64,000 bases of DNA from contig NC_013894.1 in the NCBI RefSeq assembly GCF_000025605.1, positions 357,529 through 421,528 on the forward strand. The letters run 5' to 3'. Made by a program: the position numbers and the translations under genes. The DNA is from Thermocrinis albus DSM 14484 (lineage in GTDB: Bacteria; Aquificota; Aquificia; Aquificales; Aquificaceae). The notes beneath the pieces are model-generated. The model worked only from the letters and a program-made list of their open reading frames with translations, was not told where the DNA came from and searched no databases. Shown one piece after another: positions 1 through 64,000 of this stretch (positions within the stretch are counted from its first letter, which is position 1; each line of letters starts with the position of its first letter).

Positions 1-44
1 CATCCTTTGTGGCAGACTTACTGACGCCCAGTATCTCGTAATAG

Positions 45-71
45 TTCTTCACGGCCACTACAGATTATAAT
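45..71 (+). promoter_or_regulatory. Promoter of the ppa operon
   Basis: A perfect TATAAT lies at 66-71 with a weak TTCTTC-like -35 at about 45-50 (short spacer). The predicted start site, near 78, coincides with the first base pairs of the structured leader at 80-166, so the RNA element would be the 5' end of the ppa mRNA. Inference from motif only. Confidence 0.5.
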
Positions 72-79
72 AATCCTCT

Positions 80-166
80 GGGTGTCCAAATGGCGCCTGC
101 CGGGTCTCTGGACACCCATAAAGGGCGCGTTAAAAATAGCCCGGCCCCGGTATGGTAGTATCCGGG
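80..166 (+). ncRNA. Structured leader RNA, copy 1 (candidate riboswitch-like element)
   Basis: Stem P1 is 8 bp: GGGTGTCC (80-87) with GGACACCC (110-117). Its large loop holds GCGCC (93-97) and GCCGGG (99-104). These can pair downstream with GGCGC (124-128) and CCCGGC (140-145), giving pseudoknots or two alternative folds. A hairpin CCCGG/CCGGG (146-150/162-166) follows directly, then the ribosome site and the ppa ATG at 181. A second copy with different P1 sequence but the same loop and tail blocks precedes nuoB on the minus strand. I do not recognise the class; a cis-regulatory role is inferred. Confidence 0.7.
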
Positions 167-180
167 AAGGGACACACCCC

Positions 181-717
181 ATGAGTGTTAGGGATCTACC
201 TCCAGGAAAGAACCCTCCCGAGGACATATACGTGGTGATAGAGATACCTCAGGATAGCTCCATAAAGTACGAACTGGACAAAGAGAGTGGTGTCCTCTTC
301 GTAGATAGGTTTCTCTTTACCGCCATGCATTATCCCTTTAACTACGGATTCATACCTCAGACCTTAGCAGATGATGGTGATCCTGTAGACGTGCTGGTGG
401 TGTCCCGGTATCCGGTGGTTCCGGGTAGCGTCCTCCGTTGCAGGCCCATAGGAGCCCTTCAGATGAGGGATGAGGAAGGTGTAGACACAAAGCTGATAGC
501 GGTCCCCCACACCAAACTGGACCCTACTTACGACAGAGTCAAGACGTTGGATGATCTTCCTCCTGTGGTTCTTGATCGTATAAAACACTTCTTTGAACAC
601 TACAAGGAGTTGGAACCGGGCAAATGGGTGAAGGTGGAGGAGTTTAAGGGTGTCCAGTTTGCTATAGAGGAGATAAAGAAGGGCATAGAGAACTATAAAA
701 AGAAAGCGGGTGGATGA
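181..717 (+). CDS. ppa: Inorganic pyrophosphatase (family I)
   Basis: Hydrolyses cytosolic pyrophosphate to two phosphates, pulling biosynthetic reactions forward. The 178-residue product has the family I core: YELDKESG near residues 33-40, the DGDPVDVLV metal-binding motif, and later acidic residues of the active site. Size fits the usual 175-180. The ATG at 181 is chosen because the frame upstream runs through the structured leader and lacks family similarity. The 3' end overlaps kdsD by ATGA, so ppa-kdsD-dxr is probably one operon. A leader RNA at 80-166 may control it. Confidence 0.95.
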
Positions 718-1679
718 AGGAGGACATCTTACAGAAGGCAAGGCGTGTTTTTGAGATAGAGATAAGCCAGATAAAGAGACTTATGGACAGTTTGGATGAC
801 AGTTTTGTGCGCGCGGTGGAGATACTTCTTTCCTGTGAAGGAAAGGTTATCACCACAGGTGTAGGTAAATCGGGACACATAGCGCGTAAGATAGCTTCCA
901 CTTTATCCTCTACAGGTACACCTGCCCACTTTCTACATCCCTCGGAAGCGTTGCACGGAGATCTAGGTGTCATAGACAAGAAGGATGTTCTCCTCGCTAT
1001 ATCCAACAGTGGTGAGTCCAAGGAGGTTTTGGATCTTCTGCCCTACGTCAAACTACTGGGTGTTCCTCTTATAGCCATCACCAACAGGAGGGACTCCACT
1101 TTGGCAAAACACGCCGATGTTCATATATTCCTCAACGTGGAGAAAGAAGCCTGTCCCCTTCACCTGGCACCCACCAGTAGTTCCACCGCTTCTTTGGTAC
1201 TGGGTGATGCTCTGGCTATGGTTCTGCTGGAGCTGAGAGGTTTTACAGAGAAAGACTTTGCCCTACGCCACCCTGCCGGTAGCTTGGGGAGAAAACTCAA
1301 GCTGGTACGTGATCTTTACCATACAGGAGAGGAGTTACCGGTGGTGGAAGAAGACACGCCTATGCCTCAAGTGGTACTGGAGATAACCAGTAAAGGTTTT
1401 GGTGCTACCGCCGTAGTCAACAAGGAGGGTAAGTTGGTGGGTATAATCACGGACGGAGATCTAAGGAGGTTCATCAACAGAGGGGGAGACCTATCGAGAA
1501 GTACCGCCAAAGACGCCATGACCAGAAATCCCAAGGTAGCTTACCCAGACGAGCTGGCGGCACAGGCTCTGAGTCGTATGGAAAGTTACAAGATAACGGT
1601 TCTCATAGTAGTGGACCAAGAGAACAGACCCATAGGTATAATTCACATGCACGATATTCTGAGAGCGGGTATAGTATGA
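714..1679 (+). CDS. kdsD: Arabinose-5-phosphate isomerase (SIS + two CBS)
   Basis: Interconverts ribulose-5-phosphate and arabinose-5-phosphate, the first step towards Kdo of lipopolysaccharide. It has an N-terminal SIS sugar isomerase domain (about 30-180, with [12 protein letters not shown] and SNSGES phosphate-binding loops) and a C-terminal pair of CBS domains (about 205-321). The stretch [13 protein letters not shown] is typical of KdsD/KpsF. Length of 321 is standard. Translationally coupled on both sides by ATGA overlaps with ppa and dxr. Supports a Gram-negative, LPS-making cell. Confidence 0.93.
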
Positions 1680-2803
1680 AGCTTAGCGTGTTGGGATCTA
1701 CAGGCTCTGTGGGTAGCAACGCTCTTCAGATAGTTTCCGCATACCGCGGTAGGTTTGAACTGGTGGGTATAATGGCCCGGAGAGCTTCTCCCCAACTCTT
1801 ACTTCAGGCCCAGCAACTCAGACCGCGTTATGTGGTGTCCTACGAAGAACCTACTTCCCACTGGCTCTCTTCCCTTCCTGAGGGTACTAAGTATCTCAGA
1901 GGTGAGGAAGGTCTCATGGCCCTTCTGGAAGAGTCAGAACGTATCCTCAACGCCATATCGGGTGTAGACGGTCTTTTACCCACCTATCACACACTCACAA
2001 AAGGAAAGGTTCTTCTGGCTTCCAACAAGGAGTCTGTCATATGTCTTCCAGATCTTATCAGAGAGCACATATCTCGTGTGGTGCCTGTTGACAGCGAACA
2101 CAACGCTCTATTTCAGCTTTTATCTTTCGTAGATCCCCATCACGTTAAGAAGGTGTACCTCACCGCCTCCGGTGGACCTTTTAAGGACACACCTTTGCAG
2201 GAACTTCCCTACGTTAGGGTGGAGCAAGCCCTCAACCACCCTCGTTGGAAAATGGGTAAAAAGATCACCGTGGACTCTGCCACCCTCATCAACAAAGGGA
2301 TAGAGATAATAGAAGCTCAGGTACTCTTCGACCTCTCTCCCGAGACGATAGAGGTGGTCATCCATCCCCAGAGTTATGTACACGGTATAGTGAGTCTGAA
2401 GGACGGGAGTTTCCTCTTTCACACCTCCCAAACGGATATGAAGGTACCCCTTCTGCATGCTCTCTTTTATCCTGAAAGGGTGGAGTATCCTTTCCAGCAG
2501 ATGGACCTTTTAGATCTATCTCCCATAACCTTTGAGCCTGTTGATACCCAAAAGTTTAGGGCTGTGGACATATGCAGATGGGTGGCCAAGAGGGGAGGTG
2601 TCTACGTACCTGTCCTTTTAGGGGCCGACGAGGCCGCCGTTGAGATGTTCCTGGCTGGTGAGATACCCTTCACCGGTATAGTGGAAACTATAGAGAAAGT
2701 TCTCAACGCGGTGAATCTTCCTGATCCGAAGAGTCTGGAAGACATAATAGAAGCGGTGCGCTGGGGTTACCACAAGGCCAGGGAGATGGCAAAGGTCTTG
2801 TAA
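1676..2803 (+). CDS. dxr: 1-deoxy-D-xylulose 5-phosphate reductoisomerase
   Basis: Second enzyme of the MEP isoprenoid pathway: converts DXP to 2-C-methylerythritol 4-phosphate with NADPH. The N-terminal [12 protein letters not shown] is the NADPH-binding glycine motif, ASNKES is the conserved active-site loop, and [12 protein letters not shown] carries the metal-binding Asp/Glu. TASGGPF and [18 protein letters not shown] are hallmark Dxr segments. At 375 residues it is slightly short of E. coli Dxr (398). Starts with an ATGA overlap with kdsD and ends 7 nt before the convergent hpf. Confidence 0.96.
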
Positions 2804-2810
2804 ACTGCCA

Positions 2811-3413
2811 CTACAGTCCCTTACACTTGGTATCAATAACGCCGTAGTTTCCACCCCTCTTCCTGTAGATGATCTTCAGGCTACCCGTCTTTATATCCAA
2901 GAAGGGCAAAAAGTACATACCACTATCCTGAAGAGCTAAGAGGGCATCCTCCACACTCATCGGTTTATCCAAAATCAGGTCCTCCTCCACTATAAGAGGT
3001 CTCTCCCTCTCCTCTGGAGGTTCTGATGGGGCTGTGTGAAGTTCTTCCTTAAGCTTTGCTCCTCTTCTGCGAAACTCCAGTCTCCTCTGTTTAAGTTTTA
3101 TAAGCTGTCTTTCCACCTCGTCCAATACCAGGTCAAGGGCGGAGAAGGGATCCACATCCTCTTCCCACGCGTGTATGGTACCACCACCCCACGTCTTCAG
3201 GTATATGTCCAGATCCACCCTGTAAACGGTCGGTCTACTGTCTCCTGCATAGTCCTTCTGTTTGGCTCTGGATGTGGAGAGGGTTATCACCACCTCTACC
3301 TGGTCCTCTTCGGCTTCCTTTAGGTATCTCTTAAGGCGCTCCAGCTTACTTTCCACAAAAGCCTTCATGGCATCAGTCCACTCAATACCCTTGCCTATGA
3401 ACTCCACGTTCAT
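2811..3413 (-). CDS. hpf: Long-form ribosome hibernation promoting factor
   Basis: Binds the 30S decoding region and drives ribosome dimerisation at rest. Residues 1-110 form the HPF/YfiA domain ([16 protein letters not shown] start). A charged linker follows, and residues about 140-200 form the C-terminal dimerisation domain typical of long HPF ([20 protein letters not shown], then [12 protein letters not shown]). 200 residues fits the long form. A GGGGTG ribosome site precedes the ATG. Divergent from rplS, with back-to-back -10 boxes at 3442-3449. Confidence 0.92.
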
Positions 3414-3441
3414 TCTCTACACCCCCTTTTCATCGTTGTGT

Positions 3442-3449
3442 ATTATAAT
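3442..3449. promoter_or_regulatory. Overlapping divergent -10 boxes of hpf and rplS
   Basis: The octamer TTATAATA context holds TATAAT on the plus strand (3444-3449) and on the minus strand (3447-3442). The plus box would start rplS transcription near 3456, the minus box hpf near 3435. The two hexamers share four bases, so RNA polymerase could occupy only one at a time. Confidence 0.45.
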
Positions 3450-3485
3450 AACCTATCTCACTTACGGAAAACGGAGGTTTTAGCC

Positions 3486-3860
3486 ATGGATCTTATTCTC
3501 CAGAAGCTACAGGAAAGATACTTACCCAAGAAAGACTATCCACCCTTCAAGGTGGGTGACACAGTACGCGTACATTACAAGATAGTGGAAGGTGACAAGG
3601 AGAGAATTCAGCCTTTTGAAGGCGTGGTTATAAGGATAAGGGGATCGGGTGCAGGCAAGACTTTCACTGTGCGTAAGGAGTCCTACGGTGTGGGCATAGA
3701 GAGGACATTCCCTTATTACAGTCCCAACATAGAGAAGATAGAGGTAGTTAAGTACGGAAAAGTGAGAAGGGCTAAGCTGTACTTCCTAAGAGACTACAGA
3801 GGTAAAGAAGCCGCAGGAAAGATAAGGGAGATCAAGCCCTGGGAATTGAAGAAGAAGTGA
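3486..3860 (+). CDS. rplS: Ribosomal protein L19
   Basis: Large-subunit protein at the 30S interface. [33 protein letters not shown], then [33 protein letters not shown], is the canonical L19 core. 124 residues, slightly longer at the N terminus than E. coli. The ATG at 3486 is preferred because it follows a GGAGG site; an upstream in-frame ATG at 3438 lies in the promoter. Its stop overlaps the rnhB start (GTGA), a common rplS-rnhB arrangement. Confidence 0.95.
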
Positions 3861-4468
3861 AGGAGATATACGAGCTTCCCTTCTGGGAAAAGGGACTTTT
3901 GGTGGCGGGTGTTGATGAGGCAGGTAGGGGACCTTTGGCTGGTCCCCTGGTGGCCTGCGCTGTCATACTCCCTCCTTATACGGAACCCTTTCTGAAGGGA
4001 GATTCTAAGAAACTCTCCCCCTCCGAGAGGGAGGAGGCCTACAGGATCATCAAAGAGAGAGCCCTCAGCATAGGTACGGCGGTGGTGGATAGTGAGGTCA
4101 TAGACAGGATAAACATCCTGCAGGCCACACGTCTGGCCATGAAGAGAGCTTTGGAGGATCTCAAGCATCCCTATGATGTGGTCATAACAGACTGGGTGAA
4201 GCTGGATGTGGATAACTGTATAGCTATTCCCAAAGGTGATGAGAGGAGTCTGTGTTGTGCCTGTGCCTCTGTGGTGGCAAAGGTCCTAAGGGACAAGATC
4301 ATGGAACATTACCATAGGCTCTATCCTCAGTATGACTTTGCATCCCACAAAGGTTACCCTACTAAGGAGCACCTACAGAGGCTCCTCCAGTACAGAGAAA
4401 GTCCCATTCACAGAAAGAGTTTCAGACCTGTAAAAGCATTGTTCTCAGAGTATACTCCGTCTCCCTGA
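3857..4468 (+). CDS. rnhB: Ribonuclease HII
   Basis: Cleaves RNA of RNA-DNA hybrids and single ribonucleotides in DNA. The N-terminal [13 protein letters not shown] carries the first catalytic Asp-Glu pair; further acidic residues follow in the VITDWVKLD region and in the C-terminal half. A GTG start at 3857 overlaps the rplS stop. 203 residues is normal. The last 47 nt overlap the 3' end of the convergent acyltransferase fusion gene. The C-terminal FRPVKALF resembles the family's end. Confidence 0.93.
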
Positions 4469-6908
4469 CGATCTCTTCGTAACCTTTGCCATCAGGCTGT
4501 ATAGGTTTTCCAAAGATCACCTTTATGGGATAGGGTTTGGGGAACTTGTCCCTCCAGGACATGGCCTCGTAAGTTCCTATGAGGGCTGTGGGTACGACAG
4601 GTACACTGAGTTCCTTACTGAGTATGGCAAACCCTTTCTTAAAGGGGAGGAGCTTGCCGTCTCTTGTTCTTGCACCTTCCGGAAATATCACCACGACTTT
4701 GCCCAGTCTCAGAAGCCATGCAGCCTTCTGAAGGGATTCTTTGACGCGCCTTGTAGGATCCACCGGGACTATATGAGCTAACTTTGCAAAAGCCTGCCTT
4801 AGAGGACCTTTAAAGTAGGTTTCCTCACCTACAAAGTAAGTTCTCTCCAGCACGTTCCAAGGAAGAGCGGATGCTATGGCGAACCCATCCAAATAGCTGG
4901 CGTGGTTAGGAGCTATTATGAAGGGTCCTTCCGGGAAGTTCTCCGTACCCTCCACCTCCAACCTATGGTAAAGTTTAAAGTAAGCTTTGAGGGGTATCAA
5001 TCCCATCCTCATAAGAAAGCCGTTGTGATAAGGTAAGAAGGAAGGTGCTTGGGTAAGTATCTTCTGCCAACCTATCTCTTCCTGATAAAGGCCCTCTTTC
5101 CTTTCCCTGACGTAGTTCACAAGGTCCCGTACTTTGGAGTACCTACTGAGCTCTTCCTCCTCCATTTCCACACCGAACCTCATTTCCAGGAAAGAGAGGA
5201 GCTCTACCTTAGCGAGAGAGTCCAACCCCAAGTCCAGCTCTATGTGGTGGTGTCCCATCACCTTTCTTCCTGATAGCTTGGTGAGAAACTCTCTTATAAG
5301 TTCCGCTTCTTCTGTACGCATCGTATCATCTTCTTCACGTTCCGTTATCTCGCCTGCCTTTCTGTAAAGGTCATAAAGTAGGAACCTTTTAAGTTTACCT
5401 AACCTGGTGCGAGGGAGTTCCTCTGTTGTTAGCTTAAAGCCTCCTATCCTCTTCCACTCAGGCAGTTTTCTGTTTACCTTGTACAAAACGTTCCACCTTA
5501 TGTACTCTTCCAGATTCACTATACCCATCTGCTTTACCTTCTCCATATCGGGTACCAGCAGGGCATGTAGGACACCCTCCATCTCCAGAACTCCCACCTC
5601 TTTCACCACCGGACTTTCCCTCAGTATCAGATCTTCCAGTTCCTCCGGATTCACCTTCTTGCCGTCCGGTAGCACTATTATCTCTTTCTTCCTACCTGTT
5701 ATATAGAGGTATCCATCTTGGTCCAGGTATCCCAGGTCTCCCGTCATGAACCAACCGTCCACAAAGGCCTTTTTTGTGTCCTCAGGCCTTTTGTAGTATC
5801 CTTTCATAACGTTTACACCTCTTACCAAAACTTCCCCATCGGGCGCTATCTTCACGTATACCTCTTCTATGGGAGTACCTACCGATCCCAGTTTTATTCT
5901 GTGGGGAGGGTTAAAGGAGACTATGGGAGACGTTTCTGTGAGTCCGTACCCTTCCAGTACGGTGAAACCCAGATAGGTAAGATCTTTGGCCACTTGAAGG
6001 GGGAGAGCTGCACCACCGCTTACCATGTATCTTAGGTTTCCGCCGAAGGCAGAGTGTACCCTCCTGAAGAGAAGCTTTCGTAGACCCATGGGAAGGTAAG
6101 GGCTTAAAAGGAACAAGAATCTACCTACGGCGCTGGCTTTCACACGTTCCATTATACGTGCGTGCAATACCTGGTACAGTCTGGGTACACCTATGAGAAC
6201 TGTTATGCGATGTCTTTGCATGGTGCGCATAAGATCCTCAGTACTTAGCCTTTCCAAAAACACGATGGTGGCACCCAAATAGAGGGGTAATAGGAGGGAG
6301 ACCACCAGGGGGTAAGCGTGATGGAAAGGCAGGAGGGCTAGCGTGCTGTCCTCACTTCCCGCCATCTTCAATTTCTCCACTGATCTTATGTTGGACAGAA
6401 TGTTCTTGAAGGTGAGCATGACGCCTTTCGGTTTTCCTGTAGTTCCAGAGGTGTAGAGGATCAGAGCTACGTCCTGAAGATTTCTGTGCATTATTCTCTC
6501 AACAGGTTTGGGAGGAATCAGGGTGTCCACGTTGAGGATATGAGGGCTTACTTTTGTCATGGAGAGGGCTTGTTTTAGAGGACCTTCTGTTCTTTCGGAG
6601 CAATACACCACCGCCGGTTCTGTTTCCGTAAGGACAAGCTGCAGATCCTCTGGCGAAGACATAAAGTCCACAGGTACCGCTATAGCTCCCCTCTGCCATA
6701 TGGAGAAAAGGGCATAGACCCATTCGGCTCTGTTTTCCATAAAAATCACCACCCTGTCTTCTGGCAGGACATCCAGTAGAGAAGCGAAGGCCCTTGAGTT
6801 CTCTATCAGCTCCGCATAGGAGATCTCCCTCTCTCCCTGTACGAGGGCCGTCTTGCCAAAGTCTCTTACTTCCGGAACGAGGAAACCGTTTTCAAGGTCC
6901 AGCCTCAT
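4422..6908 (-). CDS. Acyl-AMP synthetase / acyl carrier domain / PlsC acyltransferase fusion (Aas-like)
   Basis: Three domains in 828 residues. Residues 1-510 form an AMP-dependent acyl-CoA/acyl-ACP synthetase, with the P-loop YTSGTTGKPKGV near 152-163 and GYGLTETSP, YKTGD-like and K-containing C-terminal motifs. Residues about 520-600 form an acyl-carrier domain whose LGLDSLAKVELL holds the phosphopantetheine Ser. Residues about 650-828 form a lysophosphatidate acyltransferase with NHASYLD (H-x4-D, near 668) and FPEGART (near 742). It probably activates free fatty acids and transfers them to lysophospholipid. E. coli Aas has the opposite domain order and no carrier domain. Four nt from yajC. 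Confidence 0.85.
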   Translation of the reverse strand: MRLDLENGFLVPEVRDFGKTALVQGEREISYAELIENSRAFASLLDVLPEDRVVIFMENRAEWVYALFSIWQRGAIAVPVDFMSSPEDLQLVLTETEPAVVYCSERTEGPLKQALSMTKVSPHILNVDTLIPPKPVERIMHRNLQDVALILYTSGTTGKPKGVMLTFKNILSNIRSVEKLKMAGSEDSTLALLPFHHAYPLVVSLLLPLYLGATIVFLERLSTEDLMRTMQRHRITVLIGVPRLYQVLHARIMERVKASAVGRFLFLLSPYLPMGLRKLLFRRVHSAFGGNLRYMVSGGAALPLQVAKDLTYLGFTVLEGYGLTETSPIVSFNPPHRIKLGSVGTPIEEVYVKIAPDGEVLVRGVNVMKGYYKRPEDTKKAFVDGWFMTGDLGYLDQDGYLYITGRKKEIIVLPDGKKVNPEELEDLILRESPVVKEVGVLEMEGVLHALLVPDMEKVKQMGIVNLEEYIRWNVLYKVNRKLPEWKRIGGFKLTTEELPRTRLGKLKRFLLYDLYRKAGEITEREEDDTMRTEEAELIREFLTKLSGRKVMGHHHIELDLGLDSLAKVELLSFLEMRFGVEMEEEELSRYSKVRDLVNYVRERKEGLYQEEIGWQKILTQAPSFLPYHNGFLMRMGLIPLKAYFKLYHRLEVEGTENFPEGPFIIAPNHASYLDGFAIASALPWNVLERTYFVGEETYFKGPLRQAFAKLAHIVPVDPTRRVKESLQKAAWLLRLGKVVVIFPEGARTRDGKLLPFKKGFAILSKELSVPVVPTALIGTYEAMSWRDKFPKPYPIKVIFGKPIQPDGKGYEEIVRETEYTLRTMLLQV

Positions 6909-6911
6909 GCA

Positions 6912-7241
6912 TCATTCTTTTTCTTCTTTCTCCGTATAGTAACCCACTATGTTCTCTTTGAGGAAGGTCACACGCGTGTTGGCATCTACGCGGAGGGTGA
7001 CCGTCTTCTCTCCTATCTCCACCACCGTTCCTATTATGCCACCACTGGTCACGACCCTCTCCCCCTTCTTAAGACCTGCCAGAAACTCCTGATGCCTCTT
7101 TCTAGCCTTCTGTTGAGGTCTTATAAGTAAGAAGTAAAAGATGGCCATCAGGAATAAGAAGAAAACGAATTGGAAAAGTAGTGCTGACAGAGGATCGGAT
7201 CCGTGTGGTGCACCCTGTTGTGCGTAAGCCATTTTCACCAT
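6912..7241 (-). CDS. yajC: Preprotein translocase subunit YajC
   Basis: Small inner-membrane partner of SecDF-YidC. One membrane span (about residues 23-42) is followed by the family motif FLLIRPQQKARKRHQEFL, then the cytosolic domain GERVVTSGGIIGTV. 109 residues matches YajC. An in-frame second ATG at 7232 is an alternative start. A TAGAAT box 7 nt upstream suggests its own promoter with an almost absent leader. secD/secF are not beside it here. Confidence 0.9.
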   Translation of the reverse strand: MVKMAYAQQGAPHGSDPLSALLFQFVFFLFLMAIFYFLLIRPQQKARKRHQEFLAGLKKGERVVTSGGIIGTVVEIGEKTVTLRVDANTRVTFLKENIVGYYTEKEEKE

Positions 7242-7292
7242 GATACTATTCTACCACAACGTAGCTGCATGGCCCTTATCATTATATGGTGT

Positions 7293-7298
7293 TATAAT
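7293..7298 (+). promoter_or_regulatory. -10 box of the bc1 operon
   Basis: TATAAT at 7293-7298, about 35 nt before the Rieske ATG, which is served by the strong ribosome site AGGAGGTGAG. No convincing -35 was seen. Confidence 0.4.
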
Positions 7299-7332
7299 TA
7301 AGCAGGTATGACTCTCGTCAGGAGGTGAGCCC

Positions 7333-7851
7333 ATGGAAACCTCAAGAAGAGATGCTCTGGGGCTCATCATCGGCGGACTGGGTGCCGTCGGTGTGGTGGG
7401 CGCTTTGTATCCCTTCGTGAAGTCTCTAGCACCAAGTGCTGCTTCCCTTGCAGGAGCAAGGGTAGAGGTGGACGTATCCCAGATACCTGACCTGCAGGTG
7501 AGGGTCGTCTCCTGGAAGGGAAAGCCGGTCTTTGTGGTTAAACTACCTCAGAACTTCCAGTGGAACGGCAAGACGAAGGAGGACAACAACAGAAAGCTCC
7601 TGCAGGGACAGGATGCTTACGCCATGGTAGCTGTGTGTACCCACTTGGGATGTGTTCCTTTGTGGAAGCCCAACGGTGAGGGAGAGTTTAACTATCCCGT
7701 TTTTCACTGTCCCTGTCACGGAGGTTTTTACTCTCCCTGGGGTGATAACATAGCTGGTCCACCACCCAGACCTCTACACCTGCCTCCTCAGAAGAGGGAA
7801 GGTAACAAACTGGTTATAGGAGAGCCCGGATTTATTAAAGATCTAACGTAA
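7333..7851 (+). CDS. petA: Rieske iron-sulfur subunit of the cytochrome bc1 complex
   Basis: Carries the [2Fe-2S] cluster that accepts an electron from quinol and passes it to cytochrome c1. Cluster motifs are CTHLGC and CPCHGG (Cys-His pairs) in the C-terminal half, with GPPPRPL as the Pro-loop. The N terminus SRRDALGLIIGGLGAVGVVGAL is a twin-arginine signal/anchor. 172 residues. First gene of petA-petB-petC; 28 nt separate it from cytochrome b. Confidence 0.95.
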   Translation: METSRRDALGLIIGGLGAVGVVGALYPFVKSLAPSAASLAGARVEVDVSQIPDLQVRVVSWKGKPVFVVKLPQNFQWNGKTKEDNNRKLLQGQDAYAMVAVCTHLGCVPLWKPNGEGEFNYPVFHCPCHGGFYSPWGDNIAGPPPRPLHLPPQKREGNKLVIGEPGFIKDLT

Positions 7852-7879
7852 AAAAGACACTCTCGCAGGAGGTGGAAAC

Positions 7880-9091
7880 ATGTTGAAAGGTATAGTCAGA
7901 TGGCTGGACGAGAGGGGTAAGTTCAGCCAACTTTGGCAGTCTCAGATGGTGGATTACAAAGTCCCCAAAAATCTCACCTTCCCTTACGCCTTTGGTGTTA
8001 TGGCCCTCGTCGCTTTTGCCATACAGATAATATCGGGGATATTTCTGGTAATGTATTACCAGCCCAACGTGCACACAGCTTTTGACAGTGTCAACTACAC
8101 CATAATGAAAGAGATACCTTTCATGTGGCTCATAAGGCACATTCACGCTGCAGGAGCTAACTTCTTTCTCGCTATAGTTTACTTGCACATATTTACGGGT
8201 ATATACTACAACGCTTACAAGAAACCCAGGGAACTCACGTGGATAGTAGGCTTTTTCATATACTTTGTACTTCTCATGACCGCTCTGTCTGGTTACCTCC
8301 TCCCATGGGGTCAGCTCTCCTACTGGGGAATGGTGGTTACTACAGAGATACCAACTTCTATAGACAGTGCTCCCATAATAGGCAGTCTAAAGATAGGAGA
8401 GACTATCTCCGTGTGGATGAAGGGTGGCTATGAGCTAGGTCAGATAACACTGGGTAGATTCTTCGGTCTCCACATATGGCTACTACCTCTGATACTTCTC
8501 GGCCTGGTAGGTTTACACCTGTACCTGGTAAGGGCCAACGGTATATCCAGCCCGGACGGTAGGGAGATAGACAAGAAGAAGGAAGGCGTACCTTTCCATC
8601 CTTACATAACCCTCAAGGAAGGTGCCTATTTGATGGGTTATCTTGCCGTCTTCTTCTTCTTTGTGTTCTTCTACATGCATCACTTCCTACCACCCGACAA
8701 CTTTGATCCCGCCAACCCCTTCAAGACACCTCCCCATATAGCTCCCGAGTGGTACCTGCTTGCCTTTTACACCATGTTCCGCTCCATACCCGACAAGTTC
8801 CTAGGGTTTGTTGTCTTCAACTTAGCTTTGCTCTTACTGCTACTACTACCTTTCTTAGACTTCTCTCCTATACGTAGTGCCCGCAACAGGCCCCTCTTCT
8901 TCGCCATGTTCTTGGTGCTTGTTATATCCTCCATGGCCCTCACTATACTGGGAACCATGCCTCCCACTCCCACCAACGCCATGCTGGGTATGATATTCAC
9001 GTTGGGATTCCTCAGTTTCTTCCTCTCACTGCCCGTCATATCCATACTGGAGTGGGGATGGTACAAAGCTAAAGGAGGTAACAGGTCATGA
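7880..9091 (+). CDS. petB: Cytochrome b of the bc1 complex
   Basis: Membrane subunit with the quinol oxidation and reduction sites and two b hemes. The four heme-ligating His occur in two helices (IRHIHAAGANFF and the later LHIWLLPL/GLHLYL region). PPHIAPEWY is the Qo-site PEWY motif. About eight membrane spans in 403 residues, a full-length cytochrome b rather than the split b6/subunit IV form. An ATGA overlap with petC couples translation. Confidence 0.96.
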   Translation: MLKGIVRWLDERGKFSQLWQSQMVDYKVPKNLTFPYAFGVMALVAFAIQIISGIFLVMYYQPNVHTAFDSVNYTIMKEIPFMWLIRHIHAAGANFFLAIVYLHIFTGIYYNAYKKPRELTWIVGFFIYFVLLMTALSGYLLPWGQLSYWGMVVTTEIPTSIDSAPIIGSLKIGETISVWMKGGYELGQITLGRFFGLHIWLLPLILLGLVGLHLYLVRANGISSPDGREIDKKKEGVPFHPYITLKEGAYLMGYLAVFFFFVFFYMHHFLPPDNFDPANPFKTPPHIAPEWYLLAFYTMFRSIPDKFLGFVVFNLALLLLLLLPFLDFSPIRSARNRPLFFAMFLVLVISSMALTILGTMPPTPTNAMLGMIFTLGFLSFFLSLPVISILEWGWYKAKGGNRS

Positions 9092-9717
9092 TAAGGACGG
9101 TTTTCTTAACGGCCATTACCTTAGTGTTTTTTGCCATCATATGGTTCGAAAACCCCTTTGCACCCCACGAGGAGTACAGCATGCCCGCCCAGTATGCCAA
9201 GATAGCGGATGATGTCAAGTATGCCAAGGAAGGCAAAGAGCTCTTTCTACAAAACTGCAACTCCTGTCACTCAGTTAGGTACGATGGAGTGTACGTAGCT
9301 TCTGTGCAGTCAAATCCTTTACTGGGACAGCTTCAGAAGGAGTACGGTAAGGTACTGCCCAGAGATATATACGAGTCGGTGTTCATGAACGACCTGAATG
9401 CCCTTAAAGAATCCTTCGGTAAGGTACCCCCCGACCTATCCACCATTTATCTGGTGAAGGGTAAGGAGTATCTCTTTAACTTCATTCTGGAACCTCAGAA
9501 GGTTCTGCCGGGGACTACCATGCCACCTGTCATGACGGGAAGGCCAGAAGAAACCGCCAAGATAATAGCCTATCTTAAGTCTGTGTCAGAACCACCACCT
9601 CAGGAGAAAGCCAAGAGAGTGGTCATGGGAGTGGCTACCATAGGCTACCTCATACTGATGGGAGTACTTCTCTACGTGTGGCGTGGGAGACTTCTCAAAA
9701 AGATGGGTTTGCACTGA
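9088..9717 (+). CDS. petC: Cytochrome c1 of the bc1 complex
   Basis: Membrane-anchored c-type cytochrome that takes electrons from the Rieske protein. Heme attachment motif CNSCH follows an N-terminal membrane segment; PGTTMPPVM supplies the axial Met region. A C-terminal span (IGYLILMGVLLYVW) anchors it. 209 residues, at the short end for c1. The last 23 nt overlap the convergent glycosylase gene. Confidence 0.93.
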   Translation: MIRTVFLTAITLVFFAIIWFENPFAPHEEYSMPAQYAKIADDVKYAKEGKELFLQNCNSCHSVRYDGVYVASVQSNPLLGQLQKEYGKVLPRDIYESVFMNDLNALKESFGKVPPDLSTIYLVKGKEYLFNFILEPQKVLPGTTMPPVMTGRPEETAKIIAYLKSVSEPPPQEKAKRVVMGVATIGYLILMGVLLYVWRGRLLKKMGLH

Positions 9718-10348
9718 GGCAGTAAGTGGCCGCAGGGCACCCTCCGCACAGGGGGGTGCTCTTACAGAACTTTTTAGCGTGTTGGTCCAAAAGAGCGTGA
9801 TACTCTTTGTAGATCCCTACATCCTTCGGTAGATGTTCTTCCATGAATTTCTTAGCTTTCTTAGGTGTTAACTTCAAACCGTATAACCTCTGTAATATCC
9901 TGAGGGTGTATTTATCTATCACAAAAGTAGGCTGATGGAAGGCATAAAGAAGGATAACACAGGCTGTCTCTGGTCCTATACCTTTTAACTTTATGAGGTC
10001 TTCGTAGTTGGGTTCTCTAACCTTTTCTAAAAGTTCTGCCAACGCCTTCAGAGTGCGGACCTTCTGACGGTAAAAACCAACGGGTTTTACTATCTCCTCC
10101 AATATCTCTGAAGGACACTTTCTCACAAAGTTAAGAGACAGCTCGCCCATCCTCTTGAGTCTATCCAAGGCTATCTCCACCCTACTCCACAAGGTGTTCT
10201 GAGTCAGTACGGCTCCTATTATGATTTCGTCTTTTGGGTCTGTCTTGTGCTCTCGGTGATATAGGTGATCCACAGGCCACCAGTTCTGTGGACCGTAGGT
10301 GTCAAGGAGGAGTTGGTAAAGCCCCATCAAGGAGGGATTTAACTTCAT
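9695..10348 (-). CDS. HhH-GPD DNA glycosylase with [4Fe-4S] cluster (EndoIII/MagIII-related)
   Basis: Base-excision repair glycosylase fold. The helix-hairpin-helix LKGIGPETACVILLYAF is followed by the catalytic Asp in FVIDKYTLRIL. The C terminus binds a [4Fe-4S] cluster through C-x6-C-x2-C-x5-C. In EndoIII the lyase Lys sits in GVGRKTA; here the matching residue is Glu (GIGPETA), so a monofunctional glycosylase (3-methyladenine-type, as in the VxDKY MagIII group) is more likely than an EndoIII-type lyase. 217 residues. Overlaps the upstream kinase gene by 47 nt and petC by 23 nt. Confidence 0.82.
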   Translation of the reverse strand: MKLNPSLMGLYQLLLDTYGPQNWWPVDHLYHREHKTDPKDEIIIGAVLTQNTLWSRVEIALDRLKRMGELSLNFVRKCPSEILEEIVKPVGFYRQKVRTLKALAELLEKVREPNYEDLIKLKGIGPETACVILLYAFHQPTFVIDKYTLRILQRLYGLKLTPKKAKKFMEEHLPKDVGIYKEYHALLDQHAKKFCKSTPLCGGCPAATYCLSANPSF

Positions 10349-10904
10349 TGCAGGCCTCCTCAGGGTTTGTTCTATAGAGTTTGCCTATACGTACAGCCTC
10401 TTCCTGAGAGAGAATACCCTCCTTTCTGAGAAACTGGAGGAACTGGGTAAAGTTATGAGGTTTCGTAGCGTTTGGTTGCCCTCTTTCAAAGTCTAAGAGA
10501 TACACCTCTCCGTCCGCTCCCACTAATAGGTTCTTATCTAGACGTTGAAGCTCATCTCTGTTGATGCGCATCTTATCTAAAAGAACCACTAAATCGAGAA
10601 CCTTTCTGTAAATGCGTACTTTTTCTTCCGGAGAGAGGGAGAGTTGTTGAAGAGGTAATCCCTCAATAAACTGGTACACAAAGAAATCTTCGCCGCTGTA
10701 AAGTATCTGAGGGAAGTTCTTCAGCCCTTTAAGAAGGGTGAGGATCTCCGCTTCCTTCTTTATGGCGTACTCCTTTTCGGGAGACCTTGCCACCTTAACA
10801 GCTACCTTTCTACCCTCCCAAAACCCCGTGTAGATGTAACCCCTCCACCCTTTGTTGAAGATCTGTACATCCCTAAGGAGCTTTTTGAACTCCTTAAACC
10901 TCAC
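10302..10904 (-). CDS. Small RIO-like/COG2112-type protein kinase
   Basis: A 200-residue minimal kinase-like fold. GRKVAVKVAR gives the ATP-binding Lys, YAIKKEAEIL the helix C Glu, YQFIEGLPL the hinge, LDKNLLV the catalytic loop with its Asn, and LLDFERG the metal-binding Asp (DFG equivalent). Such mini-kinases are mostly archaeal, with some in Aquificae; substrates are not established. It sits between an HMA protein and a DNA glycosylase and overlaps both (11 and 47 nt), implying tight co-translation. Confidence 0.7.
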   Translation of the reverse strand: MRFKEFKKLLRDVQIFNKGWRGYIYTGFWEGRKVAVKVARSPEKEYAIKKEAEILTLLKGLKNFPQILYSGEDFFVYQFIEGLPLQQLSLSPEEKVRIYRKVLDLVVLLDKMRINRDELQRLDKNLLVGADGEVYLLDFERGQPNATKPHNFTQFLQFLRKEGILSQEEAVRIGKLYRTNPEEACNEVKSLLDGALPTPP

Positions 10905-11124
10905 CGGCCACTCGGTAGTTGTAGCTCTCTATGGCCTCCCGCAAGGATTCTAAGGGCACGTTATCCTCAACCTTTACCGTCACCGTACCCTCCTCTAAGT
11001 TTACATCTACCCAAGAAACACCTTCTACCTGCAAAAGGGCAGTCCTCACACGTTGTACACAGTGTTGACACGTCATACCTTCTACCTTTAACCTTATCTC
11101 TCTCATATTATCTATTGTAACCAC
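10894..11124 (-). CDS. copZ: Heavy-metal-associated (HMA) domain protein, copper chaperone-like
   Basis: About 70 residues of ferredoxin-like HMA fold; the MTCQHC motif binds Cu(I). A GTG at 11124 overlaps the mobA stop and has a GGAG site; an ATG at 11106 is the alternative start. It probably delivers copper to a P-type ATPase or sensor encoded elsewhere. No copper ATPase is present in the window. Confidence 0.82.
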   Translation of the reverse strand: MVTIDNMREIRLKVEGMTCQHCVQRVRTALLQVEGVSWVDVNLEEGTVTVKVEDNVPLESLREAIESYNYRVAGEV

Positions 11125-11708
11125 TTTAAGAGCATCTCCAACAGGTGAAGACTACTGGGTGTGTTCATATTGAAGAAGGACTGCATCAGCGGATCTATGG
11201 AAAGGACATGGGTGGTGGGTATCGTTATGTACCCTACCTGCTCTAAAAGTTTGGTGAGCCTTCTGTCACCCTCCCTTATGAATCTCTCTACATGCGGTAG
11301 CGTCTTTACGGGGTAAACACCCGGAAAGGGATAGAGCTTTCCACCCACTTTGAAGATGGTCACAAGATGGTCATGAGACATCTCCCAGAGATACAAAAGC
11401 AGGTGGGGTTTTACAAGAGGCATGTCGGCACACAGAATGACCACTTTTTTGCCTCGTGCCTCCTTCAGGGCAGTGTATACGCCAGCTAAGACCATCTGCT
11501 CTTCCATAAGATCCTCTACTAGTTCCACCTTTTCTATGAAACGGAACTTTTCTGTATCCTTAGCCACCACTACCACACGCCGGCACACAGGAAGGATGTT
11601 CTCTATGAGAAAGCTTATGGCAGGTTTTCCTCTTATGGGATAGAGGGTTTTATCACTGCCAAATCTCCTGCTCTGACCACCTGCCAGCACGAAGACTTCA
11701 TCTATCAT
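11112..11708 (-). CDS. mobA: Molybdenum cofactor guanylyltransferase
   Basis: Transfers GMP to molybdopterin to make the bis-MGD cofactor. The N-terminal VFVLAGGQSRRFGSDK is the nucleotide-binding signature with catalytic Lys, and LCADMP is the metal-binding Asp motif. 198 residues. With moaE/moaA at 43-45 kb and a MoaD-like protein at 55 kb it shows active molybdopterin/tungstopterin synthesis. ATGA-type overlap with mltD-like. Confidence 0.9.
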   Translation of the reverse strand: MIDEVFVLAGGQSRRFGSDKTLYPIRGKPAISFLIENILPVCRRVVVVAKDTEKFRFIEKVELVEDLMEEQMVLAGVYTALKEARGKKVVILCADMPLVKPHLLLYLWEMSHDHLVTIFKVGGKLYPFPGVYPVKTLPHVERFIREGDRRLTKLLEQVGYITIPTTHVLSIDPLMQSFFNMNTPSSLHLLEMLLKWLQ

Positions 11709-12634
11709 CTAACTATGAATTTGGCACCGTTATCCCACCTTATGACCTTTCTCTCTTCTTCAGGGTTAGCAGGAAGATACACGTACGCACCGGCAGGTAT
11801 CTTATCCGTCTTTATGTGGGGATTAAGATCGTAAAACACACTCTTTTGTATCTGTGCCTCCGTTATAAGATCCTTTACGGATGTATCTTCCTCAACCCTC
11901 TTTCTCACAACGCTTATACTGTCCACGCTTATGTCAAGACCGTACTTCTCTGGGAACCTAGCTAAGAGTAGTAAAGCCATGAAGGCAGGCACGTAGTTCC
12001 TTGTTTCCAAAGGGAGGAACTCTTTTGTCTGCCAAAAGTCTACACCACCGGTCCTGCTGAACACACATCCCTCACCACAGTTGTAGGCAGCTAAAGCCAG
12101 TTCCCAGTTTTTAAAGAAAGAGTAAAGATCCTTGAGGTAACGGGCCGCCGCCTCTGTGGACTTCTGTATGTCGTAGCGTTCATCCACTAAGTTGTCTACT
12201 CTGAGCCCATACCTGCGTGCGGTTTGAGGCATGAACTGCCACAGGCCTGCGGCTCCCGATCTGGAGACGGCAAAAGGATTAAAACCACTCTCTATGGCTG
12301 GCAGTAGGGCCAACTCTGGAGGTAAACCATGTTTTTCCAGTACGGGTTTTATGAGGGGCATGTAGTAGTTAGCTCTTTTGAGAGCATACTGGGTGAATCT
12401 TTTGTTGGAGAGGAAGTATCTTATGTACTTTCTTATCTCCTCTCTGTCAGGAACCTCTATCTGAAACTGGCGAGCTTCTTCCTGCAAGAAGCGTTCCTCC
12501 TCCTCCGAAAAGACCAACTGTCCACGTTGTAGAAAAACCGCATTGTCTTTGTCGGGATAGAGGGTCTGCCTCAGGGTAGGTGTACAGGAGGTGAGAAAGC
12601 ACGCCGTGAGGAACAGAAGTACCCCCTTTAGCAT
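11705..12634 (-). CDS. mltD: MltD-like membrane-bound lytic transglycosylase
   Basis: Cleaves peptidoglycan glycan strands. The lipoprotein signal LLFLTACFLTSC is at the N terminus. The SLT domain is in the middle: PAIESGFNPFAVSRSGAAGL with the catalytic Glu, LWQFMPQTARRYGL, and the later AAYNCGEG. A short C-terminal segment (YDLNPHIKTDKIPAG) resembles a LysM remnant. The ATG at 12634 is chosen because it starts the lipoprotein signal; the frame upstream runs back into nuoH. It starts 2 nt after the nuoH stop, so it is co-transcribed with nuo genes. 309 residues. Confidence 0.87.
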   Translation of the reverse strand: MLKGVLLFLTACFLTSCTPTLRQTLYPDKDNAVFLQRGQLVFSEEEERFLQEEARQFQIEVPDREEIRKYIRYFLSNKRFTQYALKRANYYMPLIKPVLEKHGLPPELALLPAIESGFNPFAVSRSGAAGLWQFMPQTARRYGLRVDNLVDERYDIQKSTEAAARYLKDLYSFFKNWELALAAYNCGEGCVFSRTGGVDFWQTKEFLPLETRNYVPAFMALLLLARFPEKYGLDISVDSISVVRKRVEEDTSVKDLITEAQIQKSVFYDLNPHIKTDKIPAGAYVYLPANPEEERKVIRWDNGAKFIVR

Positions 12635-12636
12635 GT

Positions 12637-13650
12637 CTACGCTAAGAGGTAGTATACCACAGCTGTTGCTACCACGTTTACGAGAGCGATAGGTAACATA
12701 ACCTTCCAACCTATCTCCGTTATGTCTTTGGCTTGAAATCTGGGTAAAGTCCAGTGGAGCCAAAGGACGAAGAAAACAAGACCAAAGGTTTTTATGAGGA
12801 ACCAAAGGTAAGGAGATAGTGGACCAAAGATGTGAGGCCCAGACCATCCACCAAAAAAGAGTATGACTCCTATAGCAGAGAGGGCCACCACGTTAAGGTA
12901 CCACTCTGCCAAAGGAAAAGCTCCGAAACGCATACCCCCGTACTCCACATTGTAGCCTGTCACCAGTTCTGCTTCCGCCTCCTGTATATCAAAGGGAACT
13001 CTCCCTGACTCGGCCAACATACAGAAGAGGTAAAGAACAAAGGCTACAGGCTGATACAGGATGAACCACACACCCCTTTCTACCTGAGCCTGCACTATAC
13101 CAGAAGCACTCATAGTACCCGCCAGTAGGATAACTCCTAAGACTGAGAAACCCAACACCACCTCGTAAGCTATCACCACAGCCGCTTTTCTCAGCGAACC
13201 TATGAAAGCGTACTTAGAGTTGGAAGCCCAACCGGAGAATATGGTTCCATAAACAGAAAGAGAACCAAAGGCAAACACCAAAAGAAGAGCTATGTTTACG
13301 TCTGCCACTACCGGTTTCACTTGATAACCAAAGATGGTGAAGGCCGGACCAAAGGGTATTACCGAGAAGAGTAGAAGAGAAGGAGTAAGGGCCATCACCA
13401 CGGCAAGGTAATAAACCACCCTATCTGCGTTTCTGGGAATCACGGACTCTTTGGTGAGGAGCTTAAGGCCGTCCGCCAGAGGCTGGAGGAGACCGAAAGG
13501 ACCCACCAACTTAGGACCCATACGTGCCTGTATGTGGCCCGCCAGCTTACGCTCAAACCACGTAAGGTATGCACCTAAACCCATAAACACACCTACCGCC
13601 ACCAGTACCTTTACGAAAGTCACTATCAGATCAACTACCCAACTACTCAT
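12637..13650 (-). CDS. nuoH: NADH-quinone oxidoreductase subunit H
   Basis: Membrane subunit of complex I forming the quinone-binding channel with NuoB and NuoD. Eight or so membrane spans. Family segments include ERKLAGHIQARMGPKLVGPFG, LLQPLADGLKLL, ESGRVPFDIQEAEAELVTGYN and a C-terminal RFQAKDITEIGWK. 337 residues, full length. ATGA overlap with nuoCD; nuoI-N and nuoE-G are not in the window. Confidence 0.96.
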   Translation of the reverse strand: MSSWVVDLIVTFVKVLVAVGVFMGLGAYLTWFERKLAGHIQARMGPKLVGPFGLLQPLADGLKLLTKESVIPRNADRVVYYLAVVMALTPSLLLFSVIPFGPAFTIFGYQVKPVVADVNIALLLVFAFGSLSVYGTIFSGWASNSKYAFIGSLRKAAVVIAYEVVLGFSVLGVILLAGTMSASGIVQAQVERGVWFILYQPVAFVLYLFCMLAESGRVPFDIQEAEAELVTGYNVEYGGMRFGAFPLAEWYLNVVALSAIGVILFFGGWSGPHIFGPLSPYLWFLIKTFGLVFFVLWLHWTLPRFQAKDITEIGWKVMLPIALVNVVATAVVYYLLA

Positions 13651-15404
13651 CTGTCCGTTTCCCCCACCACAGGATCTAGGCTTCCCAGTAACGCTATAGC
13701 ATCCGCTATAGTCCTACCCTCTATCAGTTTAGGAAATATGGAGAGGTTATAAAGGGCTCCGGACCTTATCCTCAGACGGTAGGGTTTGGAGCCACCCTTA
13801 GAGTATATGTAAAATCCCAGCTCACCCCTTGGGTTCTCACCGCTGGCGTACACCTCACCTGGAGGTGCCTTCTCTCCGTGTACCACTATGTGGAAGTTTT
13901 TAACCATACTTTCTAAAGCGTTGAAGACCTCCTCCTTGGGGGCCATAACAGCGGGATGATCTGTGTTAAGGTAGGGTGCACTCTTAGGAAGTTTCTCCAG
14001 TTTCTGAACGCACTGCTCCACTATCCTCAGGCTCTGCCACATCTCCTCCATTCTCACCAAGTACCTGTCATATACGTCTCCCACCTCTCCCACCGGGATA
14101 TCAAAGTCCACCTCATCGTAGGCAGCGTAAGGTTCCAGCTTTCTTATGTCATAAGGAACACCTGAGCCTCGCGCAACCGGACCGGTAAGTCCGTAGTTAA
14201 AAACATCTTCGCGCGTTATTATACCCACCTCCTTCGTTCTACGTAGCCATATTCTGTTTCTTGTAAGGAGCTGATGATACTCCCTGAGTCTGTTAGGGAA
14301 GTCTTTCACAAAGGCTTTAACCACATCCAAGGTTCCCTCTGCCAGGTCATAATGGACCCCTCCTATTCTGAGAAAGGCGGATGTGAGTCTTATACCTGCG
14401 TTACCCTCTATGATGTCCATTATCTTCTCTCTTTCCCTGAAGGCGTATAGGAAGACGGTGAGGGCCCCCAGATCCAACGCACCAGTTCCCAGCCACAGAA
14501 GGTGGGAGTTTATCCTCTGTAGTTCGGCAAACATAGTCCTTATGTAACGAGCCTTCTCTGGAACCTCCACCTTCAGGAGCTTCTCCACCGCTGTGACGTA
14601 AGCAAGCTCGTTACATATGGCGGATATATAGTCCATTCTGTCGGTGTAAGGAAGAAACTGAAAGTAGTAGAGGTTCTCGGCAATTTTCTCCATCCCTCTG
14701 TGAAGCTGACCCAGTATGATGTCACACTGAACCACCTGTTCTCCATCCAGATCAAAGAGGAACCATATAGTACCGTGAGTTCCTGGATGAAGGGGACCCC
14801 AGTTGAGAACCAACTGGGCCTTCTTCTGGAGACGGCTCTTCTCAGTCCTCTCAAGGTCCTCTAGCGTTGCCACCTTTGTGTGTAAGAGTTCAAAATCATG
14901 GCTGGGAGGGTCTGTTCTACCCTGCAACACTTCCGTTAAAGAGGGAAGTTCCACTTCAGGGAAACCACCCAGCGGGAAGTCCTTCCTTAGGGGATGGTAA
15001 GGATAACCCTCCCACATGAACATACGTCGTAGGTTTTCGTGTCCCTCAAACTCTACGCCGAACATGTCGTAAGCTTCCCGCTCTGCCCAGCGAGCGCATG
15101 GCCAGAGTTTTTCCACAGAAGGTAGCTTGCCGTGTTTGGCCCAGCTCTTGACAATAACTCTCTCGTTGTCGTCCGGGTTATACAGAATGTACACACCCAG
15201 AAACCTGTCTTCCTTTTCGGGAAAGTCTATACAGGTAAAGTCTATGAAGTGACGGTAGCCCTCTTTTTCCTTGAGATGTTTAAGAAAAGAAAGAAGTAGA
15301 TCTTTGCTTACGTGAAAGCTGACTGTGTGCTCACCCCATTCTACCTGCACATCCTTAAACACCTGTTTTACTCTGTCTACCGTGGCCCTGTTCATCCAGG
15401 GCAT
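13647..15404 (-). CDS. nuoCD: NADH-quinone oxidoreductase subunits C and D, fused
   Basis: Peripheral-arm complex I protein. Residues 1-180 are NuoC (ending with the HPLRKDFPLGG signature); about 205-585 are NuoD, starting VLNWGPLHPGTHG with HRGMEK and the quinone-site Tyr/His region. The fusion matches the E. coli type. 585 residues. Three nt follow nuoB. The C terminus DPVVGETDR is the normal NuoD end. Confidence 0.95.
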   Translation of the reverse strand: MPWMNRATVDRVKQVFKDVQVEWGEHTVSFHVSKDLLLSFLKHLKEKEGYRHFIDFTCIDFPEKEDRFLGVYILYNPDDNERVIVKSWAKHGKLPSVEKLWPCARWAEREAYDMFGVEFEGHENLRRMFMWEGYPYHPLRKDFPLGGFPEVELPSLTEVLQGRTDPPSHDFELLHTKVATLEDLERTEKSRLQKKAQLVLNWGPLHPGTHGTIWFLFDLDGEQVVQCDIILGQLHRGMEKIAENLYYFQFLPYTDRMDYISAICNELAYVTAVEKLLKVEVPEKARYIRTMFAELQRINSHLLWLGTGALDLGALTVFLYAFREREKIMDIIEGNAGIRLTSAFLRIGGVHYDLAEGTLDVVKAFVKDFPNRLREYHQLLTRNRIWLRRTKEVGIITREDVFNYGLTGPVARGSGVPYDIRKLEPYAAYDEVDFDIPVGEVGDVYDRYLVRMEEMWQSLRIVEQCVQKLEKLPKSAPYLNTDHPAVMAPKEEVFNALESMVKNFHIVVHGEKAPPGEVYASGENPRGELGFYIYSKGGSKPYRLRIRSGALYNLSIFPKLIEGRTIADAIALLGSLDPVVGETDR

Positions 15405-15407
15405 AAT

Positions 15408-15944
15408 TCAGACCTCCACCTCTTGAGGAAGCAACCCTTGTCTCTGCATATCCCTTTTGAACTCTTCAAAGGCTCTATCGTACTTTCTCACTCCCTGTTC
15501 CTTTATCTTCTTCTGAAGTTGAAGTATACCGTAAAGGAGGCCCTGTGGGTGGGGAGGACAACCGGGTATATACACATCCACAGGTATTATCCTATCCATA
15601 CCCTGCAAAGTAGAGTAGGTGGGGAAGGGTCCACCGGCGGATGCGCATCCTCCCATGGTTATACACCACTTAGGGTCGGGCATCTGCTCCCATATAAGTT
15701 TAAGCATGGGAGCCACCTTGTTGACCACCGTTCCGGCCACTATGAGGAGATCTGCTTGTCTTGGAGAAGCCCTGAAGATGACTCCTAATCTGTCAAGATC
15801 AAAACGAGAGGCGGCAGCGTGCATCATTTCTATAGCACAACAAGCTAAGCCTATGGTCACAGGCCACAGGGCGTTTCTTCTACTCCAACTGAGTAGTTCT
15901 TCCACTGTTGTAAGTACAAATCCGTTAGAGTTCAACATAACCAT
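15408..15944 (-). CDS. nuoB: NADH-quinone oxidoreductase subunit B
   Basis: Holds the N2 [4Fe-4S] cluster that reduces quinone. Tandem Cys in [13 protein letters not shown], then [11 protein letters not shown] and PGCPPHP give the four ligands. 178 residues. It is preceded by an unusual 180-nt gap from nuoA that holds the second copy of the structured leader RNA, with a hairpin ending 16 nt before the ATG. Expression may therefore be set separately from nuoA. Confidence 0.95.
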
Positions 15945-15960
15945 GACACCATCCTGGTTA

Positions 15961-16045
15961 CTCCGGCCTAACGACCGGAGTGCCGGGCTATTTATATAGC
16001 GCCTTTACACGTTGGGGAGAACCCGGCAGGCGCTATTTCCCCAAC
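15961..16045 (-). ncRNA. Structured leader RNA, copy 2 (before nuoB)
   Basis: Read on the minus strand: P1 is GTTGGGGA/TCCCCAAC (16045-16038 with 16018-16011, 8 bp). Loop blocks TAGCGCC (16035-16029) and GCCGGG (16027-16022) are complementary to GGCGCTA (16003-15997) and CCCGGC (15987-15982). A hairpin CTCCGG/CCGGAG (15980-15961) follows, then nuoB. Loop and tail sequence match copy 1 before ppa, while P1 and the last hairpin differ in sequence but keep pairing. This covariation is the reason to call it an RNA. Confidence 0.7.
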
Positions 16046-16049
16046 CACA

Positions 16050-16073
16050 GCTCCCGCCCCAGGAAACGGGAGC
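16050..16073 (-). other. GC-rich hairpin between nuoA and the leader RNA
   Basis: GCTCCCG/CGGGAGC, 7 bp, just 5' of the leader RNA on the minus strand. No U-run follows, so it is not a clear terminator. It may attenuate read-through from nuoA, or belong to the leader structure. Copy 1 has no equivalent. Confidence 0.4.
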
Positions 16074-16124
16074 AATAATAAGATAAGCCCAAGGAACCTC
16101 TGTACCAAGAAAGTATGATTCATA

Positions 16125-16481
16125 TCATATTTGCCAACGCAGTGCTCCCTTCTTCCACGCATAGGCAAAGCCCAGCGCCAGTATGAGGATAAAGAGGAGG
16201 GCTGTTACAAGACCGTAAAGACCTATCTCCCTAAACACCACCGCCCAGGGAAAGAGAAAAGCAGCCTCTATATCAAACAGGATTATGAGAAGGCCGAGCA
16301 GATAGTAGCCCTGTTTGAAAGTACCCCTGGCCTCAGGATCATACAGAGGGACACCACACTCGTAAGGATAGTCTTCCATCCTCTCCTTTGTCTTAGGCCC
16401 CAGAAGGTCGTTGATAAGGGTCATCACAAGACCTATAACAACCGCCACCAAAAAGAAGATGAGAATACCTACGTACTCCAT
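16125..16481 (-). CDS. nuoA: NADH-quinone oxidoreductase subunit A
   Basis: Small three-span complex I subunit. YECGVPLYDPEARGTFKQGYY is the conserved loop between spans 1 and 2, and FLFPWAVVF begins the next. The ATG at 16481 follows a GAGGG ribosome site; a GTG at 16496 overlapping the preceding stop is less likely. 118 residues. Directly downstream of the archaeal-type AdoMet synthetase gene. Confidence 0.92.
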   Translation of the reverse strand: MEYVGILIFFLVAVVIGLVMTLINDLLGPKTKERMEDYPYECGVPLYDPEARGTFKQGYYLLGLLIILFDIEAAFLFPWAVVFREIGLYGLVTALLFILILALGFAYAWKKGALRWQI

Positions 16482-16492
16482 GTTGTCAACCC

Positions 16493-17692
16493 TCACGCTA
16501 CAGAAAACTCACCTTCCACAAAAGCTCTCCATATCTCTGGCATACACTCCAGCTCCTCCTTCACTATCTTCTGTACCACATCCTCTATACCCTTTATATC
16601 CCTTTTGGTCCTCACTTTCACGTCCACCACCTGTGGCTCGTTTATGGGTTTCCCTATCTGGGAAACTATGTAGCAGTAGGCTTCCTCCACACCTTCCACT
16701 TCTTTCACCACTCTCTTACTTATTATGTTGGCCACCGTGTTGTAGATCTTACCCACGTGAGAGATGGGGTTTTTACCTGCAGCAGCCTCCAAGCTCATGG
16801 GTCTGTAGGGTGTTATTAGACCGTTGACCCTGTTGCCTCTGCCCACCTGTCCGTCATCTCCGTTCTCCGCAGATGTACCTGTCACCGTTATGTAAACGTT
16901 CCCCTCCTCTTTCTTATCGCCTGTGTTAATGAATACCTCCAGTTCTCTTCCCAAAAGGTTCTGAAGGTACTCTTTCAGTTTTAGCTGTATAGCTTCCTTC
17001 CTCTGGAAGTAGTCGTCCAAGTTTTTGATGTACCTGCTTACGAAGGCTAAGGCTACTGTGATACGAATCCTATCTTTGGTTCTCACTCCCATCACCTTTA
17101 TGTCTTCCCCTATCTCGGGATGCTCTTCCTTTAGATGCTCGTTGAGAAACCGCTCCGCTTCGTAAACGGCTTTTTCCAGAGGGTCAAAGGGTGCAAAACC
17201 TACACCAAAGGAGGTGTCGTTGGCACGCGGTACATCGCCCTCCTTCTGGTAACGCTCGAAAATACCAACCAGGTCTTTACTACCCGGTCTTATGCGAGCC
17301 TCTACCTTCACGTGTCTGTTAAAGTCCAGATGTCTTATGTTTTCCGAAAGCCATTCTCTGACGGTTTCTTCTACCAGATCCTGCGCATTTAGCTTATGTC
17401 CGTTCACTTGGAGAACAGCCCTTCCCACCAGATATATCTCTATCGGTTCTTTTACCTCACCCCCACCAAAGACAGGTTCTGCCACACCACCCACCAGTAA
17501 CGCCTTGTCCACATTGTGGTGTAATACAAAACCCGCCTTATCTAAATACCAGCGACAGAGCCTTCTGGAAAGCTCCTCCGCCAAAAGGTCACATATGGTG
17601 TCAGGGTGGCCTGTACCCTTCCTCTCCACTATCTCCACATCTTGCTGGTAAACAGGTTCAAAAGTCATAGGTGACACTACTATCTGACCCAC
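16493..17692 (-). CDS. mat: S-adenosylmethionine synthetase, archaeal class
   Basis: Makes AdoMet from methionine and ATP. It is the archaeal-type MAT, unrelated in primary sequence to the bacterial MetK also present at 27.9-29.1 kb. ERKGTGHPDTICD, HHNVDKALLVGG, VTGTSAENGDDGQVGRGNRVNGLITPYRPMS and GKNPISHVGKIYN are class signatures. 399 residues, the usual size. Start is GTG, with AGGAGG upstream and a TATAAT at 17719-17714. Co-directional with nuoA. Confidence 0.92.
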   Translation of the reverse strand: MGQIVVSPMTFEPVYQQDVEIVERKGTGHPDTICDLLAEELSRRLCRWYLDKAGFVLHHNVDKALLVGGVAEPVFGGGEVKEPIEIYLVGRAVLQVNGHKLNAQDLVEETVREWLSENIRHLDFNRHVKVEARIRPGSKDLVGIFERYQKEGDVPRANDTSFGVGFAPFDPLEKAVYEAERFLNEHLKEEHPEIGEDIKVMGVRTKDRIRITVALAFVSRYIKNLDDYFQRKEAIQLKLKEYLQNLLGRELEVFINTGDKKEEGNVYITVTGTSAENGDDGQVGRGNRVNGLITPYRPMSLEAAAGKNPISHVGKIYNTVANIISKRVVKEVEGVEEAYCYIVSQIGKPINEPQVVDVKVRTKRDIKGIEDVVQKIVKEELECMPEIWRAFVEGEFSVA

Positions 17693-17713
17693 CTTCTTAA
17701 CCTCCTATCCCAA

Positions 17714-17719
17714 ATTATA
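17714..17719 (-). promoter_or_regulatory. -10 box before the archaeal-type AdoMet synthetase
   Basis: TATAAT on the minus strand, about 22 nt before the GTG, touching the stop codon of the upstream phosphohexomutase gene. It suggests the mat-nuo-mltD-mobA run has its own promoter. Confidence 0.4.
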
Positions 17720-19097
17720 AACCTAGCATATCTGTAGCCGAGGCTAAAAGTTGCTGGAGATCCTCCTGTGTGTTCATCTCACCGTAAACCCTTATGAGAG
17801 GCTCCGTTCCGGATGCTCTCATCAAAAGCCATCCTCCTCCTTGGAAGAAGAGCTTAAGACCGTCCAAGGTACTCACGTGGCTAACAGAAAACCTCCCTAC
17901 CTTCTCAGGTGGGTTTTGCAGCAAGTTTTTCAGCTTTTCCTTGGTTTTCTCATCTACGTGGAGATCTATTCTGCTGTAATAGGTGCGCCCGTATTCTCTC
18001 CATACGTCCTGCACCAAATCTGAGAGGCTTTTACCTCTCTCTAAAAGCATCTCTACTATGTTGAGGGCCGAGAATATACCATCCCTTTCAGGTAGGAAAT
18101 GGGTGAGACCAAAACCCCCACTCTCTTCTCCACCCATCAGCACCTTTTCCCGCTGCATTATCTCGTTAATGTGTTTGAAGCCTACAGGTACCTCTATCAG
18201 TTTCAAGCCCTCCCTCGCGCACACAACATCCACCAGCTGAGTAGTAGATACCGTTTTTACCACCACACCATCTTTCATACCTTTATCCTTCACCAGATGA
18301 AGAAGTAGAAGCACGTAAACCAGCTGAGTGTTTACAAAACTTCCCTTTTCGTCCACTAAAGCTAACCTGTCGCCGTCTCCGTCGTTGGCCACTCCCAGAT
18401 GGGCTCCTATACTTCTCACCTTCTCCATGAGGGGAGAAAGGTACTTCTCTACTGGCTCGGGTGCATGTCCACCGAAAAGAGGATCGTGTCTGTGCCTTAT
18501 TGACACTACTGATACTTCCGTACCTGCGAGGACCTTCTCCAGAAGACCGGCAGAGGAACCGTACATAGGATCATGCACCACCAAAAGAGGGTACTCTTTC
18601 AGAAGCTCCATGTTCACCTTCTGTCTTACAATGTTTATGTATGTCTTCTCTATGTCTATTCTCTCAATTCCGGTAGTGGGTGGAGGTTTCACGTTAGTTA
18701 TCTTCTCCAAGTGCTCTTCTACCTCTCTTATAAACTCTGTGGTTGCTGCTCCACCTGAAGATTCCTTTATCTTATACCCGTTGTACTGGGGAGGGTTATG
18801 GGATGCCGTTATCATAACACCTCCGTCAAAGCCCATGTATCGCACTGCAAAGGACACCATAGGGGTTGTACATTCCTTCTCCGAAAGGAACACCTCGAAC
18901 CCCTCTTCTTTGAAAACACCAGCTACCTGAGTAGCAAAAGCCTCACTCAAGAATCTTCTGTCGTATCCCACCACTACCCTTTTGGCACCTTTATCTGCCA
19001 GAACCCTCGCATGAGCTAAAGCTACCCTGCGTACGTTTTCAAAAGTAAAGGTATCCCCTATAACTCCCCTCCAACCATCTGTACCGAACTTTATCAT
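17715..19097 (-). CDS. Phosphoglucomutase/phosphomannomutase family
   Basis: Alpha-D-phosphohexomutase. MIKFGTDGWRGVIGD is the family N terminus, TASHNPPQYNG contains the phosphoserine, NDGDGDRLALVD the metal-binding loop, GGEESGGFG the sugar loop and RASGTEPLIRVY the phosphate-binding loop. All catalytic parts are present in 460 residues. The ATG at 19097 is chosen because the match begins there; the frame upstream overlaps the permease gene. Substrate (glucose, mannose or glucosamine phosphate) cannot be decided. Confidence 0.9.
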   Translation of the reverse strand: MIKFGTDGWRGVIGDTFTFENVRRVALAHARVLADKGAKRVVVGYDRRFLSEAFATQVAGVFKEEGFEVFLSEKECTTPMVSFAVRYMGFDGGVMITASHNPPQYNGYKIKESSGGAATTEFIREVEEHLEKITNVKPPPTTGIERIDIEKTYINIVRQKVNMELLKEYPLLVVHDPMYGSSAGLLEKVLAGTEVSVVSIRHRHDPLFGGHAPEPVEKYLSPLMEKVRSIGAHLGVANDGDGDRLALVDEKGSFVNTQLVYVLLLLHLVKDKGMKDGVVVKTVSTTQLVDVVCAREGLKLIEVPVGFKHINEIMQREKVLMGGEESGGFGLTHFLPERDGIFSALNIVEMLLERGKSLSDLVQDVWREYGRTYYSRIDLHVDEKTKEKLKNLLQNPPEKVGRFSVSHVSTLDGLKLFFQGGGWLLMRASGTEPLIRVYGEMNTQEDLQQLLASATDMLGL

Positions 19098-19098
19098 C

Positions 19099-20484
19099 TT
19101 ACATCTCCGCAGGTGTTCTTTCGTAATATCTGCTGTTCCTATATCCGTAAAAGAAGTAGATGACAAGTCCCAGCAGATTCCAGAGAAGGAACCTCACCCA
19201 CGTCTCCTTTCCGAGACCTGCCATAACAAACAGCAAGAGGGCCATATTAAGAGGCACGAAGAACCAGGCAGCTGGCAACTTAAAGGTAGGCTCTGCGTCA
19301 CCCCGCCATCTTAGGAGAATAAGACCTACCGCCACCCAAAAGTAGGCAAAGAGAGTACCTATGTTGACCAACTTGGCTAGATCTTCCAGAGGGAGGAAGC
19401 CACCCAAGAGAGAGATGACGAGACCCCCCAAAAGGGTAGCACGGTAAGGTGTTCTGAAACGTGGGTGCACCTCAGAAAGCCAAAGGGGTAAGAGTCCATC
19501 TCTGGAGAGGGCAAACACAACCCGTGTGAACCCCAGTCCCATCACGATCATCACGCTGGTGATGGTGATGATGGCTCCGGTGGCTATCAAAGATCCCAGT
19601 GTGTGGTTCCCTGTGCGAAACATGGCGTAAGCAAGGGCATCCGGCACGTTCAGTTCTTTGTAGTTCACCATCCCCACCAGAGTAAAGCTTACAACTATGT
19701 AGAGGGCTGTGCTTATAGCTAAAGACAGTATCAGGCCCGCAGGCAGCGTTCTTTTGGGATCCTTCGCCTCTTCTGCCACGGTGGATACTGCATCAAAACC
19801 CAAGTAAGCGAATATTATCATAGAAGCGGCATGCCACACACCTGTAAGACCATAAGGGAGGAAGGGGTTTAGGTTATCAAAGTTTATATGGGGTAGACCG
19901 AAGACAACAAAAACCAACAAAGTGATCAGTTTTATGCCCACCATAATGTTGTTAACAGTAGCACTCTCCTTTATGCCTACGGTGAGTAACAGGAAGACAG
20001 CCACGAGAGCAAGAAAGGCCAGAAGATCTATAAAGGTTCCTTTTTCCAGATTGAAGGGACCAGACAGAAAGGTGGGAAGCTCAAGACCAAGATTCTCTTT
20101 CAGTAAAGTCCTCATGTAACCTGACCAACCTGTGGCAACGGCGGCGGTGGCCACTCCGTACTCCACTATAAGGTTCCAAGCCACCAGCCAAGCTACAAAC
20201 TCTCCTACAGTAGCGTAAGTGTAGCTGTAGGCGCTTCCTGATATAGGATACGCGGTACTAAGTTCAGCATAGATGAAGGCACTTATACCTACTACCACAG
20301 CACATAGCAAAAATGCCAACACTATACCGGGTCCTGCGTACGCGTGAGCTACTTTACCTGTTATGACAAATATACCAGCGCCTATGATACCTCCTATACC
20401 TAAAGCCACCAGGTCTACGACACCCAGTTTTCTTACTAACTTACCCTCCTCTACTGTGTAACACTTTCTTCTGAGAAGATCCAT
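19099..20484 (-). CDS. APC-family amino acid permease (CAT-like)
   Basis: Amino acid transporter with about 12 predicted membrane spans in 461 residues. VALGIGGIIGAGIFVITG is the APC helix-1 unwound motif, and FIYAELSTAYPISGSAYSYTYATVGEFVAWLVAWN is the signature following span 2. It resembles bacterial cationic/neutral amino acid transporters; substrate unknown. A TATAAT lies 8 nt before the ATG, so the mRNA may be leaderless. Its stop is 1 nt before the mutase start. Confidence 0.87.
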   Translation of the reverse strand: MDLLRRKCYTVEEGKLVRKLGVVDLVALGIGGIIGAGIFVITGKVAHAYAGPGIVLAFLLCAVVVGISAFIYAELSTAYPISGSAYSYTYATVGEFVAWLVAWNLIVEYGVATAAVATGWSGYMRTLLKENLGLELPTFLSGPFNLEKGTFIDLLAFLALVAVFLLLTVGIKESATVNNIMVGIKLITLLVFVVFGLPHINFDNLNPFLPYGLTGVWHAASMIIFAYLGFDAVSTVAEEAKDPKRTLPAGLILSLAISTALYIVVSFTLVGMVNYKELNVPDALAYAMFRTGNHTLGSLIATGAIITITSVMIVMGLGFTRVVFALSRDGLLPLWLSEVHPRFRTPYRATLLGGLVISLLGGFLPLEDLAKLVNIGTLFAYFWVAVGLILLRWRGDAEPTFKLPAAWFFVPLNMALLLFVMAGLGKETWVRFLLWNLLGLVIYFFYGYRNSRYYERTPAEM

Positions 20485-20492
20485 AGGATAAA

Positions 20493-20498
20493 ATTATA
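20493..20498 (-). promoter_or_regulatory. -10 box of a near-leaderless permease transcript
   Basis: Minus-strand TATAAT 8 nt upstream of the ATG at 20484. A start site 6-7 nt downstream would fall at or next to the start codon. No ribosome site is visible, in keeping with leaderless translation. Confidence 0.45.
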
Positions 20499-20506
20499 AA
20501 AGTTCC

Positions 20507-20773
20507 CTAACGCCTTTTGTATATGAAGATCAGGACCTTCCCCGACTGTTTTTCCTCCCTTATAGCACAGATATGGGTAGGTTCCTCCAACTCTTCACTA
20601 CTCACCGTGTTACTCTTCCTGTTAAGGTAGTACACCCTATCGTTGATATGATTCTTCTTATCAAACTCGGTAAGGTCCTTTATCTCCAGACCTATGTGGG
20701 CTGTTCTGTACCCGTAGATGATACCCAACAGGAAGGCCAGACTTTTATCTTTGTTTACCTCCAACTTTCTCAA
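20507..20773 (-). CDS. Hypothetical protein downstream of ftsZ
   Basis: 88 residues, basic and hydrophilic, family not recognised. A TTG start at 20773 overlaps the ftsZ stop and is preceded by AGGAGG, which supports real translation coupled to ftsZ. It has no membrane span or signal peptide; the pattern (IGLEIKDL, THICAIREEK, VLIFIYKRR) suggests a small alpha/beta domain. A division-linked role is only a guess from position. Confidence 0.6.
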   Translation of the reverse strand: MRKLEVNKDKSLAFLLGIIYGYRTAHIGLEIKDLTEFDKKNHINDRVYYLNRKSNTVSSEELEEPTHICAIREEKQSGKVLIFIYKRR

Positions 20774-21849
20774 AGTTTCTTCTTCCTCCTGAGATAGGCT
20801 GGGATGTCCTCTACCTCAGGCTGTACCGGTTCTATGGGAGTTTCAGGTACCACCTTCTTCAGGTCCTTCTGCTCCTTCTTTACCACCTTAAACTGGCTCT
20901 GTTCTTTGGCACCCTCAAAGTCGGTGGCCACAACAGCCACACGCATAAAGTTCTCCTTACCTTCTTCCAGGACAGCACCGAATATGATGAGAGCATCTTC
21001 GTGAGCTGCCTCCCTTATCCTGGTGATGGCCTCCTCCACATCCCTGAAAGGAACATCCTCACTCACCCACAAAGTTACGAGAAGTCTACGGGCACCTTCC
21101 ACTGTGTTACCCTCCAGCAACGGAGAGGACACAGCCTGTTCTATAGCTGTTTCTCTCTTACCGTCTCCCCTTGCTTCTCCCATTCCTATAAGGGCTAACC
21201 CTCCTTTCTCCATTACCGTTCTTACATCCGCAAAATCCACATTTATCAAGGCAGGCGTCACCACTATGTTGGTTATCCCTCTGACCGCCTTGGAGAGGAC
21301 CTCATCCACCAGACGAAAGGCATCCTTTATACTGAAGTTTCTATCAGCCAGTTCTACCAACTTCTGGTTATTTATCACTATGTAAGTATCCACAACATCC
21401 TTTAGCCTTTCCAGTCCCTCTAAAGCTGTCTGCATCCTTTTGGGTCCTTCAAAATGAAAGGGTTTTGTCACGACAGCCACTGTCAGTATACCCATCTCCT
21501 TGGCAGCTTCTGCTATCACAGGAGCCGCACCCGTACCTGTCCCTCCTCCCAAGCCTACAGCCAGAAACAGCATATCTGTTCCCCGTAACACCTCCTTTAT
21601 GCGATCTATATCCTCTAAGGCAGCCTGTTCCCCTATCTCAGGTTTTGCTCCCGCACCAAGACCACGGGTCACTTTCTCTCCTATCTGTATACGGTTAGGT
21701 ACCGCCAGAGAGGTGAGGTGTTGCACGTCCGTGTTTATGGCATATAACTCGACTCCTTCTATGCCGTCCAGGTACATTCTGTTGACGGCGTTGGAACCTC
21801 CACCACCCACACCGAAGACCTTTATTCTTGTAGGGTTAAGTCCCTGCAT
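20770..21849 (-). CDS. ftsZ: Cell division GTPase FtsZ
   Basis: Tubulin homologue forming the Z ring. FGVGGGGSNAVNRM is the nucleotide-binding start, GGGTGTGAAPV the tubulin signature, and NVDFADVRTVM the T7 synergy loop region. A short variable linker ends in IPAYLRRKKKL, the conserved tail that binds FtsA. 359 residues, compact. Ten nt downstream of ftsA. Confidence 0.97.
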   Translation of the reverse strand: MQGLNPTRIKVFGVGGGGSNAVNRMYLDGIEGVELYAINTDVQHLTSLAVPNRIQIGEKVTRGLGAGAKPEIGEQAALEDIDRIKEVLRGTDMLFLAVGLGGGTGTGAAPVIAEAAKEMGILTVAVVTKPFHFEGPKRMQTALEGLERLKDVVDTYIVINNQKLVELADRNFSIKDAFRLVDEVLSKAVRGITNIVVTPALINVDFADVRTVMEKGGLALIGMGEARGDGKRETAIEQAVSSPLLEGNTVEGARRLLVTLWVSEDVPFRDVEEAITRIREAAHEDALIIFGAVLEEGKENFMRVAVVATDFEGAKEQSQFKVVKKEQKDLKKVVPETPIEPVQPEVEDIPAYLRRKKKL

Positions 21850-21859
21850 AAGTCCCTCC

Positions 21860-23113
21860 TCATAACACTTCCTTAAAGAAAGATTTTATCCTCTCCAGTA
21901 AAGAAGTAAAGCCTTTCTTACTGTCCTGAAGCTTGTTGACGTTGGGCGAAGATGTACTCCTCTTTACACGTTCTATGTCCTGAAAGCCCATCTTTATGAG
22001 TCCCACCGCGGTGGCATAGGACGGATCCTGTACCCTCTCCTTTAGACCTATCACTCCGGTGGGGTAACCTACCCTAACCGGGAGGTCGGTGTACCTCTCC
22101 AGAAACTCCCTCATACCTGCCAGCTTAGCACCACCTCCTGTTACCACAACGCCTGCGTGAAGGGAGCTCAGGCTTATACCTTGATACTCTACAGACTGTA
22201 GTACACTGTCCATTATTTCTTCCAGTCTTATCTGAATAACTTCCGATAGACTCCTCTTGCTTACAGTTGTCTCCTTCTCCTCACCCCTGGGTTTTATCTT
22301 TATCCTGTCTGATTCACTTACAAGGTCCGCTAAAGCGAAACCGTGTTCCAGTTTTATCTTCTCTGCCTGTTCTGTAGTTATCTTCATAAAGTGAGCTATA
22401 TCTTTGGTGATACTGTTACCTCCCATAGGCACGCTCCCTGTAAGCAAGGGAGAACCTTCCACAAATAGGATGAAGCTGGTCAAGCCTGCCCCCATGTCTA
22501 AAAGAAGAACCCCTTCCTCCTTCTCTTCCTGAGAAAGAACAGCCTCCGCAGACGCCAGCACCGATAGGTATCTCCCCGCTATCTTAAGACCTGCTGTGTG
22601 TAACACCTTCTCCATGTTCCTTAAGCTACTGACGTGTACCTTTGTGACGTGTACCTCCGCAGACAGTCTGGATCCTAAGAGACCTACCGGATCGATCACT
22701 CCTTCCTGGTCATCCAGAATAAACTTCCTGGGTATGGCAGCTATTATCTCGTAGCCTTCTTCACGGGCTCTAGTGGTGGCCCTCTCTATCAGCCGTTCTA
22801 TGTGGGACTCGTCAATCTCCACAGGTTGAGGCGCCACACTTATGGTGTCCTTCTCGTTTTGACTCTTTATTCCTGCCGACGCCACACCCACTATGATATT
22901 GTCAACTCTCGTGCCGGCCATCTCCTGGGCTTCCTTAACGCTGCGTGTCACTGTCTGAACAGCCAGATCGAGACGTGTGATGTACCCCCTGTCTATTCCT
23001 TTGGAGGGTGTTTCGCCTATACCTATGATATGTATGTCTCCATAGCTGTCCATCTCCCCCACAAGGGCTACTGTTTTGCTGGTACCCGCATCTAGACTCA
23101 TAAGCAACTTCAT
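21860..23113 (-). CDS. ftsA: Cell division protein FtsA
   Basis: Actin-like tether of FtsZ to the membrane. SLDAGTSKTVALVGE is the phosphate-1 motif; GAGLTSFILFVEGS and VVTGGGAKLAGMREFLE are the phosphate-2 and adenosine motifs. The C-terminal LLERIKSFFKEVL is the amphipathic membrane-targeting helix. 417 residues. ATGA-type overlap with ftsQ. Confidence 0.95.
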   Translation of the reverse strand: MKLLMSLDAGTSKTVALVGEMDSYGDIHIIGIGETPSKGIDRGYITRLDLAVQTVTRSVKEAQEMAGTRVDNIIVGVASAGIKSQNEKDTISVAPQPVEIDESHIERLIERATTRAREEGYEIIAAIPRKFILDDQEGVIDPVGLLGSRLSAEVHVTKVHVSSLRNMEKVLHTAGLKIAGRYLSVLASAEAVLSQEEKEEGVLLLDMGAGLTSFILFVEGSPLLTGSVPMGGNSITKDIAHFMKITTEQAEKIKLEHGFALADLVSESDRIKIKPRGEEKETTVSKRSLSEVIQIRLEEIMDSVLQSVEYQGISLSSLHAGVVVTGGGAKLAGMREFLERYTDLPVRVGYPTGVIGLKERVQDPSYATAVGLIKMGFQDIERVKRSTSSPNVNKLQDSKKGFTSLLERIKSFFKEVL

Positions 23114-23832
23114 GGCTTTTCCTTCACCACCGCCAAGTTCTCTCTCAAAACCACTATCTCCTTAACCCCCTTAGAAACATTATAGACTCTTTCTATTGTT
23201 GAGAGTATTGGTTCTTCAATCTCCTGACAGGGGGGTAACACCAACTTCTTGCCTTCTCCATATAGCACAGTGGCACCGTCTGTGAGATAGATCTCCCACT
23301 TATCCTCTGAAAGTTTTTTAAGTGAGGAGGTAAGCTGGACCAACTTTTTACTTACCTCCAGAAGGTATGTTTGGCTATGGGTGTAGACTATGATGGGGGG
23401 TGTGGGAAAGGTAGGGTAGTAGAAGGGTTGACCGTCAGTATCAAAGTAGAGGACCTTGTCCTCCACCATGGCTGCAAAGAGAGGCTCCCTCTCCTGAACC
23501 TGGATGGTAAGATAGACGCCGTCCTTTTGAAAGGTTCTCTTTATGTGAAGGCTTTTGACAGAGTTACCCGAGTAGCTTTGAAGGGTCCTCAGAAACCTAT
23601 CCTCCGTCATAAAAAGCCAGTTGTTTTTGAAATACATCAGAGTTTTGAAGAAAACATCCTGTGGCAGAAACCTGTTTCCCTCCAGGTATACTCCGCGTAC
23701 CTTAAAGAACTCTATGGAGTCAAGGAAGTAAGGAAGAAAAAAGCCCGCCACAGACATGAAAATTATCCAGAGGCCTATTAGGCTGTTATCTAATATCTTA
23801 TGTCTATTTTTGCTCCCCCCTTTGTTCATCAT
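23110..23832 (-). CDS. ftsQ: Cell division protein FtsQ
   Basis: Bitopic divisome protein. A short cytosolic N terminus is followed by one membrane span (about 18-38) and a POTRA domain beginning FKVRGVYLEGNRFLPQDVF, then the FtsQ/DivIB beta domain. Sequence is weakly conserved, as usual; identification rests on topology and on the place between ddl and ftsA. 240 residues. Confidence 0.85.
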   Translation of the reverse strand: MMNKGGSKNRHKILDNSLIGLWIIFMSVAGFFLPYFLDSIEFFKVRGVYLEGNRFLPQDVFFKTLMYFKNNWLFMTEDRFLRTLQSYSGNSVKSLHIKRTFQKDGVYLTIQVQEREPLFAAMVEDKVLYFDTDGQPFYYPTFPTPPIIVYTHSQTYLLEVSKKLVQLTSSLKKLSEDKWEIYLTDGATVLYGEGKKLVLPPCQEIEEPILSTIERVYNVSKGVKEIVVLRENLAVVKEKP

Positions 23833-23837
23833 GTTAA

Positions 23838-24704
23838 TTATGATAACAAGATATGTACCATCTGAGCAAAATCAATGCCTGCTTTATTACAAGCCATGGG
23901 GAACAAACTTAGCTCCGTCATCCCCGGTATAGTGTTCACCTCCAGTACGTAGGGGGTACCATCGTCGGACAGCCTGAAGTCTATCCTCGACATATCCTTC
24001 AGTTCCAGTAAGGTGTGTACCTTTAGAGCTATTTCCTGTAGCTTTTCCACCACAGAGGGATCCTCCACAAATACATATTCGGTCATTCCCTTCGTGTATT
24101 TACTTTCGTAATCGTACACTCCCTTCTTTGGTCTTATCTCTATGGGTGGAAGGGGTTTGTCTTTAAGTATACCCACCGTTACGTCCTTTCCTTGTATGAA
24201 CTCCTCTATAAGGGCTTTTTGGGAAACTTTCCAGACTTCTTCAAGAGCTAACGTAAGATCCTCCTCTTTCTCCACCACATGTAGTCCTATGCTGGATCCT
24301 TGGTCGGCGGGTTTTACCACCGCAGGAAATAGGTTCCACCGGAAGGGAGCGTTTCTTTTTACGGCGATCCAACGGGGCACAGGTATACCATGGAAAGCCA
24401 GTATCTTCTTCGTGAAGTCCTTGTCCATAGCAAGGGCGCTGGCCAAAACACCACTACCCACGTAAGGAATACCCAAAAGATCAAGAACAGCCTGAACCCT
24501 TCCATCTTCGCCGTAAGGGCCGTGTAAGGCTATGAAGACCTTATCGGGTTTTATCTCCAAGAGGCGTTGACAGAGATCCTCTGTCACATCAAGGGGAACT
24601 GCCTCGTGTCCCAACTGTCTGAGAGCTCTGAGAATGGCCTCCCCCGTTTTTAAAGATATCTCCCTTTCATAGGATCTTCCACCCATCAGAACGACGACCT
24701 TCAA
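23838..24704 (-). CDS. ddl: D-alanine--D-alanine ligase
   Basis: ATP-grasp enzyme making the D-Ala-D-Ala dipeptide of peptidoglycan. VLMGGRSYEREISLKTG is the N-terminal family motif, ALHGPYGEDG and VVKPADQGSSIGL the substrate and ATP loops, VLEVNTIPGMTELSLFP the C-terminal metal/ATP site. 288 residues, short but complete. Overlaps murB by 38 nt. Confidence 0.95.
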   Translation of the reverse strand: MKVVVLMGGRSYEREISLKTGEAILRALRQLGHEAVPLDVTEDLCQRLLEIKPDKVFIALHGPYGEDGRVQAVLDLLGIPYVGSGVLASALAMDKDFTKKILAFHGIPVPRWIAVKRNAPFRWNLFPAVVKPADQGSSIGLHVVEKEEDLTLALEEVWKVSQKALIEEFIQGKDVTVGILKDKPLPPIEIRPKKGVYDYESKYTKGMTEYVFVEDPSVVEKLQEIALKVHTLLELKDMSRIDFRLSDDGTPYVLEVNTIPGMTELSLFPMACNKAGIDFAQMVHILLS

Positions 24705-25554
24705 CGATTCTCACCTCCTCTTCCAAGGTTATACCTAACTCTCTGTAAACTTTATCTTTGGCTATCTGGATAAGCTCTGTGGCTTCTTGGAAGGTGGCGC
24801 CTCCTAAGTTGATGATGAAGTTGGCGTGTATCTCTGAAAAAGCAACTCTGCCCAATCGGTAGCCTTTCAAACCCACCAGCTGGATGAGTCGACCAGCGTA
24901 ATCTCCAGGTGGGTTTTTGAAGGTGGATCCACAGGTGGGTTGGTGGATGGGTTGGGTCTTCTTCCTCCTCTCTCTTATCTGGAGATACTCTTCATAAACT
25001 GGCTTTTCGGATCTTGGAAAGAGGAACTCTGCCCACACCACTATTCCCCACCTGGGAAAAGGTGAGTGGCGGTACGAGAAGTTTATCTCCTTTGCAGGAA
25101 CACGGTGCAGCCGACCGTCCCAGTCCAGAAAGGCCACATGGGTAAGGTGCTGAGATATTTCGTAGCCAAAGGCTCCCGCGTTCATAGCTACCGCACCACC
25201 CACGGTGGCCGGGAAACCCGCTAACCGGTATAGACCTTCCAAGTTTTCCTTAAGGGCCAGCTGGATGAGGGTCTTCAGGGGTTCTCCTGCCATAACTTTA
25301 ACCTTCAAACCATCCTTCTCTTCCCTTACCCACATACCTCTCATATATCTGGTACTCACCACGAGACCCTCTACGTCGCCTACCAGCAAGTTAGCTCCCC
25401 TTCCCATAACCAGTATAGGAACGTCTTTCACCTTGGCCATCTGTATACACTGCCTTAGTTCCTCTTCCCTCTGCGGACTACAGAAGAGGTCAGCCACGCC
25501 TCCTATCTTCAGTGTTGTAAAGGGTGAGAGGCTCACTTTCTCTTCCTTCTGCAT
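24667..25554 (-). CDS. murB: UDP-N-acetylenolpyruvoylglucosamine reductase
   Basis: FAD enzyme that reduces the enolpyruvyl group to give UDP-MurNAc. TTLKIGGVADL is the N-terminal FAD-domain motif, AGFPATVGGAVAMNAGA the FAD-binding segment, CGSTFKNPPGDYAGRLI holds the catalytic Ser, and EIHANFIIN the catalytic Glu. 295 residues, type II (short) MurB. One-nt overlap with purN. Confidence 0.95.
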   Translation of the reverse strand: MQKEEKVSLSPFTTLKIGGVADLFCSPQREEELRQCIQMAKVKDVPILVMGRGANLLVGDVEGLVVSTRYMRGMWVREEKDGLKVKVMAGEPLKTLIQLALKENLEGLYRLAGFPATVGGAVAMNAGAFGYEISQHLTHVAFLDWDGRLHRVPAKEINFSYRHSPFPRWGIVVWAEFLFPRSEKPVYEEYLQIRERRKKTQPIHQPTCGSTFKNPPGDYAGRLIQLVGLKGYRLGRVAFSEIHANFIINLGGATFQEATELIQIAKDKVYRELGITLEEEVRIVEGRRSDGWKIL

Positions 25555-26201
25555 CAGAAATGCTCCAGCTGCGGATTCACAGGCAGTGTGCCGTACTTTG
25601 CACCCTCCACGCGCACCCTTCTACCCTCCAGTTTTACTCTACCCTCCGCTATCCATCTGACCGCCTGCGGTAGCACTCTGTGTTCGTAACTTAGTATCCT
25701 CTGGGACAAACTCTCCTCATCGTCGTGGGGTAAAAGAGGTACACAAGCCTGTATTATCACAGGGCCGTTGTCCAGCTCCTCAGTTACAAAGTGAACACTA
25801 CATCCCGATATGAGCACACCGTACTCTACAGCTTGTTTTTGGGCTCTTACTCCCTGAAAGGCAGGTATAAGGGATGGGTGGATGTTGATGACTTTGTGGG
25901 GAAAGGCGGAGAGAAAAACCGATGACAGAACACGCATAAAACCTGCCAACACCACCAGCTCGACATCTCTCTCTCTCAAGAGATCCACCATGCGTTTTTC
26001 AAACTCTACCTTGTCTTTAAAATCCTTCCTTCTTACAACTGCGTAAGGTATACGATGATTTTCACAACGCTTTATGGCAAGGGCATCCTCTCTGTCAGAT
26101 ATAACGAAGACTATAGAAGCACCCAGTTTTCCCTGCTCCATGGCATCTATGAGGGCCTGTAAGTTGGACCCCCTTCCCGATACCAAAACTCCCACCTTCA
26201 T
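25554..26201 (-). CDS. purN: Phosphoribosylglycinamide formyltransferase
   Basis: Transfers a formyl group from 10-formyl-THF to GAR in purine synthesis. [16 protein letters not shown] is the N-terminal phosphate loop; [14 protein letters not shown] holds the catalytic His; [14 protein letters not shown] holds the catalytic Asp. 215 residues, full length. Four-nt overlap with lysS. Confidence 0.95.
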
Positions 26202-27907
26202 TCTCTTCTCCTCAGAGCGGGAAACAGGATCACCTCTCTTATAGAATCAACGTCAGCCAGTATCATCACCAGTCTGTCTATACCTATCCCCTCTCCTGCC
26301 GTGGGAGGCATACCGTACTCAAGAGCTTTTACAAAGTCCTCGTCCAGCTCCATAGCCTCTTCGTCACCCATCTCCTTTTCTCTCAGCTGTTGTAAAAATC
26401 TTTCTCTCTGCTCTATAGGGTCGTTAAGTTCCGAGTAGGCGTTGGCCAGCTCACTGCCTGCCACAAACAGCTCAAATCTTTCTACCAGATCAGGATCCTC
26501 CCTGTGTCTCTTGGCAAGGGGAGAAAGAAGGGCAGGGAAGTCTATAACAAAGCATGGTCCCCAAAGTTCCTCTTCCACCAACCTGTCAAATATCTTGTCA
26601 ATAAGCTTAGCGTGGGTCAGTTTTTCCGCGTTGGGTATACCTATGTCCAGCGCCAGCTTCCTCACACCTTCCTCGTCTCTGAGGAAAAAGTCCTTATCCT
26701 TACCTGTTTTCTCCTTCAGAAGATCAAAGTAACGGTAAACACGGTAGGGGGGTGTGAAATCCAACAGTCTGCCTTGATAGGTTATGGTAAGACCTCCCAT
26801 CACCTCAGTGAGTATGTGGGTGAAGAGTTCCTCTGTAAAGGCCATGAGGTCTTTGTAATCCCAGTAAGCACAGTAAAATTCCACCATGGTGAACTCTGGG
26901 TTGTGGGTGGTGTCTACACCCTCGTTGCGGAAGTTCTTTCCTAGTTCGTAAACCTTCAGAAGACCACCTACTATCAACCTCTTCAGGTAAAGTTCAGGCG
27001 CTATGCGCAGATAAAGGTTCTGTTCTAAGTAGTTGTGGTAGGTAACAAAAGGTTTGGCGTTAGCTCCTGAAGCCACAGGCTGCAGGATAGGTGTTTCCAC
27101 CTCCACAAAACCCTTACTCTCCAGAAACCTCCTCACCTCAGTGATAACCCTTGATCGGAGTAAAAGGATTTCCCTGGTCTTGGGGTTAGCTATCAGATCC
27201 AGATACCTCTGGCGGTAGCGTACCTCCACATCTTTAAGACCGTGCCACTTTTCGGGTAGAGGGTGAAGGCTCTTTGCCAACAGGGTGTATTCCTGAACCT
27301 CCACCGTAAGCTCTCCGGTACTTGTTCTAAAGAGCTTACCTTTAACGCCGATGACATCCCCGGGATCCACAGTATCCTCAAACTCTTTAAAGGCCTCTTC
27401 CCCCAGCAGATCCTTCCTTATGTATATCTGTATCTTTCCGGTAGCGTCCTGTAGATGCCCAAAAACCGCTTTACCCATAAACCTGAGGCTTATAAGTCTT
27501 CCCGCTACCGATACTTCTCTGTTGTCCGGATCTTTGTCGTATCTGCGGAGGATCTCCTTTACACTTAGGGCAGGGTCCTGGGATCTGCACGCCTGCAGGA
27601 GGGTGAGTTTTCCATCCTTTCTTACGAGACTACCTTCCAGAACACACTCCTCTCCTGTCTGAAGGCTTTCGGTGGTGATGACCACCAGCTCACCACCTTC
27701 GGGATCTGCCAGTCTCACGTAGAAGGAGCCTTCCTGTAAAGCGGACACCCTCTTGACTACTCCGCGCACTCTCAGGTTCTCACCTTTGGGATCTTCTTCC
27801 CACTCTCTTCTTATGTCTCCTATAGATCCGCTGGTGGGATACCGGTAAGGGTAGGCTTTTCCTTGTTCTTTTAGGCGGAGAAGTTTTTCCAGACGAGACC
27901 TTTCCAT
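26198..27907 (-). CDS. lysS: Lysyl-tRNA synthetase, class II
   Basis: Charges tRNA-Lys. An N-terminal OB-fold anticodon domain is followed by the class II core: motif 2 around [20 protein letters not shown] and motif 3 [13 protein letters not shown]. An insertion near residues 60-140 (with [13 protein letters not shown]) makes it 569 residues, longer than E. coli LysS (505), and looks like a second OB-type segment. The ATG at 27907 has no clear ribosome site; a TATAAT about 12 nt upstream falls in the end of metK. Confidence 0.94.
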
Positions 27908-27917
27908 AAGCAGAAAA

Positions 27918-29057
27918 TTATAAAGCTGTTGCGATATCTCTGAGTTTTTCCAAGTAGCGTAGCTCCTCCCAGGGTAGTCCTTCCTTGCCAAAGTGTCCGT
28001 AGCAGGCTGTTTTCTTGTATATGGGTTTTCTAAGATCCAAAAACTCTATTATCTGGCGTGGACTTGTAGGGAAAATCTCCAGTAGAGCCTTTACTATCTT
28101 TTCTTTCTCCAGTTTTTCAGTACCGTAGGTTTCTACATCAAAAGCTATCATTTCACTTACACCAAAGGCGTAGGCCATCTGCACCAAACATCTGTCGGCA
28201 AGACCGGAAGCTACCACATGCTTTGCCATCATACGAGCCAAGTAAGAGGCTGATCTGTCCGTTTTGGTGGGATCCTTACCAGAGAAGGCACTTCCTCCAG
28301 AGTAAGCGGTGTCACCATAAGCATCTGAAACTATCTTTCTGCCCGTCTGTCCCACATCCGCCACCGGACCACCCAACACAAACCTGCCAGATGGATTGAC
28401 CAAAACACGGGTGTGAGAGGTCATATACTTTTCCGGTAGGACCTTCTTTATTACCTCCTCGTAGATAAACTCACGGAGTTTTTCGGGAGACACATCTGGA
28501 TCGTGCTGTGTGTAAACAATGATATCCTTGGCAGAAACAGGTTTATGGTTCTCATACAGCACCGTTATGAGAACTTTCCCGTCCGGTCTAAGAAAAGGGG
28601 CTTTACCAGACTTTCTGATATCGGCCAGACGCTTGGAGATAGAGTGAGCAAGGGTTATGGGTAGAGGCATGTAACTGTCTGTCTCGTTACAGGCGTAACC
28701 CACCACCGTGGCTGTATCTCCGGCACCTTCCCCTGAAATACCTAAGGCTATATCAGGGCTCTGCTCTTCTATGGAAGTTATCACAGCAGAGGCATCCGCA
28801 TCAAAGCCGTACTCGGGTCTTGTGTAACCTACCTCCTTTATGGTGTTTCTCACTACCGTAGGTATATCCACGTACCCTTCCGTTGACACGTGACCTGCCA
28901 CAAAGGTCATACCTGATATGACAACCACTTCGAGGGATACCCTGCTGTATGGGTCTTTCTTCAAAAACTCGTCCAGGAGAGCATCGGCTATAAGATCCGC
29001 CAGCTTATCGGGATGGCCTTCTGTGGGTGACTCTGCCATACGAACAGATATTCCCAT
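27918..29057 (-). CDS. metK: S-adenosylmethionine synthetase, bacterial MetK
   Basis: Bacterial-type AdoMet synthetase. MAESPTEGHPDKLADLIADALLD holds the ATP-binding His and the first metal Asp, GISGEGAGDTATVVGYA the flexible loop region, and GGSAFSGKDPTKTDRSASYLAR the phosphate-binding lysines. 379 residues, full length, so no sign of decay despite the second, archaeal-class enzyme at 16.5-17.7 kb. Confidence 0.96.
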   Translation of the reverse strand: MGISVRMAESPTEGHPDKLADLIADALLDEFLKKDPYSRVSLEVVVISGMTFVAGHVSTEGYVDIPTVVRNTIKEVGYTRPEYGFDADASAVITSIEEQSPDIALGISGEGAGDTATVVGYACNETDSYMPLPITLAHSISKRLADIRKSGKAPFLRPDGKVLITVLYENHKPVSAKDIIVYTQHDPDVSPEKLREFIYEEVIKKVLPEKYMTSHTRVLVNPSGRFVLGGPVADVGQTGRKIVSDAYGDTAYSGGSAFSGKDPTKTDRSASYLARMMAKHVVASGLADRCLVQMAYAFGVSEMIAFDVETYGTEKLEKEKIVKALLEIFPTSPRQIIEFLDLRKPIYKKTACYGHFGKEGLPWEELRYLEKLRDIATAL

Positions 29058-29071
29058 GATAGCTAAGTTAT

Positions 29072-29079
29072 ATTATAAT
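29072..29079. promoter_or_regulatory. Interlocked divergent -10 boxes of metK and the flavoprotein gene
   Basis: ATTATAAT carries TATAAT on both strands (plus 29074-29079, minus 29077-29072), sharing four bases. The plus transcript would begin about 3 nt before the ATG at 29089 and the minus one about 8 nt before the metK ATG. Initiation on one strand should exclude the other. Confidence 0.5.
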
Positions 29080-29088
29080 TCCATTCTT

Positions 29089-29694
29089 ATGAAGTACGAC
29101 GTGATAGTGGTAGGAGGAGGCGCTTCTGGGTTGTCATGTATTCTCACCTTGGTTTCTTCCAGGTCCAGAGGCTGGGCGTGGGCAGAAAACAGAAAATACG
29201 CCCTTTTTGACACCAACGGTTCGGATCTGTATAAGGCCTATCTCAAGAACGTACCGGGTGTAGAGCCTAAAACAGGTTCACAACTCATAGAGTTCATCAG
29301 GAAGCAGATCCAAGAGTGGGGTGGTGCTGAGTTTTTCCAGGAGAAGGTGAGCAGGATAGAGAGAACAGAGGACGGTTGGAAACTGTCTACCGAACTAGGT
29401 AAGGAGTATGAGGCTTCCTTTGTGGTACTGGCCACTGGGTTTCACAGTTTTGACATAGAAGTAAAAGGTGCTGACATTCAGGTTGTGGAAAATCCCAGAT
29501 CACCAAAGCCCGGAAGGATCATGATAAAACACGTGGATTTTGAGGTAGCTCCCAACCTGTTTGTAACGGGTACATTGGCAGGTCTTAGCTCCCACTTTAC
29601 TTCTTGTGCAGGTTCCGGGGTGGAGGTGGCTGCGGAGATACTTTCTCGTATGGCGGGTAAACGCATAGTCATACACGACGTGCCTCAGGAGTGA
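29089..29694 (+). CDS. Small FAD-dependent oxidoreductase-like protein
   Basis: N-terminal Rossmann motif VIVVGGGASGLSCILTLVSS is typical of the thioredoxin-reductase/HI0933-like FAD fold. A later segment LFVTGTLAGLSSHFTSCAGSG resembles the C-terminal FAD-binding strand of thioredoxin reductases. No CxxC redox pair and no separate NAD domain are visible. 201 residues, about two thirds of a TrxR. The ATG at 29089 is chosen by the -10 box directly upstream. Four-nt overlap with the next gene. Confidence 0.7.
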   Translation: MKYDVIVVGGGASGLSCILTLVSSRSRGWAWAENRKYALFDTNGSDLYKAYLKNVPGVEPKTGSQLIEFIRKQIQEWGGAEFFQEKVSRIERTEDGWKLSTELGKEYEASFVVLATGFHSFDIEVKGADIQVVENPRSPKPGRIMIKHVDFEVAPNLFVTGTLAGLSSHFTSCAGSGVEVAAEILSRMAGKRIVIHDVPQE

Positions 29695-30527
29695 GAAGAT
29701 ACATAGTACCAACCTTTCTTTTCCTCGCCTCCGCCCTTCTTCTTCATTTTCTGATACCTCACGAGACTTTATGGCATATATGGCAGCAGCTTTCGCCCAC
29801 CTCAGTGTTTTATGCTTTTCTGTTTTACACATTAAGTCAGATAGTGAGAAGCTTAAGGTGGAAAATACTTTTGAAAGAGCTTTCTACAGTGGATGTTTTT
29901 CTCATCAACAGCGCCAATGTATTTCTCAACAACCTTCTTCCTGCCAGAACGGGTGAACTTAGCTGGTTCTTTTATGCCAGCAGAGCGGGTGTGAACCTAA
30001 CAGCCTCTTTTTGGACCTTTTTAGTGGGGAGGCTTTACGATTTTTTGGCTCTCCTTCTTCTGTTAGCTCACTACATGTGGTTTGCTCTACCTATTCTACT
30101 TTTTTTATCCCTTTTCCTTTATAAACTGGTTTTTCTTTTGCCTTCTGTAGGTTGGCTGAAACAGCTTCGGGAACACGTGTCTAATAACATGAATCTGTCC
30201 GTTAGTTTTCTTCTTTTACTCTTCTCTTCCCTCTCTGTAATCCTCAAACTGGCGGCTGTTCTGGTACTTTTAGGTATCAAACCCAGTGTTCCTATAGTGC
30301 TTGGATTTGTGGGAGGTGAGCTCAGTACAGTTCTGCCTATACACAGCTTAGGGGGTTTGGGTACCTACGAGTTTGCCTTTGCTCTACCTGTGAAGCTTTT
30401 GGGTGAATCTATCCGTCCTTTTTTGGCTCATGCTTTCACTGTTCACAGCTTTCTCCTTGTTTCCTCAGCTCTTCTGGGAATTCCTTCTATGGTTCTTCTT
30501 CACCTTTATAACCCACGTAGAGGGTAA
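29691..30527 (+). CDS. Lysylphosphatidylglycerol synthase-like/flippase-like integral membrane protein
   Basis: 278 residues with about seven hydrophobic spans. LLPARTGELSWFFYASRAGV and LPIHSLGGLGTYEFAFALP match the conserved loops of the LPG-synthase transmembrane (UPF0104/AglD-like) family, which flip or transfer lipids. No catalytic aminoacyl-transfer domain is attached, so lipid or glycolipid translocation is the safer guess. A GTG start overlaps the preceding stop. Its 3' end overlaps the convergent nfeD by 41 nt. Confidence 0.72.
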   Translation: MRRYIVPTFLFLASALLLHFLIPHETLWHIWQQLSPTSVFYAFLFYTLSQIVRSLRWKILLKELSTVDVFLINSANVFLNNLLPARTGELSWFFYASRAGVNLTASFWTFLVGRLYDFLALLLLLAHYMWFALPILLFLSLFLYKLVFLLPSVGWLKQLREHVSNNMNLSVSFLLLLFSSLSVILKLAAVLVLLGIKPSVPIVLGFVGGELSTVLPIHSLGGLGTYEFAFALPVKLLGESIRPFLAHAFTVHSFLLVSSALLGIPSMVLLHLYNPRRG

Positions 30528-31758
30528 GGCCCTTCACATCCAGTATCTTCACTCTGTCACCTTTGCGGAGATCTTCCTGTGATACAGCGTTCCATATCTC
30601 ACCTTTCACCATTACTTTACCTTTTCCCTTTACAAAATCTGTTATAACCTCTGCCTCTTCTCCTATCAACTCCTCAGCACCTGTCATCTTCTTCCTCTTC
30701 TGAGCCTGAAGCCCAAGACGTCCTATAAACAGAAAGAATAGGGCGGTAAACACCGCCATGCTGACCACCAAGCTTATGGGAATCCTACCGTAGGGAGAGT
30801 TGGGATCCACCAGTATAAAGGATCCTATGGCAACCGCCAAACTACCCGCCACCGCCAGAGCTCCCGAGAAAGGTGTCACAAGTTCCAGTACCAGAAGGAC
30901 TATACCTGCCAATAACAACAAAAGACCCAACCAGTTGATTCCTATAATGCCAAGGCCATAGAGCCCCAAAAGGAGGCTGATGATTCCCACCGCACCGGGT
31001 AGCACGGTACCCGGGTTATAAAGTTCAAAGAAGATGCCGTAAAACCCTATCAGAAGTAACAGATAGGCTACTGTAGGGTTTGTAACCGTCATAAGAAACT
31101 TCTCCTTGAAACTCTGTTCTATGTATACCACCTGAGTATCCTTTGTCTTAAGTTGAATACTTCTGCCGTGCTTTACCACCGTACGCCCGTCTAGAAGGCG
31201 CAGAAGTTCCTTTTCGTCAGAAGCTATGAGGTCTATAACACCTTCTCTGAGAGCTTCTTGGGGAGTTAAGGCCAAACTCTCTTTTACCATCCTCTCCAGA
31301 ACAGTAGCGTTCCTTCCCTTCTTCTGACTCATACTTCTTACAAAAGCCAACATATCCTGAAGAGCTTTTTCTTTAAGAGTTTTATCCTCTCCATCTCCTC
31401 CCATCTGCACGGGGTGTGCCGCTCCTATATTGGTGCCCGGTGCCATAGCTGCCACGTCCGCGAAGGTGGTAATAATAGCACCGGCAGAAGCAGCCCTACC
31501 ACCCGGAGGATACACATAGACTACCACCACAACCGGCGTTTTTTCTATCTCCTGAAGTATTTTCCTCATAGAGGTCTCAAGCCCTCCCGGTGTGTTGAGT
31601 TTTAAAACAAAGATCTGAAAGGATCCTTCCTCCGCTTCTCTTATGGCTCTCTTTACGTACTCCTCCATAACAGGACTCACCACATCATCCCACTGTCCTA
31701 TCAGCACTTTGCCCCAGCCCTGTACCAAAAGAACAAAAAGAATCAGTAGTATCCTCAT
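30487..31758 (-). CDS. nfeD: NfeD-family membrane-bound ClpP-class serine protease
   Basis: Long NfeD (1510-N protease type). A signal/anchor at 1-16 precedes a ClpP-like domain (about 20-220): KLNTPGGLETS forms the oxyanion strand, GGRAASAGAIITTFADVA has the nucleophilic Ser, and NATVLERMVKESL contains the Lys of the dyad. Four to five membrane spans (about 230-345) and a C-terminal OB-fold NfeD domain (GEEAEVITDFVKGKGKVMVKGEIW) follow. Such proteins usually pair with a stomatin; none is adjacent. 423 residues. Confidence 0.88.
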   Translation of the reverse strand: MRILLILFVLLVQGWGKVLIGQWDDVVSPVMEEYVKRAIREAEEGSFQIFVLKLNTPGGLETSMRKILQEIEKTPVVVVVYVYPPGGRAASAGAIITTFADVAAMAPGTNIGAAHPVQMGGDGEDKTLKEKALQDMLAFVRSMSQKKGRNATVLERMVKESLALTPQEALREGVIDLIASDEKELLRLLDGRTVVKHGRSIQLKTKDTQVVYIEQSFKEKFLMTVTNPTVAYLLLLIGFYGIFFELYNPGTVLPGAVGIISLLLGLYGLGIIGINWLGLLLLLAGIVLLVLELVTPFSGALAVAGSLAVAIGSFILVDPNSPYGRIPISLVVSMAVFTALFFLFIGRLGLQAQKRKKMTGAEELIGEEAEVITDFVKGKGKVMVKGEIWNAVSQEDLRKGDRVKILDVKGLTLYVGYKGEEEP

Positions 31759-32098
31759 AGGATATAGAATAAACCTATCTTGACAACAAAAAGGGTTTGG
31801 TTATATCATATAGCTGTAGGTAAGTAAGGAGGGTCCACATAGGACCCTTGTTATCTTGGCAACTGAATAGAGGGTTGGTATTTCTTTACAAGAGTGACTT
31901 TTAGGCATCTGGACATTTTTTAGTATTGATGTCTTGATGCAGAAATTTCTAATGCTTGAGAGAGTAAGCTCAGAGAGGGGTACTTTTGGGTGCTCTCCGA
32001 GACATCTGGAGTTTCCGAAAATAAACTTCATTTTGCGAAGGGTACCCCCTCTCTAAAGTTATTGATTCTGTAGGATAAGATTAATATGATGAGTTGGG
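31759..32098 (+). other. CRISPR leader and intergenic region
   Basis: 340 nt without a convincing gene. A possible promoter (TTGACA at 31780-31785, TATCAT near 31804-31809) reads towards the array. A small hairpin GGGTCC-ACATA-GGACCC lies near 31829-31845, and a GGGTACCC palindrome sits near 32040. The last 60 nt before the first repeat are A/T-rich. Leader polarity is inferred because the degenerate repeats are at the far end (34383 and 34450). Confidence 0.55.
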
Positions 32099-32535
32099 GT
32101 TTCTAATGTACCGTGTGGAGTTGAAAGGGTATTTGCTGGCTGGTCTAAAAGCATGTTTAAAGTCTGTTTCTAATGTACCGTGTGGAGTTGAAAGGGTTTT
32201 GACTTCATACACTAAGCGCTCGTGGTAATATGTTTCTAATGTACCGTGTGGAGTTGAAAGGTCATGCTTTGAAATTTTACTTCTTCCTGCTATAATTGTG
32301 TTTCTAATGTACCGTGTGGAGTTGAAAGATATACTGGTTTAACTCTACAGGTTTTACTGGGCGACCCTTGCTGTGTTTCTAATGTACCGTGTGGAGTTGA
32401 AAGGTAAACATCTTCTACTATTATTTCCATTCCTGAAGCTAGTTTCTAATGTACCGTGTGGAGTTGAAAGTGATATGGGTATATCCCCCCTATACTCAGG
32501 AAAATCGTTTCTAATGTACCGTGTGGAGTTGAAAG

Positions 32536-32638
32536 GATGGGAACTTTTTTCATTGTGCCATCCTTTACCAGCGTTTCTAATGTACCGTGTGGAGTTGAAA
32601 GGATGGGAACTTTTTTCATTGTGCCATCCTTTACCAGC
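32536..32638 (+). repeat. Tandem duplicated spacer-repeat unit
   Basis: Spacers 32536-32572 and 32602-32638 are identical 37-mers flanking repeat 8, so one repeat-spacer unit has been duplicated in tandem. Confidence 0.9.
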
Positions 32639-33944
32639 GTTTCTAATGTACCGTGTGGAGTTGAAAGGCACATGTGTATAGCCGATAGTGGCTTTCAAGC
32701 CCGTTTCTAATGTACCGTGTGGAGTTGAAAGGAGGAGTGTCTCCTGGCTCTCGGAAGAGAACGGCTGGAGTTTCTAATGTACCGTGTGGAGTTGAAAGAA
32801 AGAAGTTTGTAAGGAAGAGCTTTCACCTCTTCTTCGCGTTTCTAATGTACCGTGTGGAGTTGAAAGCTATAGCGATTTATGTGCTCCTCTGTAAGTTCGT
32901 AGAGGTTTCTAATGTACCGTGTGGAGTTGAAAGTCATCTATGAGATAGATGGCACTCTCATACACGGACATCTTGTTTCTAATGTACCGTGTGGAGTTGA
33001 AAGTGAGGGCGAAGAAGCTCAATCCTGTATTTCCGTAAAAGTTTCTAATGTACCGTGTGGAGTTGAAAGGACGGGCGTTCACTGAAAGAGTGTTCTTTTG
33101 TGGCTGTTTCTAATGTACCGTGTGGAGTTGAAAGTGTTAGCTAAAATGCCTGACCTGTAAATTGCCCTAATTTGGTTTCTAATGTACCGTGTGGAGTTGA
33201 AAGACTATCTGCTGATAGAGGTAGCATCTAGGGCATACAGGTTTCTAATGTACCGTGTGGAGTTGAAAGTTCATATAAGGATGTGTGCTTCTGTTTGTGA
33301 TAGGGACGTTTCTAATGTACCGTGTGGAGTTGAAAGTTTTGTCCCAGTTGAGAAAAAAATTTTTTTTGTCGGAAAGTTTCTAATGTACCGTGTGGAGTTG
33401 AAAGATGTAGTTAACATGCTTGAGATACTCAAAAGCATAGGGGTTTCTAATGTACCGTGTGGAGTTGAAAGTCTGCTTTCCATTTACGCCCTATATCGTA
33501 GTATTCATGTTTCTAATGTACCGTGTGGAGTTGAAAGAGACCATTCTTGAGAGAGCAGTAAAGGTAGAAATAGCGTTTCTAATGTACCGTGTGGAGTTGA
33601 AAGATGGACATCAGGAAAGGTGTCGGCTTTGCTAATGTATGGGTTTCTAATGTACCGTGTGGAGTTGAAAGAATAGTGTGCTTAGGATCCTTGCGGTGGA
33701 CTCGTGACCCACCGGTTTCTAATGTACCGTGTGGAGTTGAAAGGCTATCTTTTCTATTGTTTCATCCTACCAGTAACGAGGTTTCTAATGTACCGTGTGG
33801 AGTTGAAAGTCTGATACGAGCTGGTCAGCTATCTGATAAGCCATTCTGGTTTCTAATGTACCGTGTGGAGTTGAAAGTTAGTCAATGAAATGATGACACG
33901 GTTGATGAAGTCCTCGTTTCTAATGTACCGTGTGGAGTTGAAAG

Positions 33945-34250
33945 TCTTGGTTCTGTCTGGATAAACCTTTGCTCAAACTCTATGTTTCTAATGTACCGTG
34001 TGGAGTTGAAAGTTCTCAGCCTGCATAAAGGCTTTGAGGAGAAGCCCGGGGTTTCTAATGTACCGTGTGGAGTTGAAAGTTAGGATCTATGCTCATTATC
34101 CCAAGCCCCTTGTCAAGTTTCTAATGTACCGTGTGGAGTTGAAAGTGTCTTTCAAAGCTTTCCTAAAATCACCACTCTCAAAGTTTCTAATGTACCGTGT
34201 GGAGTTGAAAGTCTTGGTTCTGTCTGGATAAACCTTTGCTCAAACTCTAT
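33945..34250 (+). repeat. Dispersed duplicate spacer
   Basis: Spacer 28 (33945-33983) and spacer 32 (34212-34250) are identical 39-mers separated by three different spacers. Either unequal recombination copied it or the same protospacer was acquired twice. Confidence 0.85.
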
Positions 34251-34453
34251 GTTTCTAATGTACCGTGTGGAGTTGAAAGATGGGGATAGTGCTGACGAGA
34301 GGTCTTCCTACGCTGGGGTTTCTAATGTACCGTGTGGAGTTGAAAGTTCTGTATCTATTTTTTCGTCTGTCCAGTACTCCCGGTTTCTAATGTACCGTGT
34401 GGAGTTGGAAGCAGGCTTATGATAAATCGGTAAAAATCCTTTGCTCAAAGTTT

Positions 34454-34978
34454 CTAACGTACCATGTGGAGTTGAGAGATTAGGTCTTTCTCCAAATCTC
34501 TGTACACTCCAAGGTGCATCTTAACCACTTTACCGTTTCTGTCTATAAGGTAAGAGGTGGGAAGACCCATTAAGCGCAGCTCCTTCTCTAAGTCTCCTGT
34601 AGGTCTCAATATGGTGAAAGATAGTTTGTTTTTTTCCAAGAACCTCTTCATGGATTCCTCTGAGTCATCCATGTTGACAGCTAAGATTTCAAAGCCTTTG
34701 TCTTTGTAGCGATTGTAAACTTGCTCAAATATAGGCATCTCTTCCCTGCAAGGCGGACACCAGCTGGCCCAAAAGTTGAGGAGTACCACCTTACCTCTAT
34801 ACTGAGAAAGTCTCACCTCTCTTCCGTCCAAAGTCCTAAATACCATATCCGGTAGTTGAATGTTCCCGGTCTGCACACTTACGCCCTGCTTATCTTCCTT
34901 TTCGTGTTGAAAGGCAAAGAAGAGGATCATACCTAACAGGATGGCTGCTAAAGCGATTGGTACAAGTTCTCTCCGCAT
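34454..34978 (-). CDS. TlpA/ResA-like thiol-disulfide oxidoreductase
   Basis: Extracytoplasmic thioredoxin-fold protein. An N-terminal anchor (IALAAILLGMILFFAF) precedes the thioredoxin domain with the redox motif FWASWCPPCREEMP. It probably keeps apocytochrome heme-site cysteines reduced. 174 residues. Oddity: the last residues SQLHMVR and the stop codon are encoded by the degenerate terminal CRISPR repeat (34450-34478). A TATAAT 8 nt before the ATG, within the stop region of the upstream gene, may give a near-leaderless transcript. Confidence 0.88.
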   Translation of the reverse strand: MRRELVPIALAAILLGMILFFAFQHEKEDKQGVSVQTGNIQLPDMVFRTLDGREVRLSQYRGKVVLLNFWASWCPPCREEMPIFEQVYNRYKDKGFEILAVNMDDSEESMKRFLEKNKLSFTILRPTGDLEKELRLMGLPTSYLIDRNGKVVKMHLGVYRDLEKDLISQLHMVR

Positions 34979-34987
34979 AGTGAGAGA

Positions 34988-36496
34988 TTATATCTTTTTT
35001 ATTTCTATTCCGTACTTCTTTATCCTATAGTCCAGCTGGCGCAGAGTTAAACCCAAAAGCTTGGCTGCTCTTGATTTTACGTATCCTGTCATCTGAAGGG
35101 CCTTAAGGATCTCTTCTCTTTCTGTATTTTGGACTAACTCCGGTATGCTTCTCGGTTTATCTTTCTGGAGCTCTACCCAAAAGTACGAGGGGAGATCTTT
35201 CTCCGTTATGGTGCCTTCCTTAAGGATAACGAGGCGTTCCAATAGATTCTCCAGCTCTCTCACGTTTCCGTACCACGGGTACTCCATCATAAGTTCCACC
35301 GCACGAGGTGATATACTCACCTTCTTGTTGTACCGTGCGGAAAGAACCCTCAGGAAGTGATCTATCAAAAGAGGTATATCCTCTCTTCTTTCCCTCAAAG
35401 GTGGTATGTGGAGAGGAAAAACGTTAAGGCGGTAGTAAAGATCCTCTCTGAAGAGACCGTTCTTTACCAACTGTCCCAAATCTCTGTTGGTGGCAGCTAT
35501 CACTCGCACATCTACCTTAACCGTTCTCTCACCTCCCAACTTCTCCACTTCTTTATCCTGTATGACTCTGAGGAGTTTGGGTTGTAGGCTCAAGGGCATA
35601 TCCCCTATCTCATCTAGAAATACCGTTCCACCGTCGGCTAACTCAAACTTCCCTTTCTTGGAGGTGTATGCGCCTGTAAAGGCACCTTTCTCGTAGCCAA
35701 AGAGTTCCGCCTCCAAGAGGGTCTCAGGAATGGCAGAGCAGTTTATGGTAACGAAGGGCTTATCTTTGCGACGGCTGAGGAAATGGATAACCTTGGCCAG
35801 AAGGCTCTTTCCTGTACCACTTTCTCCCGTTATGAGAACCGTTATGTCAGTGGGGGCCACCTTTTTGACAAGCTCCATTATATTCCTCATAGCGGTGCTT
35901 CTGCCAATGATACCTTCTAGGTTGTAACGCTCACTAAGAGCCTCCGTCAACATCCTCTTCTCTTCTTCCCACTCTCTCCTTTCTTCGTCCACCCTCTGGC
36001 TCAGTTTGTACATCATACCCAGCATAGTACCTAATATGAGGGCAAGCTGTAGTCCTTCTTCCACGCTCTCTTTTTCGAACCTCTTAAAGATAGCCAGCAC
36101 ACCTATTATCTCTTCTCCTACCCTTATAGGTACCGCTATGAAAGTTTCGTCACCCTCCAACCGGTTCCTGAGACCTGTTCTGTTAAGGTAGGAGGCTATA
36201 CTGAGATCAGAAAGTACTGTGGGAACACCGCTTTTGTACACCTTCCCCACTATACCTTCTCCTTTTTTAAAAAGCCCTCTTTCTATCTCTTCTTCCGTTA
36301 GACCGAAGGCACCCACTATTCTAAGAAGCCTGGATTGTTTATCGTAGAGAGCCACGTAACTGTGTTTAACGTCCCAAAAGGAGTATAGCGTCTTAAGAAC
36401 TTCCTCTACGCTCTCCTTAAAACTGAGGGTTCTGCTCATCGTCTTAGCCACTTGATTAATCACACTTAGAGAGCGACCTTCTATACTGTGTCTCAT
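34988..36496 (-). CDS. Sigma54-dependent activator with GAF domain (NifA/NorR-like)
   Basis: N-terminal GAF sensor domain (about 10-165), short coiled linker, AAA+ domain (about 193-420) and C-terminal Fis-type HTH. Walker A GESGTGK is at 224-230 and the sigma54-contacting GAFTGA at 271-276. The C-terminal helix LGLTLRQLDYRIKKYGIEIKKI is almost the same as that of NifA at 55.5 kb, so their operator sites may overlap. It lacks the interdomain Cys of that NifA. 502 residues. Target genes unknown; none of the four sigma54 promoters found is adjacent. Confidence 0.88.
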   Translation of the reverse strand: MRHSIEGRSLSVINQVAKTMSRTLSFKESVEEVLKTLYSFWDVKHSYVALYDKQSRLLRIVGAFGLTEEEIERGLFKKGEGIVGKVYKSGVPTVLSDLSIASYLNRTGLRNRLEGDETFIAVPIRVGEEIIGVLAIFKRFEKESVEEGLQLALILGTMLGMMYKLSQRVDEERREWEEEKRMLTEALSERYNLEGIIGRSTAMRNIMELVKKVAPTDITVLITGESGTGKSLLAKVIHFLSRRKDKPFVTINCSAIPETLLEAELFGYEKGAFTGAYTSKKGKFELADGGTVFLDEIGDMPLSLQPKLLRVIQDKEVEKLGGERTVKVDVRVIAATNRDLGQLVKNGLFREDLYYRLNVFPLHIPPLRERREDIPLLIDHFLRVLSARYNKKVSISPRAVELMMEYPWYGNVRELENLLERLVILKEGTITEKDLPSYFWVELQKDKPRSIPELVQNTEREEILKALQMTGYVKSRAAKLLGLTLRQLDYRIKKYGIEIKKI

Positions 36497-36523
36497 TTTT
36501 ATAAATTTTAAAATATCTCCTTC

Positions 36524-37417
36524 ATGCGGGAAATAGTGGGGATACTGGTCATTCTGGGTTTTGTCCTGATAGGTTTCTTCTTCAGCTCAACGTTGGCTAA
36601 CTTGAAAGGGTTTGTTGTGCCCCTTTTGGTGTTGGTTATGTGGAGTGTAGGTTTTTCTATGAGAGAAGAGGACCTGATGAAGGTTATAAAGTCTCCTCTG
36701 TTGGTTACTTACGGAGCCTTTGTTCACTACACCGTTATGCCACTTTTGGCCTATGTTTTGTCCCATTTACTCAAGCTTGATAAAGATCTTTACGTAGGTA
36801 TGATACTGGTAGGTGCTTCTCCCAGCGGTACAGCTTCCAACGTGCTCACTTACATGGCGGGAGGTAATCTTCCTTACGCGGTGGGTGTAACGGTCTTCTC
36901 TACTCTACTGTCACCTATAATGACACCTCTCTGGACTTACTTGCTGGCCGGCCACGTGGTGGAGGTAGATCTTTTAAAACTGGCCAAGGAGGCCTTGGCG
37001 GTTGTGGTGTTGCCGGTGGTATTGGGGTTTTCACTGAGGCGTACGTTCCCTCAGCTCAGCAAGCTGGAATCTTTCTTCCCAGTTTTCTCTATATTGGTTA
37101 TAGGTCTTATAGTGGGTGTGGTGGTAGCTGTCAGTAAGGATAGAATACTGCAGGTGTCTGTGCCACTTTTCGTGGCGGTTTTTCTTCATAATTTGATGGG
37201 ACTCGCGTTGGGTTTTTTCATCGGCAAACTCACGGGTCTGGACAGGTACATGGCAAGAACTCTGTCCATAGAGGTGGGTACTCAGAACTCAGGACTGGCG
37301 GTAGCCTTAGCTCTCAGTAACTTTTCTCCCAGCTCTGCACTGCCAGGTGCTGTCTTTAGTGTAGTGCAAAATGTGAACGGACTACTGCTGGCACATATTT
37401 ATAGAAGATGGTTATAA
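36524..37417 (+). CDS. Bile acid:sodium symporter (BASS) family transporter
   Basis: About nine to ten membrane spans in 297 residues. GASPSGTASNVLTYMAGGN and EVGTQNSGLAVALALSNF are the two conserved sodium-binding crossover motifs of the SBF/BASS family, which take up organic anions such as pyruvate or pantoate with Na+. Substrate here is unknown. Divergent from the sigma54 activator with only 27 nt between, so the activator might control it, although no -24/-12 motif is visible. Confidence 0.85.
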   Translation: MREIVGILVILGFVLIGFFFSSTLANLKGFVVPLLVLVMWSVGFSMREEDLMKVIKSPLLVTYGAFVHYTVMPLLAYVLSHLLKLDKDLYVGMILVGASPSGTASNVLTYMAGGNLPYAVGVTVFSTLLSPIMTPLWTYLLAGHVVEVDLLKLAKEALAVVVLPVVLGFSLRRTFPQLSKLESFFPVFSILVIGLIVGVVVAVSKDRILQVSVPLFVAVFLHNLMGLALGFFIGKLTGLDRYMARTLSIEVGTQNSGLAVALALSNFSPSSALPGAVFSVVQNVNGLLLAHIYRRWL

Positions 37418-37418
37418 T
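37413..37418 (+). promoter_or_regulatory. -10 box of the dksA-like/adh pair
   Basis: TATAAT overlapping the transporter stop codon, about 34 nt upstream of the dksA-like ATG, which has a GGGAGG ribosome site. Confidence 0.45.
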
Positions 37419-37451
37419 TTACCGAATTATCTTAGAAGGGAGGTATCTAAG

Positions 37452-37898
37452 ATGTACAGCAGCCAGGAGCTCAGTGAACTGAAAGAGAAACTTTTGGAGG
37501 AGAAGAGAAAACTTCTGGAGAGGGTACAGAAGATGGAAGACACGCAGGCCAGAATAGGGGAGGAGGTGAAAGAGCCCGGAGATCTTGAAGACATAAGCCA
37601 GATGACCTACACGCAGGAAGTTCTGGACAATCTCTCCTCCCGCGAGGTTTTCCTACTGAGAGAGATAGACTATGCCCTTCAGAAAATGCAGGCAGGAACG
37701 TACGGTATATGTGAGTACTGTGGCGAGTATATAGAACTGGAAAGACTGAGAGCCATACCGTGGACCCGTTATCATGCTCAGTGTGCGGAGAAAGTGGAAG
37801 AGGAGGGTATAATGCCCACCTATACGGTACCCGGAGGCTTTGAGGGAACCATACCGGAGGACATAGAGATTCAAAGAGAAGACATCACAGAGGCATGA
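37452..37898 (+). CDS. DksA/TraR-family zinc-finger protein
   Basis: Long coiled N-terminal half (charged Glu/Lys/Arg helix, about 5-80) followed by a zinc finger: CEYCGEYIELERLRAIPWTRYHAQCAEK, with C-x2-C but the second pair reduced to a single Cys plus His. DksA-like proteins bind the RNA polymerase secondary channel with ppGpp. The C-terminal 25 residues (YTVPGGFEGTIPEDIEIQ) extend beyond E. coli DksA. 148 residues. Overlaps the dehydrogenase by ATGA. Confidence 0.82.
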   Translation: MYSSQELSELKEKLLEEKRKLLERVQKMEDTQARIGEEVKEPGDLEDISQMTYTQEVLDNLSSREVFLLREIDYALQKMQAGTYGICEYCGEYIELERLRAIPWTRYHAQCAEKVEEEGIMPTYTVPGGFEGTIPEDIEIQREDITEA

Positions 37899-39049
37899 AG
37901 TTTGAGTTTTATTTGCCGGTAGAAGTTATCTTTGGAGTTGGATCTCTCAACCGACTGGGTGAGGTAGCCAGGCGTTTTGGTTTCAAGGCCATTTTGGTGA
38001 CAGGAAGGCAGAGTGCCCGCAAGAGCGGTGCTTTGGAAAAAGCGATAGATTCTCTGAAAAGACATGGCATAAAGGAAGTTTTGGTTTTTGATGAGGTAGA
38101 GCCCAATCCAACCGATACCACCGTTAACCAACTGAGCAGGTTGATTGTGGAAGAAAAGGTGGACTTTATAGTGGGATTGGGGGGAGGTAGTGCCTTGGAT
38201 GTTGCCAAGGCATCTTCCTTAGTTTCCTCTAACGAAGGCTCTGCGTGGGACTACGTCAATTACCCAGAGGGTCCAAGACTTATCCCTTTTCTAAACAGAC
38301 CTGTCATATGTGTACCCACCACAGCAGGTACAGGTAGCGAAGTGAACCGTTACTCTGTCATATCGAGTCCCGTCAGAAAGGAGAAGATGGTAATATCCCA
38401 CTCTCTCAACTACCCTAAGGCGGCCATAGTGGATCCTGAACTGACTGTCAGCATGAGCAGAAAGCTCACCGCTGTAACTGGTGTTGATGCCTTTATGCAC
38501 GCCTTGGAAGCCTTCACCAACCGCGTGGAAGATACCTTTGCTGATCACTTAGCCATCACAGCTTTATCCATCATAAAAGAATGGTTGCCTATAGCTCTGG
38601 AAGAGCCGGAGAATCTTAAAGCGAGAGCCCAGATGAGTTATGCTGCCACACTGGCGGGAATAGCGATAGACAGAAAGAGGGTCGCCCTCATACACGGGAT
38701 GGAGCATCCTGTTTCTGCTCACTATCCTCATGTAGCTCACGGAGAGGGACTTGCTGCGCTTGCACCTGCGGTTACCGAATTCAACTACAGAGGTAACCCG
38801 GAAAAGTACAAGGTAGTGGCTGAAGTTCTCGGATGTGGGTCTGAACCGCACAGAGCTGTGGACTGCGTGGTAAGGTTCTTAGAAAAAGTGGGTCTTCTGA
38901 TTACCCTGAAAGACCTAGGTGTAGAAAAGGAGAAATTAGAAAGACTTGCTGAGGACGTTTACTTACTGGCAAGGGGTCTGTTTTTGATAAACCCGGTGGA
39001 ACCTTCCATAGAAGATATCTACAAACTCTACGAAAAGGCCTACGGCTGA
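37895..39049 (+). CDS. Iron-containing alcohol dehydrogenase
   Basis: Group III NAD(P)-dependent dehydrogenase. FIVGLGGGSALDVAK is the nucleotide-binding GGGS motif; VPTTAGTGSEVN follows. Metal ligands are the Asp/His set in the HGMEHPVSAHYPHVAHGEG region. 384 residues, normal size. Coupling to a DksA-like gene suggests expression with nutrient state. Substrate cannot be read from sequence; if it made aldehydes they could feed the AOR at 53-55 kb, which is speculative. Confidence 0.88.
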   Translation: MKFEFYLPVEVIFGVGSLNRLGEVARRFGFKAILVTGRQSARKSGALEKAIDSLKRHGIKEVLVFDEVEPNPTDTTVNQLSRLIVEEKVDFIVGLGGGSALDVAKASSLVSSNEGSAWDYVNYPEGPRLIPFLNRPVICVPTTAGTGSEVNRYSVISSPVRKEKMVISHSLNYPKAAIVDPELTVSMSRKLTAVTGVDAFMHALEAFTNRVEDTFADHLAITALSIIKEWLPIALEEPENLKARAQMSYAATLAGIAIDRKRVALIHGMEHPVSAHYPHVAHGEGLAALAPAVTEFNYRGNPEKYKVVAEVLGCGSEPHRAVDCVVRFLEKVGLLITLKDLGVEKEKLERLAEDVYLLARGLFLINPVEPSIEDIYKLYEKAYG

Positions 39050-39060
39050 GGCCTCCTTTT
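39033..39060 (+). terminator. Candidate intrinsic terminator after adh
   Basis: AGGCCT (39036-39041) pairs with AGGCCT (39049-39054), flanked by AAAA and CCTTTT. The stem overlaps the adh stop codon and ends in a short T-run. Confidence 0.5.
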
Positions 39061-39102
39061 CCACCTTATGTTCTTTATCATAGAAATATTCTGATATTCT
39101 TA

Positions 39103-39124
39103 TATAATGAACTAATAGGAGGTG
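39103..39124 (+). promoter_or_regulatory. -10 box and ribosome site of the SOR-like gene
   Basis: TATAAT at 39103-39108, then AGGAGGTG at 39117-39124, then the ATG at 39131. A monocistronic unit with a strong ribosome site suggests a well expressed protein. Confidence 0.5.
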
Positions 39125-39130
39125 AGAGAG

Positions 39131-39586
39131 ATGTACGGAAATCCTTTAATACCCGGAATACCAGACGATGCTGTTGTTAACATAAACTACGTGGTTCTGA
39201 AAGAAGGTGTTGATCTGGACGAAGTTATGGAGAGGGCTGCTTATCTGTGCGAACACGTAAAAACTTACCACTCGGACGATGGTTTTTACGGAGGTTTTGT
39301 GGTACTTAACACGGGAGGTGTTTCGCTGGAAGGGTCTACAGCAGGCAAGGCTACCGAACACCCTCTCAAAGGCAGAGAGATTCTCATAATAACTTTCTGG
39401 AAGGATCTGGACAGTCACGAAAAGTCTCACAGATCTGACAGGTTTAACCAACTCTTTAAGGAGTTAACACAGCTGGCAGAAAGCACCTACGAGGTGGTGT
39501 ACAAAATGCTGTGGCAAGGTAGAGCTTATGATCCAGAAACAGCTCGGAAGGCGAGAGAGGCAAAATTATCTGCACAAGCGGGATAA
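39131..39586 (+). CDS. Single-domain sulfur-oxygenase-reductase-like protein (candidate iron protein)
   Basis: 151 residues, predicted dimeric alpha/beta-barrel. The segment TFWKDLDSHEKSHRS closely resembles the iron site of sulfur oxygenase reductase (TFWKDWKDHEEMHR), keeping both His (H96, H100). YEVVY keeps a Glu (E121) at the spacing of the third Fe ligand, and C40 matches the essential Cys31 spacing (56 vs 55 residues to the first His). The second Cys pair of true SOR is absent and the protein is half its length. Single gene with own promoter. Function not established; SOR relationship is my inference from motif spacing. Confidence 0.6.
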   Translation: MYGNPLIPGIPDDAVVNINYVVLKEGVDLDEVMERAAYLCEHVKTYHSDDGFYGGFVVLNTGGVSLEGSTAGKATEHPLKGREILIITFWKDLDSHEKSHRSDRFNQLFKELTQLAESTYEVVYKMLWQGRAYDPETARKAREAKLSAQAG

Positions 39587-39587
39587 A

Positions 39588-39938
39588 TCACTCTTCCTCC
39601 CAGTACTCTGCACCGCAGTTTTCGGTTTCCCACACCACCACTTTTTCCAGTGTGGGAAACCTTTCCTTTACCTTTTCAAACAACCAGCGAGCTACGTTCT
39701 CCGCACTGGGTGAGAACTCAAAAACCTCGTTGAGAAGTTTATAATCGGGAAGGATATCCTTCAGAAACCGGTCTATCTCCACAAAATCCACACCCATACC
39801 TCCTTTGTCCAAACTGTCTGCTCTGATATGGATCTCAACGCACCATGTATGTCCATGAAGAGGTTCTGGCGCACCATGATAGTCGGTGAGGAAATGGGCA
39901 GCGTTAAACTGGCGTTTTACCACAACGCGCCACGGCAT
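39588..39938 (-). CDS. queD: 6-pyruvoyl-tetrahydropterin synthase/QueD family
   Basis: T-fold enzyme making 6-carboxy-tetrahydropterin for queuosine or a related pterin. RQFNAAHFL and LHGHTWCVEIHI provide the zinc-binding His residues; MGVDFVEID and the SAEN/E-rich end complete the site. The catalytic Cys usually before the first His pair is not evident, although HTWC supplies one. 116 residues from the ATG at 39938, chosen because family similarity starts there and the preceding gene ends at 39940. Confidence 0.85.
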   Translation of the reverse strand: MPWRVVVKRQFNAAHFLTDYHGAPEPLHGHTWCVEIHIRADSLDKGGMGVDFVEIDRFLKDILPDYKLLNEVFEFSPSAENVARWLFEKVKERFPTLEKVVVWETENCGAEYWEEE

Positions 39939-39939
39939 C

Positions 39940-40170
39940 TCAGTCCAGTTCCTCCCCCCTGAGAAGTCTTTGGGTGTAGTTAACACAAGCCAGCACCATA
40001 AACATCAACGCATGGTTGTCGGTAGAAGGCAGCTCTTCCTTTACCCACAGAGTACCATCTTCCTTCTCTACAAGTTTTATGTAGCGGAAAGCTTCCTCAG
40101 CAAGTCTCTTGTTGGACACTCTCTTTATGACCTCTTCCTTTATGTGGGTGGGTACGGGTAGTTCTCTCAT
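39940..40170 (-). CDS. Conserved-looking hypothetical protein between tldD and queD
   Basis: 76 residues, acidic-helical, no recognised family. Starts with an ATGA overlap with tldD and ends 1 nt before queD, so it is very probably translated. No Cys pairs, signal or membrane span. The helical stretch DNHALMFMVLACVNYTQRLLRG may form a hydrophobic interface. Confidence 0.6.
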   Translation of the reverse strand: MRELPVPTHIKEEVIKRVSNKRLAEEAFRYIKLVEKEDGTLWVKEELPSTDNHALMFMVLACVNYTQRLLRGEELD

Positions 40171-41558
40171 GAGATCACCTCGGTTCCACCTACCACGAGG
40201 GATCTTATACGTATGGTAGGTTGCGCATCGGAAACAGGCACACCTTGTCCATCTTTACCACACGTTCCTATAGCCCATCCCAAATCCCTACCTACCGCGT
40301 CCACATCCTGAAGAGCCTTAGGACCATTACCTATGAGGGTAGCTGACTTTATAGGGTAGGTTATCTCCCCGTTCTCTATCAGGTAACCTTCCATCACCTC
40401 AAACACGAAGTCTCCCGTAACAGTATTCACTTCACCTCCACCCATCTTCACCACCAGAACACCCTTCTTAGTGTCCTTTATTATGTCTTGAGGATCTGTA
40501 TCTCCCGCCTGTATGAAGGTGTTAGTCATGCGCACTATGGGTATGTGAGCATAACTTTGTCTCCTTCCGTTACCTGTAGAACTTTTCCCTTCCTTAAGTG
40601 CCGTCATTCTGTCGTACATGAAACCTACCAGGTAGCCATTTTCTATCAGTACCTTTCTCTGAGCAGGTACACCTTCGTCATCCACACCAAAGGATCCATT
40701 GAGACCTTCCAGCGTGGCATCGTCCAACACCGTCACGAGGGGAGAAGCTACCCTTTCACCCAGCTTACCTGCGTAAACTGAGAGGCCTTTCTGAACAAGA
40801 TCCGCCTCCAAGCCGTGCCCCACGGCCTCGTGAATCATGGTGCCACCAGCTTGAGCAGACATAACCACCGTAAAACTGCCTGCAGGAGCTGGCTTTGCTT
40901 CCAATAAAAGTAATGCCCTTCGGGCAGCTATCTCCGCTATCATTTCAGGAGGCTTTTCCTCAAAGATCTCAAAACCCTTGGTACCACCCAAAGATTCGTA
41001 TCCCCTCTGTAACTGTTGTCCATCACTGGCCACCACTTCCGTAAAGAACACCACCCTCTTCTGTAGATCTTCTGCCCTTTCTCCCAGTGTGTTGATCACC
41101 ATAATATCCCTGGTTTTGTCCATAAGGACAGCTGTCACCTGTTTTATCCTGCCACCCAACCGGCGCGCCGCATCGTTGGCTCTAAGAAGTATCTCCTTCC
41201 TGTAAGACAGGTCCAACTGATCAGGATCCAGTAACACAGGGTTGAAGGACTTCCTGTAAATCTTGCCAATGGCTATAGGTCCGTGATCCTCTCCCCTGGA
41301 GACCAACTTGGCCAGTTCCATCAGGTTTTCAAAGGTTATGTTGGTGGTGTAACCATAGTAGGTGTTTCCATCCTTTATGAGTCGGAGACCTACTCCCTCA
41401 TCTATACCCCACTGTATCTTTTGTATACGGTTGTCCTCCAAATGCATACGGCAGATACGGGATCTCTCGTAAAAGATCTCACCGTACTGACCACCTGAAC
41501 CCATAAGGCGCGACAGAATGTAACCTGCCTTCTCCTTTAAAAGTTCCTTTGCATCCAT
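40167..41558 (-). CDS. tldD: TldD-family metalloprotease
   Basis: Zn-dependent protease that with TldE processes peptides and modified peptides. The metal motif HEAVGHGLE (H-E-x3-H) is at about residue 243. Other TldD blocks: GGTMIHEAVGH, DDEGVPAQRKVLIENG, SYAHIPIVRMTNTFI. 463 residues, full length. No TldE partner is in the window. A TATAAT 10 nt upstream (41574-41569) predicts a leader of about 4 nt. Confidence 0.92.
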   Translation of the reverse strand: MDAKELLKEKAGYILSRLMGSGGQYGEIFYERSRICRMHLEDNRIQKIQWGIDEGVGLRLIKDGNTYYGYTTNITFENLMELAKLVSRGEDHGPIAIGKIYRKSFNPVLLDPDQLDLSYRKEILLRANDAARRLGGRIKQVTAVLMDKTRDIMVINTLGERAEDLQKRVVFFTEVVASDGQQLQRGYESLGGTKGFEIFEEKPPEMIAEIAARRALLLLEAKPAPAGSFTVVMSAQAGGTMIHEAVGHGLEADLVQKGLSVYAGKLGERVASPLVTVLDDATLEGLNGSFGVDDEGVPAQRKVLIENGYLVGFMYDRMTALKEGKSSTGNGRRQSYAHIPIVRMTNTFIQAGDTDPQDIIKDTKKGVLVVKMGGGEVNTVTGDFVFEVMEGYLIENGEITYPIKSATLIGNGPKALQDVDAVGRDLGWAIGTCGKDGQGVPVSDAQPTIRIRSLVVGGTEVIS

Positions 41559-41568
41559 GGATATTTAG

Positions 41569-41574
41569 ATTATA
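41569..41574 (-). promoter_or_regulatory. -10 box of tldD (near-leaderless)
   Basis: Minus-strand TATAAT 10 nt before the ATG at 41558; the predicted transcript starts only a few bases before the start codon and no ribosome site is present. Confidence 0.45.
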
Positions 41575-41609
41575 AGCCTTTTGGCGGTGGAAGAAAATGA
41601 ACGAACGTT

Positions 41610-41615
41610 TATAAT
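41610..41615 (+). promoter_or_regulatory. -10 box of the V4R-lpd-moaEA run
   Basis: TATAAT at 41610-41615, followed by AAAGGAGGAG and the ATG at 41635. Confidence 0.45.
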
Positions 41616-41634
41616 ATTGCAAAGGAGGAGACGG

Positions 41635-42123
41635 ATGAAGGAGCTGGAGGCTGTTTCTAAGATCAGGGTGTTCCTAAAAGAAGAGGGATTTATAGTACCC
41701 AAAAAACCCTTGCAAGAGTTCTATTCCAACATAGTACGTCTGTCGGGTTTGGGTATAGGAGGTATACTTCACATGTCGGGTAAGAAGGCGGGAAAGATAG
41801 CTGGGAACCTCCTGAAGGACATCATGGGACCTGGGGAGTCTTCCGTGGAAGAGATAGAGCTTTACCTTAAAGTGTTTCTTGAAGAAGCGGGTATATGCAG
41901 AGTGAAGAGTTGGGAGCATGTGGATGGGTTGATAAGACTCCGTATTGAGGGTTCTGTCTTCGCAGAAGGTCAGGAAAGTAAGAAACCGGTGTGTATACCC
42001 CTGCAGGGTGCTCTTGCCGGTGTACTGGAGGAGCTGACGGGAAAAAGGTGGGAATGTAAAGAGCTGGAATGTGAAGCTCAGGGAAAGGATAGTTGTCTTT
42101 TTGAGTTGAGGGTAGAGAAGTGA
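41635..42123 (+). CDS. V4R-domain protein
   Basis: 162 residues with a V4R (4-vinyl reductase) small-molecule-binding domain in the C-terminal half, ending in ECEAQGKDSCLFEL, the conserved Cys-x-A-x-G-x3-C metal-binding tail. Such domains sense hydrocarbons or tetrapyrroles and often fuse to regulators; no output domain is present here. The start at 41635 follows AAAGGAGGAG. Overlaps the Lpd-like gene by 4 nt (GTGA). Confidence 0.8.
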   Translation: MKELEAVSKIRVFLKEEGFIVPKKPLQEFYSNIVRLSGLGIGGILHMSGKKAGKIAGNLLKDIMGPGESSVEEIELYLKVFLEEAGICRVKSWEHVDGLIRLRIEGSVFAEGQESKKPVCIPLQGALAGVLEELTGKRWECKELECEAQGKDSCLFELRVEK

Positions 42124-43346
42124 TAAAAAGTTACGACGTTATCGTAGTAGGAAGCGGTCCGGGAGGGTTCAACGTGTCACTTCCCCTCGCCAGGGCCGGC
42201 TTAAAGGTGGCCCTTGTGGAGGGGAACCTTTTGGGTGGTACGTGCCTCAACAGAGGATGTATACCTAAGGAAGGTATGTACAGGATAGCTCGCGAGGTTC
42301 TCTCTCTTAGAAGGAAGCTAGGTACAAAGGTAAAACCTGACTTTATGAAAGCGCTAGATTATGTAAGAAGGAGGGTGGAGAAGATAAGGGAAAACGCACG
42401 GTTCCTGTTAAAGAGAGAGGGAGTAGAGTTCATAGAGGGTTATGCTTACATGGTGGATGAGCAAACGGTGAAAGTTAGCAGGAACAGGTACCTGAAGGGA
42501 AAATTTTTGGTACTGGCATGTGGTTCACTACCGTTAGAAGAGCCTTCTGTAGAGGATGTGCTCACGGGAAAGTTGGTTCCTAAGGGAAAAGTTATGGTGG
42601 TGGGGTCTGGAGCGAGTGCCTGTGAGCTTGCCTTCATACTTTCCGTATTTGGCTTTGACACGTACCTCAAGGTACAAGATAGGCTCCTCAAAGACTACCC
42701 TGTGGAAGAAGATATTGTAGAAAAGTTGGAGAGAGAGTTGGAGTTGTGCGGTGTAAAGATAACCACCACGGAGGTTGATGCGGATATTAGAATAATGGCT
42801 ACAGGTAGAAGGCCTGGCCTTCACAGAGAGCTTTTTCCTTTTCTACAAATGGATGAAGATGGCTACGTAAAAGTAGATGATACTATGAGGACAAACCTTC
42901 CTTACGTCTATGCTGTCGGTGATGTTACGAGACCTATGGGTGCGACACATGCTTTAGCCAAGGCGCGGGTAGCTTGCCAAGCTATACTGGGACTGGAAAC
43001 AAAGTACGAACCTCACAGAGTGCCTACCGTCATATGTTCTGCCCTTGAACTAGCCTTTGTAGGCAAGGGTACGAAGGGTAAAAAGTACATTAAGACCTTT
43101 AATGCTAATACAAAAAGCTACGTGAACGGGTGGGGAGGTGTTGTTCAGTTAATAGTGGATGAGGATGGTAGACTAAGCCACGTGACACTTCTAGGAGTTG
43201 ATGTAAGTGAAGTGATAAATGCGGTTTGTCCCTTTATAGATAATCCACTGTGGTACGACAGAATGTACTCCATGGTCTTCTCTCATCCATCTCTCTGTGA
43301 AATATTCACTGACTTTGCTCAGGATGTTTTTCTTCCCAGAGACTAA
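42120..43346 (+). CDS. Dihydrolipoamide dehydrogenase-like flavoprotein, shortened
   Basis: Class I pyridine nucleotide-disulfide oxidoreductase. FAD motif [15 protein letters not shown], redox pair [14 protein letters not shown] (C-x4-C), NAD motif [17 protein letters not shown], second FAD motif [11 protein letters not shown], and dimer interface with the HP-x3-E site (SHPSLCEIF). At 408 residues it is about 50 short of typical Lpd: the beta-meander of the NAD domain is nearly missing ([22 protein letters not shown]). A start GTG overlaps the V4R stop. Partner acyltransferases are absent, so the true disulfide substrate is unknown. Confidence 0.8.
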
Positions 43347-43357
43347 ATTACTTTAAT

Positions 43358-43780
43358 ATGTTTCCACGTGTCTATCTGGGTGTGGAATGGTTCGGACCAG
43401 AGGCCATATTCTCCCACTACACACCTCCTCCTGATTGTGGAGCCAGCTGTGTTTTTCTGGGTATAGCTAGATCCGCTCCGGAAGATGGGGATGTGACAGA
43501 ACTCCACTACGAAGCTTTTCACGAGATGGCCCTGAAGGTTATGGAGGAGATAAGAAAGGAAGCGCTGAAAAAGTTTGGCGTTAGAGAAATCTTCGTACAT
43601 CATAGGCTGGGGGTGGTGAAAGTAGGCGAGGCATCCTTCTTGGTGGCTGTCTTCGGTGGACACAGAGAGGAGACTTTCGGAGCATGTAGGTACGTGGTGG
43701 ATGAGGTGAAAAAGAGGGTACCTATATGGAAGAAGGAGGTTTTCTCTGACGGTACAGGAAAGTGGGTGATGGGTGCATGA
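43358..43780 (+). CDS. moaE: Molybdopterin synthase large subunit
   Basis: Converts precursor Z to molybdopterin with MoaD-thiocarboxylate. Family motifs: [49 protein letters not shown], and [17 protein letters not shown], which holds the catalytic Lys residues. 140 residues. The adjacent moaA overlaps by ATGA. The matching MoaD may be the small protein at 55.1 kb. Confidence 0.93.
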
Positions 43781-44775
43781 TTAGAGACAGTCTGGGTAGG
43801 GAGCTGAGAGATCTTCGTATATCGGTAACCGACCGATGTAACTTTCGGTGTAGTTTCTGTATGCCCGACGGACATCAGTACGAGTTTTTTCCTAAGGAAG
43901 AGATCCTCACCTTTGAGGAAATAACACGCGTGGTGAAAGTGTCCAAAAGTTTGGGTGTAAGAAAAGTGAGAATAACGGGTGGAGAACCCCTTCTTAGGAG
44001 AGATATAGAGAAGCTCATCTCTATGATAAGCCCTTTTGTGGAGGATGTGAGTCTTACCACCAACGGTTTTCTACTTAAGGAGAAGGCCAGTTCTTTAAAA
44101 GAGGCAGGACTCAAGAGGGTTACTGTAAGTTTTCATTCTCTTAGAGATGAGGTGTTTTCAGCATTGGTAGGTAGAAGCGTGAGGGTTGCCCATATTCTGG
44201 AAGGTATAGAGGAGGCCATCAAGGTAGGCCTTACACCGGTGAAGGTGAACGTATGCGTAGTGAAGGGAATAAACGACGACGAGATCCTGTCTATAGCTAA
44301 GTTTTTCAAAGATATGGGCGTTGTGGTAAGGTTCATAGAGTTTATGGATGTGGGGAATCTGAACGGTTGGTCTTTGGATAAGGTGGTGTCCGCACAGGAA
44401 ATAGTAAACACAATAGCCCAACACATGAAGATAAGACCCATAGGGAGAAGTTACAGGGGAGAAACGGCCTTAAGATATGTGTACGAAGATGATGGGAGAG
44501 AGTTCGGTGTTATAGCCTCTGTAACTCAACCTTTCTGCGGAGACTGTAACAGATTGAGGCTTACCGCAGATGGTAAACTCCTCACGTGTCTGTTTGCTAC
44601 AGATGGTCACGACATTAAAAAGCTCCTCAGGATGGGTGCTTCCGACGAAGAACTGGCAGAGTTTATAGTGGAGGTTTGGCAAGGAAGGAAGGACAGGTAC
44701 TCGGAGGAGAGGCTCCTCCTCCTTCAGAAGGGTAGTGTACCCAGAAAGGTGGAGATGTTTAAAGTAGGTGGCTAG
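43777..44775 (+). CDS. moaA: GTP 3',8-cyclase
   Basis: Radical SAM enzyme, first step of molybdenum/tungsten cofactor synthesis. N-terminal cluster CNFRCSFC (C-x3-C-x2-C), SAM site [13 protein letters not shown]-terminal cluster [18 protein letters not shown] (C-x2-C-x13-C), and the C-terminal Gly-Gly that enters the active site. The ATG at 43777 overlaps the moaE stop. 332 residues, complete. Confidence 0.95.
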
Positions 44776-44816
44776 TAACCACCGACGCAAGATCTGGCTC
44801 ATTCTTCCACTACCCC

Positions 44817-46166
44817 ATGTGGTACGTGCCCGTGGTGGGCAGTGCTACCATCATAGGCATCATAGCTTCCATCCACGTTCTGGCTTCTCACACGTCGGTA
44901 GGTGCTTCTATACTGCTAGCTTACTTGGCCACCAAAGCGTACCGAGAGCGCCAGCCCCAGATCTACGAGTACATCAAGAAGTACTTACTTGGACTTTTGG
45001 TGTTCTCTTACGTAAGTGGTTCTATAACTGGTCCTGGTATATGGTTTTCCGCCACCGTTGTAAACCCGAGAGGAATATCCGCCCTCATTCACAACTTCGT
45101 GTGGGTGTGGGCTGCAGAATGGATATGGTTCGTAGCGGAAGTGACCCTTGTTTACATTCTCTACTACACCTTGGGTAAATTGGATGAGAAAAGCTGGCTA
45201 CGCTTAGCGTGGACCTTCGCCATCGGATCGTGGGCCACTATGTACATAATAGTGGGTATTCTCTCCTTCATGCTGTCACCGGGTCACGAAAAGTGGTTTG
45301 AGACGGGCAACATACTGGATGCTTTTTACAACAAAAACTACTTCCCTCACCTTCTGGAAAGAACCTCCTTCATGTTTGCTATAGCAGGTACGGTGGGTAT
45401 AGCCATAGCTGCTCTTATGAAGAAGGATCTGCCAGAAAAAGTCTACAAGGACATTGTTAAGACAGTCTCTTATTGGGGAATAGGTGGTACAGTTTTCGGC
45501 CTTATGTTCTTTGCATGGTATGTATCTACCCTCCCAGAAAGAAGCATCACCATTCTCAACAACGTGATACCCATGTACCTCAAGCTACCCATCCTCATCA
45601 TGATACTGGTGGTTCTAGCTCACTTTGTGTTTACAGCTGTTAAACCAACCTCTGCTAAGTTCTACCTGGCCTATCCCATATACGCCATGATCTTCTTCGC
45701 CGCCGTTTATCCAGAAGAGAAAATAAGGGAGACCCTCAGGAAACCTTTCGTGGCTGGTGAGTTCGTTTGGGTCAACCAGATAATAGCGAGAGATGTCCCC
45801 GCAAAGGGTATAAAGTCTGAGGTTCCTCTCATAGATCAGAAAGGACTCTTGGCAACCCATCCCTTTGTACCGGAGAGCCTCAAGAAGATAACTCCTCAGA
45901 ACCAGATAGAGGCAGGAAAAGCCATGGCCATACTAGCGTGTTCTGGCTGTCATAACGTGACAGGAAGCACAGGTCTTAGACCTTTCGGGCAGAAGTTCGC
46001 CGGTATGACGGATCCCGAGGCTGTGTATAACTTTCTCAAAAGCTACCTGCGTGAAAACCCACCTCCTTACATGCCTAAGTTAGTGGGGACTGACGAAGAG
46101 ATAAGGGCTCTTGCTGCTTACATAGCTCATCTTGTATCGGGTGGTTCTACCACCGCAAAGAAATAA
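44817..46166 (+). CDS. CydA-like bd-superfamily subunit with C-terminal cytochrome c domain
   Basis: About eight to nine membrane spans (residues 5-315). IHVLASHTSVGASILLAYL resembles the His-bearing first helix of cytochrome bd subunit I, FSYVSGSITGPGIWFSATVVNP its second-third helix loop, and EWIWFVAEVTLVYILYY its Glu-bearing helix. A C-terminal domain (about 370-449) carries CSGCH heme c. No canonical Q-loop is seen. Fits the divergent bd families with c heme that may accept electrons from cytochrome c. No ribosome site before the ATG. 449 residues. Confidence 0.7.
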   Translation: MWYVPVVGSATIIGIIASIHVLASHTSVGASILLAYLATKAYRERQPQIYEYIKKYLLGLLVFSYVSGSITGPGIWFSATVVNPRGISALIHNFVWVWAAEWIWFVAEVTLVYILYYTLGKLDEKSWLRLAWTFAIGSWATMYIIVGILSFMLSPGHEKWFETGNILDAFYNKNYFPHLLERTSFMFAIAGTVGIAIAALMKKDLPEKVYKDIVKTVSYWGIGGTVFGLMFFAWYVSTLPERSITILNNVIPMYLKLPILIMILVVLAHFVFTAVKPTSAKFYLAYPIYAMIFFAAVYPEEKIRETLRKPFVAGEFVWVNQIIARDVPAKGIKSEVPLIDQKGLLATHPFVPESLKKITPQNQIEAGKAMAILACSGCHNVTGSTGLRPFGQKFAGMTDPEAVYNFLKSYLRENPPPYMPKLVGTDEEIRALAAYIAHLVSGGSTTAKK

Positions 46167-46179
46167 GGAGGTTTAAGCC

Positions 46180-47478
46180 ATGTGGGAACTATTCATACGC
46201 CTCTTTCTGTTGGTGGTCTTTTTCCTTCTGCTAGTGGGTGGAAACGTTTCCTTCGCTGCTGGCACCACCCAGCTCTTGGAGGCACTCCGCGACCCCGCGG
46301 GTGTGCCCTTTTATCCAGTAGTTATGCAGGTACTTCAGGTGATAACCTTTGCTCTGCATATAACTTTCGCATACGCCTCTGTGGGAGGCTTGTTGGTTGC
46401 CCTCTTTGGTTTTACCAGAAAGGATGAAAGGTGGCAGAGGTTAGCACAGGCTTCCCTTGAGCTGGCAAAGGTGTCGGTGTCCTTAGCTATAGTGTTGGGT
46501 GTGGCTCCCCTCCTCTTTTATCAGGTTATCTACGACTCTCTTTGGTACGCTTCCGCCAACCTATCAGCAGCTTGGTACGTGATGTTTATAGTGCTTCTCC
46601 TCATAGGCTATTACTTCACATGGGGTGCCTATTTTATGAAACAAAAACCTGCGGTTGCCACCGTCTTGACCTTCTTGGGAGTTGTGTTCCTCCTGTGGGT
46701 GGGTTTTATCATACACGTGGTCAACTACCAAGCCCTTTATCCTGAAAAATGGGTGGAGTGGTACACCAACGGTGGAACTACTATGAACACAAGTGGTTGG
46801 AACATATACGCCTTTAACATTTTCAGGTATGTAGCTTTCCTTGTGGCTCCCGCCTTAACCTGCACTGGTATATTCCTAATGCTCTACGGTTGGTACTTCA
46901 GGGGAAGGGAGGATATGGATCAGTCTTATCTGGAATGGGCTTCTCATGTAGGAGCCAAACTGGCTTTGCCCTCGGCAGCTGTGTGGCTTCTCAGCTACTT
47001 CCTGTATGTGCTCAGCATACCTTCTGATTGGAACGCTAAAGGCAGCATATTCACCTTACTGGGTGGTATGGGTATCATACTCACCTTAGGTATGCTCTTC
47101 GTCTCTATGAAGAATCCTGTGAAAATGGCCCTACCATCTTTGGTAGCCAGTGGAGTTGCCATAATCTTGATTTCCGTATTCCGTGAGTATTTGAGGTTAG
47201 CCTCCACCGCTCGCTTTGGATACAGCCCTTACAACCACAAGTTAAATCTGGAGTTTCTGAGCCCCCTTCTCTTCTTCGGTACGTTGGCAACAGGTCTCAT
47301 ACTCTACGCTTACGCTTGGTGGATGGCTTACAGAGCAGGAAAGGTGCCCAAAGGTAAAGTAGTGGAAGCTACAGAAACCGAGCATCACTTAGGTGACCTG
47401 TCCGTGTTTGTAGTCACCCTGTGGGCCGTGGTTTTCATAGGTGTTGGCCTCATTGTAATAGTTAAAAACTACGGCTAA
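46180..47478 (+). CDS. Second CydA-like membrane subunit of the bd-superfamily complex
   Basis: 432 residues, about ten hydrophobic spans. LHITFAYASVGGLLVALFGF mirrors the His-containing helix of CydA and of the preceding protein, followed by an arm of charged residues and LSAAWYVMFIVLLLIGYYFTWGAYF. It looks like a paralogue of the upstream subunit rather than CydB. It probably forms the partner half of a heterodimeric terminal oxidase or other heme reductase. 13 nt after its partner; a terminator follows. Confidence 0.65.
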   Translation: MWELFIRLFLLVVFFLLLVGGNVSFAAGTTQLLEALRDPAGVPFYPVVMQVLQVITFALHITFAYASVGGLLVALFGFTRKDERWQRLAQASLELAKVSVSLAIVLGVAPLLFYQVIYDSLWYASANLSAAWYVMFIVLLLIGYYFTWGAYFMKQKPAVATVLTFLGVVFLLWVGFIIHVVNYQALYPEKWVEWYTNGGTTMNTSGWNIYAFNIFRYVAFLVAPALTCTGIFLMLYGWYFRGREDMDQSYLEWASHVGAKLALPSAAVWLLSYFLYVLSIPSDWNAKGSIFTLLGGMGIILTLGMLFVSMKNPVKMALPSLVASGVAIILISVFREYLRLASTARFGYSPYNHKLNLEFLSPLLFFGTLATGLILYAYAWWMAYRAGKVPKGKVVEATETEHHLGDLSVFVVTLWAVVFIGVGLIVIVKNYG

Positions 47479-47484
47479 AGAACT

Positions 47485-47503
47485 GCCGGGCCTTCGGCCC
47501 GGC
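47485..47503 (+). terminator. Terminator-like hairpin after the bd-like operon
   Basis: Perfect 8-bp stem GCCGGGCC/GGCCCGGC with a TTC loop. The T-run is weak (CTCTTC). It separates the respiratory operon from the nif island. Confidence 0.6.
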
Positions 47504-47574
47504 CTCTTCACAGCACTAAAAATCGTCAAACCTTTAGGCAAAAAATCTCAGAGAAAATTTTGGAAAAATAAGAT

Positions 47575-47633
47575 TGTAATAAATCTTACAACAGTAGTAA
47601 TTTTTCATACCATAAATTGTTATCTTTCTAACA
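47575..47633 (+). promoter_or_regulatory. Two NifA-type activator sites before nifI1
   Basis: TGT-N10-ACA at 47575-47590 and again at 47618-47633 (the latter inside the perfect inverted repeat TTGTTA-N6-TAACAA). Starts are 43 bp apart, about four helical turns, and the nearer site ends about 31 bp before the -24 element. Confidence 0.65.
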
Positions 47634-47662
47634 ATGACATAATGATAGACCTTACATTTACT

Positions 47663-47678
47663 TGGCATGTTTTTTGCA
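47663..47678 (+). promoter_or_regulatory. Sigma54 promoter of the nifI1-nifB operon
   Basis: TGGCATGTTTTTTGCA, with the invariant GG (47664-47665) and GC (47676-47677) exactly 10 bases apart. Expected start near 47689; nifI1 follows with AGGAGGTG. Confidence 0.85.
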
Positions 47679-47715
47679 AACAACAAGAATGAAGGAAGAT
47701 GGAAGGAGGTGAAAG

Positions 47716-48033
47716 ATGAAGTTAGTGAGAGCCTTTATAAGGCCGGAGAAAGAGCAGGAAGTAGTACTGGCATTGGAGGGAGCTGGGTTTCCCGCCCTTA
47801 CCAAAATGTCCGTTTTGGGAAGGGGTAAGCAGAAAGGCCTGAAAATAGGAGACGTAACCTACGAAGAGTTACCCAAAACTCTTTTACTGATCGTGGTAAA
47901 GGACGAAGAAGTGGAGAAGGTGGTCAACACTATAATGAATCATGCCAGAACGGGAAACATAGGTGATGGAAAGATCTTCGTAAGTCCTGTTGAAAAAGCT
48001 ATTACTATAAGAACTGGGGAGGTGGAGGTATGA
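47716..48033 (+). CDS. nifI1: PII-family nitrogenase regulator NifI1
   Basis: 105-residue PII protein of the NifI1 branch that binds 2-oxoglutarate/ATP and, with NifI2, switches nitrogenase activity off when ammonium is sensed. MKLVRAFIRPEKEQEVVLALEGAGFPALT is the family start; TGNIGDGKIFVSPVEKAITIRTGE is the PII nucleotide-binding end. The T-loop lacks the uridylylated Tyr context of GlnB. First gene of a sigma54 operon, overlapping nifI2 by 4 nt. Confidence 0.9.
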   Translation: MKLVRAFIRPEKEQEVVLALEGAGFPALTKMSVLGRGKQKGLKIGDVTYEELPKTLLLIVVKDEEVEKVVNTIMNHARTGNIGDGKIFVSPVEKAITIRTGEVEV

Positions 48034-48437
48034 AAGAGATATGGGCCGTTATTAGGAGAGATAAGTACGCAGATACGAAAAGGGCCCTTGACGAGATAGG
48101 GTGTGGTGCTATGAGTATACATTCTGTATGGGGCAGGGGAATGCAGAAGGGTTTTGTTATGTCAGAGGTGGAGAGTGAGTTTGCATCTTACGCTACGAGT
48201 GCTCCTAAGCTTGTACCCACACCTGCGTCCTTGGTGAACGAGGGCGCTACTTTAACAAGACCTGTCGTATATGTACCTAAAAAACTACTGGTGATGGTGG
48301 TTCCAGATGACAAGGTGGATGCTGTGGTAGAAACCATCATAAAGGTTAACAGAACGGGAAATTACGGAGACGGAAAGATTTTCATAATGCCAGTTGAAGA
48401 AGCTATAACGGTAAGAACTGGAGAAAAGGAGGTTTGA
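48030..48437 (+). CDS. nifI2: PII-family nitrogenase regulator NifI2
   Basis: 135-residue partner of NifI1. MKEIWAVIRRDKYADTKRALDEIGCGAMS start, a long extended T-loop (about 45-85, ATSAPKLVPTP...) and TGNYGDGKIFIMPVEEAITVRTGE end. The pair is typical of methanogens and anaerobic bacteria, where it sits between nifH and nifD. Here it heads the nifB operon about 9 kb from nifH. Confidence 0.9.
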   Translation: MKEIWAVIRRDKYADTKRALDEIGCGAMSIHSVWGRGMQKGFVMSEVESEFASYATSAPKLVPTPASLVNEGATLTRPVVYVPKKLLVMVVPDDKVDAVVETIIKVNRTGNYGDGKIFIMPVEEAITVRTGEKEV

Positions 48438-48441
48438 GACA

Positions 48442-48666
48442 ATGAAGGCCACTTTCAGAAAGAACATAAATGGTCAGATAGAAGTGTATATACCTAAGAA
48501 AGATTTAGAGGCTGTGGTGATAGAAATTCAGAAGGAAGGAGATGGTTGGGGTGGTATCTTCAAGCTCTCCAACGGTTGGGTTTTGGAGGTACCATATCAC
48601 GACAAAGAGCCGTCGTTCCCCATAACTTTGGAAGTGAAAAAAATTGGCGAGGAGGTAGTGACATGA
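48442..48666 (+). CDS. nifT: NifT/FixU family protein
   Basis: 74 residues. The pattern of VYIPKKDLEAVVI, WGGIFKLSNGWVLEVP and PITLEVKKI matches NifT/FixU, a small protein of nif operons whose exact role is unclear. Ribosome site AGGAGG. Overlaps nifB by ATGA. Confidence 0.82.
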   Translation: MKATFRKNINGQIEVYIPKKDLEAVVIEIQKEGDGWGGIFKLSNGWVLEVPYHDKEPSFPITLEVKKIGEEVVT

Positions 48667-50081
48667 GTGGTTGCCATTCTAAACAATGTGGGTTAGGAAG
48701 TGATGATCTATCTTTCCTTCCAGAAGATATAAGAAGGAAGGTAGAGAATCACCCCTGTTATTCTCAGGAAGCACATCATTTTTACGCAAGAATGCATGTT
48801 GCCGTTGCACCTGCCTGCAACATACAGTGTAACTACTGTAACAGAAAGTACGACTGTGCCAACGAATCCAGACCTGGGGTTGTAAGTGAACTGTTAACCC
48901 CAGAAGAAGCAGCAAAGAAGGTCCTGGCTGTAGCCATGGAAATACCACAACTTACCGTGGTGGGTATAGCTGGCCCCGGTGATCCTCTGGCAAATCCAGA
49001 AAGAACCTTCAGAACCTTTGAACTCATAAAAGAAAAGGCTCCAGACATAAAGCTGTGCCTTTCCACAAACGGCTTGGTGTTGGACAAGTATATCAACAAG
49101 ATAAAGGATCTTGAAATAGATCACGTAACTATCACTATCAACGCTGTGAGTGTAGACACAGCATCCAAGATATATCCTTGGATCTTTTACAATCACAGAA
49201 GATATAGAGATAAAGAAGCCGCCAAAATACTTCTAGAAAAGCAGTACGAAGGCTTACAGGCATGTGTTGAAAACGGCATTCTGGTAAAAGTAAACACTGT
49301 TTTTGTACCGGAGATAAATGGAGAAGAGATACCAGAACTTTCCAAAAAGGTTAGATCCATGGGGGCCTTCTTACACAACATCATGCCTTACGTAGAAGGT
49401 GAGGGTACAGCATTCTCAAAAGCAGGCATAAGACCACCCACTCCGCAAGAACTGAAGGAGATGCAAGAAAAATGCGAAGGAAATATGAACCTTATGAGAC
49501 ACTGTAGACAATGCAGAGCTGATGCTATAGGACTTTTGGGAGAAGATAGAGGTCAGGAATTTACCAAGGATAAGTTAAGTAAGATAAACATAAACTACGA
49601 CCCTAACTGGCGAAAACAGATCCATGAGGAAATAGAAAAGGAAAGAGAAAAACTCCGCAAGGCAAGAGAACTGTTGTTTGGAGAAACGGAAAACGAAGGT
49701 CCAAAAGTCCTCGTTGCTGTAGCATCTAAGGGCAATATGCTGGTAAACGAACACTTTGGTACAGCAAAAGAGTTTCTTATCTATGAGGTCAGTGCTAAGG
49801 GTGCCAAGTTCATACATCACAGAAAAGTTACTCCTTATTGCCACGGCTCTATATCTTGCCTGGAGGGTGAAAACATCCTAGAAGATACCATAGCAAAACT
49901 ATCAGACTGCAAAGCCATCATAGCCGCCAAGATAGGTTTCGAACCGCGGGACGTACTTAAACAGAGGAACATAGATTGTGTTGACGAATTCGCTTATCTC
50001 AGTATAGATGAGGCGTTGGCAAGATACTATAAAAAATACGTACTCAAGGAGGAAGTTCCAGTGGGTACTAACGGAGGATAA
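48663..50081 (+). CDS. nifB: FeMo-cofactor biosynthesis protein NifB
   Basis: Radical SAM enzyme forming the 8Fe-9S-C NifB cofactor. The C-x3-C-x2-C motif is CNIQCNYC (C52, C56, C59); GPGDPLANPERT and the C-terminal MRHCRQCRADA bind clusters and substrate. Residues about 345-472 form a NifX/NafY-like domain (VAVASKGNMLVNEHFGTAKEFLIYEV). The ATG at 48663 overlaps nifT's stop. 472 residues, standard fused form. Confidence 0.96.
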   Translation: MSGCHSKQCGLGSDDLSFLPEDIRRKVENHPCYSQEAHHFYARMHVAVAPACNIQCNYCNRKYDCANESRPGVVSELLTPEEAAKKVLAVAMEIPQLTVVGIAGPGDPLANPERTFRTFELIKEKAPDIKLCLSTNGLVLDKYINKIKDLEIDHVTITINAVSVDTASKIYPWIFYNHRRYRDKEAAKILLEKQYEGLQACVENGILVKVNTVFVPEINGEEIPELSKKVRSMGAFLHNIMPYVEGEGTAFSKAGIRPPTPQELKEMQEKCEGNMNLMRHCRQCRADAIGLLGEDRGQEFTKDKLSKININYDPNWRKQIHEEIEKEREKLRKARELLFGETENEGPKVLVAVASKGNMLVNEHFGTAKEFLIYEVSAKGAKFIHHRKVTPYCHGSISCLEGENILEDTIAKLSDCKAIIAAKIGFEPRDVLKQRNIDCVDEFAYLSIDEALARYYKKYVLKEEVPVGTNGG

Positions 50082-50084
50082 GCC

Positions 50085-50300
50085 ATGCCGTACTCTATAA
50101 AGAAAGACCTTTGCATCTCCTGTTATGCGTGTGAAGATCAATGCCCTACCAAAGCCATTTCTCATAACGAGGAAGGTGAGTTCTTTATAGATCCTACCGT
50201 TTGTGTGGAGTGTGAAGGTTTTTATGAGGAACCTCAGTGTCTTGCTATATGTCCCATAGATGGTTGCATAGTAAAGCTATCGGAGGTGGAGGAGGTGTAA
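50085..50300 (+). CDS. fdxN: 2[4Fe-4S] ferredoxin, FdxN type
   Basis: 71 residues with two cluster motifs: C-x2-C-x2-C-x3-CP (CISCYACEDQCP) and C-x2-C-x8-C-x3-CP (CVECEGFYEEPQCLAICP), the asymmetric pattern of nif-linked FdxN. Likely electron donor to NifB or nitrogenase. Three nt after nifB. Confidence 0.9.
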   Translation: MPYSIKKDLCISCYACEDQCPTKAISHNEEGEFFIDPTVCVECEGFYEEPQCLAICPIDGCIVKLSEVEEV

Positions 50301-50303
50301 AGC

Positions 50304-50624
50304 ATGAATATATTCAAAGACTTAGAATCTTTACGGGATGCGGAAGACTTTTTCAGATACTTCAACTTAGAGTATGATGAAAACATCCTTAACCCCTACA
50401 GGCTTCATATAATGAAAAAATTCAGCGAATGCATACATAAAGCGATGCAACATGAGGATGCACCGCAGGATACAATTTACGAAAATATAAGAGAGTGTCT
50501 CAAACAGGCTTATAATAGTTTCTTAACGACTAGCCCAATAGAGCAAAGACTCTTTAAAGTGCACAAAGAAGCGGTGAAAAACTTTTTTATAAATATCGAG
50601 GTAAAGAAAGATGAAAACGCGTGA
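50304..50624 (+). CDS. nifW: Nitrogenase stabilising/protective protein NifW
   Basis: 106 residues. LESLRDAEDFFRYFNLEYDENILNPYRLHIMKKF and the C-terminal SPIEQRLFKVHKEA match NifW, which protects MoFe protein and aids its maturation under oxygen stress. Overlaps nifZ by 14 nt. Confidence 0.85.
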   Translation: MNIFKDLESLRDAEDFFRYFNLEYDENILNPYRLHIMKKFSECIHKAMQHEDAPQDTIYENIRECLKQAYNSFLTTSPIEQRLFKVHKEAVKNFFINIEVKKDENA

Positions 50625-50892
50625 GATCTCTGTAGGAGATATAGTAAGGCTTAGAAAAAAGATAAAGAACGATGGTACTTTTCCAGGTGTGCCTTGGGGC
50701 GAAGTTATAGTAGATAAAGGTGAGGTAGGTGTCGTTATGGATATAGGTTACTTTCTTATGACTAATAAGGTTTACACAGTTTATTTTCCACGACTTGATA
50801 TCTTAGTGGGTTGTTTAGGAAGTGAGTTGGAGGTGGTAGATGAAAGCCAAGAAACAGGTACTATTCAGAGGGAAAGTGATAGAGCTGGATAG
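50611..50892 (+). CDS. nifZ: Nitrogenase maturation protein NifZ
   Basis: 93 residues with the NifZ core: VGDIVRLRKKIKNDGTFPGVPWGEVIVDKGEVGVV and IGYFL...VYFPRLDILVGCLGSELE. NifZ assists P-cluster assembly in the MoFe protein. Its last 53 nt overlap the next gene in another frame, so the Ser/Glu/Arg-rich tail may be unconserved. Confidence 0.85.
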   Translation: MKTREISVGDIVRLRKKIKNDGTFPGVPWGEVIVDKGEVGVVMDIGYFLMTNKVYTVYFPRLDILVGCLGSELEVVDESQETGTIQRESDRAG

Positions 50893-51046
50893 AGGCTACT
50901 TTTTCGCAGACCTTACGGTACAGTTTAAGAACTTAGAAATCAGAATGGTCGTTCCAGTATCTATGATAGATGAGTGGGGTATAAAAGTAGGAGATAAAGT
51001 TTACGTTTTCATAGATGGAAAGGACACATACGTTTTCAAAAGGTAA
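50840..51046 (+). CDS. Molbindin/TOBE-like small protein
   Basis: 68 residues resembling a single TOBE/Mop domain: FRGKVIELDRGYFFADLTVQFKNLEIRMVVPVSMIDEWGIKVGDKVYVFI, the beta-barrel pattern that binds molybdate or tungstate oligomerically. GGAGGTGGTAG precedes the ATG, supporting translation despite the 53-nt out-of-frame overlap with nifZ. Likely a molybdate store for cofactor synthesis; sequence match is weak. Confidence 0.65.
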   Translation: MKAKKQVLFRGKVIELDRGYFFADLTVQFKNLEIRMVVPVSMIDEWGIKVGDKVYVFIDGKDTYVFKR

Positions 51047-51050
51047 ATTG

Positions 51051-52001
51051 TTAGGAATAATAACCTTTACATATCTTTGACATCTCTCCTATTAGTTGAG
51101 GGTCAAATGGAAGATAAGTATCTTTTGATTTAGATAATCCGTCTATGTGTATTCTGGATTTGTTGGTAAAAGCATTTGTGCCTATGATAGGTTTGTTGTC
51201 ATGTACTTTTATGCCTGTCATATTGACAAACTCTCTTATTTTTTCATACAATTTTCTTATATCAATACCTGTATTTATTCCCAAAATTACTTCCAAATAG
51301 ATCACAACTTCCTCTGTTGGGGTAATACCACATCTTTCTCCTAACCCTAAGAGGGAAGAATTTACAAACTTCGCTCCACTCATAACTGCCACTACTGCGT
51401 TAGCTGTTGCCATACCAAAGTCGTTATGAAAATGAACCTCTACATCTGTGATGTTAGAAAGATCTTTTACCACCTTTGCAACACTCAAAGGATTCATAAC
51501 ACCAACTGTGTCCGACAGTCTTACTCTATCCGCTCCATGAGTCTTTACCAATTCAACAAACTCTAAAAGAAAGTTATAGTCCGCTCGAGAAGCATCCTCA
51601 AGCCCTACCGACAGATAAAGACCTTTTTCTTTACAGCATGGAACAATTTCTTTTGCAAGACCCTTAAGGTATTCTCTACTTTTTCTCAACTTTTTCTCTA
51701 TCATGATATCGGATACAGGAAAGGCCACTTCCACCTTCTTTACATTACAGGAAAGGGAATACTCTATATCCTTTATGTTTGCTCTGTTCCATACTATAAC
51801 TCTGTCGGCGTGCTCACCCTTCGTAAGCTTTCTTATGTATTCTCTCTCTTCTTCACCTTTTGCCGGGACCCCTACTTCTATTTCGTAAAAGTTTAAAGAT
51901 ACCAAATGGTTAAATAAGGCGTATCTTTCCTCAAGGGATAGTTCCAACGAAGGAGACTGTATACCTTCTCGTAAAGTAGTGTCAGTTATATAAACTCTCA
52001 T
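51051..52001 (-). CDS. nifV: Homocitrate synthase (NifV-like)
   Basis: Condenses acetyl-CoA and 2-oxoglutarate to homocitrate, the organic ligand of FeMo-co. ITDTTLREGIQSPSLEL holds the metal Asp and catalytic Arg, VEVHFHNDFGMATANAVVAV the His-x-His metal ligands, and SLLGLGERCGITPTEEV the conserved core. At 316 residues it lacks most of the C-terminal extension of typical NifV (about 380). Last gene of the moaD-aor operon, overlapping the nifS-like gene by 4 nt. Confidence 0.87.
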   Translation of the reverse strand: MRVYITDTTLREGIQSPSLELSLEERYALFNHLVSLNFYEIEVGVPAKGEEEREYIRKLTKGEHADRVIVWNRANIKDIEYSLSCNVKKVEVAFPVSDIMIEKKLRKSREYLKGLAKEIVPCCKEKGLYLSVGLEDASRADYNFLLEFVELVKTHGADRVRLSDTVGVMNPLSVAKVVKDLSNITDVEVHFHNDFGMATANAVVAVMSGAKFVNSSLLGLGERCGITPTEEVVIYLEVILGINTGIDIRKLYEKIREFVNMTGIKVHDNKPIIGTNAFTNKSRIHIDGLSKSKDTYLPFDPQLIGEMSKICKGYYS

Positions 52002-53104
52002 AACTTGGAACCTTCAGATATAACTTTTATTTTTTCAGCTAGATCCTTAAGGTAACTGAGTGGTGTTAAAGGTGGTATCCTTATAAACAGAATATCCTGA
52101 AAATCCCCTATTTTTACCTTTGTTATCTTTTTTACATCGTTTAGCATACATGGAGAGGAGGTTCCCAAAAGGAATCCATGTTTTTCTAACAAACTGACAA
52201 ACATCTCAGCATCTGTTTTTATACCGTAAGAGAACAACCCCAAAGCTTTTCTATTTGGGTTATAGAGAGCTGGAAGATGTATATATTCTGTTAATAGATT
52301 GTCGGCTTCTTTGAGAGAGAGGACAATAGCATTCTTGTTATCAGTTAAAAACTTCAGTGAGTACCCAAGAGAAAAGATACCAAACAAGTTTCCTTCTCCT
52401 GCCCTTATTCCCCTTTCTTGTATACCACCTTCTATAAGGGGCCTTAACCTTACTCCCTTTTTAACATATAGGGCTGATATTCCTTGAGGAGCTAACAAAA
52501 AGGGTCCATCTAAGGTTGCTATATCTATCTCTCCAATAGGGATATAGTCTGTAGGATAATAAAGCCCCCATAGGTCTACGTGACATATGACATTTGGATT
52601 GATGCTCTTTACTTTCCTAACTATGGAAGCTACATCTCTTATGGTGGCCGTCTCTCTGCATACAGCTCCTATAGTAAACAGCAATGTATCCTCGTTTATA
52701 ACATTTCTTAAATCTTCTACGTCAAACTCTCCCCGTGAATCAGTCTTTATATACACCACACCGAACCCAAACAGTCTTTGCATACTTTTGATAGGATGAT
52801 GGATGGAGATATGTTCCCAATCTGTTGTTACTATGTTCCCTTTCCTTGTGTTTAACAAGCTGTTAAATAAAACACCTTTTATAGCTAAGTTGTTGCTTTC
52901 AGTTGAACTTGAGGTGAATATCACCTCCGAGTCAGAACATCCTAAGAACTGTGCCACACTTCTCCTTGACCTTACAAGTATTTCTTTAGATCTCATTGAC
53001 ATCATATTTGAAGATGACGGATTTAAAAAGAAGTACATCAAATTTTGTTTCTGTTCGTCCAACATATCTGGAAGAGGTGCAGAAGAATAAGCATCAAGTA
53101 TCAT
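51998..53104 (-). CDS. NifS-like protein lacking the PLP lysine (probable non-catalytic or altered desulfurase)
   Basis: Fold type I cysteine desulfurase family by layout: LDAYSSAP start, STESNNLAIKG, WEHISIHHP (PLP-stacking His), HVDLWG (PLP Asp), GISALYVKKG, GGIQERGIRAGEGN and a Cys at 319 in GTSSPC matching the persulfide loop. The Schiff-base Lys segment (G-H-K-L-H-A-P-K-G in NifS) reads GPFLLAPQG, so H and K are P201 and F202. The PLP-contacting Gln is also lost. 368 residues from the ATG at 53104, which has GAGGAG upstream. Could be a scaffold or sulfur carrier. Confidence 0.75.
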   Translation of the reverse strand: MILDAYSSAPLPDMLDEQKQNLMYFFLNPSSSNMMSMRSKEILVRSRRSVAQFLGCSDSEVIFTSSSTESNNLAIKGVLFNSLLNTRKGNIVTTDWEHISIHHPIKSMQRLFGFGVVYIKTDSRGEFDVEDLRNVINEDTLLFTIGAVCRETATIRDVASIVRKVKSINPNVICHVDLWGLYYPTDYIPIGEIDIATLDGPFLLAPQGISALYVKKGVRLRPLIEGGIQERGIRAGEGNLFGIFSLGYSLKFLTDNKNAIVLSLKEADNLLTEYIHLPALYNPNRKALGLFSYGIKTDAEMFVSLLEKHGFLLGTSSPCMLNDVKKITKVKIGDFQDILFIRIPPLTPLSYLKDLAEKIKVISEGSKL

Positions 53105-54890
53105 GAATAAACTCCTCAAGAGAAAGTCTCTTTAGAGTCTCCTGTGTAGGTACACCATCTTTGTCCCATCCAAAAGCGGTGTAAAACTCTTCTATCATAC
53201 TTTTCAGTTCATCATCTGTTGTTATGTATCCTCTTTCTGTAGCCTCTTCTCTTATTCTTCTGGGTAATGTATCATCATTCTTAGAAAAACCTTCGCGTAT
53301 GTTAAACAGTCTTTCTAGCGTGTATATACGTTCTCCTATTATATTAAGATCAGACATGTCTAAATGCCAGTCCATCAATGCGTTAACCATATTTAGTATG
53401 CTGTCGTTCAGCTTGAGACCCACCACCCTCTCCGCGCTCAGACAGTAGATTATACTGTTCACTACACTGGTCCACACGGCCAGCTCTTTTGCCACTGATC
53501 CTTTGTTGGTTGGATCTCCAAGAGGTGTTATGTTGTTCTCCTCCATGCCCGGCCTTATATCACAGTGAACTGGTCCTCTGTTGGACACAGCATAACCTAT
53601 GGCTTGCGTCTTTACCGCACGTGGAGAGTGTCCCGCTATCTCCATACCCTTTACAGTCATTACAAAATCCCTCCCCACACCCAGTATATCTGAGGCTCTT
53701 TCTGATCCTTCAGCTAAACAATCACCTATACCTTCCCTGTATGCAATCTTTTTCAGCAGACGTGCGACCGACTCTGTGTTCCCAAATTTCATATCCAAAC
53801 CGTCTAAGTCATCCTTACTTAACAACCCTTTTTCGTAACACTCCATTACCCAAGCTACCACACCGCCTGCCTGTATCTGTCCTAACCCTAACTCATCTGT
53901 TAAACGATCTAAGTCTATGAGTGTATCTAAATCTCTGTTACCTATTATGGTACCCATGGCAAAGATCCCTTCGTACTCTGGTCCTACTGTGAAGGTTTCT
54001 TTACCCACCGTATACTTACCGCAGGGAACTATACATCCCATACACGCTACGTCCTTAATGACTTTACTCCTCAAAGCTTCTCCACTGATTTTTTCTGCAT
54101 CATCAAAGGTCTCCCTTTGCCAATTATAAGAAGGTAAAGCTCCCAAATGTTGAAGATGAAGTACGCCAGCGGCAGTTCCAAACATTGCGAGATTCTTCAC
54201 TCCAGGATGTTGATAAACAGCTTTTTCAAACTCCTTAACGAAGGTAAGCAACCTTTCTGGATTTACGGGTCTCACAAGCTTAGTACCCCTTACGGATATA
54301 GCCTTGACCTTCTTGTAACCAAGTACCGCACCCATGCCACCGGTTCCTACGGCCCTTAGATCCGATATTAAGCACGCATACTTCACCAAGTTCTCACCGG
54401 CGGGGCCTATTACCAAACAACCAACATCTCTACCAAACTTTTCTCTTATCATTTTCTGAGTAAAACTAGTAGTACATCCCTTCAGGTAATCTGCAGGATT
54501 AAAGTAAACTTTATCATCTTCTATGTGTATATGAACCCATTCATCACTGCATCCCATAATTATCACACCATCGTATCCTGCATACTTGAGTTCATTACCG
54601 AAGGTACCTCCACAAAAGCCCTTTGTGAAGCCATTAGTTTGTGGTGATTTGGATACTACACAGAACTTGGACGACATGGGTACAAGAGTTCCGTTAGCAG
54701 GTCCTGTATTTATAATTACCGGATTATGTGGTGAGAGAGGATCTACACCTCTCTTTGTGAGTTTGTGTAGAAGATACACTCCTATACCATTACCTCCTAA
54801 GAATTTCTCTACGGTATCTTGAGATATATCGTAGGTTTCTGTGGTCCTACTGGTTAGATCTATGAGTAAGTACCTCTTCCAGTAGCTCAT
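53094..54890 (-). CDS. aor: Tungsten/molybdenum aldehyde:ferredoxin oxidoreductase
   Basis: AOR-family enzyme that oxidises aldehydes to acids and reduces ferredoxin, using a bis-pterin W or Mo and a [4Fe-4S] cluster. Cluster ligands: C-x2-C-x3-C at 283, 286 and 290 (CMGCIVPC) and a distal Cys near 483 (IYCLSAERV). PEYEG near 305-309, GGTFGNELKYAGYDGVIIMG and GTGGMGAVLGYKKVKAI are family motifs. 598 residues, normal size. The start at 54890 is set by the family N terminus MSYWKRYLLIDL. Overlaps the ferredoxin gene by 4 nt. Confidence 0.93.
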   Translation of the reverse strand: MSYWKRYLLIDLTSRTTETYDISQDTVEKFLGGNGIGVYLLHKLTKRGVDPLSPHNPVIINTGPANGTLVPMSSKFCVVSKSPQTNGFTKGFCGGTFGNELKYAGYDGVIIMGCSDEWVHIHIEDDKVYFNPADYLKGCTTSFTQKMIREKFGRDVGCLVIGPAGENLVKYACLISDLRAVGTGGMGAVLGYKKVKAISVRGTKLVRPVNPERLLTFVKEFEKAVYQHPGVKNLAMFGTAAGVLHLQHLGALPSYNWQRETFDDAEKISGEALRSKVIKDVACMGCIVPCGKYTVGKETFTVGPEYEGIFAMGTIIGNRDLDTLIDLDRLTDELGLGQIQAGGVVAWVMECYEKGLLSKDDLDGLDMKFGNTESVARLLKKIAYREGIGDCLAEGSERASDILGVGRDFVMTVKGMEIAGHSPRAVKTQAIGYAVSNRGPVHCDIRPGMEENNITPLGDPTNKGSVAKELAVWTSVVNSIIYCLSAERVVGLKLNDSILNMVNALMDWHLDMSDLNIIGERIYTLERLFNIREGFSKNDDTLPRRIREEATERGYITTDDELKSMIEEFYTAFGWDKDGVPTQETLKRLSLEEFIHDT

Positions 54891-55114
54891 GGCTTGTACT
54901 CTATAGCACCTGGCGAACAAAATTCCACGCAGACGTAATCTTTACAGGATTCACAGGATGATAGTAAGTAGGCCTCTGGTTTGTTCCCTATATCTGTAAG
55001 GATAATCAAAGAGGAGTATCTCGGGTTGAATCCACCCGTTTTCATAAAAGAGCAAGCCATCATACACCTCCTACATCCAATGCACAGTTCCAAGTTCACC
55101 CTTATCACTATCAC
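54887..55114 (-). CDS. Ferredoxin-like 4Fe-4S protein of the AOR operon
   Basis: 75 residues with eight Cys in two groups: CIGCRRCMMAC (C-x2-C-x2-C-x3-C) and CESCKDYVCVEFC (C-x2-C-x4-C-x3-C). It resembles the small iron-sulfur partner of AOR or the first domain of electron-transfer subunits in W-enzymes. Probably carries electrons from AOR. Overlaps both neighbours by 4 nt, so stoichiometric expression is likely. Confidence 0.88.
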   Translation of the reverse strand: MIVIRVNLELCIGCRRCMMACSFMKTGGFNPRYSSLIILTDIGNKPEAYLLSSCESCKDYVCVEFCSPGAIEYKP

Positions 55115-55365
55115 CCTCCTGCAGTAGGTAAGGATAGAACTATCTCATCCTCTTCTTTTAGATCTTCAAAATCTATGCCCACAAGTTTCCCATTAACTAT
55201 GATCAAAACACCTTCCCACACATCACCATCTTTAAAGAACACTTCCTCCATCCCATAGAACTTGGCAAGGGATCGGATCAGTTCTCTTACACTCCTCACA
55301 CCATACACCTCAACGGTGTCATGCCCCACACGGTAAGCAAGATATCCCAATAGCTTTACCTTCAT
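55111..55365 (-). CDS. MoaD/ThiS-family ubiquitin-like sulfur carrier
   Basis: 84 residues, beta-grasp: MKVKLLGYLAYRVGHDTVEV start, VNGKLVGIDFEDLKEEDEIVLSLPTAGG end. The C-terminal Gly-Gly is the thiocarboxylate site of MoaD. Could serve a dedicated tungstopterin for the neighbouring AOR. First gene after the leftward sigma54 promoter; the predicted leader is only about 7 nt. Confidence 0.85.
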   Translation of the reverse strand: MKVKLLGYLAYRVGHDTVEVYGVRSVRELIRSLAKFYGMEEVFFKDGDVWEGVLIIVNGKLVGIDFEDLKEEDEIVLSLPTAGG

Positions 55366-55383
55366 CTTCCAAAAATTTATTTT

Positions 55384-55398
55384 GCAAAAAACATGCCA
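55384..55398 (-). promoter_or_regulatory. Sigma54 promoter of the moaD-aor-nifV operon
   Basis: Minus strand TGGCATGTTTTTTGC: GG at 55397-55396, GC at 55385-55384, spacing 10. The same 16-mer core occurs at the nifI1 promoter, tying AOR to the nif regulon. Confidence 0.85.
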
Positions 55399-55437
55399 AA
55401 AAGGAGGGCTACACCACGTAAGCAAGATAACATTTTA

Positions 55438-55475
55438 TGTTATAAAGCTGACACAGATGTGTAAGAAACATGACA
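55438..55475. promoter_or_regulatory. Shared NifA-type activator sites between nifA and moaD
   Basis: TGT-N10-ACA at 55438-55453 and 55460-55475, starts 22 bp apart (two helical turns), lying between the two divergent sigma54 promoters. One activator cluster probably drives both, including nifA itself. Confidence 0.65.
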
Positions 55476-55492
55476 AAGGCAGAAATTCATAT

Positions 55493-55508
55493 TGGCACAA
55501 AATTTGCT
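55493..55508 (+). promoter_or_regulatory. Sigma54 promoter of nifA
   Basis: TGGCACAAAATTTGCT with GG at 55494-55495 and GC at 55506-55507 (N10). Expected start about 55519. Suggests positive autoregulation or control by the second activator at 35-36.5 kb. Confidence 0.75.
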
Positions 55509-55536
55509 TATATTTAAATAGTAGGGGGTGCCCAAC

Positions 55537-57117
55537 ATGGGTTCTGGTGCTGTGGATCGTTTTTTGAGGAAGGAGATCCAACTTCTTTATAACCTCTCGC
55601 GAGAGTTAAGCAGTATGAGTAAAGCACCTAACGCTATAGCTGATGATGTGGTCCGCCTGCTAAGTGATCTGGATGGTGTAGAAAGGGTGGTGTTTTATAT
55701 AAAGGAGGAAGATGACAAGATCTCCGTTATCTCAAGTGTAGGTGCTAGGGAAAAGGTAACTTTAAAAAGGAAGGAAGGTGTTGTGGGTCACATATTTGAG
55801 AAAGGGTATCCAGTTGTACTAAAATCCTTAAGTGAAGAACCTCTATTCCTTAATAAGCTGAAGAGAGAGAATCTTGAAGAAATTATTTTCATAGGTGTAC
55901 CAATTAAGTACGAAGGTAGAGTGGTGGGTGTTTTAACAATAGATAAGAGAAAGGATTCCTTACCTTCAGACTACTTTGTAGAGCTTCTTACTATGATATC
56001 CAATCTTATAGGGAACTACATAGGTACCTATGTAAATATAAAGAGGAAAGAAGAATTTTACAAAAGAGAGATAGCGGCGCTAAAAAGTGATCTCATAAAG
56101 ATCTTTACAACAGAGGGTTTTGTAGGTGTAAGCAAGGCTTACTACGATGTAATAAAAAGAGCCATGAAAGTTGCCAATTTAGATGTTACTGTGATGATAA
56201 GAGGCGAATCTGGTACGGGAAAGACAACACTTGCCAAACTAATACATTATGCTTCCCAACGCAGGAATGGTCCCTTTGTGGAAGTAAACTGCTCTACAAT
56301 ACCTGTAGAGCTTCTGGAGGCTGAACTTTTTGGTTACGAAAAGGGAGCCTTTACGGGTGCTCACACCACAAAACCGGGAAAAGTGGAAATAGCAAACGGA
56401 GGAACTATCTTTTTTGATGAAATAGGTGACATAAGCCCTAGTGTACAAACTAAGTTACTTAGATTCCTCCAAACGAAAGAGTTTGAGAGGTTGGGTAGCA
56501 ACAAGACCATGCGATCAGATGTCAGGATAATCGTAGCCACTAATAGAAATCTTGAAGAGGAAGTATCGCTAGGCAGATTTAGAGAGGACCTGTATTACAG
56601 GATAGCTGTGTATTCCATATACATACCACCGTTGCGAGAAAGGAAAGAGGACATACCTGTACTTGTAGATTATTATCTATCTAAACTAAATAAAGTCGTT
56701 GGTAAAGAAAAGCTAAGCATAAAACCTGATGCTTTGGAAGTTCTGTTATCCTGCTCATTTCCGGGGAACGTAAGGGAGCTTGTCAACTGTTTAACCAGAG
56801 CAGCTATCAATTCAGATAACGGTGTTATAGAAGCCCATCATCTGGCCTGTATATCTTCCGGCATGTGTTATGCACATTTAAGAAAAAAACTGGAAATTCA
56901 GTCAACGGCGGAAAAGAGGGTTGATGTACCACAAGATACAATCCAAAAGGAAAACAAGATTGAAGAACATGGTAATAAGAGTGAAAGGGATATTATCATA
57001 GAAGCTCTTGAAAAGTGTGGTTATGTTCAGGCAAAAGCAGCACGCTACTTAGGAATGACCGTAAGGCAGTTGAACTATAGAATAAAAAAGTACGGAATAA
57101 AGATAAAGAAAATATAA
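55537..57117 (+). CDS. nifA: Nitrogen fixation activator NifA
   Basis: GAF domain (about 15-170), AAA+ domain with Walker A GESGTGK (223-229) and GAFTGA (270-275), and C-terminal Fis HTH (LGMTVRQLNYRIKKYGIKIKKI). Four Cys at 406, 418, 438 and 444 are spaced C-x11-C-x19-C-x5-C, close to the C-x11-C-x19-C-x4-C of oxygen-sensitive rhizobial NifA, so direct oxygen or redox sensing is likely. No nifL-like gene is adjacent. The ATG at 55537 follows GGGGGTG; a GTG at 55528 is the alternative. 526 residues. Confidence 0.93.
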   Translation: MGSGAVDRFLRKEIQLLYNLSRELSSMSKAPNAIADDVVRLLSDLDGVERVVFYIKEEDDKISVISSVGAREKVTLKRKEGVVGHIFEKGYPVVLKSLSEEPLFLNKLKRENLEEIIFIGVPIKYEGRVVGVLTIDKRKDSLPSDYFVELLTMISNLIGNYIGTYVNIKRKEEFYKREIAALKSDLIKIFTTEGFVGVSKAYYDVIKRAMKVANLDVTVMIRGESGTGKTTLAKLIHYASQRRNGPFVEVNCSTIPVELLEAELFGYEKGAFTGAHTTKPGKVEIANGGTIFFDEIGDISPSVQTKLLRFLQTKEFERLGSNKTMRSDVRIIVATNRNLEEEVSLGRFREDLYYRIAVYSIYIPPLRERKEDIPVLVDYYLSKLNKVVGKEKLSIKPDALEVLLSCSFPGNVRELVNCLTRAAINSDNGVIEAHHLACISSGMCYAHLRKKLEIQSTAEKRVDVPQDTIQKENKIEEHGNKSERDIIIEALEKCGYVQAKAARYLGMTVRQLNYRIKKYGIKIKKI

Positions 57118-57121
57118 CAAT

Positions 57122-57217
57122 CTTGCCAGCAAGTAAGTAAGCAAGGTAATACTCTGTAGAACTCAACTAAAGCGCAGGACTAGGCAGTTGGTATCGTCAA
57201 GCTTTAGCCCCGACCAA
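57122..57217 (+). other. Pseudoknot-capable segment between nifA and nifH
   Basis: A CTTGC/GCAAG stem (57122-57126/57141-57145) is followed by CTAAAGC/GCTTTAG (57167-57173/57201-57207) enclosing 27 nt whose TTGGT (57188-57192) can pair with ACCAA (57213-57217). It lies upstream of the nifH promoter, so would be nifA 3' UTR or an independent small RNA. A D-arm-like stretch is present but no tRNA can be folded. Confidence 0.35.
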
Positions 57218-57241
57218 TTTACCGGTGTTAGTGTGATGTTT

Positions 57242-57288
57242 TGTCATATTCATTACAACTCCTTGTAAGTTTTGTCCTTTTTCTTACA
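57242..57288 (+). promoter_or_regulatory. Two NifA-type activator sites before nifH
   Basis: TGT-N10-ACA at 57242-57257 and 57273-57288, starts 31 bp apart (three turns), centred about 65-95 bp before the -24 element of the nifH promoter, the usual distance for NifA loops. Confidence 0.7.
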
Positions 57289-57342
57289 CTGACCGTATTT
57301 TGCAAAAGCACGTAAAATCTTCATCTGCGTAAAAAGTAGATT

Positions 57343-57358
57343 TGGCATCTTGTTTGCA
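57343..57358 (+). promoter_or_regulatory. Sigma54 promoter of nifHDK
   Basis: TGGCATCTTGTTTGCA, GG at 57344-57345 and GC at 57356-57357 with N10. Expected start about 57369; ribosome site AGGAGGTGG before nifH. Confidence 0.9.
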
Positions 57359-57372
57359 TAAAAGAAAAGTGA

Positions 57373-58236
<864 letters not shown>

Positions 58237-58247
58237 GGAGGTTTACC

Positions 58248-59696
58248 ATGGGTGTACTAGTTGATAAAGAAACAGCTCTCAAGATCATAGAGGAAGTACT
58301 AAGCGCTTATCCTAAGAAAGCCAAAAAAGACAGGGAGAAGCATATAGCCGTAGTGGAACCTCAAGATGATAAGTGTACTCCAAAGTCTAACATCAAATCA
58401 AGACCGGGCGTTATGACCGTAAGAGGATGTGCTTATGCGGGTTCAAAGGGTGTTGTATGGGGACCAATAAAGGATATGATACACATATCGCATGGTCCGG
58501 TAGGTTGTGGTTACTACTCCAGAGCTGGTAGAAGGAATTACTATATAGGTACAACAGGTGTAGATACCTTTGTGACACCTCACTTTACCACAGACTTTCA
58601 GGAAAGGGATATCGTATTCGGCGGGGATAAAAAACTTATGAAAGCCATTGAAGAGTTGAACACTCTCTTCCCTCTTGCAAAGGGTATAACCATACAGTCG
58701 GAGTGTCCCATAGGGCTTATAGGAGATGATATTGAAGCTGTGGCAAGGATGGCCTCCAAAAAGATAGGAAAACCCGTAATTCCAGTGAGGTGTGAAGGTT
58801 TTAGAGGGGTGTCCCAATCTCTGGGGCACCATATAGCAAACGATAGTATGAGAGATTGGATATACGAAAAAGGTTTAAAGGGTCAAGAGATAGAATCCAC
58901 ACCTTACGATGTGGCAATATGGGGAGATTATAACATAGGTGGTGATGCATGGGCAACGAGAAAAATACTGGAGGATATGGGACTCAGAGTCATTACCCAG
59001 TTTTCAGGTGACGGGACCTTTTCTGAAGTGGCAAATGCTGTAAAGGCGAGATACATACTCGTACACTGTTATAGATCCTCCAACTATCTGGCACGCTACT
59101 TCGAAGAGAAGTTTGGTATCCCATGGATTGAGTACAACTTCTTCGGTCCTACTCAGATATTTGCCTCCATGCGAAAGATAGCTGCCCTCTTTGATGATAA
59201 GATAGTTGAAAGAACCGAAGAGCTTATAGAGAAGGTTTATAAGCCGAGACTGGATCGTGTAATAGAGAAATACAGACCAAGACTAGAAGGAAAGACAGTT
59301 CTCTTGTATGTAGGTGGTTTAAGGCCAAGACATATGATCACAGCCTTTGAGGATCTTGGTATGAACGTTATAGCTACTGGGTACGAATTTGCTCACCAAG
59401 ATGACTATCAAAGAACACTTCACTACATAGACAAAAACACTACGATAATAATAGATGATGCTACCGCTTACGAAATAGAGGAACTCACCAGAAAACTTAA
59501 CCCAGATCTGGTAGCTTCTGGAATTAAGGAGAAGTATCAAGCCCAGAAGATGGGTAAGCCCTTCAGACAGATGCACAGCTGGGATTACAGTGGTCCGTAC
59601 CACGGAATAGAAGGTTTTGAGATCTTTGCAAGAGATATCGATATGGCAGTAAACGGAAATGTGTGGAAGTATATAGAAGCTCCTTGGAAAAAATAA
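58248..59696 (+). CDS. nifD: Nitrogenase molybdenum-iron protein alpha chain
   Basis: Holds FeMo-co and shares the P-cluster. P-cluster Cys 61, 87 and 153; FeMo-co ligands Cys274 ([10 protein letters not shown]) and His443 ([14 protein letters not shown]); substrate-site Gln190 and His194 ([11 protein letters not shown]). All match the Mo-nitrogenase, so V/Fe-only types are excluded. 482 residues, contiguous. Confidence 0.98.
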
Positions 59697-59714
59697 TTTA
59701 TGGAGGTAATCGCC

Positions 59715-60458
59715 ATGGGTATACATCATGAGCTAAACATAAAAGATCACCTTGAGTGTTTTAGAAATGATGAATTTAGGAATATGATCGCCAACAAGCG
59801 AAAGAACTTTGAAGATTGGGTAGGCGAAGAGAAGGTGAAAGAAGTGGCAGAATGGACAAAGACATGGGAGTACAGAGAACTGAACTTTAAGAGGGAAGCC
59901 ATCTCCATAAACCCCGCAAAGGCATGTCAACCTCTGGGCGCGCTTCTGTGCGCCCTTGGTTTTGAAAGAACCCTCCCCTTCTCTCACGGTTCCCAGGGTT
60001 GTGTGGCCTATTTCAGAACTCACATGGCAAGACACTTTAAAGAGCCTGTACCTATGGTTTCCACTTCCATGACAGAAGATGCCGCAGTATTTGGTGGCTT
60101 AAACAATATGCATGAAGGACTCCAGAATGCCATAGCGCTCTATAAACCTAAGATGATAGCTGTCAGTACCACATGTATGGCAGAGGTGATCGGTGATGAC
60201 CTCAACAGCTTTATAACAACAGCAAAAGAGAAGGGGTTAATACCTGAGGATTTCCCCATATGTTTTGCTCATACACCGTCCTTCGTAGGATCCCATATAA
60301 CTGGTTACGATAATATGATGAAAGCTATCCTTCAGCATATGACATCTTACTTCGAAAAGTACGGAGTTGATAACATAGACAAATACGATGAAAACGGAGA
60401 GTTCTATGAGGAGGGTGGTTTATTAGGCTGGCTCCAGAAAGGTAAAGGAGGTGATTAA
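59715..60458 (+). CDS. nifK: Nitrogenase MoFe protein beta chain, N-terminal half (split nifK)
   Basis: 247 residues covering domain I of NifK. All beta P-cluster ligands are here: C71, C96, C154, and the Ser at 189 in TPSFVGSH. The protein ends after [14 protein letters not shown] with an acidic 35-40-residue tail ([12 protein letters not shown]) and [11 protein letters not shown]. The last codons form a full Shine-Dalgarno sequence for the next gene. GGAGG precedes the ATG at 59715. Normal NifK is about 460-520 residues in one chain. Confidence 0.9.
60446..60453 (+). promoter_or_regulatory. Full-length ribosome site for the second nifK half
   Basis: AAAGGAGGTGA at about 60444-60454 inside the end of the first half, 6-8 nt before the ATG at 60460. 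It shows that the second half is translated from its own start. Confidence 0.8.
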
Positions 60459-60459
60459 T

Positions 60460-61353
60460 ATGAGTGCGGGTAGAGTAAATATCATACTAGGTTTTCATAC
60501 ATACTTAGAGGATTATAAAGAGGTAAGAAGGATAGTGGAAAAGTTTGGGCTAGAGTGCATAGTTCTCTCTGATCCTTCCGAAAATCTAAACTCTGGTCTC
60601 ACTGGTGATTACAAACTGTACTACGGTGGCACCCCCCTTAAGGATATATACAGAGCCAAATCTTCTATGGCTACCATAGTCTTCCAGAAGTACTCTACCG
60701 AAAAGACCAGAGAGTACATAGAGAAAGAGTGGAAACAGCCTACTTATGTGGTAAGACCTTATGGCATACAGGGAACGGATGAGTTTTTAATGCTACTTTC
60801 CAAACTCTCTGGAAATCCTGTACCAGAAGAACTTGAACGCGAGAGACAGTTGCTCCTGGACGCCATAGCGGACTCTTATTACTGGATACACGGCAAGAGA
60901 TTTGCGCTGTGGGGAGATCCGGACTTCGTTTACGGACTTACATCTTTCCTCTTAGAGTTGGGAGCAGAGCCTGTTCACATTTTGAGCACTAACGGTAACG
61001 AAGAGTGGGCGGAAGAGGTTAAGGAGCTCTGTTCGAAGTTTGATAATGGAAAGTACGCACAGTTATTCCCCGGAAAGGACCTTTGGCATATGAGAAGTCT
61101 TCTGTTTACGGAACCTGTCGATTACATGATAGGTACCTCCTACGGAAAGTACCTCTGGAGAGATACGGGTACTCCTCTCATACGTATCGGTTATCCTATC
61201 TTTGACAGGCATCATCTTCACAGATACGGCATCCTATTCTACAAGGGTGCTCTCAACATGCTCGTATGGATAGTGAACTCCATACTGGATGAAGTAGACA
61301 GAAGAACAATAGGCATTGCCACTACAGACTATAGCTTTGATCTCATCAGGTAA
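60460..61353 (+). CDS. nifK: Nitrogenase MoFe protein beta chain, C-terminal half (split nifK)
   Basis: 297 residues covering domains II-III of NifK: VNIILGFHTYLEDY start, TDEFLMLLSKLSG, WIHGKRFALWGDPDFVYGL, PVHILSTNGNEEW, GKDLWHMRSLLFTE, RIGYPIFDRHHLHRY, NSILDEVD and ATTDYSFDLIR end. The match starts exactly where the interdomain linker of one-chain NifK lies. Reading frame differs by one from the first half. Both halves look intact and conserved, so a two-chain beta subunit is likely. Confidence 0.9.
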   Translation: MSAGRVNIILGFHTYLEDYKEVRRIVEKFGLECIVLSDPSENLNSGLTGDYKLYYGGTPLKDIYRAKSSMATIVFQKYSTEKTREYIEKEWKQPTYVVRPYGIQGTDEFLMLLSKLSGNPVPEELERERQLLLDAIADSYYWIHGKRFALWGDPDFVYGLTSFLLELGAEPVHILSTNGNEEWAEEVKELCSKFDNGKYAQLFPGKDLWHMRSLLFTEPVDYMIGTSYGKYLWRDTGTPLIRIGYPIFDRHHLHRYGILFYKGALNMLVWIVNSILDEVDRRTIGIATTDYSFDLIR

Positions 61354-61358
61354 ATAAG

Positions 61359-61928
61359 ATGAGTGTCGTAGAGAGGTTAAAAAGATATATAGAAGAGGGC
61401 CTCGTTGCGGAACACACCTATAAGGTGGGAGAGGATCTGAGTTTTGAAAAGGGGGTTTATGTGGTAAAGGAGGGGGTCATAGAGCTATTCACCTTCAAGA
61501 GAAAAGGTAAACAGGTACTGGATCTCCTCTTTAAGGGGGATGTAATAGGCTTTCTATTGAGGAATACTTCCCTTACCAATTACAAGGCTAGGCCACTCAC
61601 CCCCTCCACCCTCTTCTACATCAAGGAGGACGCGCTTATCAAAATAGGAGAGAAGGAACCGCACCTGGCCCTCGATATCTTTGCCTCTTTACTTTCAAAG
61701 CAGGCCTATCTCTACAATGTACTCACCATAGTCTTTGCAGGTGATGCAACAGAGAAGATAAGAGACCTCATGTGTTTACTTGAAAGGCGCGCGGAAGAAA
61801 AAGGTACATATCTTACCCTTAGGAAGAGCCAAATAGCAAGTATAACAGGACTAAGTTATGAGCATGTTGTAAGAAAGATGAAGTGTATAAGAATAAAGAA
61901 TAAAAACGGGAGGATAAGACTATGGTGA
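61359..61928 (+). CDS. Crp/Fnr-family regulator in the nif operon
   Basis: 189 residues: cyclic-nucleotide-type beta-roll (about 20-110) and winged helix (LRKSQIASITGLSYEHVVRKMKCI). The N-terminal Cys cluster of Fnr is absent, and the cAMP-binding Arg/Glu motif is not visible, so ligand is unknown (2-oxoglutarate or redox are guesses). It sits 5 nt after nifK and overlaps the next gene by 7 nt, so it is expressed with nitrogenase and may feed back on it. Confidence 0.78.
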   Translation: MSVVERLKRYIEEGLVAEHTYKVGEDLSFEKGVYVVKEGVIELFTFKRKGKQVLDLLFKGDVIGFLLRNTSLTNYKARPLTPSTLFYIKEDALIKIGEKEPHLALDIFASLLSKQAYLYNVLTIVFAGDATEKIRDLMCLLERRAEEKGTYLTLRKSQIASITGLSYEHVVRKMKCIRIKNKNGRIRLW

Positions 61929-62383
61929 TAAAAAAGGAGGACATAGATCTTGGTGAGGAAGTATTAAAAGAGATAGTGCGGCAAGTAAGAGCTTACGATA
62001 CATACGGAACATGGGAGAAGAGGAAGGATGAAGATATACTTAAGGAGTTTCTCAAGACATCTTCAAAACAGATCGCACATGCAGGAGGGTCCTGTAGTCT
62101 GGACCCAAGAGCTATGCTTAAACTTCATGCTTATTTCAAAGCGTTAGGTGTTATCATAGAAAGACTTTCAGGTTACCTAACTTCCGCAGTGATAAACATA
62201 GACCATGAAGGAAATGGAACCGTTATTCTGTACGCTGGCAGACTAATTCTGATAAATAAAAGCATAAGGGATGCCAATAACTTTGGTTTCAAATCTACAG
62301 ATAACATCAAACAGGAAGCGGAGAAGTTGATAAACAAAGCTTTACAACTTATAGAAAAGTATGAAGAGGTTTGTAAGATATGA
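61922..62383 (+). CDS. NifX-associated protein (DUF269)
   Basis: 153 residues. YDTYGTWEKRKDEDILKEFL, AYFKALGVIIERLSG, NIDHEGNGTVILYAGRLILINKSIRDANNFGF and a C-terminal LINKALQLIEKYEEV match the DUF269 family found beside nifX in nif clusters. Its role in FeMo-co handling is unclear. ATGA-type overlap with the DegT-like gene. Confidence 0.85.
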   Translation: MVIKKEDIDLGEEVLKEIVRQVRAYDTYGTWEKRKDEDILKEFLKTSSKQIAHAGGSCSLDPRAMLKLHAYFKALGVIIERLSGYLTSAVINIDHEGNGTVILYAGRLILINKSIRDANNFGFKSTDNIKQEAEKLINKALQLIEKYEEVCKI

Positions 62384-63456
62384 GGAGGTTGATACCTTTC
62401 AAACCTTACGGTTATTCTAAGGAAGATATGATATCTGCCGTTGAGGCTATGGGTCATCCTTACTGTTTCTCGGGACTGAGAAGAAAGGAATTAGAAGATT
62501 CTTTCTGTCAGTACAGTGGCAGAAAATACGCCGTTGCCACACGTGATGTCGTTCCTGGCCTTTTGGCTCTTCTTGAGTACTTAGGTTTATCGTACGGAGA
62601 CACGGTGGCCTACACTCCTCTCTCCTTAGCTCCTCATTTTGCTAAATACACCAAGTTTATGGGACTAAACTCTGCTTACGCAGATGTAGAGAGGTGGTTC
62701 TTTAACGTTGATGTAAAAAGACTGTCCAACGTAATAACATCGTATAAGCCAAAAGTTCTTATAGTAAACAATTCTCTTGGTATACCTGCAGATTGGGATG
62801 CTGTAAGAGAACTCTTAAAAGGAACAGGTATATTTCTGATAGAAGACTCTAGAGAGACGCTTTTCAGCGATTATAAAGGGCGCCCTGCAGGCTCTTTGGG
62901 TGACGTTTCCTTCTTGGCTTTTTCTCCCAACTCTGTGCTGAGGGGTTACGGAGGAGTAATACTAACCGACGACGCACTTATTTACAAAAGAATCAGAGAG
63001 AAAGTGGAACCTATGGACGATATAATGGCTTCCCTTCTTATCTCCCAAACCAAAAGTCTGGAAGAGAGGATAAATATAAGAAGGGAGCTTGCGCAACTTT
63101 ACTCCCAGTTGCTGTCAAACATGGAAGGTATGAAACCTCAGTTTTTCCCTAAATACGTAAACAAACCTTGTTGGTCATATATGTGTGTTCATTTAGCAAA
63201 AAGATACGGAAGGGATGCAGTAGACAGTATCGTAGAACTAATGTGGGACGATGGTATAGAAACTCTAAAGTATCCTGTGTCACAGGATATACAGGAAGGT
63301 AAAAGTATGCCTCACCTACATATATCTCATGAGGTAAGTACGAGAGCCATACTGTTGCCTCTTCATGAGGATATGGACGAGGAGGACGTGTACTTTGTCT
63401 GTGAGAGGTTTAAGGATTATGTGATACAGATAGGAGCAGGTAGTGTAGATCATTGA
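62380..63456 (+). CDS. DegT-family PLP-fold protein lacking the Schiff-base lysine
   Basis: 358 residues resembling the DegT/DnrJ/EryC1 aminotransferase fold: [27 protein letters not shown] start, [29 protein letters not shown], then [15 protein letters not shown]. The normal Lys of the S-F-x3-K-x4-GEGG motif is Asn (N184), and the Glu of GEGG is Tyr. The PLP-phosphate Asp (D156) is kept. Located between DUF269 and nifE inside the nif operon, an unexpected partner. A structural, chaperone-like or altered-chemistry role is inferred. Confidence 0.7.
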
Positions 63457-63470
63457 AGGAGGTTGTTGCC

Positions 63471-64000
63471 ATGAGAAACTTAGAAGAGTTTTTTACAGAA
63501 CCTGCGTGCGGTATTAATAAAAGTAAGGGAGATAAAGAGAAAAAAGTTGGATGCTCTAAACCAAAACCAGGAAGTGCATCCGGAGGATGTGCCTTTGACG
63601 GTGCTCAGATAACACTTCTTCCCATAGCGGACGCCGTTCATATAGTTCACGGTCCAATAGCATGCGCTGGAAACTCTTGGGATAACAGAGGCACAAGATC
63701 CTCTTCACCTATCACCTACTATAGGATGGGTTTCACCACTGACCTCTCTGAGATAGATGTGATACACGGAGGTGAGAATAAACTGTATATGGCCATAAAG
63801 GAGGCAGTGGAAAAGTATAACCCTCCTGCTGTGTTTGTATACCAAACGTGTGTACCGGCTATGATAGGAGACGATATACAGGCCATCTGCAACAAGGCTT
63901 CCAAAGATTTTAACATACCAGTTGTACCTGTTGATTCACCAGGTTTTGTGGGTAGTAAGAATTTGGGCAACAAGCTTGCCGGAGATGCTTTATTCAGATA
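63471..64000 (+). CDS. nifE: FeMo-cofactor scaffold protein NifE (5' part)
   Basis: Scaffold for FeMo-co assembly with NifN. The first 176 residues show [67 protein letters not shown] and [13 protein letters not shown], all NifE hallmarks. AGGAGG precedes the ATG at 63471. The gene continues beyond the window. Confidence 0.95.

Follow-up and report, generated by a model that had tools for sequence, protein, structure and literature searches.

The stretch of DNA analyzed here (the window) comprises 64,000 nucleotides of the Thermocrinis albus DSM 14484 genome (NC_013894.1, positions 357,529 to 421,528). It carries two related RNA elements, each placed just 5′ of a protein-coding gene (Table 1). 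Copy 1 (80–166, plus strand) precedes ppa, and copy 2 (15961–16045, minus strand) precedes nuoB. A preliminary description of this DNA, made from the letters alone, had located both copies correctly and had placed them immediately before the starts of these two genes, which NCBIfam models confirm (starts at 181 and 15944). As had also been noticed, P1 and the last hairpin, P4, differ in sequence between the copies and yet pair in both (8 bp and 5 bp in copy 1, 7 bp and 6 bp in copy 2). The shared loop and tail blocks, earlier recognized as complementary, form two pseudoknot helices that we term T1 and T2.

Table 1. Positions of the leader RNA elements and neighboring features in the window
Feature	Position	Strand	Sequence or description	Basis or remark
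−10-like box	66–71	+	TATAAT	Sequence; P1 of copy 1 begins 8 nt later
Copy 1 helix P1	80–87 / 110–117	+	8 bp, GGGTGTCC / GGACACCC	Sequence
Copy 1 pseudoknot helix T1	90–131 (93–97 / 124–128)	+	5 bp, plus A90–U131	Crosses P1 and T2
Copy 1 pseudoknot helix T2	99–105 / 139–145	+	GCCGGGU / GCCCGGC	Crosses P1 and T1
Copy 1 A-rich loop	132–138	+	Interval between the T1 and T2 3′ strands; consensus ACAAATA, nearly invariant	Alignment
Copy 1 hairpin P4	146–150 / 162–166	+	CCCGG / CCGGG	Abuts T2 directly
Copy 1 right junction	167–171	+	Purine-rich AAGGG, SD-like remnant	GGAGG precedes the start codon in empty orthologues
ppa	181–717	+	Inorganic pyrophosphatase, 178 aa, 3′ of copy 1	NCBIfam NF002317, E 1.5e-83
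nuoB	15408–15944	−	NADH-quinone oxidoreductase subunit B, 178 aa, 3′ of copy 2	NCBIfam NF005012, E 1.1e-70
Copy 2 stem 1 loop pseudoknot	15953–16063	−	CCTGG (16063–16059) / CCAGG (15957–15953)	Sequence
Copy 2 hairpin P4	15961–15980	−	CTCCGG (15980–15975) / CCGGAG (15966–15961)	Sequence
Copy 2 pseudoknot helix T2	15982–16027	−	GCCGGGT (16027–16021) / GCCCGGC (15988–15982)	Sequence
Copy 2 pseudoknot helix T1	15996–16036	−	8 bp, ATAGCGCC (16036–16029) / GGCGCTAT (16003–15996)	Sequence
Copy 2 helix P1	16011–16045	−	7 bp, GTTGGGG (16045–16039) / CCCCAAC (16017–16011)	Sequence
Copy 2 stem 1	16050–16073	−	GCTCCCG (16073–16067) / CGGGAGC (16056–16050), loop TTTCCTGGGG	Sequence; extra TnpB-omegaRNA-like domain

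The ppa leader of the relative G003, TATAATATTGCTCTCGGAGGAGTAAAGATG, accounts for the start of copy 1 only 8 nt past the −10-like box. In G003 the ppa orthologue reads TATAATATTGCTCTCGG/AGGAGTAAAGATG (slashes in such sequences mark junctions here and below); the element is absent, and the distance from the −10 box to the Shine–Dalgarno (SD) sequence is similar. Judged from these positions, the copy 1 leader should make up nearly all of the ppa 5′ UTR.

Copy 2 has an additional domain that escaped the preliminary description. This hairpin, stem 1, is also found in copies linked to TnpB genes in other genomes, and the pairing of its loop with CCAGG is the counterpart of the guide-adjacent pseudoknot of TnpB omegaRNAs. 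The nuoB start lies 8 nt past this CCAGG. Among the copies of the T. albus genome, stem 1 and its pseudoknot are kept only here.

A family of triple-pseudoknot leaders

When the complete 1.50-Mb genome (1,500,577 bases) was searched by BLASTN with copy 1, 26 places matched, and a covariance model built from them gave 35 strong matches in the same genome, with E values from 1e-26 to 2e-15 at worst. The element had been described as having two copies. Both are real, but their number was greatly underestimated.

The members of this family follow a common plan. The 5′ half consists of the 5′ strand of P1, AA, the 5′ strand of T1, U, the 5′ strand of T2, and four nucleotides. The 3′ half continues with the 3′ strand of P1, ∼8 nt, the 3′ strand of T1, the ACAAATA loop, the 3′ strand of T2, P4, GTAAnnAGG, and the start codon. 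P1, T1, and T2 cross one another in the order ABCABC, which makes the RNA a triple pseudoknot followed by a hairpin. T1 and T2 constitute a classical H-type pseudoknot with a first loop of one nucleotide and an A-rich last loop, and P1 ties the middle loop back to the 5′ flank.

Covariation had been claimed for the helices, and the larger family bears this out. Among the T. albus copies, both sides are changed at 9 of 23 pairs, with 49 such cells compared with 11 in shuffles. For an independent measure we took 94 distinct copies, none of them from T. albus, which were kept out of the structure drawing and whose alignment was fitted to P1 and not to T1 or T2. In this set 17 of the 23 pairs covary (353 cells), and the covariation score is 0.491; sliding the structure by 1–3 columns gives no more than 0.122. 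Together with covariance-model E values down to 1e-26, this score excludes a chance origin of the repeats.

The three helices differ in how strongly the foreign copies support them. P1 is paired in 98.5% of cells in an alignment that was itself fitted to P1, and both sides are changed at all eight of its pairs. T2 has 97.7% paired cells and six covarying pairs of seven. T1 is weaker, with 85% pairing and outer pairs that are often G·G or U·U. The main evidence for this helix is a G–C/C–G switch at one pair, seen in T. albus and foreign copies, together with single flips such as that in L124. In this divergent copy from G019, the usually invariant CGCC/GGCG of T1 is flipped to GCGGG/CCCGC with pairing intact.

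From the joint conservation of the three crossing helices we infer that they would form simultaneously. The earlier suggestion of either pseudoknots or a two-state switch holds in its first part, whereas a switch is disfavored because the three helices are retained together in the same copies. The class had been called unrecognized, and our Rfam comparison agrees: at gathering and permissive thresholds, the window, the copies, their relatives, and the TnpB loci gave no relevant match. A small ribozyme of the HDV-like, twister, or pistol type was also considered and set aside on the same Rfam result and on topology, which we take to be unlike that of these ribozymes.

Each of the 35 copies is bounded on its 5′ side by the preceding gene or a promoter. 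A start codon is found on the same strand in all 35 cases, ∼22–44 nt past the 72-nt core; at L003, L006, L014, L021, L024, and L051 it was picked by eye among in-frame candidates. NCBIfam scans place the leader before translation genes (ribosomal proteins S11, S18, S20, S21, L25, and L32; infC and tsf) and before rpoA, rho, two hfq genes, ftsH, ppa, nuoB, ndk, trxA, glyA, metE, and ilvC. Subunits of 2-oxoacid:ferredoxin oxidoreductase, HdrB-like and HdrC-like proteins, and others complete the set. Several downstream proteins belong to no NCBIfam family at the threshold used, and thiG (L025), for which no model passed, was named by sequence alone. No pathway shared by the 35 genes emerged from this naming. 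The set appears to lean toward core, presumably highly expressed genes, and its mixed composition led us to reject autoregulation by ribosomal proteins.

Eleven cores located before unrelated genes are 94%–99% identical and bear differing P4 hairpins, so simple recent transposition would be insufficient and recombination would be needed. P4 is nearly alike on differing T. albus cores at L014/L017, L011/L025, and L004/L009/L015. This reassortment of P4 and core points to recombination between copies.

Filled and empty sites in related genomes

Twelve gene starts, namely those of the HdrC-like and HdrB-like genes, rpoA, and nine more, were compared with their orthologues. All twelve show an insertion polymorphism in which T. 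albus is filled and relatives are empty. The HdrC-like and HdrB-like genes are element-free in 15 of 15 relatives examined. For rpoA, the site is empty in the Aquificaceae relatives for which the region 5′ of the gene was readable and also in G026, G028, and G032, and an ancient conserved rpoA leader was rejected on these grounds. The rpoA copies of G000 and of G030, G036, and G038 are probably separate gains.

The nine further genes were each inspected in three relatives. All but one of these 27 sites are empty, and in 24 of the 26 empty ones the start codon is preceded by a canonical GGAGG. The single filled site is that of rho in G007, which has a copy of its own. At the sites tested, the element in T. 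albus replaces the GGAGG of the relatives, leaving purine or GG remnants on the left and a weaker AGG on the right. The thiG junction, TTAAGGAGG/GACACC..GTAAAGAGG/TGTGGACATG, is an example.

One case among the relatives of the order suggests vertical conservation. In family f3, a compact leader is retained in several genomes (L072, L073, L078, and L146) at the same gene, whose product bears a TAT-like signal (SRRDFLK).

Distribution and association with TnpB transposons

A covariance-model search for further copies, as the preliminary description had advised, covered 41 genomes of the order. The RNA is present in 25 of them, this one included, with 1–19 copies in each of the others. The same search found none in six other genomes of the genus. 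Outside the order, the matches listed by an exact pattern scan include Caldanaerobacter, Thermoanaerobacter, Thermosediminibacteraceae, Tepidanaerobacteraceae, Caldicoprobacter, Caldisericum, and Thermodesulfobacteriaceae, as well as metagenome-assembled genomes (MAGs) of Desulfobacterales, Deltaproteobacteria, and Anaerolineae. The copies of Thermoanaerobacter, Caldanaerobacter, and other such genomes mostly have stem 1. Compact copies lacking tnpB stand before start codons in Firmicutes, Thermodesulfobacteriaceae, Desulfobacterales, and an Anaerolineae MAG (L279, L290, L292, L310, and L323). The exact pattern is absent from viral contigs, and a viral source was rejected.

We distinguish class A copies, which are compact and have no tnpB, from class B copies of relatives, which carry the extra hairpin (stem 1, for example AGTTCCTGTACTTGGTGCAGGGACT) directly 5′ of P1. 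There are ∼20 class B copies in relatives, and most are traversed by a long reading frame, at whose 3′ end they lie. This frame is of the TnpB family (TIGR01765 and TIGR01766 above the cutoff, NF040570 below it). Like an omegaRNA, class B lies across or beyond the 3′ end of tnpB and ends at the right end of the insertion sequence, which is not the case for the 35 T. albus copies. TnpB transposons with this RNA core at their right end occur in Aquificota and in thermophilic Firmicutes. The class B stem 1 loop, CTTGG or CCTGG, is complementary to CCAGG past P4. This feature recurs in copy 2 and is absent from copy 1 and most other T. albus copies. The comparison identifies the class B module as the right end of a predicted TnpB guide-RNA (omega) scaffold, composed of stem 1, P1/T1/T2, P4 (equivalent to stem 4), and CCAGG, with the flank in the guide position. 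One copy, L166 in G039, belongs to a complete IS607 element, in which a TnpA of the MerR-HTH plus serine recombinase type lies beside TnpB; the other class B copies have TnpB alone or a fragment.

The ends of these transposons lie within SD sequences. Class B left ends read GGAGG/TTAACAACAGTTG, with GGAGG in ∼18 of 20 as counted by eye. In the closely related genomes G015 and G022, flgC is empty in the former (..AATAAAGGAGGTGTAAATTATG..) and filled in the latter (..AATAAAGGAGG/TAAAAACAG..tnpB..RNA..TTGACCAGG/TAAATTATG..). The same pattern is seen at flgD, with the breakpoint at GGAGG/CCAGG. These filled and empty pairs establish that the transposon splits the SD from its start codon, and they reveal insertion at GG with no long target duplication. 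The right end, ..ACCAGG, places an SD-like AGG ∼4–11 nt before the host ATG. IS607 elements recombine at GG (PMC10711439; PMC4058570), and IS607 TnpBs use the TAM AGGAG or GAGGG (PMC11061315). Insertion at GG and the GGAGG left ends, as read from our alignments, agree with this published behavior.

The idea that a bare transposon had entered leaders already in place was rejected, given that the class B copies of a genome share the RNA through CCAGG and differ only beyond it. In L161 and L076 (G022), P4 is enlarged by a long inserted stretch, and the end is still ..CAGTTTGGTTGACCAGG.

Within the genus, other members of this TnpB protein family are accompanied by omegaRNAs in which stem 1, a short hairpin, and the strand for the pseudoknot are present and P1/T1/T2 is missing. 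These sister elements (L196–L215, from the genus and other Aquificaceae) have short omegaRNAs with the stem 1 loop GAGGCTG and a small hairpin, a right end AACAGCCTC, and a left end with matching GAGGCTGTTC. In the T. albus genome itself, no serine recombinase and no TnpB of the class B family were found. An unrelated IS605-type TnpB of ∼450 aa does occur there in five copies (L414–L418; C1:331569, 350814, 638908, 725064, and 797004), one of which adjoins a Y1 transposase. Their right ends, ..CGCATCTTTGATGCGGGGTAGTTCAC, are unlike the leader RNA, and mobilization by this IS605 element was rejected.

Origin of the leaders

The T. albus leaders are structured RNAs homologous to this transposon scaffold, and they are inserted at SD sequences. 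We consider it likely that the compact copies are derivatives, lacking tnpB, of the right ends of SD-targeting IS607-type elements and that they have been kept as leaders since the SD depends on them. The triple-pseudoknot fold would first have been selected as a TnpB scaffold. A transposon inserting at the GG of an SD GGAGG would rebuild an SD-like site with its right end, and the short copies would be nonautonomous derivatives of such ends. After insertion, tnpB would be dispensable, whereas the right end would be retained because the ribosome-binding site of the gene now depends on the 3′ end of the element. Retention of the self-contained fold would leave the SD unpaired and insulated from upstream sequence. 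The direction from transposon end to leader is favored because of the nuoB intermediate and the patchy, recent gains.

Several observations stand against this origin. Class A lacks the class B left end; its left end is P1 itself and not TTAACAACAGTTG. Plain internal deletion of class B cannot produce the class A left end, because the class B left-end sequence is absent. What the two classes have in common is the right end, P4..GTAAnnAGG, and the T. albus copies do not preserve both ends of a parent element. Moreover, the genome lacks the recombinase and the TnpB concerned, and many of its cores are closest to class A copies elsewhere rather than to class B.

The opposite direction is conceivable, namely that an older host leader acting in translation or stability was captured by an IS607 TnpB transposon as a right end that keeps the target gene expressed. 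The sister TnpBs retain stem 1, stem 4, and the pseudoknot without P1/T1/T2, and the triple pseudoknot could be an add-on because omegaRNAs of the same family lack it. The spread of compact copies over several families and phyla, and the many T. albus cores that are nearer to compact foreign copies than to TnpB-linked ones, also fit capture. However, the copies at the loci tested are recent and patchy rather than ancient at fixed genes, and compact copies sit exactly at the transposon insertion position. Stem 1 and its pseudoknot without tnpB at nuoB are what transposon decay would be expected to leave. We regard capture as unlikely. A function in trans is less probable by a wide measure. Compact copies could serve as guide RNAs with which a TnpB-family protein is directed by the host SD-ATG, either for retention or for TldR-like repression; the conserved scaffold module, the right end in the guide position, and the TAM-like GGAGG at empty sites are compatible with such a role. 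Yet most compact copies have neither the stem 1 nor the pseudoknot that TnpB scaffolds need, no class B-family TnpB is present to use them, and a filled site has no intact TAM beside the guide match.

The preliminary description favored a metabolite-sensing riboswitch, to which we now give almost no credence. A position in 5′ leaders, covarying helices, and an unpaired, conserved ACAAATA would suit such a class. SAM-II and preQ1 aptamers contain an H-type pseudoknot whose loop is A-rich, and the T1/T2 arrangement may be likened to them. Nevertheless, the leaders are not associated with genes of one pathway, and no common ligand logic unites ribosomal proteins, rho, hfq, ilvC, nuoB, and trxA. 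Orthologous genes of relatives are without the element, near-identical copies precede unrelated genes, and neither a terminator nor a conserved alternative helix that would sequester the SD was seen. The same RNA is also part of TnpB transposon ends, and identity with a mobile repeat was an outcome that the description itself had named as refuting the riboswitch.

The leaders may nonetheless act in cis on translation or on the stability of the mRNA. More speculatively, and with the balance of our opinion somewhat against it, the scaffold of an SD-targeting transposon may have become a shared cis element, deployed as 35 leaders on core genes across the genome after loss of the transposon genes and serving to recruit ribosomes, to set mRNA stability, or to provide growth-linked control.

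Comparison with known systems

The finding is an unreported type of TnpB guide-RNA scaffold, the triple pseudoknot, together with scaffold-like mRNA leaders that form an unusual set. No earlier description was found in the main texts of the open-access papers searched, and a survey of Aquificales noncoding RNAs (PMC4227106) has no recognizable entry for the leader RNA in the sections covered. A transposon family that targets the ribosome-binding site itself, and whose guide-RNA scaffold right end rebuilds that site, offers a way for insertion in the leader of an essential gene to be tolerated. It also outlines a concrete path by which a selfish guide RNA could become the leader of a host mRNA, along which neutral scars and a new layer of translational control can now be told apart by experiment. 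A triple-pseudoknot scaffold from thermophiles could also be useful for thermostable TnpB tools.

TnpB omegaRNAs possess a stem 1 whose loop forms a pseudoknot with a guide-adjacent strand, and a stem 4 before that strand (PMC10097598); by this comparison, P4 of copy 1 occupies the position of stem 4. Class B resembles the omegaRNAs or reRNAs of ISDra2 and IS607 (RAGATH-18) in its location at the tnpB 3′ end, which is the right end of the element, in its stem 1 loop pseudoknot and stem 4 hairpin, and in the AG-rich TAM (AGGAG or GAGGG) at the left end (PMC11061315). It differs in that P1/T1/T2 takes the place of stems 2 and 3, and the T. albus copies differ further in lacking tnpB and mostly stem 1. 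The RAGATH-18 covariance model gave no match at E values up to 1 (cmscan, permissive threshold).

Serine TnpA and TnpB in one copy (L166) and GG at both junctions are shared with IS607 transposons, whereas consistent insertion inside the SD and a right end that supplies a substitute SD are not. As in IStrons (PMC4227781), a TnpB-type element is combined with an RNA feature that lets the host tolerate the insertion. However, no group I intron or splicing was seen, and tolerance would stem from the rebuilt ribosome-binding site. Like MITEs and REP elements, the leaders are short, dispersed, and noncoding, with many copies and no transposase gene. Unlike them, they keep a constant strand and spacing before start codons, and their RNA covaries over three crossing helices.

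Follow-up and report, generated by a model that had tools for sequence, protein, structure and literature searches.

A nif-linked aldehyde:ferredoxin oxidoreductase operon in Thermocrinis albus as a candidate source of electrons for nitrogenase

Why would an aldehyde:ferredoxin oxidoreductase (AOR) be encoded inside a nif cluster, a context in which no AOR was found in the open-access literature? The gene in question lies in the window, the whole 64-kb stretch of T. albus DNA analyzed here, and the preliminary description placed it in one leftward operon that belongs to the nif regulon and might serve nitrogenase.

Operon organization and promoters

The genes, their order, strand and coordinates are confirmed as moaD-like, ferredoxin, AOR, nifS-like and nifV, all on the minus strand. 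The first encodes a MoaD/ThiS-like β-grasp protein (WorX-like) with a C-terminal GG (55111-55365, assigned from moaD_arch and the folds matched by its model) and is followed by a 2[4Fe-4S] ferredoxin of 75 amino acids with eight cysteines, of the AOR partner or small-subunit type (54887-55114), and by the AOR large subunit (WorL, 53094-54890, assigned from PF02730/PF01314 and 1aor). Downstream are a NifS-family protein without the PLP lysine that keeps the catalytic-loop cysteine (51998-53104, profile and alignment) and a C-terminally shortened NifV-type homocitrate synthase (51051-52001, TIGR02660 and alignment). Neighboring genes within 51051-55398 overlap by 4-11 bases, and the set is therefore read as one operon whose genes are presumably co-transcribed. 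The end of nifV is 5 bp from the end of the nifI1I2-nifB-nifW-nifZ-mop operon, which contains the second ferredoxin of the nif cluster (50085-50300, plus strand).

For the AOR operon, the σ54 (-24/-12) promoter is TGGCATGTTTTTTGC at 55384-55398 (minus strand), about 18 bases ahead of the moaD-like ATG, giving a short leader. As first described, its core is the same as that of the nifI1 operon promoter, the 15-mer being identical at 47663-47677 (plus strand), where activator sites lie at 47575-47590 and 47618-47633. The nifA-type activator gene (55537-57117, plus strand; GAF, σ54-interaction and Fis domains from domain matches) is divergent from the AOR operon with its σ54 promoter at 55493-55507 (plus strand), and the pair of NifA-type activator sites (TGT-N10-ACA) occupying 55438-55475, at 55438-55453 and 55460-55475, sits between both promoters and is, as proposed, common to the two transcription units. 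The σ54 promoter of nifH (57343-57357, plus strand) is likewise preceded by a pair of activator sites (57242-57257, 57273-57288).

Exact matches to TGGCAYN5TTGC number four in the 64 kb compared with 0.12 expected (0 of 100 shuffles reach four), and all four lie upstream of nif-cluster genes; the whole 1.5-Mb genome has ten, of which four are those in the nif cluster. Close TGT-N10-ACA pairs occur three times, each at most 130 bp from a TGGCAYN5TTGC promoter, and 300 shuffles gave not one such combination. The shuffles and the whole-genome count rule out chance promoter matches. All five genomes with enough sequence upstream of the AOR operon have its own σ54 promoter and activator site or sites there, with equivalent promoters in the relatives L039, L040, L043 and L042, the last three having at least two TGT-N10-ACA sites nearby and L039 having one. 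A σ54 promoter with upstream TGT-N10-ACA at the operon, the mark of the nif regulon, is found in the window and in these four relatives. Membership of the regulon is strongly supported by these promoter and activator motifs, and the AOR operon is presumably under the control of NifA.

The AOR and its companion proteins

The AOR large subunit is a full-length member of its family, with matches to PF02730 (E 5e-68, 229 bits, cut-off 30) and PF01314 (E 3e-117, 392 bits, cut-off 27), and its closest solved structure is 1aor (E 1.6e-107, aligned over residues 3-593 of 597). The nif-linked AORs of six genomes form one clade, and in all six the [4Fe-4S] cluster cysteines Cys-288, Cys-291, Cys-295 and Cys-494 are kept (PfAOR numbering is used throughout). 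The set of active-site residues for aldehyde oxidation comprises Thr-243, Glu-313, Tyr-427 and His-448 (PMC13328260). Thr-243, Glu-313 and His-448 are kept in all six proteins, and Tyr-427 is replaced by His in all six, as also in 19 of the 91 compared AORs, including sister clades. Two further substitutions are found in every member of the clade, D343G, where all 91 others compared have Asp, and D489N, where 4 of the 91 have Asn. Both DxxGL(D/C) motifs, which we take to touch the pterin as in 1aor, deviate in 6/6, the first reading DELGLG and the second NSIIYC in the window or NSIVYC in L041; such motifs are no criterion of the PF02730 and PF01314 families. Pterin binding is likely but altered, and the AOR chemistry may have shifted because two otherwise near-universal pterin-motif positions have changed. 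The enzyme would presumably contain tungsten or molybdenum.

The class I/II WOR enzymes (Pyrococcus furiosus AOR, 1aor, with WorX and WorS partners) have the same full-length two-domain structure, [4Fe-4S] cysteines, Thr-243, Glu-313 and His-448, and their operons contain a MoaD-like gene and a small ferredoxin as here (PMC13328260). The nif-linked AOR differs from them in its nif control, in D343G and D489N, and in having a ferredoxin of only 75 amino acids. The eight cysteines of this ferredoxin are invariant in the six genomes, and proteins resembling it also adjoin unrelated AORs.

The MoaD-like protein scores under the cut-off of moaD_arch (E 3.5e-9). By its predicted structure (pLDDT 89) it is a MoaD-like protein with a β-grasp fold, matching SAMP1 (Z 12.7, rmsd 1.9 over 82) and MoaD (1jwb, Z 11.4). 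The C-terminal Gly-Gly is present in the window and in five of the six genomes overall, and is GE in L043. AOR operons in general carry a MoaD-like gene next to that of the AOR, as described by Iyer et al. 2006 (PMC1779556) and for WorX (PMC13328260). The former study describes MoaD-AOR-ferredoxin cassettes with the same three adjacent gene types as the nif operon, infers that the MoaD-like protein acts in making the tungsten cofactor and ties the cassettes to cofactor genes, with no nif context in the passages found (PMC1779556). The suggested supply of a private pterin by this protein would therefore not be peculiar to nif, and the GG is lost in one of six; the protein is a normal AOR partner and no nif invention.

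The nifS gene was called degenerate, and the alignment agrees with this. The window protein scores 155 against TIGR03402 (cut-off 531) and lacks the PLP lysine (SGHK), which is missing in 5/5 relatives with the catalytic-loop cysteine retained; the gene itself is missing from L042. The lysine is likewise lost in an Aquificales housekeeping NifS-like protein labeled cysteine desulfurase (PDB series 9wep-9wfy), which also has in common with the operon protein an Arg replacing Asn (NREIG/CRET motif). The operon protein is much diverged from its housekeeping homologues, the window copy being 36-40% identical, and four of the five nif copies, unlike the 9wep-9wfy type, have a rewritten lysine loop. 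The predicted structure of the NifS-like protein (pLDDT 56) is too poor for use. The NifV-type protein matches TIGR02660 (E 6.3e-94) with 315 bits, below the cut-off of 462.9, and is about 60 amino acids short at the C terminus. The core HMGL-domain motifs TLR, HxHNDFG and GLGER are invariant or nearly so in the alignment, and the short protein is probably NifV in function.

This set of proteins could be read as an assembly line in which the AOR with the MoaD-like, NifS-like and Mop-like proteins handles Mo/W or sulfur, or controls the redox state, during FeMo-co synthesis, the AOR being a redox enzyme of assembly and not of catalysis. Mop/TOBE-like and MoaD-like proteins do occur in one cluster, and in one gene row in L041 and L042, the AOR pterin motifs are altered, and the retained NifS-like cysteine would make a sulfur relay possible. 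We consider this quite improbable, as the MoaD-like protein and ferredoxin are the usual make-up of non-nif AOR operons, L042 is without the NifS-like gene and the L043 MoaD-like protein is without the terminal GG.

Linkage of the AOR to nif

A survey of relatives, proposed at the outset as a check, finds the AOR inside the nif cluster in each of the six Aquificales genomes with a largely complete nifD (two families, three layouts), so the refuting outcome named beforehand, no such linkage in any relative, did not occur. The nif-type AOR is present in 6 of 10 nifD-bearing Aquificota genomes and in none of the 126 others (Fisher p 2.7e-8, a value that ignores kinship); it is missing from two Aquificota genomes with decayed nif and from the nif+ Desulfurobacteriaceae-type genomes G123 and G126. 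The AOR as a general Aquificae gene is ruled out, the nif type being found only in nif+ Aquificales. Another AOR family (f5; L012-L021) is a longer, lower-scoring type, and no nifD was found in those genomes.

Outside the Aquificales, nif genes were found in the fetched flanks of 0 of 78 AOR loci from a genome scan with two peptide patterns, which cases could escape; a weak NifB-like match in the flanks of one, L060, was dismissed. AOR is present in 47 of 65 nifD-searched genomes (mostly Bacillota), and among the matches listed there is no AOR-nif operon outside the phylum. The nearest of those listed, in G427 and G240, are separated from nif by 11-16 kb with unrelated genes and therefore form no such operon.

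The linkage is limited to two deep branches, with a related cluster common to G034 and G042, and MoaD-AOR cassettes appear mobile (PMC1779556), so that a cassette may have entered the nif cluster, gained a promoter and then been inherited or transferred along with no functional need. Such a hitchhiker is highly improbable given that the reading frames are full-length across a deep divergence (53-74% identity) with promoters kept, that parts are reshuffled yet never apart from nif (in L041 and L042 the moaD-like and ferredoxin genes are relocated behind nifB, still within nif), and that the AOR is absent where nif has decayed.

Electron supply to nitrogenase

The idea that a ferredoxin-reducing AOR may feed nitrogenase gains support from the genomic setting. 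A gene for the nif-specific ferredoxin III (TIGR02936, cut-off 80.55) lies directly ahead of the AOR in L042 (92.9 bits) and L041 (87.4 bits); in the other four genomes it is not beside the AOR, and three of the four are without any TIGR02936 match. ETF/FixAB and RnfC over the cut-off are absent from 8/8 nif+ genomes. FixABCX and Rnf are dedicated electron-donor systems of nitrogenase; the AOR in its proposed role would likewise be an oxidoreductase that is both encoded among the nif genes and regulated with them and that reduces the nitrogenase ferredoxin, but it is unrelated to them in protein and chemistry. The absence of FixAB and of full RnfC forces no use of an AOR, because G123 and G126 lack FixAB, full RnfC and the AOR alike. 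Even with no AOR, the ferredoxin enzymes that work in the reverse TCA cycle as housekeeping functions could supply nitrogenase, and we know of no aldehyde source in an autotroph; both points, like the altered pterin motifs, count against supply of electrons by the AOR. The same Fix/Rnf gap is described for a diazotrophic relative in a 2026 paper that leaves the source of reduced ferredoxin open (PMC12780486). For this question of ferredoxin reduction in aerobic autotrophic Aquificales, the nif-linked AOR is a specific candidate gene set.

In all six genomes nifV adjoins the AOR gene or is separated from it by a single gene, a position that could also point to a metabolic helper of N2-fixing cells that clears reactive aldehydes or spends excess reduced ferredoxin in reducing an acid, perhaps linked to the homocitrate synthase step. 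Class I-III AORs mostly detoxify or metabolize aldehydes (PMC13328260), and the closest non-nif AORs sit among carbon-metabolism and transporter genes. This is unlikely, as nifV and the AOR are on opposite strands in two genomes, homocitrate synthesis has no known pathway aldehyde, and electron transfer better accounts for the links of the AOR with nif and ferredoxin III.

The reading that we favor, with slightly less than an even chance of being right, is a captured AOR module under NifA/σ54 that passes low-potential electrons to or from the nif ferredoxins, most likely reducing them. Computed support comes from the operon, the promoters, conservation, co-occurrence, the kept catalytic residues and the missing ETF and full RnfC. 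In a lineage ancestral to the diazotrophic Aquificales, the nif cluster would have taken up an ordinary module of large subunit, small ferredoxin and MoaD-like cofactor protein, which came under NifA/σ54 control and would be expressed along with nitrogenase. The AOR would trade electrons with the small ferredoxin of its operon and, in L041 and L042, with ferredoxin III, most likely reducing these for nitrogenase or FeMo-co assembly and replacing the Fix and Rnf complexes missing from these cells. An aldehyde could serve as donor, and so could H2, for which one AOR offers a precedent; donor, direction and delivery to NifH are all conjectural. A tungsten- or molybdenum-type AOR with a small ferredoxin is thereby a candidate for providing the nitrogenase of hot-spring Aquificales with high-energy electrons. 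If true, a new enzyme family would join those that feed electrons to nitrogenase, and the AOR family, in which 5 of 92 clades have any member of defined role (PMC13328260), would gain a new physiological role.

An H2-oxidizing AOR is known from Aromatoleum, with W-hydrogenase side activity (PMC9295118), and strains of Aquificae can use H2 while fixing N2 (PMC6307999). For H2-oxidizing members of the Aquificae, H2 would be a natural choice of donor. The Aromatoleum enzyme belongs to the AOR family too and is three-subunit and NAD-linked, and by analogy H2 use by the nif-linked AOR is a candidate activity. More specifically, the nif-dedicated AOR might be an H2:ferredoxin oxidoreductase, a W- or Mo-pterin enzyme passing electrons from H2, supplied or evolved by nitrogenase, to a nif ferredoxin. 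We regard this version as distinctly unlikely; if true, it would add a further donor class for nitrogenase besides Fix, Rnf and the 2-oxoacid:ferredoxin enzymes. The H+/H2 couple is calculated to be near -0.49 V at pH 7, 80 °C and 1 atm, low enough for H2 to be able to drive reduction of a nif ferredoxin.

Organization and promoters of the AOR operon

The T. albus genome is a single contig of 1,500,577 bases, and the window is its 357,529-421,528 section; the AOR operon in it has five leftward genes (window 51051-55398) in the order MoaD-like protein, 2[4Fe-4S] ferredoxin, AOR, NifS-like protein, and NifV. The gene ends overlap along its length, in keeping with the preliminary description of one leftward operon. 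The convergent operon nifI1-nifI2-orf-nifB-ferredoxin-nifW-nifZ-mop ends 5 bases away from the end of the AOR operon, with nifA and nifHDK placed on the other flank. Nif is encoded by T. albus and not by T. ruber (PMC12780486). ORFs resembling moaE and moaA (window 43358-44775) are located ~7 kb from the operon, and an exact TGGCAYN5TTGC search of the 64-kb window places no sigma54 site near them.

The four exact TGGCAYN5TTGC matches in the 64 kb (0.12 expected) all lie upstream of nifI1, the AOR operon, nifA, and nifH, and the whole genome contains 10. The same 15 bases are present at nifI1 and at the AOR operon, confirming the common promoter core described earlier. TGT-N10-ACA pairs adjoin three of the four sigma54-type promoter places, and none of 300 shuffles produced even one combination of promoter and pair. 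The pair at 55438-55475 lies between the AOR operon and nifA and can serve both, in line with the activator sites described earlier as shared. The AOR operon is preceded by its own sigma54-type promoter and at least one activator site in the window and at L039, L040, L042, and L043, loci in other genomes, the last with a promoter read by eye as AGGCATAAAAATTGC; the L041 contig begins too near AOR to enter this comparison. From these sequences we infer that the AOR operon would be under NifA control.

Distribution and layout of the nif-linked AOR

This AOR type occurs in 6/136 Aquificota genomes, and all six carry nifD. The linkage first noted in T. albus holds in relatives, with AOR inside the nif cluster in every carrier and none outside nifD carriers; 6 of 10 nifD-bearing genomes have it compared with 0 of 126 others (Fisher p 2.7e-8, uncorrected for kinship). 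In the search of 136 genomes, this AOR is absent from two nifD carriers of family f5, G123 and G126, presumably of the Desulfurobacteriaceae type, and from G057 and G079, which have broken nif genes only. The broken nifHDK of two Aquificales genomes (loci L044 and L045) is a decayed remnant interrupted by several frame breaks, and AOR is missing there.

The six clusters form three layouts. AOR is divergent from nifA with nifH just past nifA in the first (window, L039, and L043), nifHDK is inverted in the second (L040), and in the third (L041 and L042) AOR follows a ferredoxin gene with the moaD-like and small-ferredoxin genes behind nifB. The module parts are thus reshuffled among the six genomes and never apart from nif; that AOR is a hitchhiker in the nif cluster is considered very improbable. 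L041 comes from a fragmented MAG classed as Aquificaceae and its cluster resembles the one at L042 (Hydrogenothermaceae); the likeness may reflect a transfer or a binning error. The six AORs form a single clade with full support, the closest outsiders being Clostridia AORs (~42% identity) with no nif neighbors.

AOR and its accompanying proteins

The window AOR (53094-54890, reverse strand) matches Pyrococcus furiosus AOR (PDB code 1aor) end to end; residues are numbered by alignment to this structure, with catalytic roles taken from PMC13328260. Thr-243, Glu-313, His-448, and the four cluster cysteines are retained in all six AORs. Two positions that we take to be parts of the pterin motifs differ, Asp-343 being glycine in 6/6 (aspartate in 91/91 other AORs compared) and Asp-489 being asparagine in 6/6 (and in 4/91 others). 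Tyr-427 is replaced by histidine, as in the sister groups. With the catalytic residues and cluster cysteines kept and two pterin-motif positions changed, the enzyme is probably active with a changed cofactor pocket. A role for AOR in cofactor assembly appears distinctly unlikely. The AOR module itself is already known; no description of a conserved nif-regulon AOR, its nif-specific ferredoxin pairing, or the changed pterin motifs was found in the open-access literature.

The MoaD-like protein has a predicted β-grasp fold (pLDDT 89; SAMP1 Z 12.7) and a C-terminal GG in 5/6 loci (GE in L043). MoaD-like genes are usual neighbors of AOR genes (PMC1779556), WorX is such a partner (PMC13328260), and L051 and L079 also place MoaD-like genes beside AOR. 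Because this arrangement is normal, the protein is not a nif-specific device, and the pterin supply proposed for it would not be peculiar to nif. The small ferredoxin has eight cysteines, all invariant, and its relatives accompany many AORs. In L041 and L042 the gene for the nif-specific ferredoxin III (TIGR02936) ends within 10 bases of the AOR start, which is the strongest single hint at AOR function.

The PLP lysine is missing from 5/5 of the NifS-like proteins, in line with the earlier designation as degenerate, and the catalytic-loop cysteine is retained. A housekeeping Aquificales homologue shares both the lysine loss and an Arg-for-Asn change, so the nif copy probably descended from an older lysine-free protein, and the loss probably began outside the nif cluster. 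The housekeeping gene is found at L138 (1024-2262; T. albus), where it adjoins an Mrp-type ATPase gene, and at L150, L151, L152, L156, and L157, with TAHLMYGPKG or TGHYFYAPKG at the place of the lost lysine. This copy has near relatives in seven PDB entries (9wep to 9wfy), some with lysine there.

Possible electron supply to nitrogenase

Across the eight nif-positive Aquificota genomes there is no match to ETF (FixAB), and no RnfC scores above the curated cut-off. A nif-controlled, ferredoxin-reducing AOR fits this gap in known ferredoxin reduction and could fill it. The same FixAB/RnfC gap is reported for a diazotrophic relative, with the ferredoxin source left open and ferredoxin-NADP reductase suggested (PMC12780486). 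The electron donor to AOR could be an aldehyde or, alternatively, H2, which Aromatoleum AOR oxidizes at ~10% of the aldehyde rate (PMC9295118); strains of the Aquificae are N2 fixers at 70 °C and use H2 or thiosulfate for growth (PMC6307999). AOR as electron supplier is tentatively preferred, at a little under an even chance. Against it, the reverse TCA cycle has its own ferredoxin enzymes, which could feed nitrogenase instead, and G123 and G126 manage without this AOR. That AOR is instead a metabolic helper is rather unlikely.

The nif clusters show further features. A DegT/DnrJ-type PLP aminotransferase-like gene, for which we know of no nif role, is present in the window (62380-63456), L039, L040, L041, and L043. 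A Crp/Fnr-type regulator gene (window 61359-61928) lies between the C-terminal nifK half and the NifX-associated gene, a placement kept in 4/4 Aquificaceae-type clusters (window, L039, L040, and L043), and is split in L043. In the L042 MAG, nifA (1721-3369) and nifE (13180-14555) each occupy two overlapping frames, either assembly errors or real breaks. L043 nifD (10298-11786) is in two overlapping frames with a frameshift near residue 305, and no start signal was noted by eye for the second part. The window (59700-61353), L039, L040, and L043 carry nifK as two genes with the break at the same position in all four, and the gene is intact in L041 and L042; a split NifK was reported and not further investigated in Pampinifervens (PMC12780486). 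The gene for the C-terminal half is equipped with a Shine-Dalgarno-like sequence and an ATG of its own, so the split, judged from the sequence, is a conserved gene fission and not a sequencing error.
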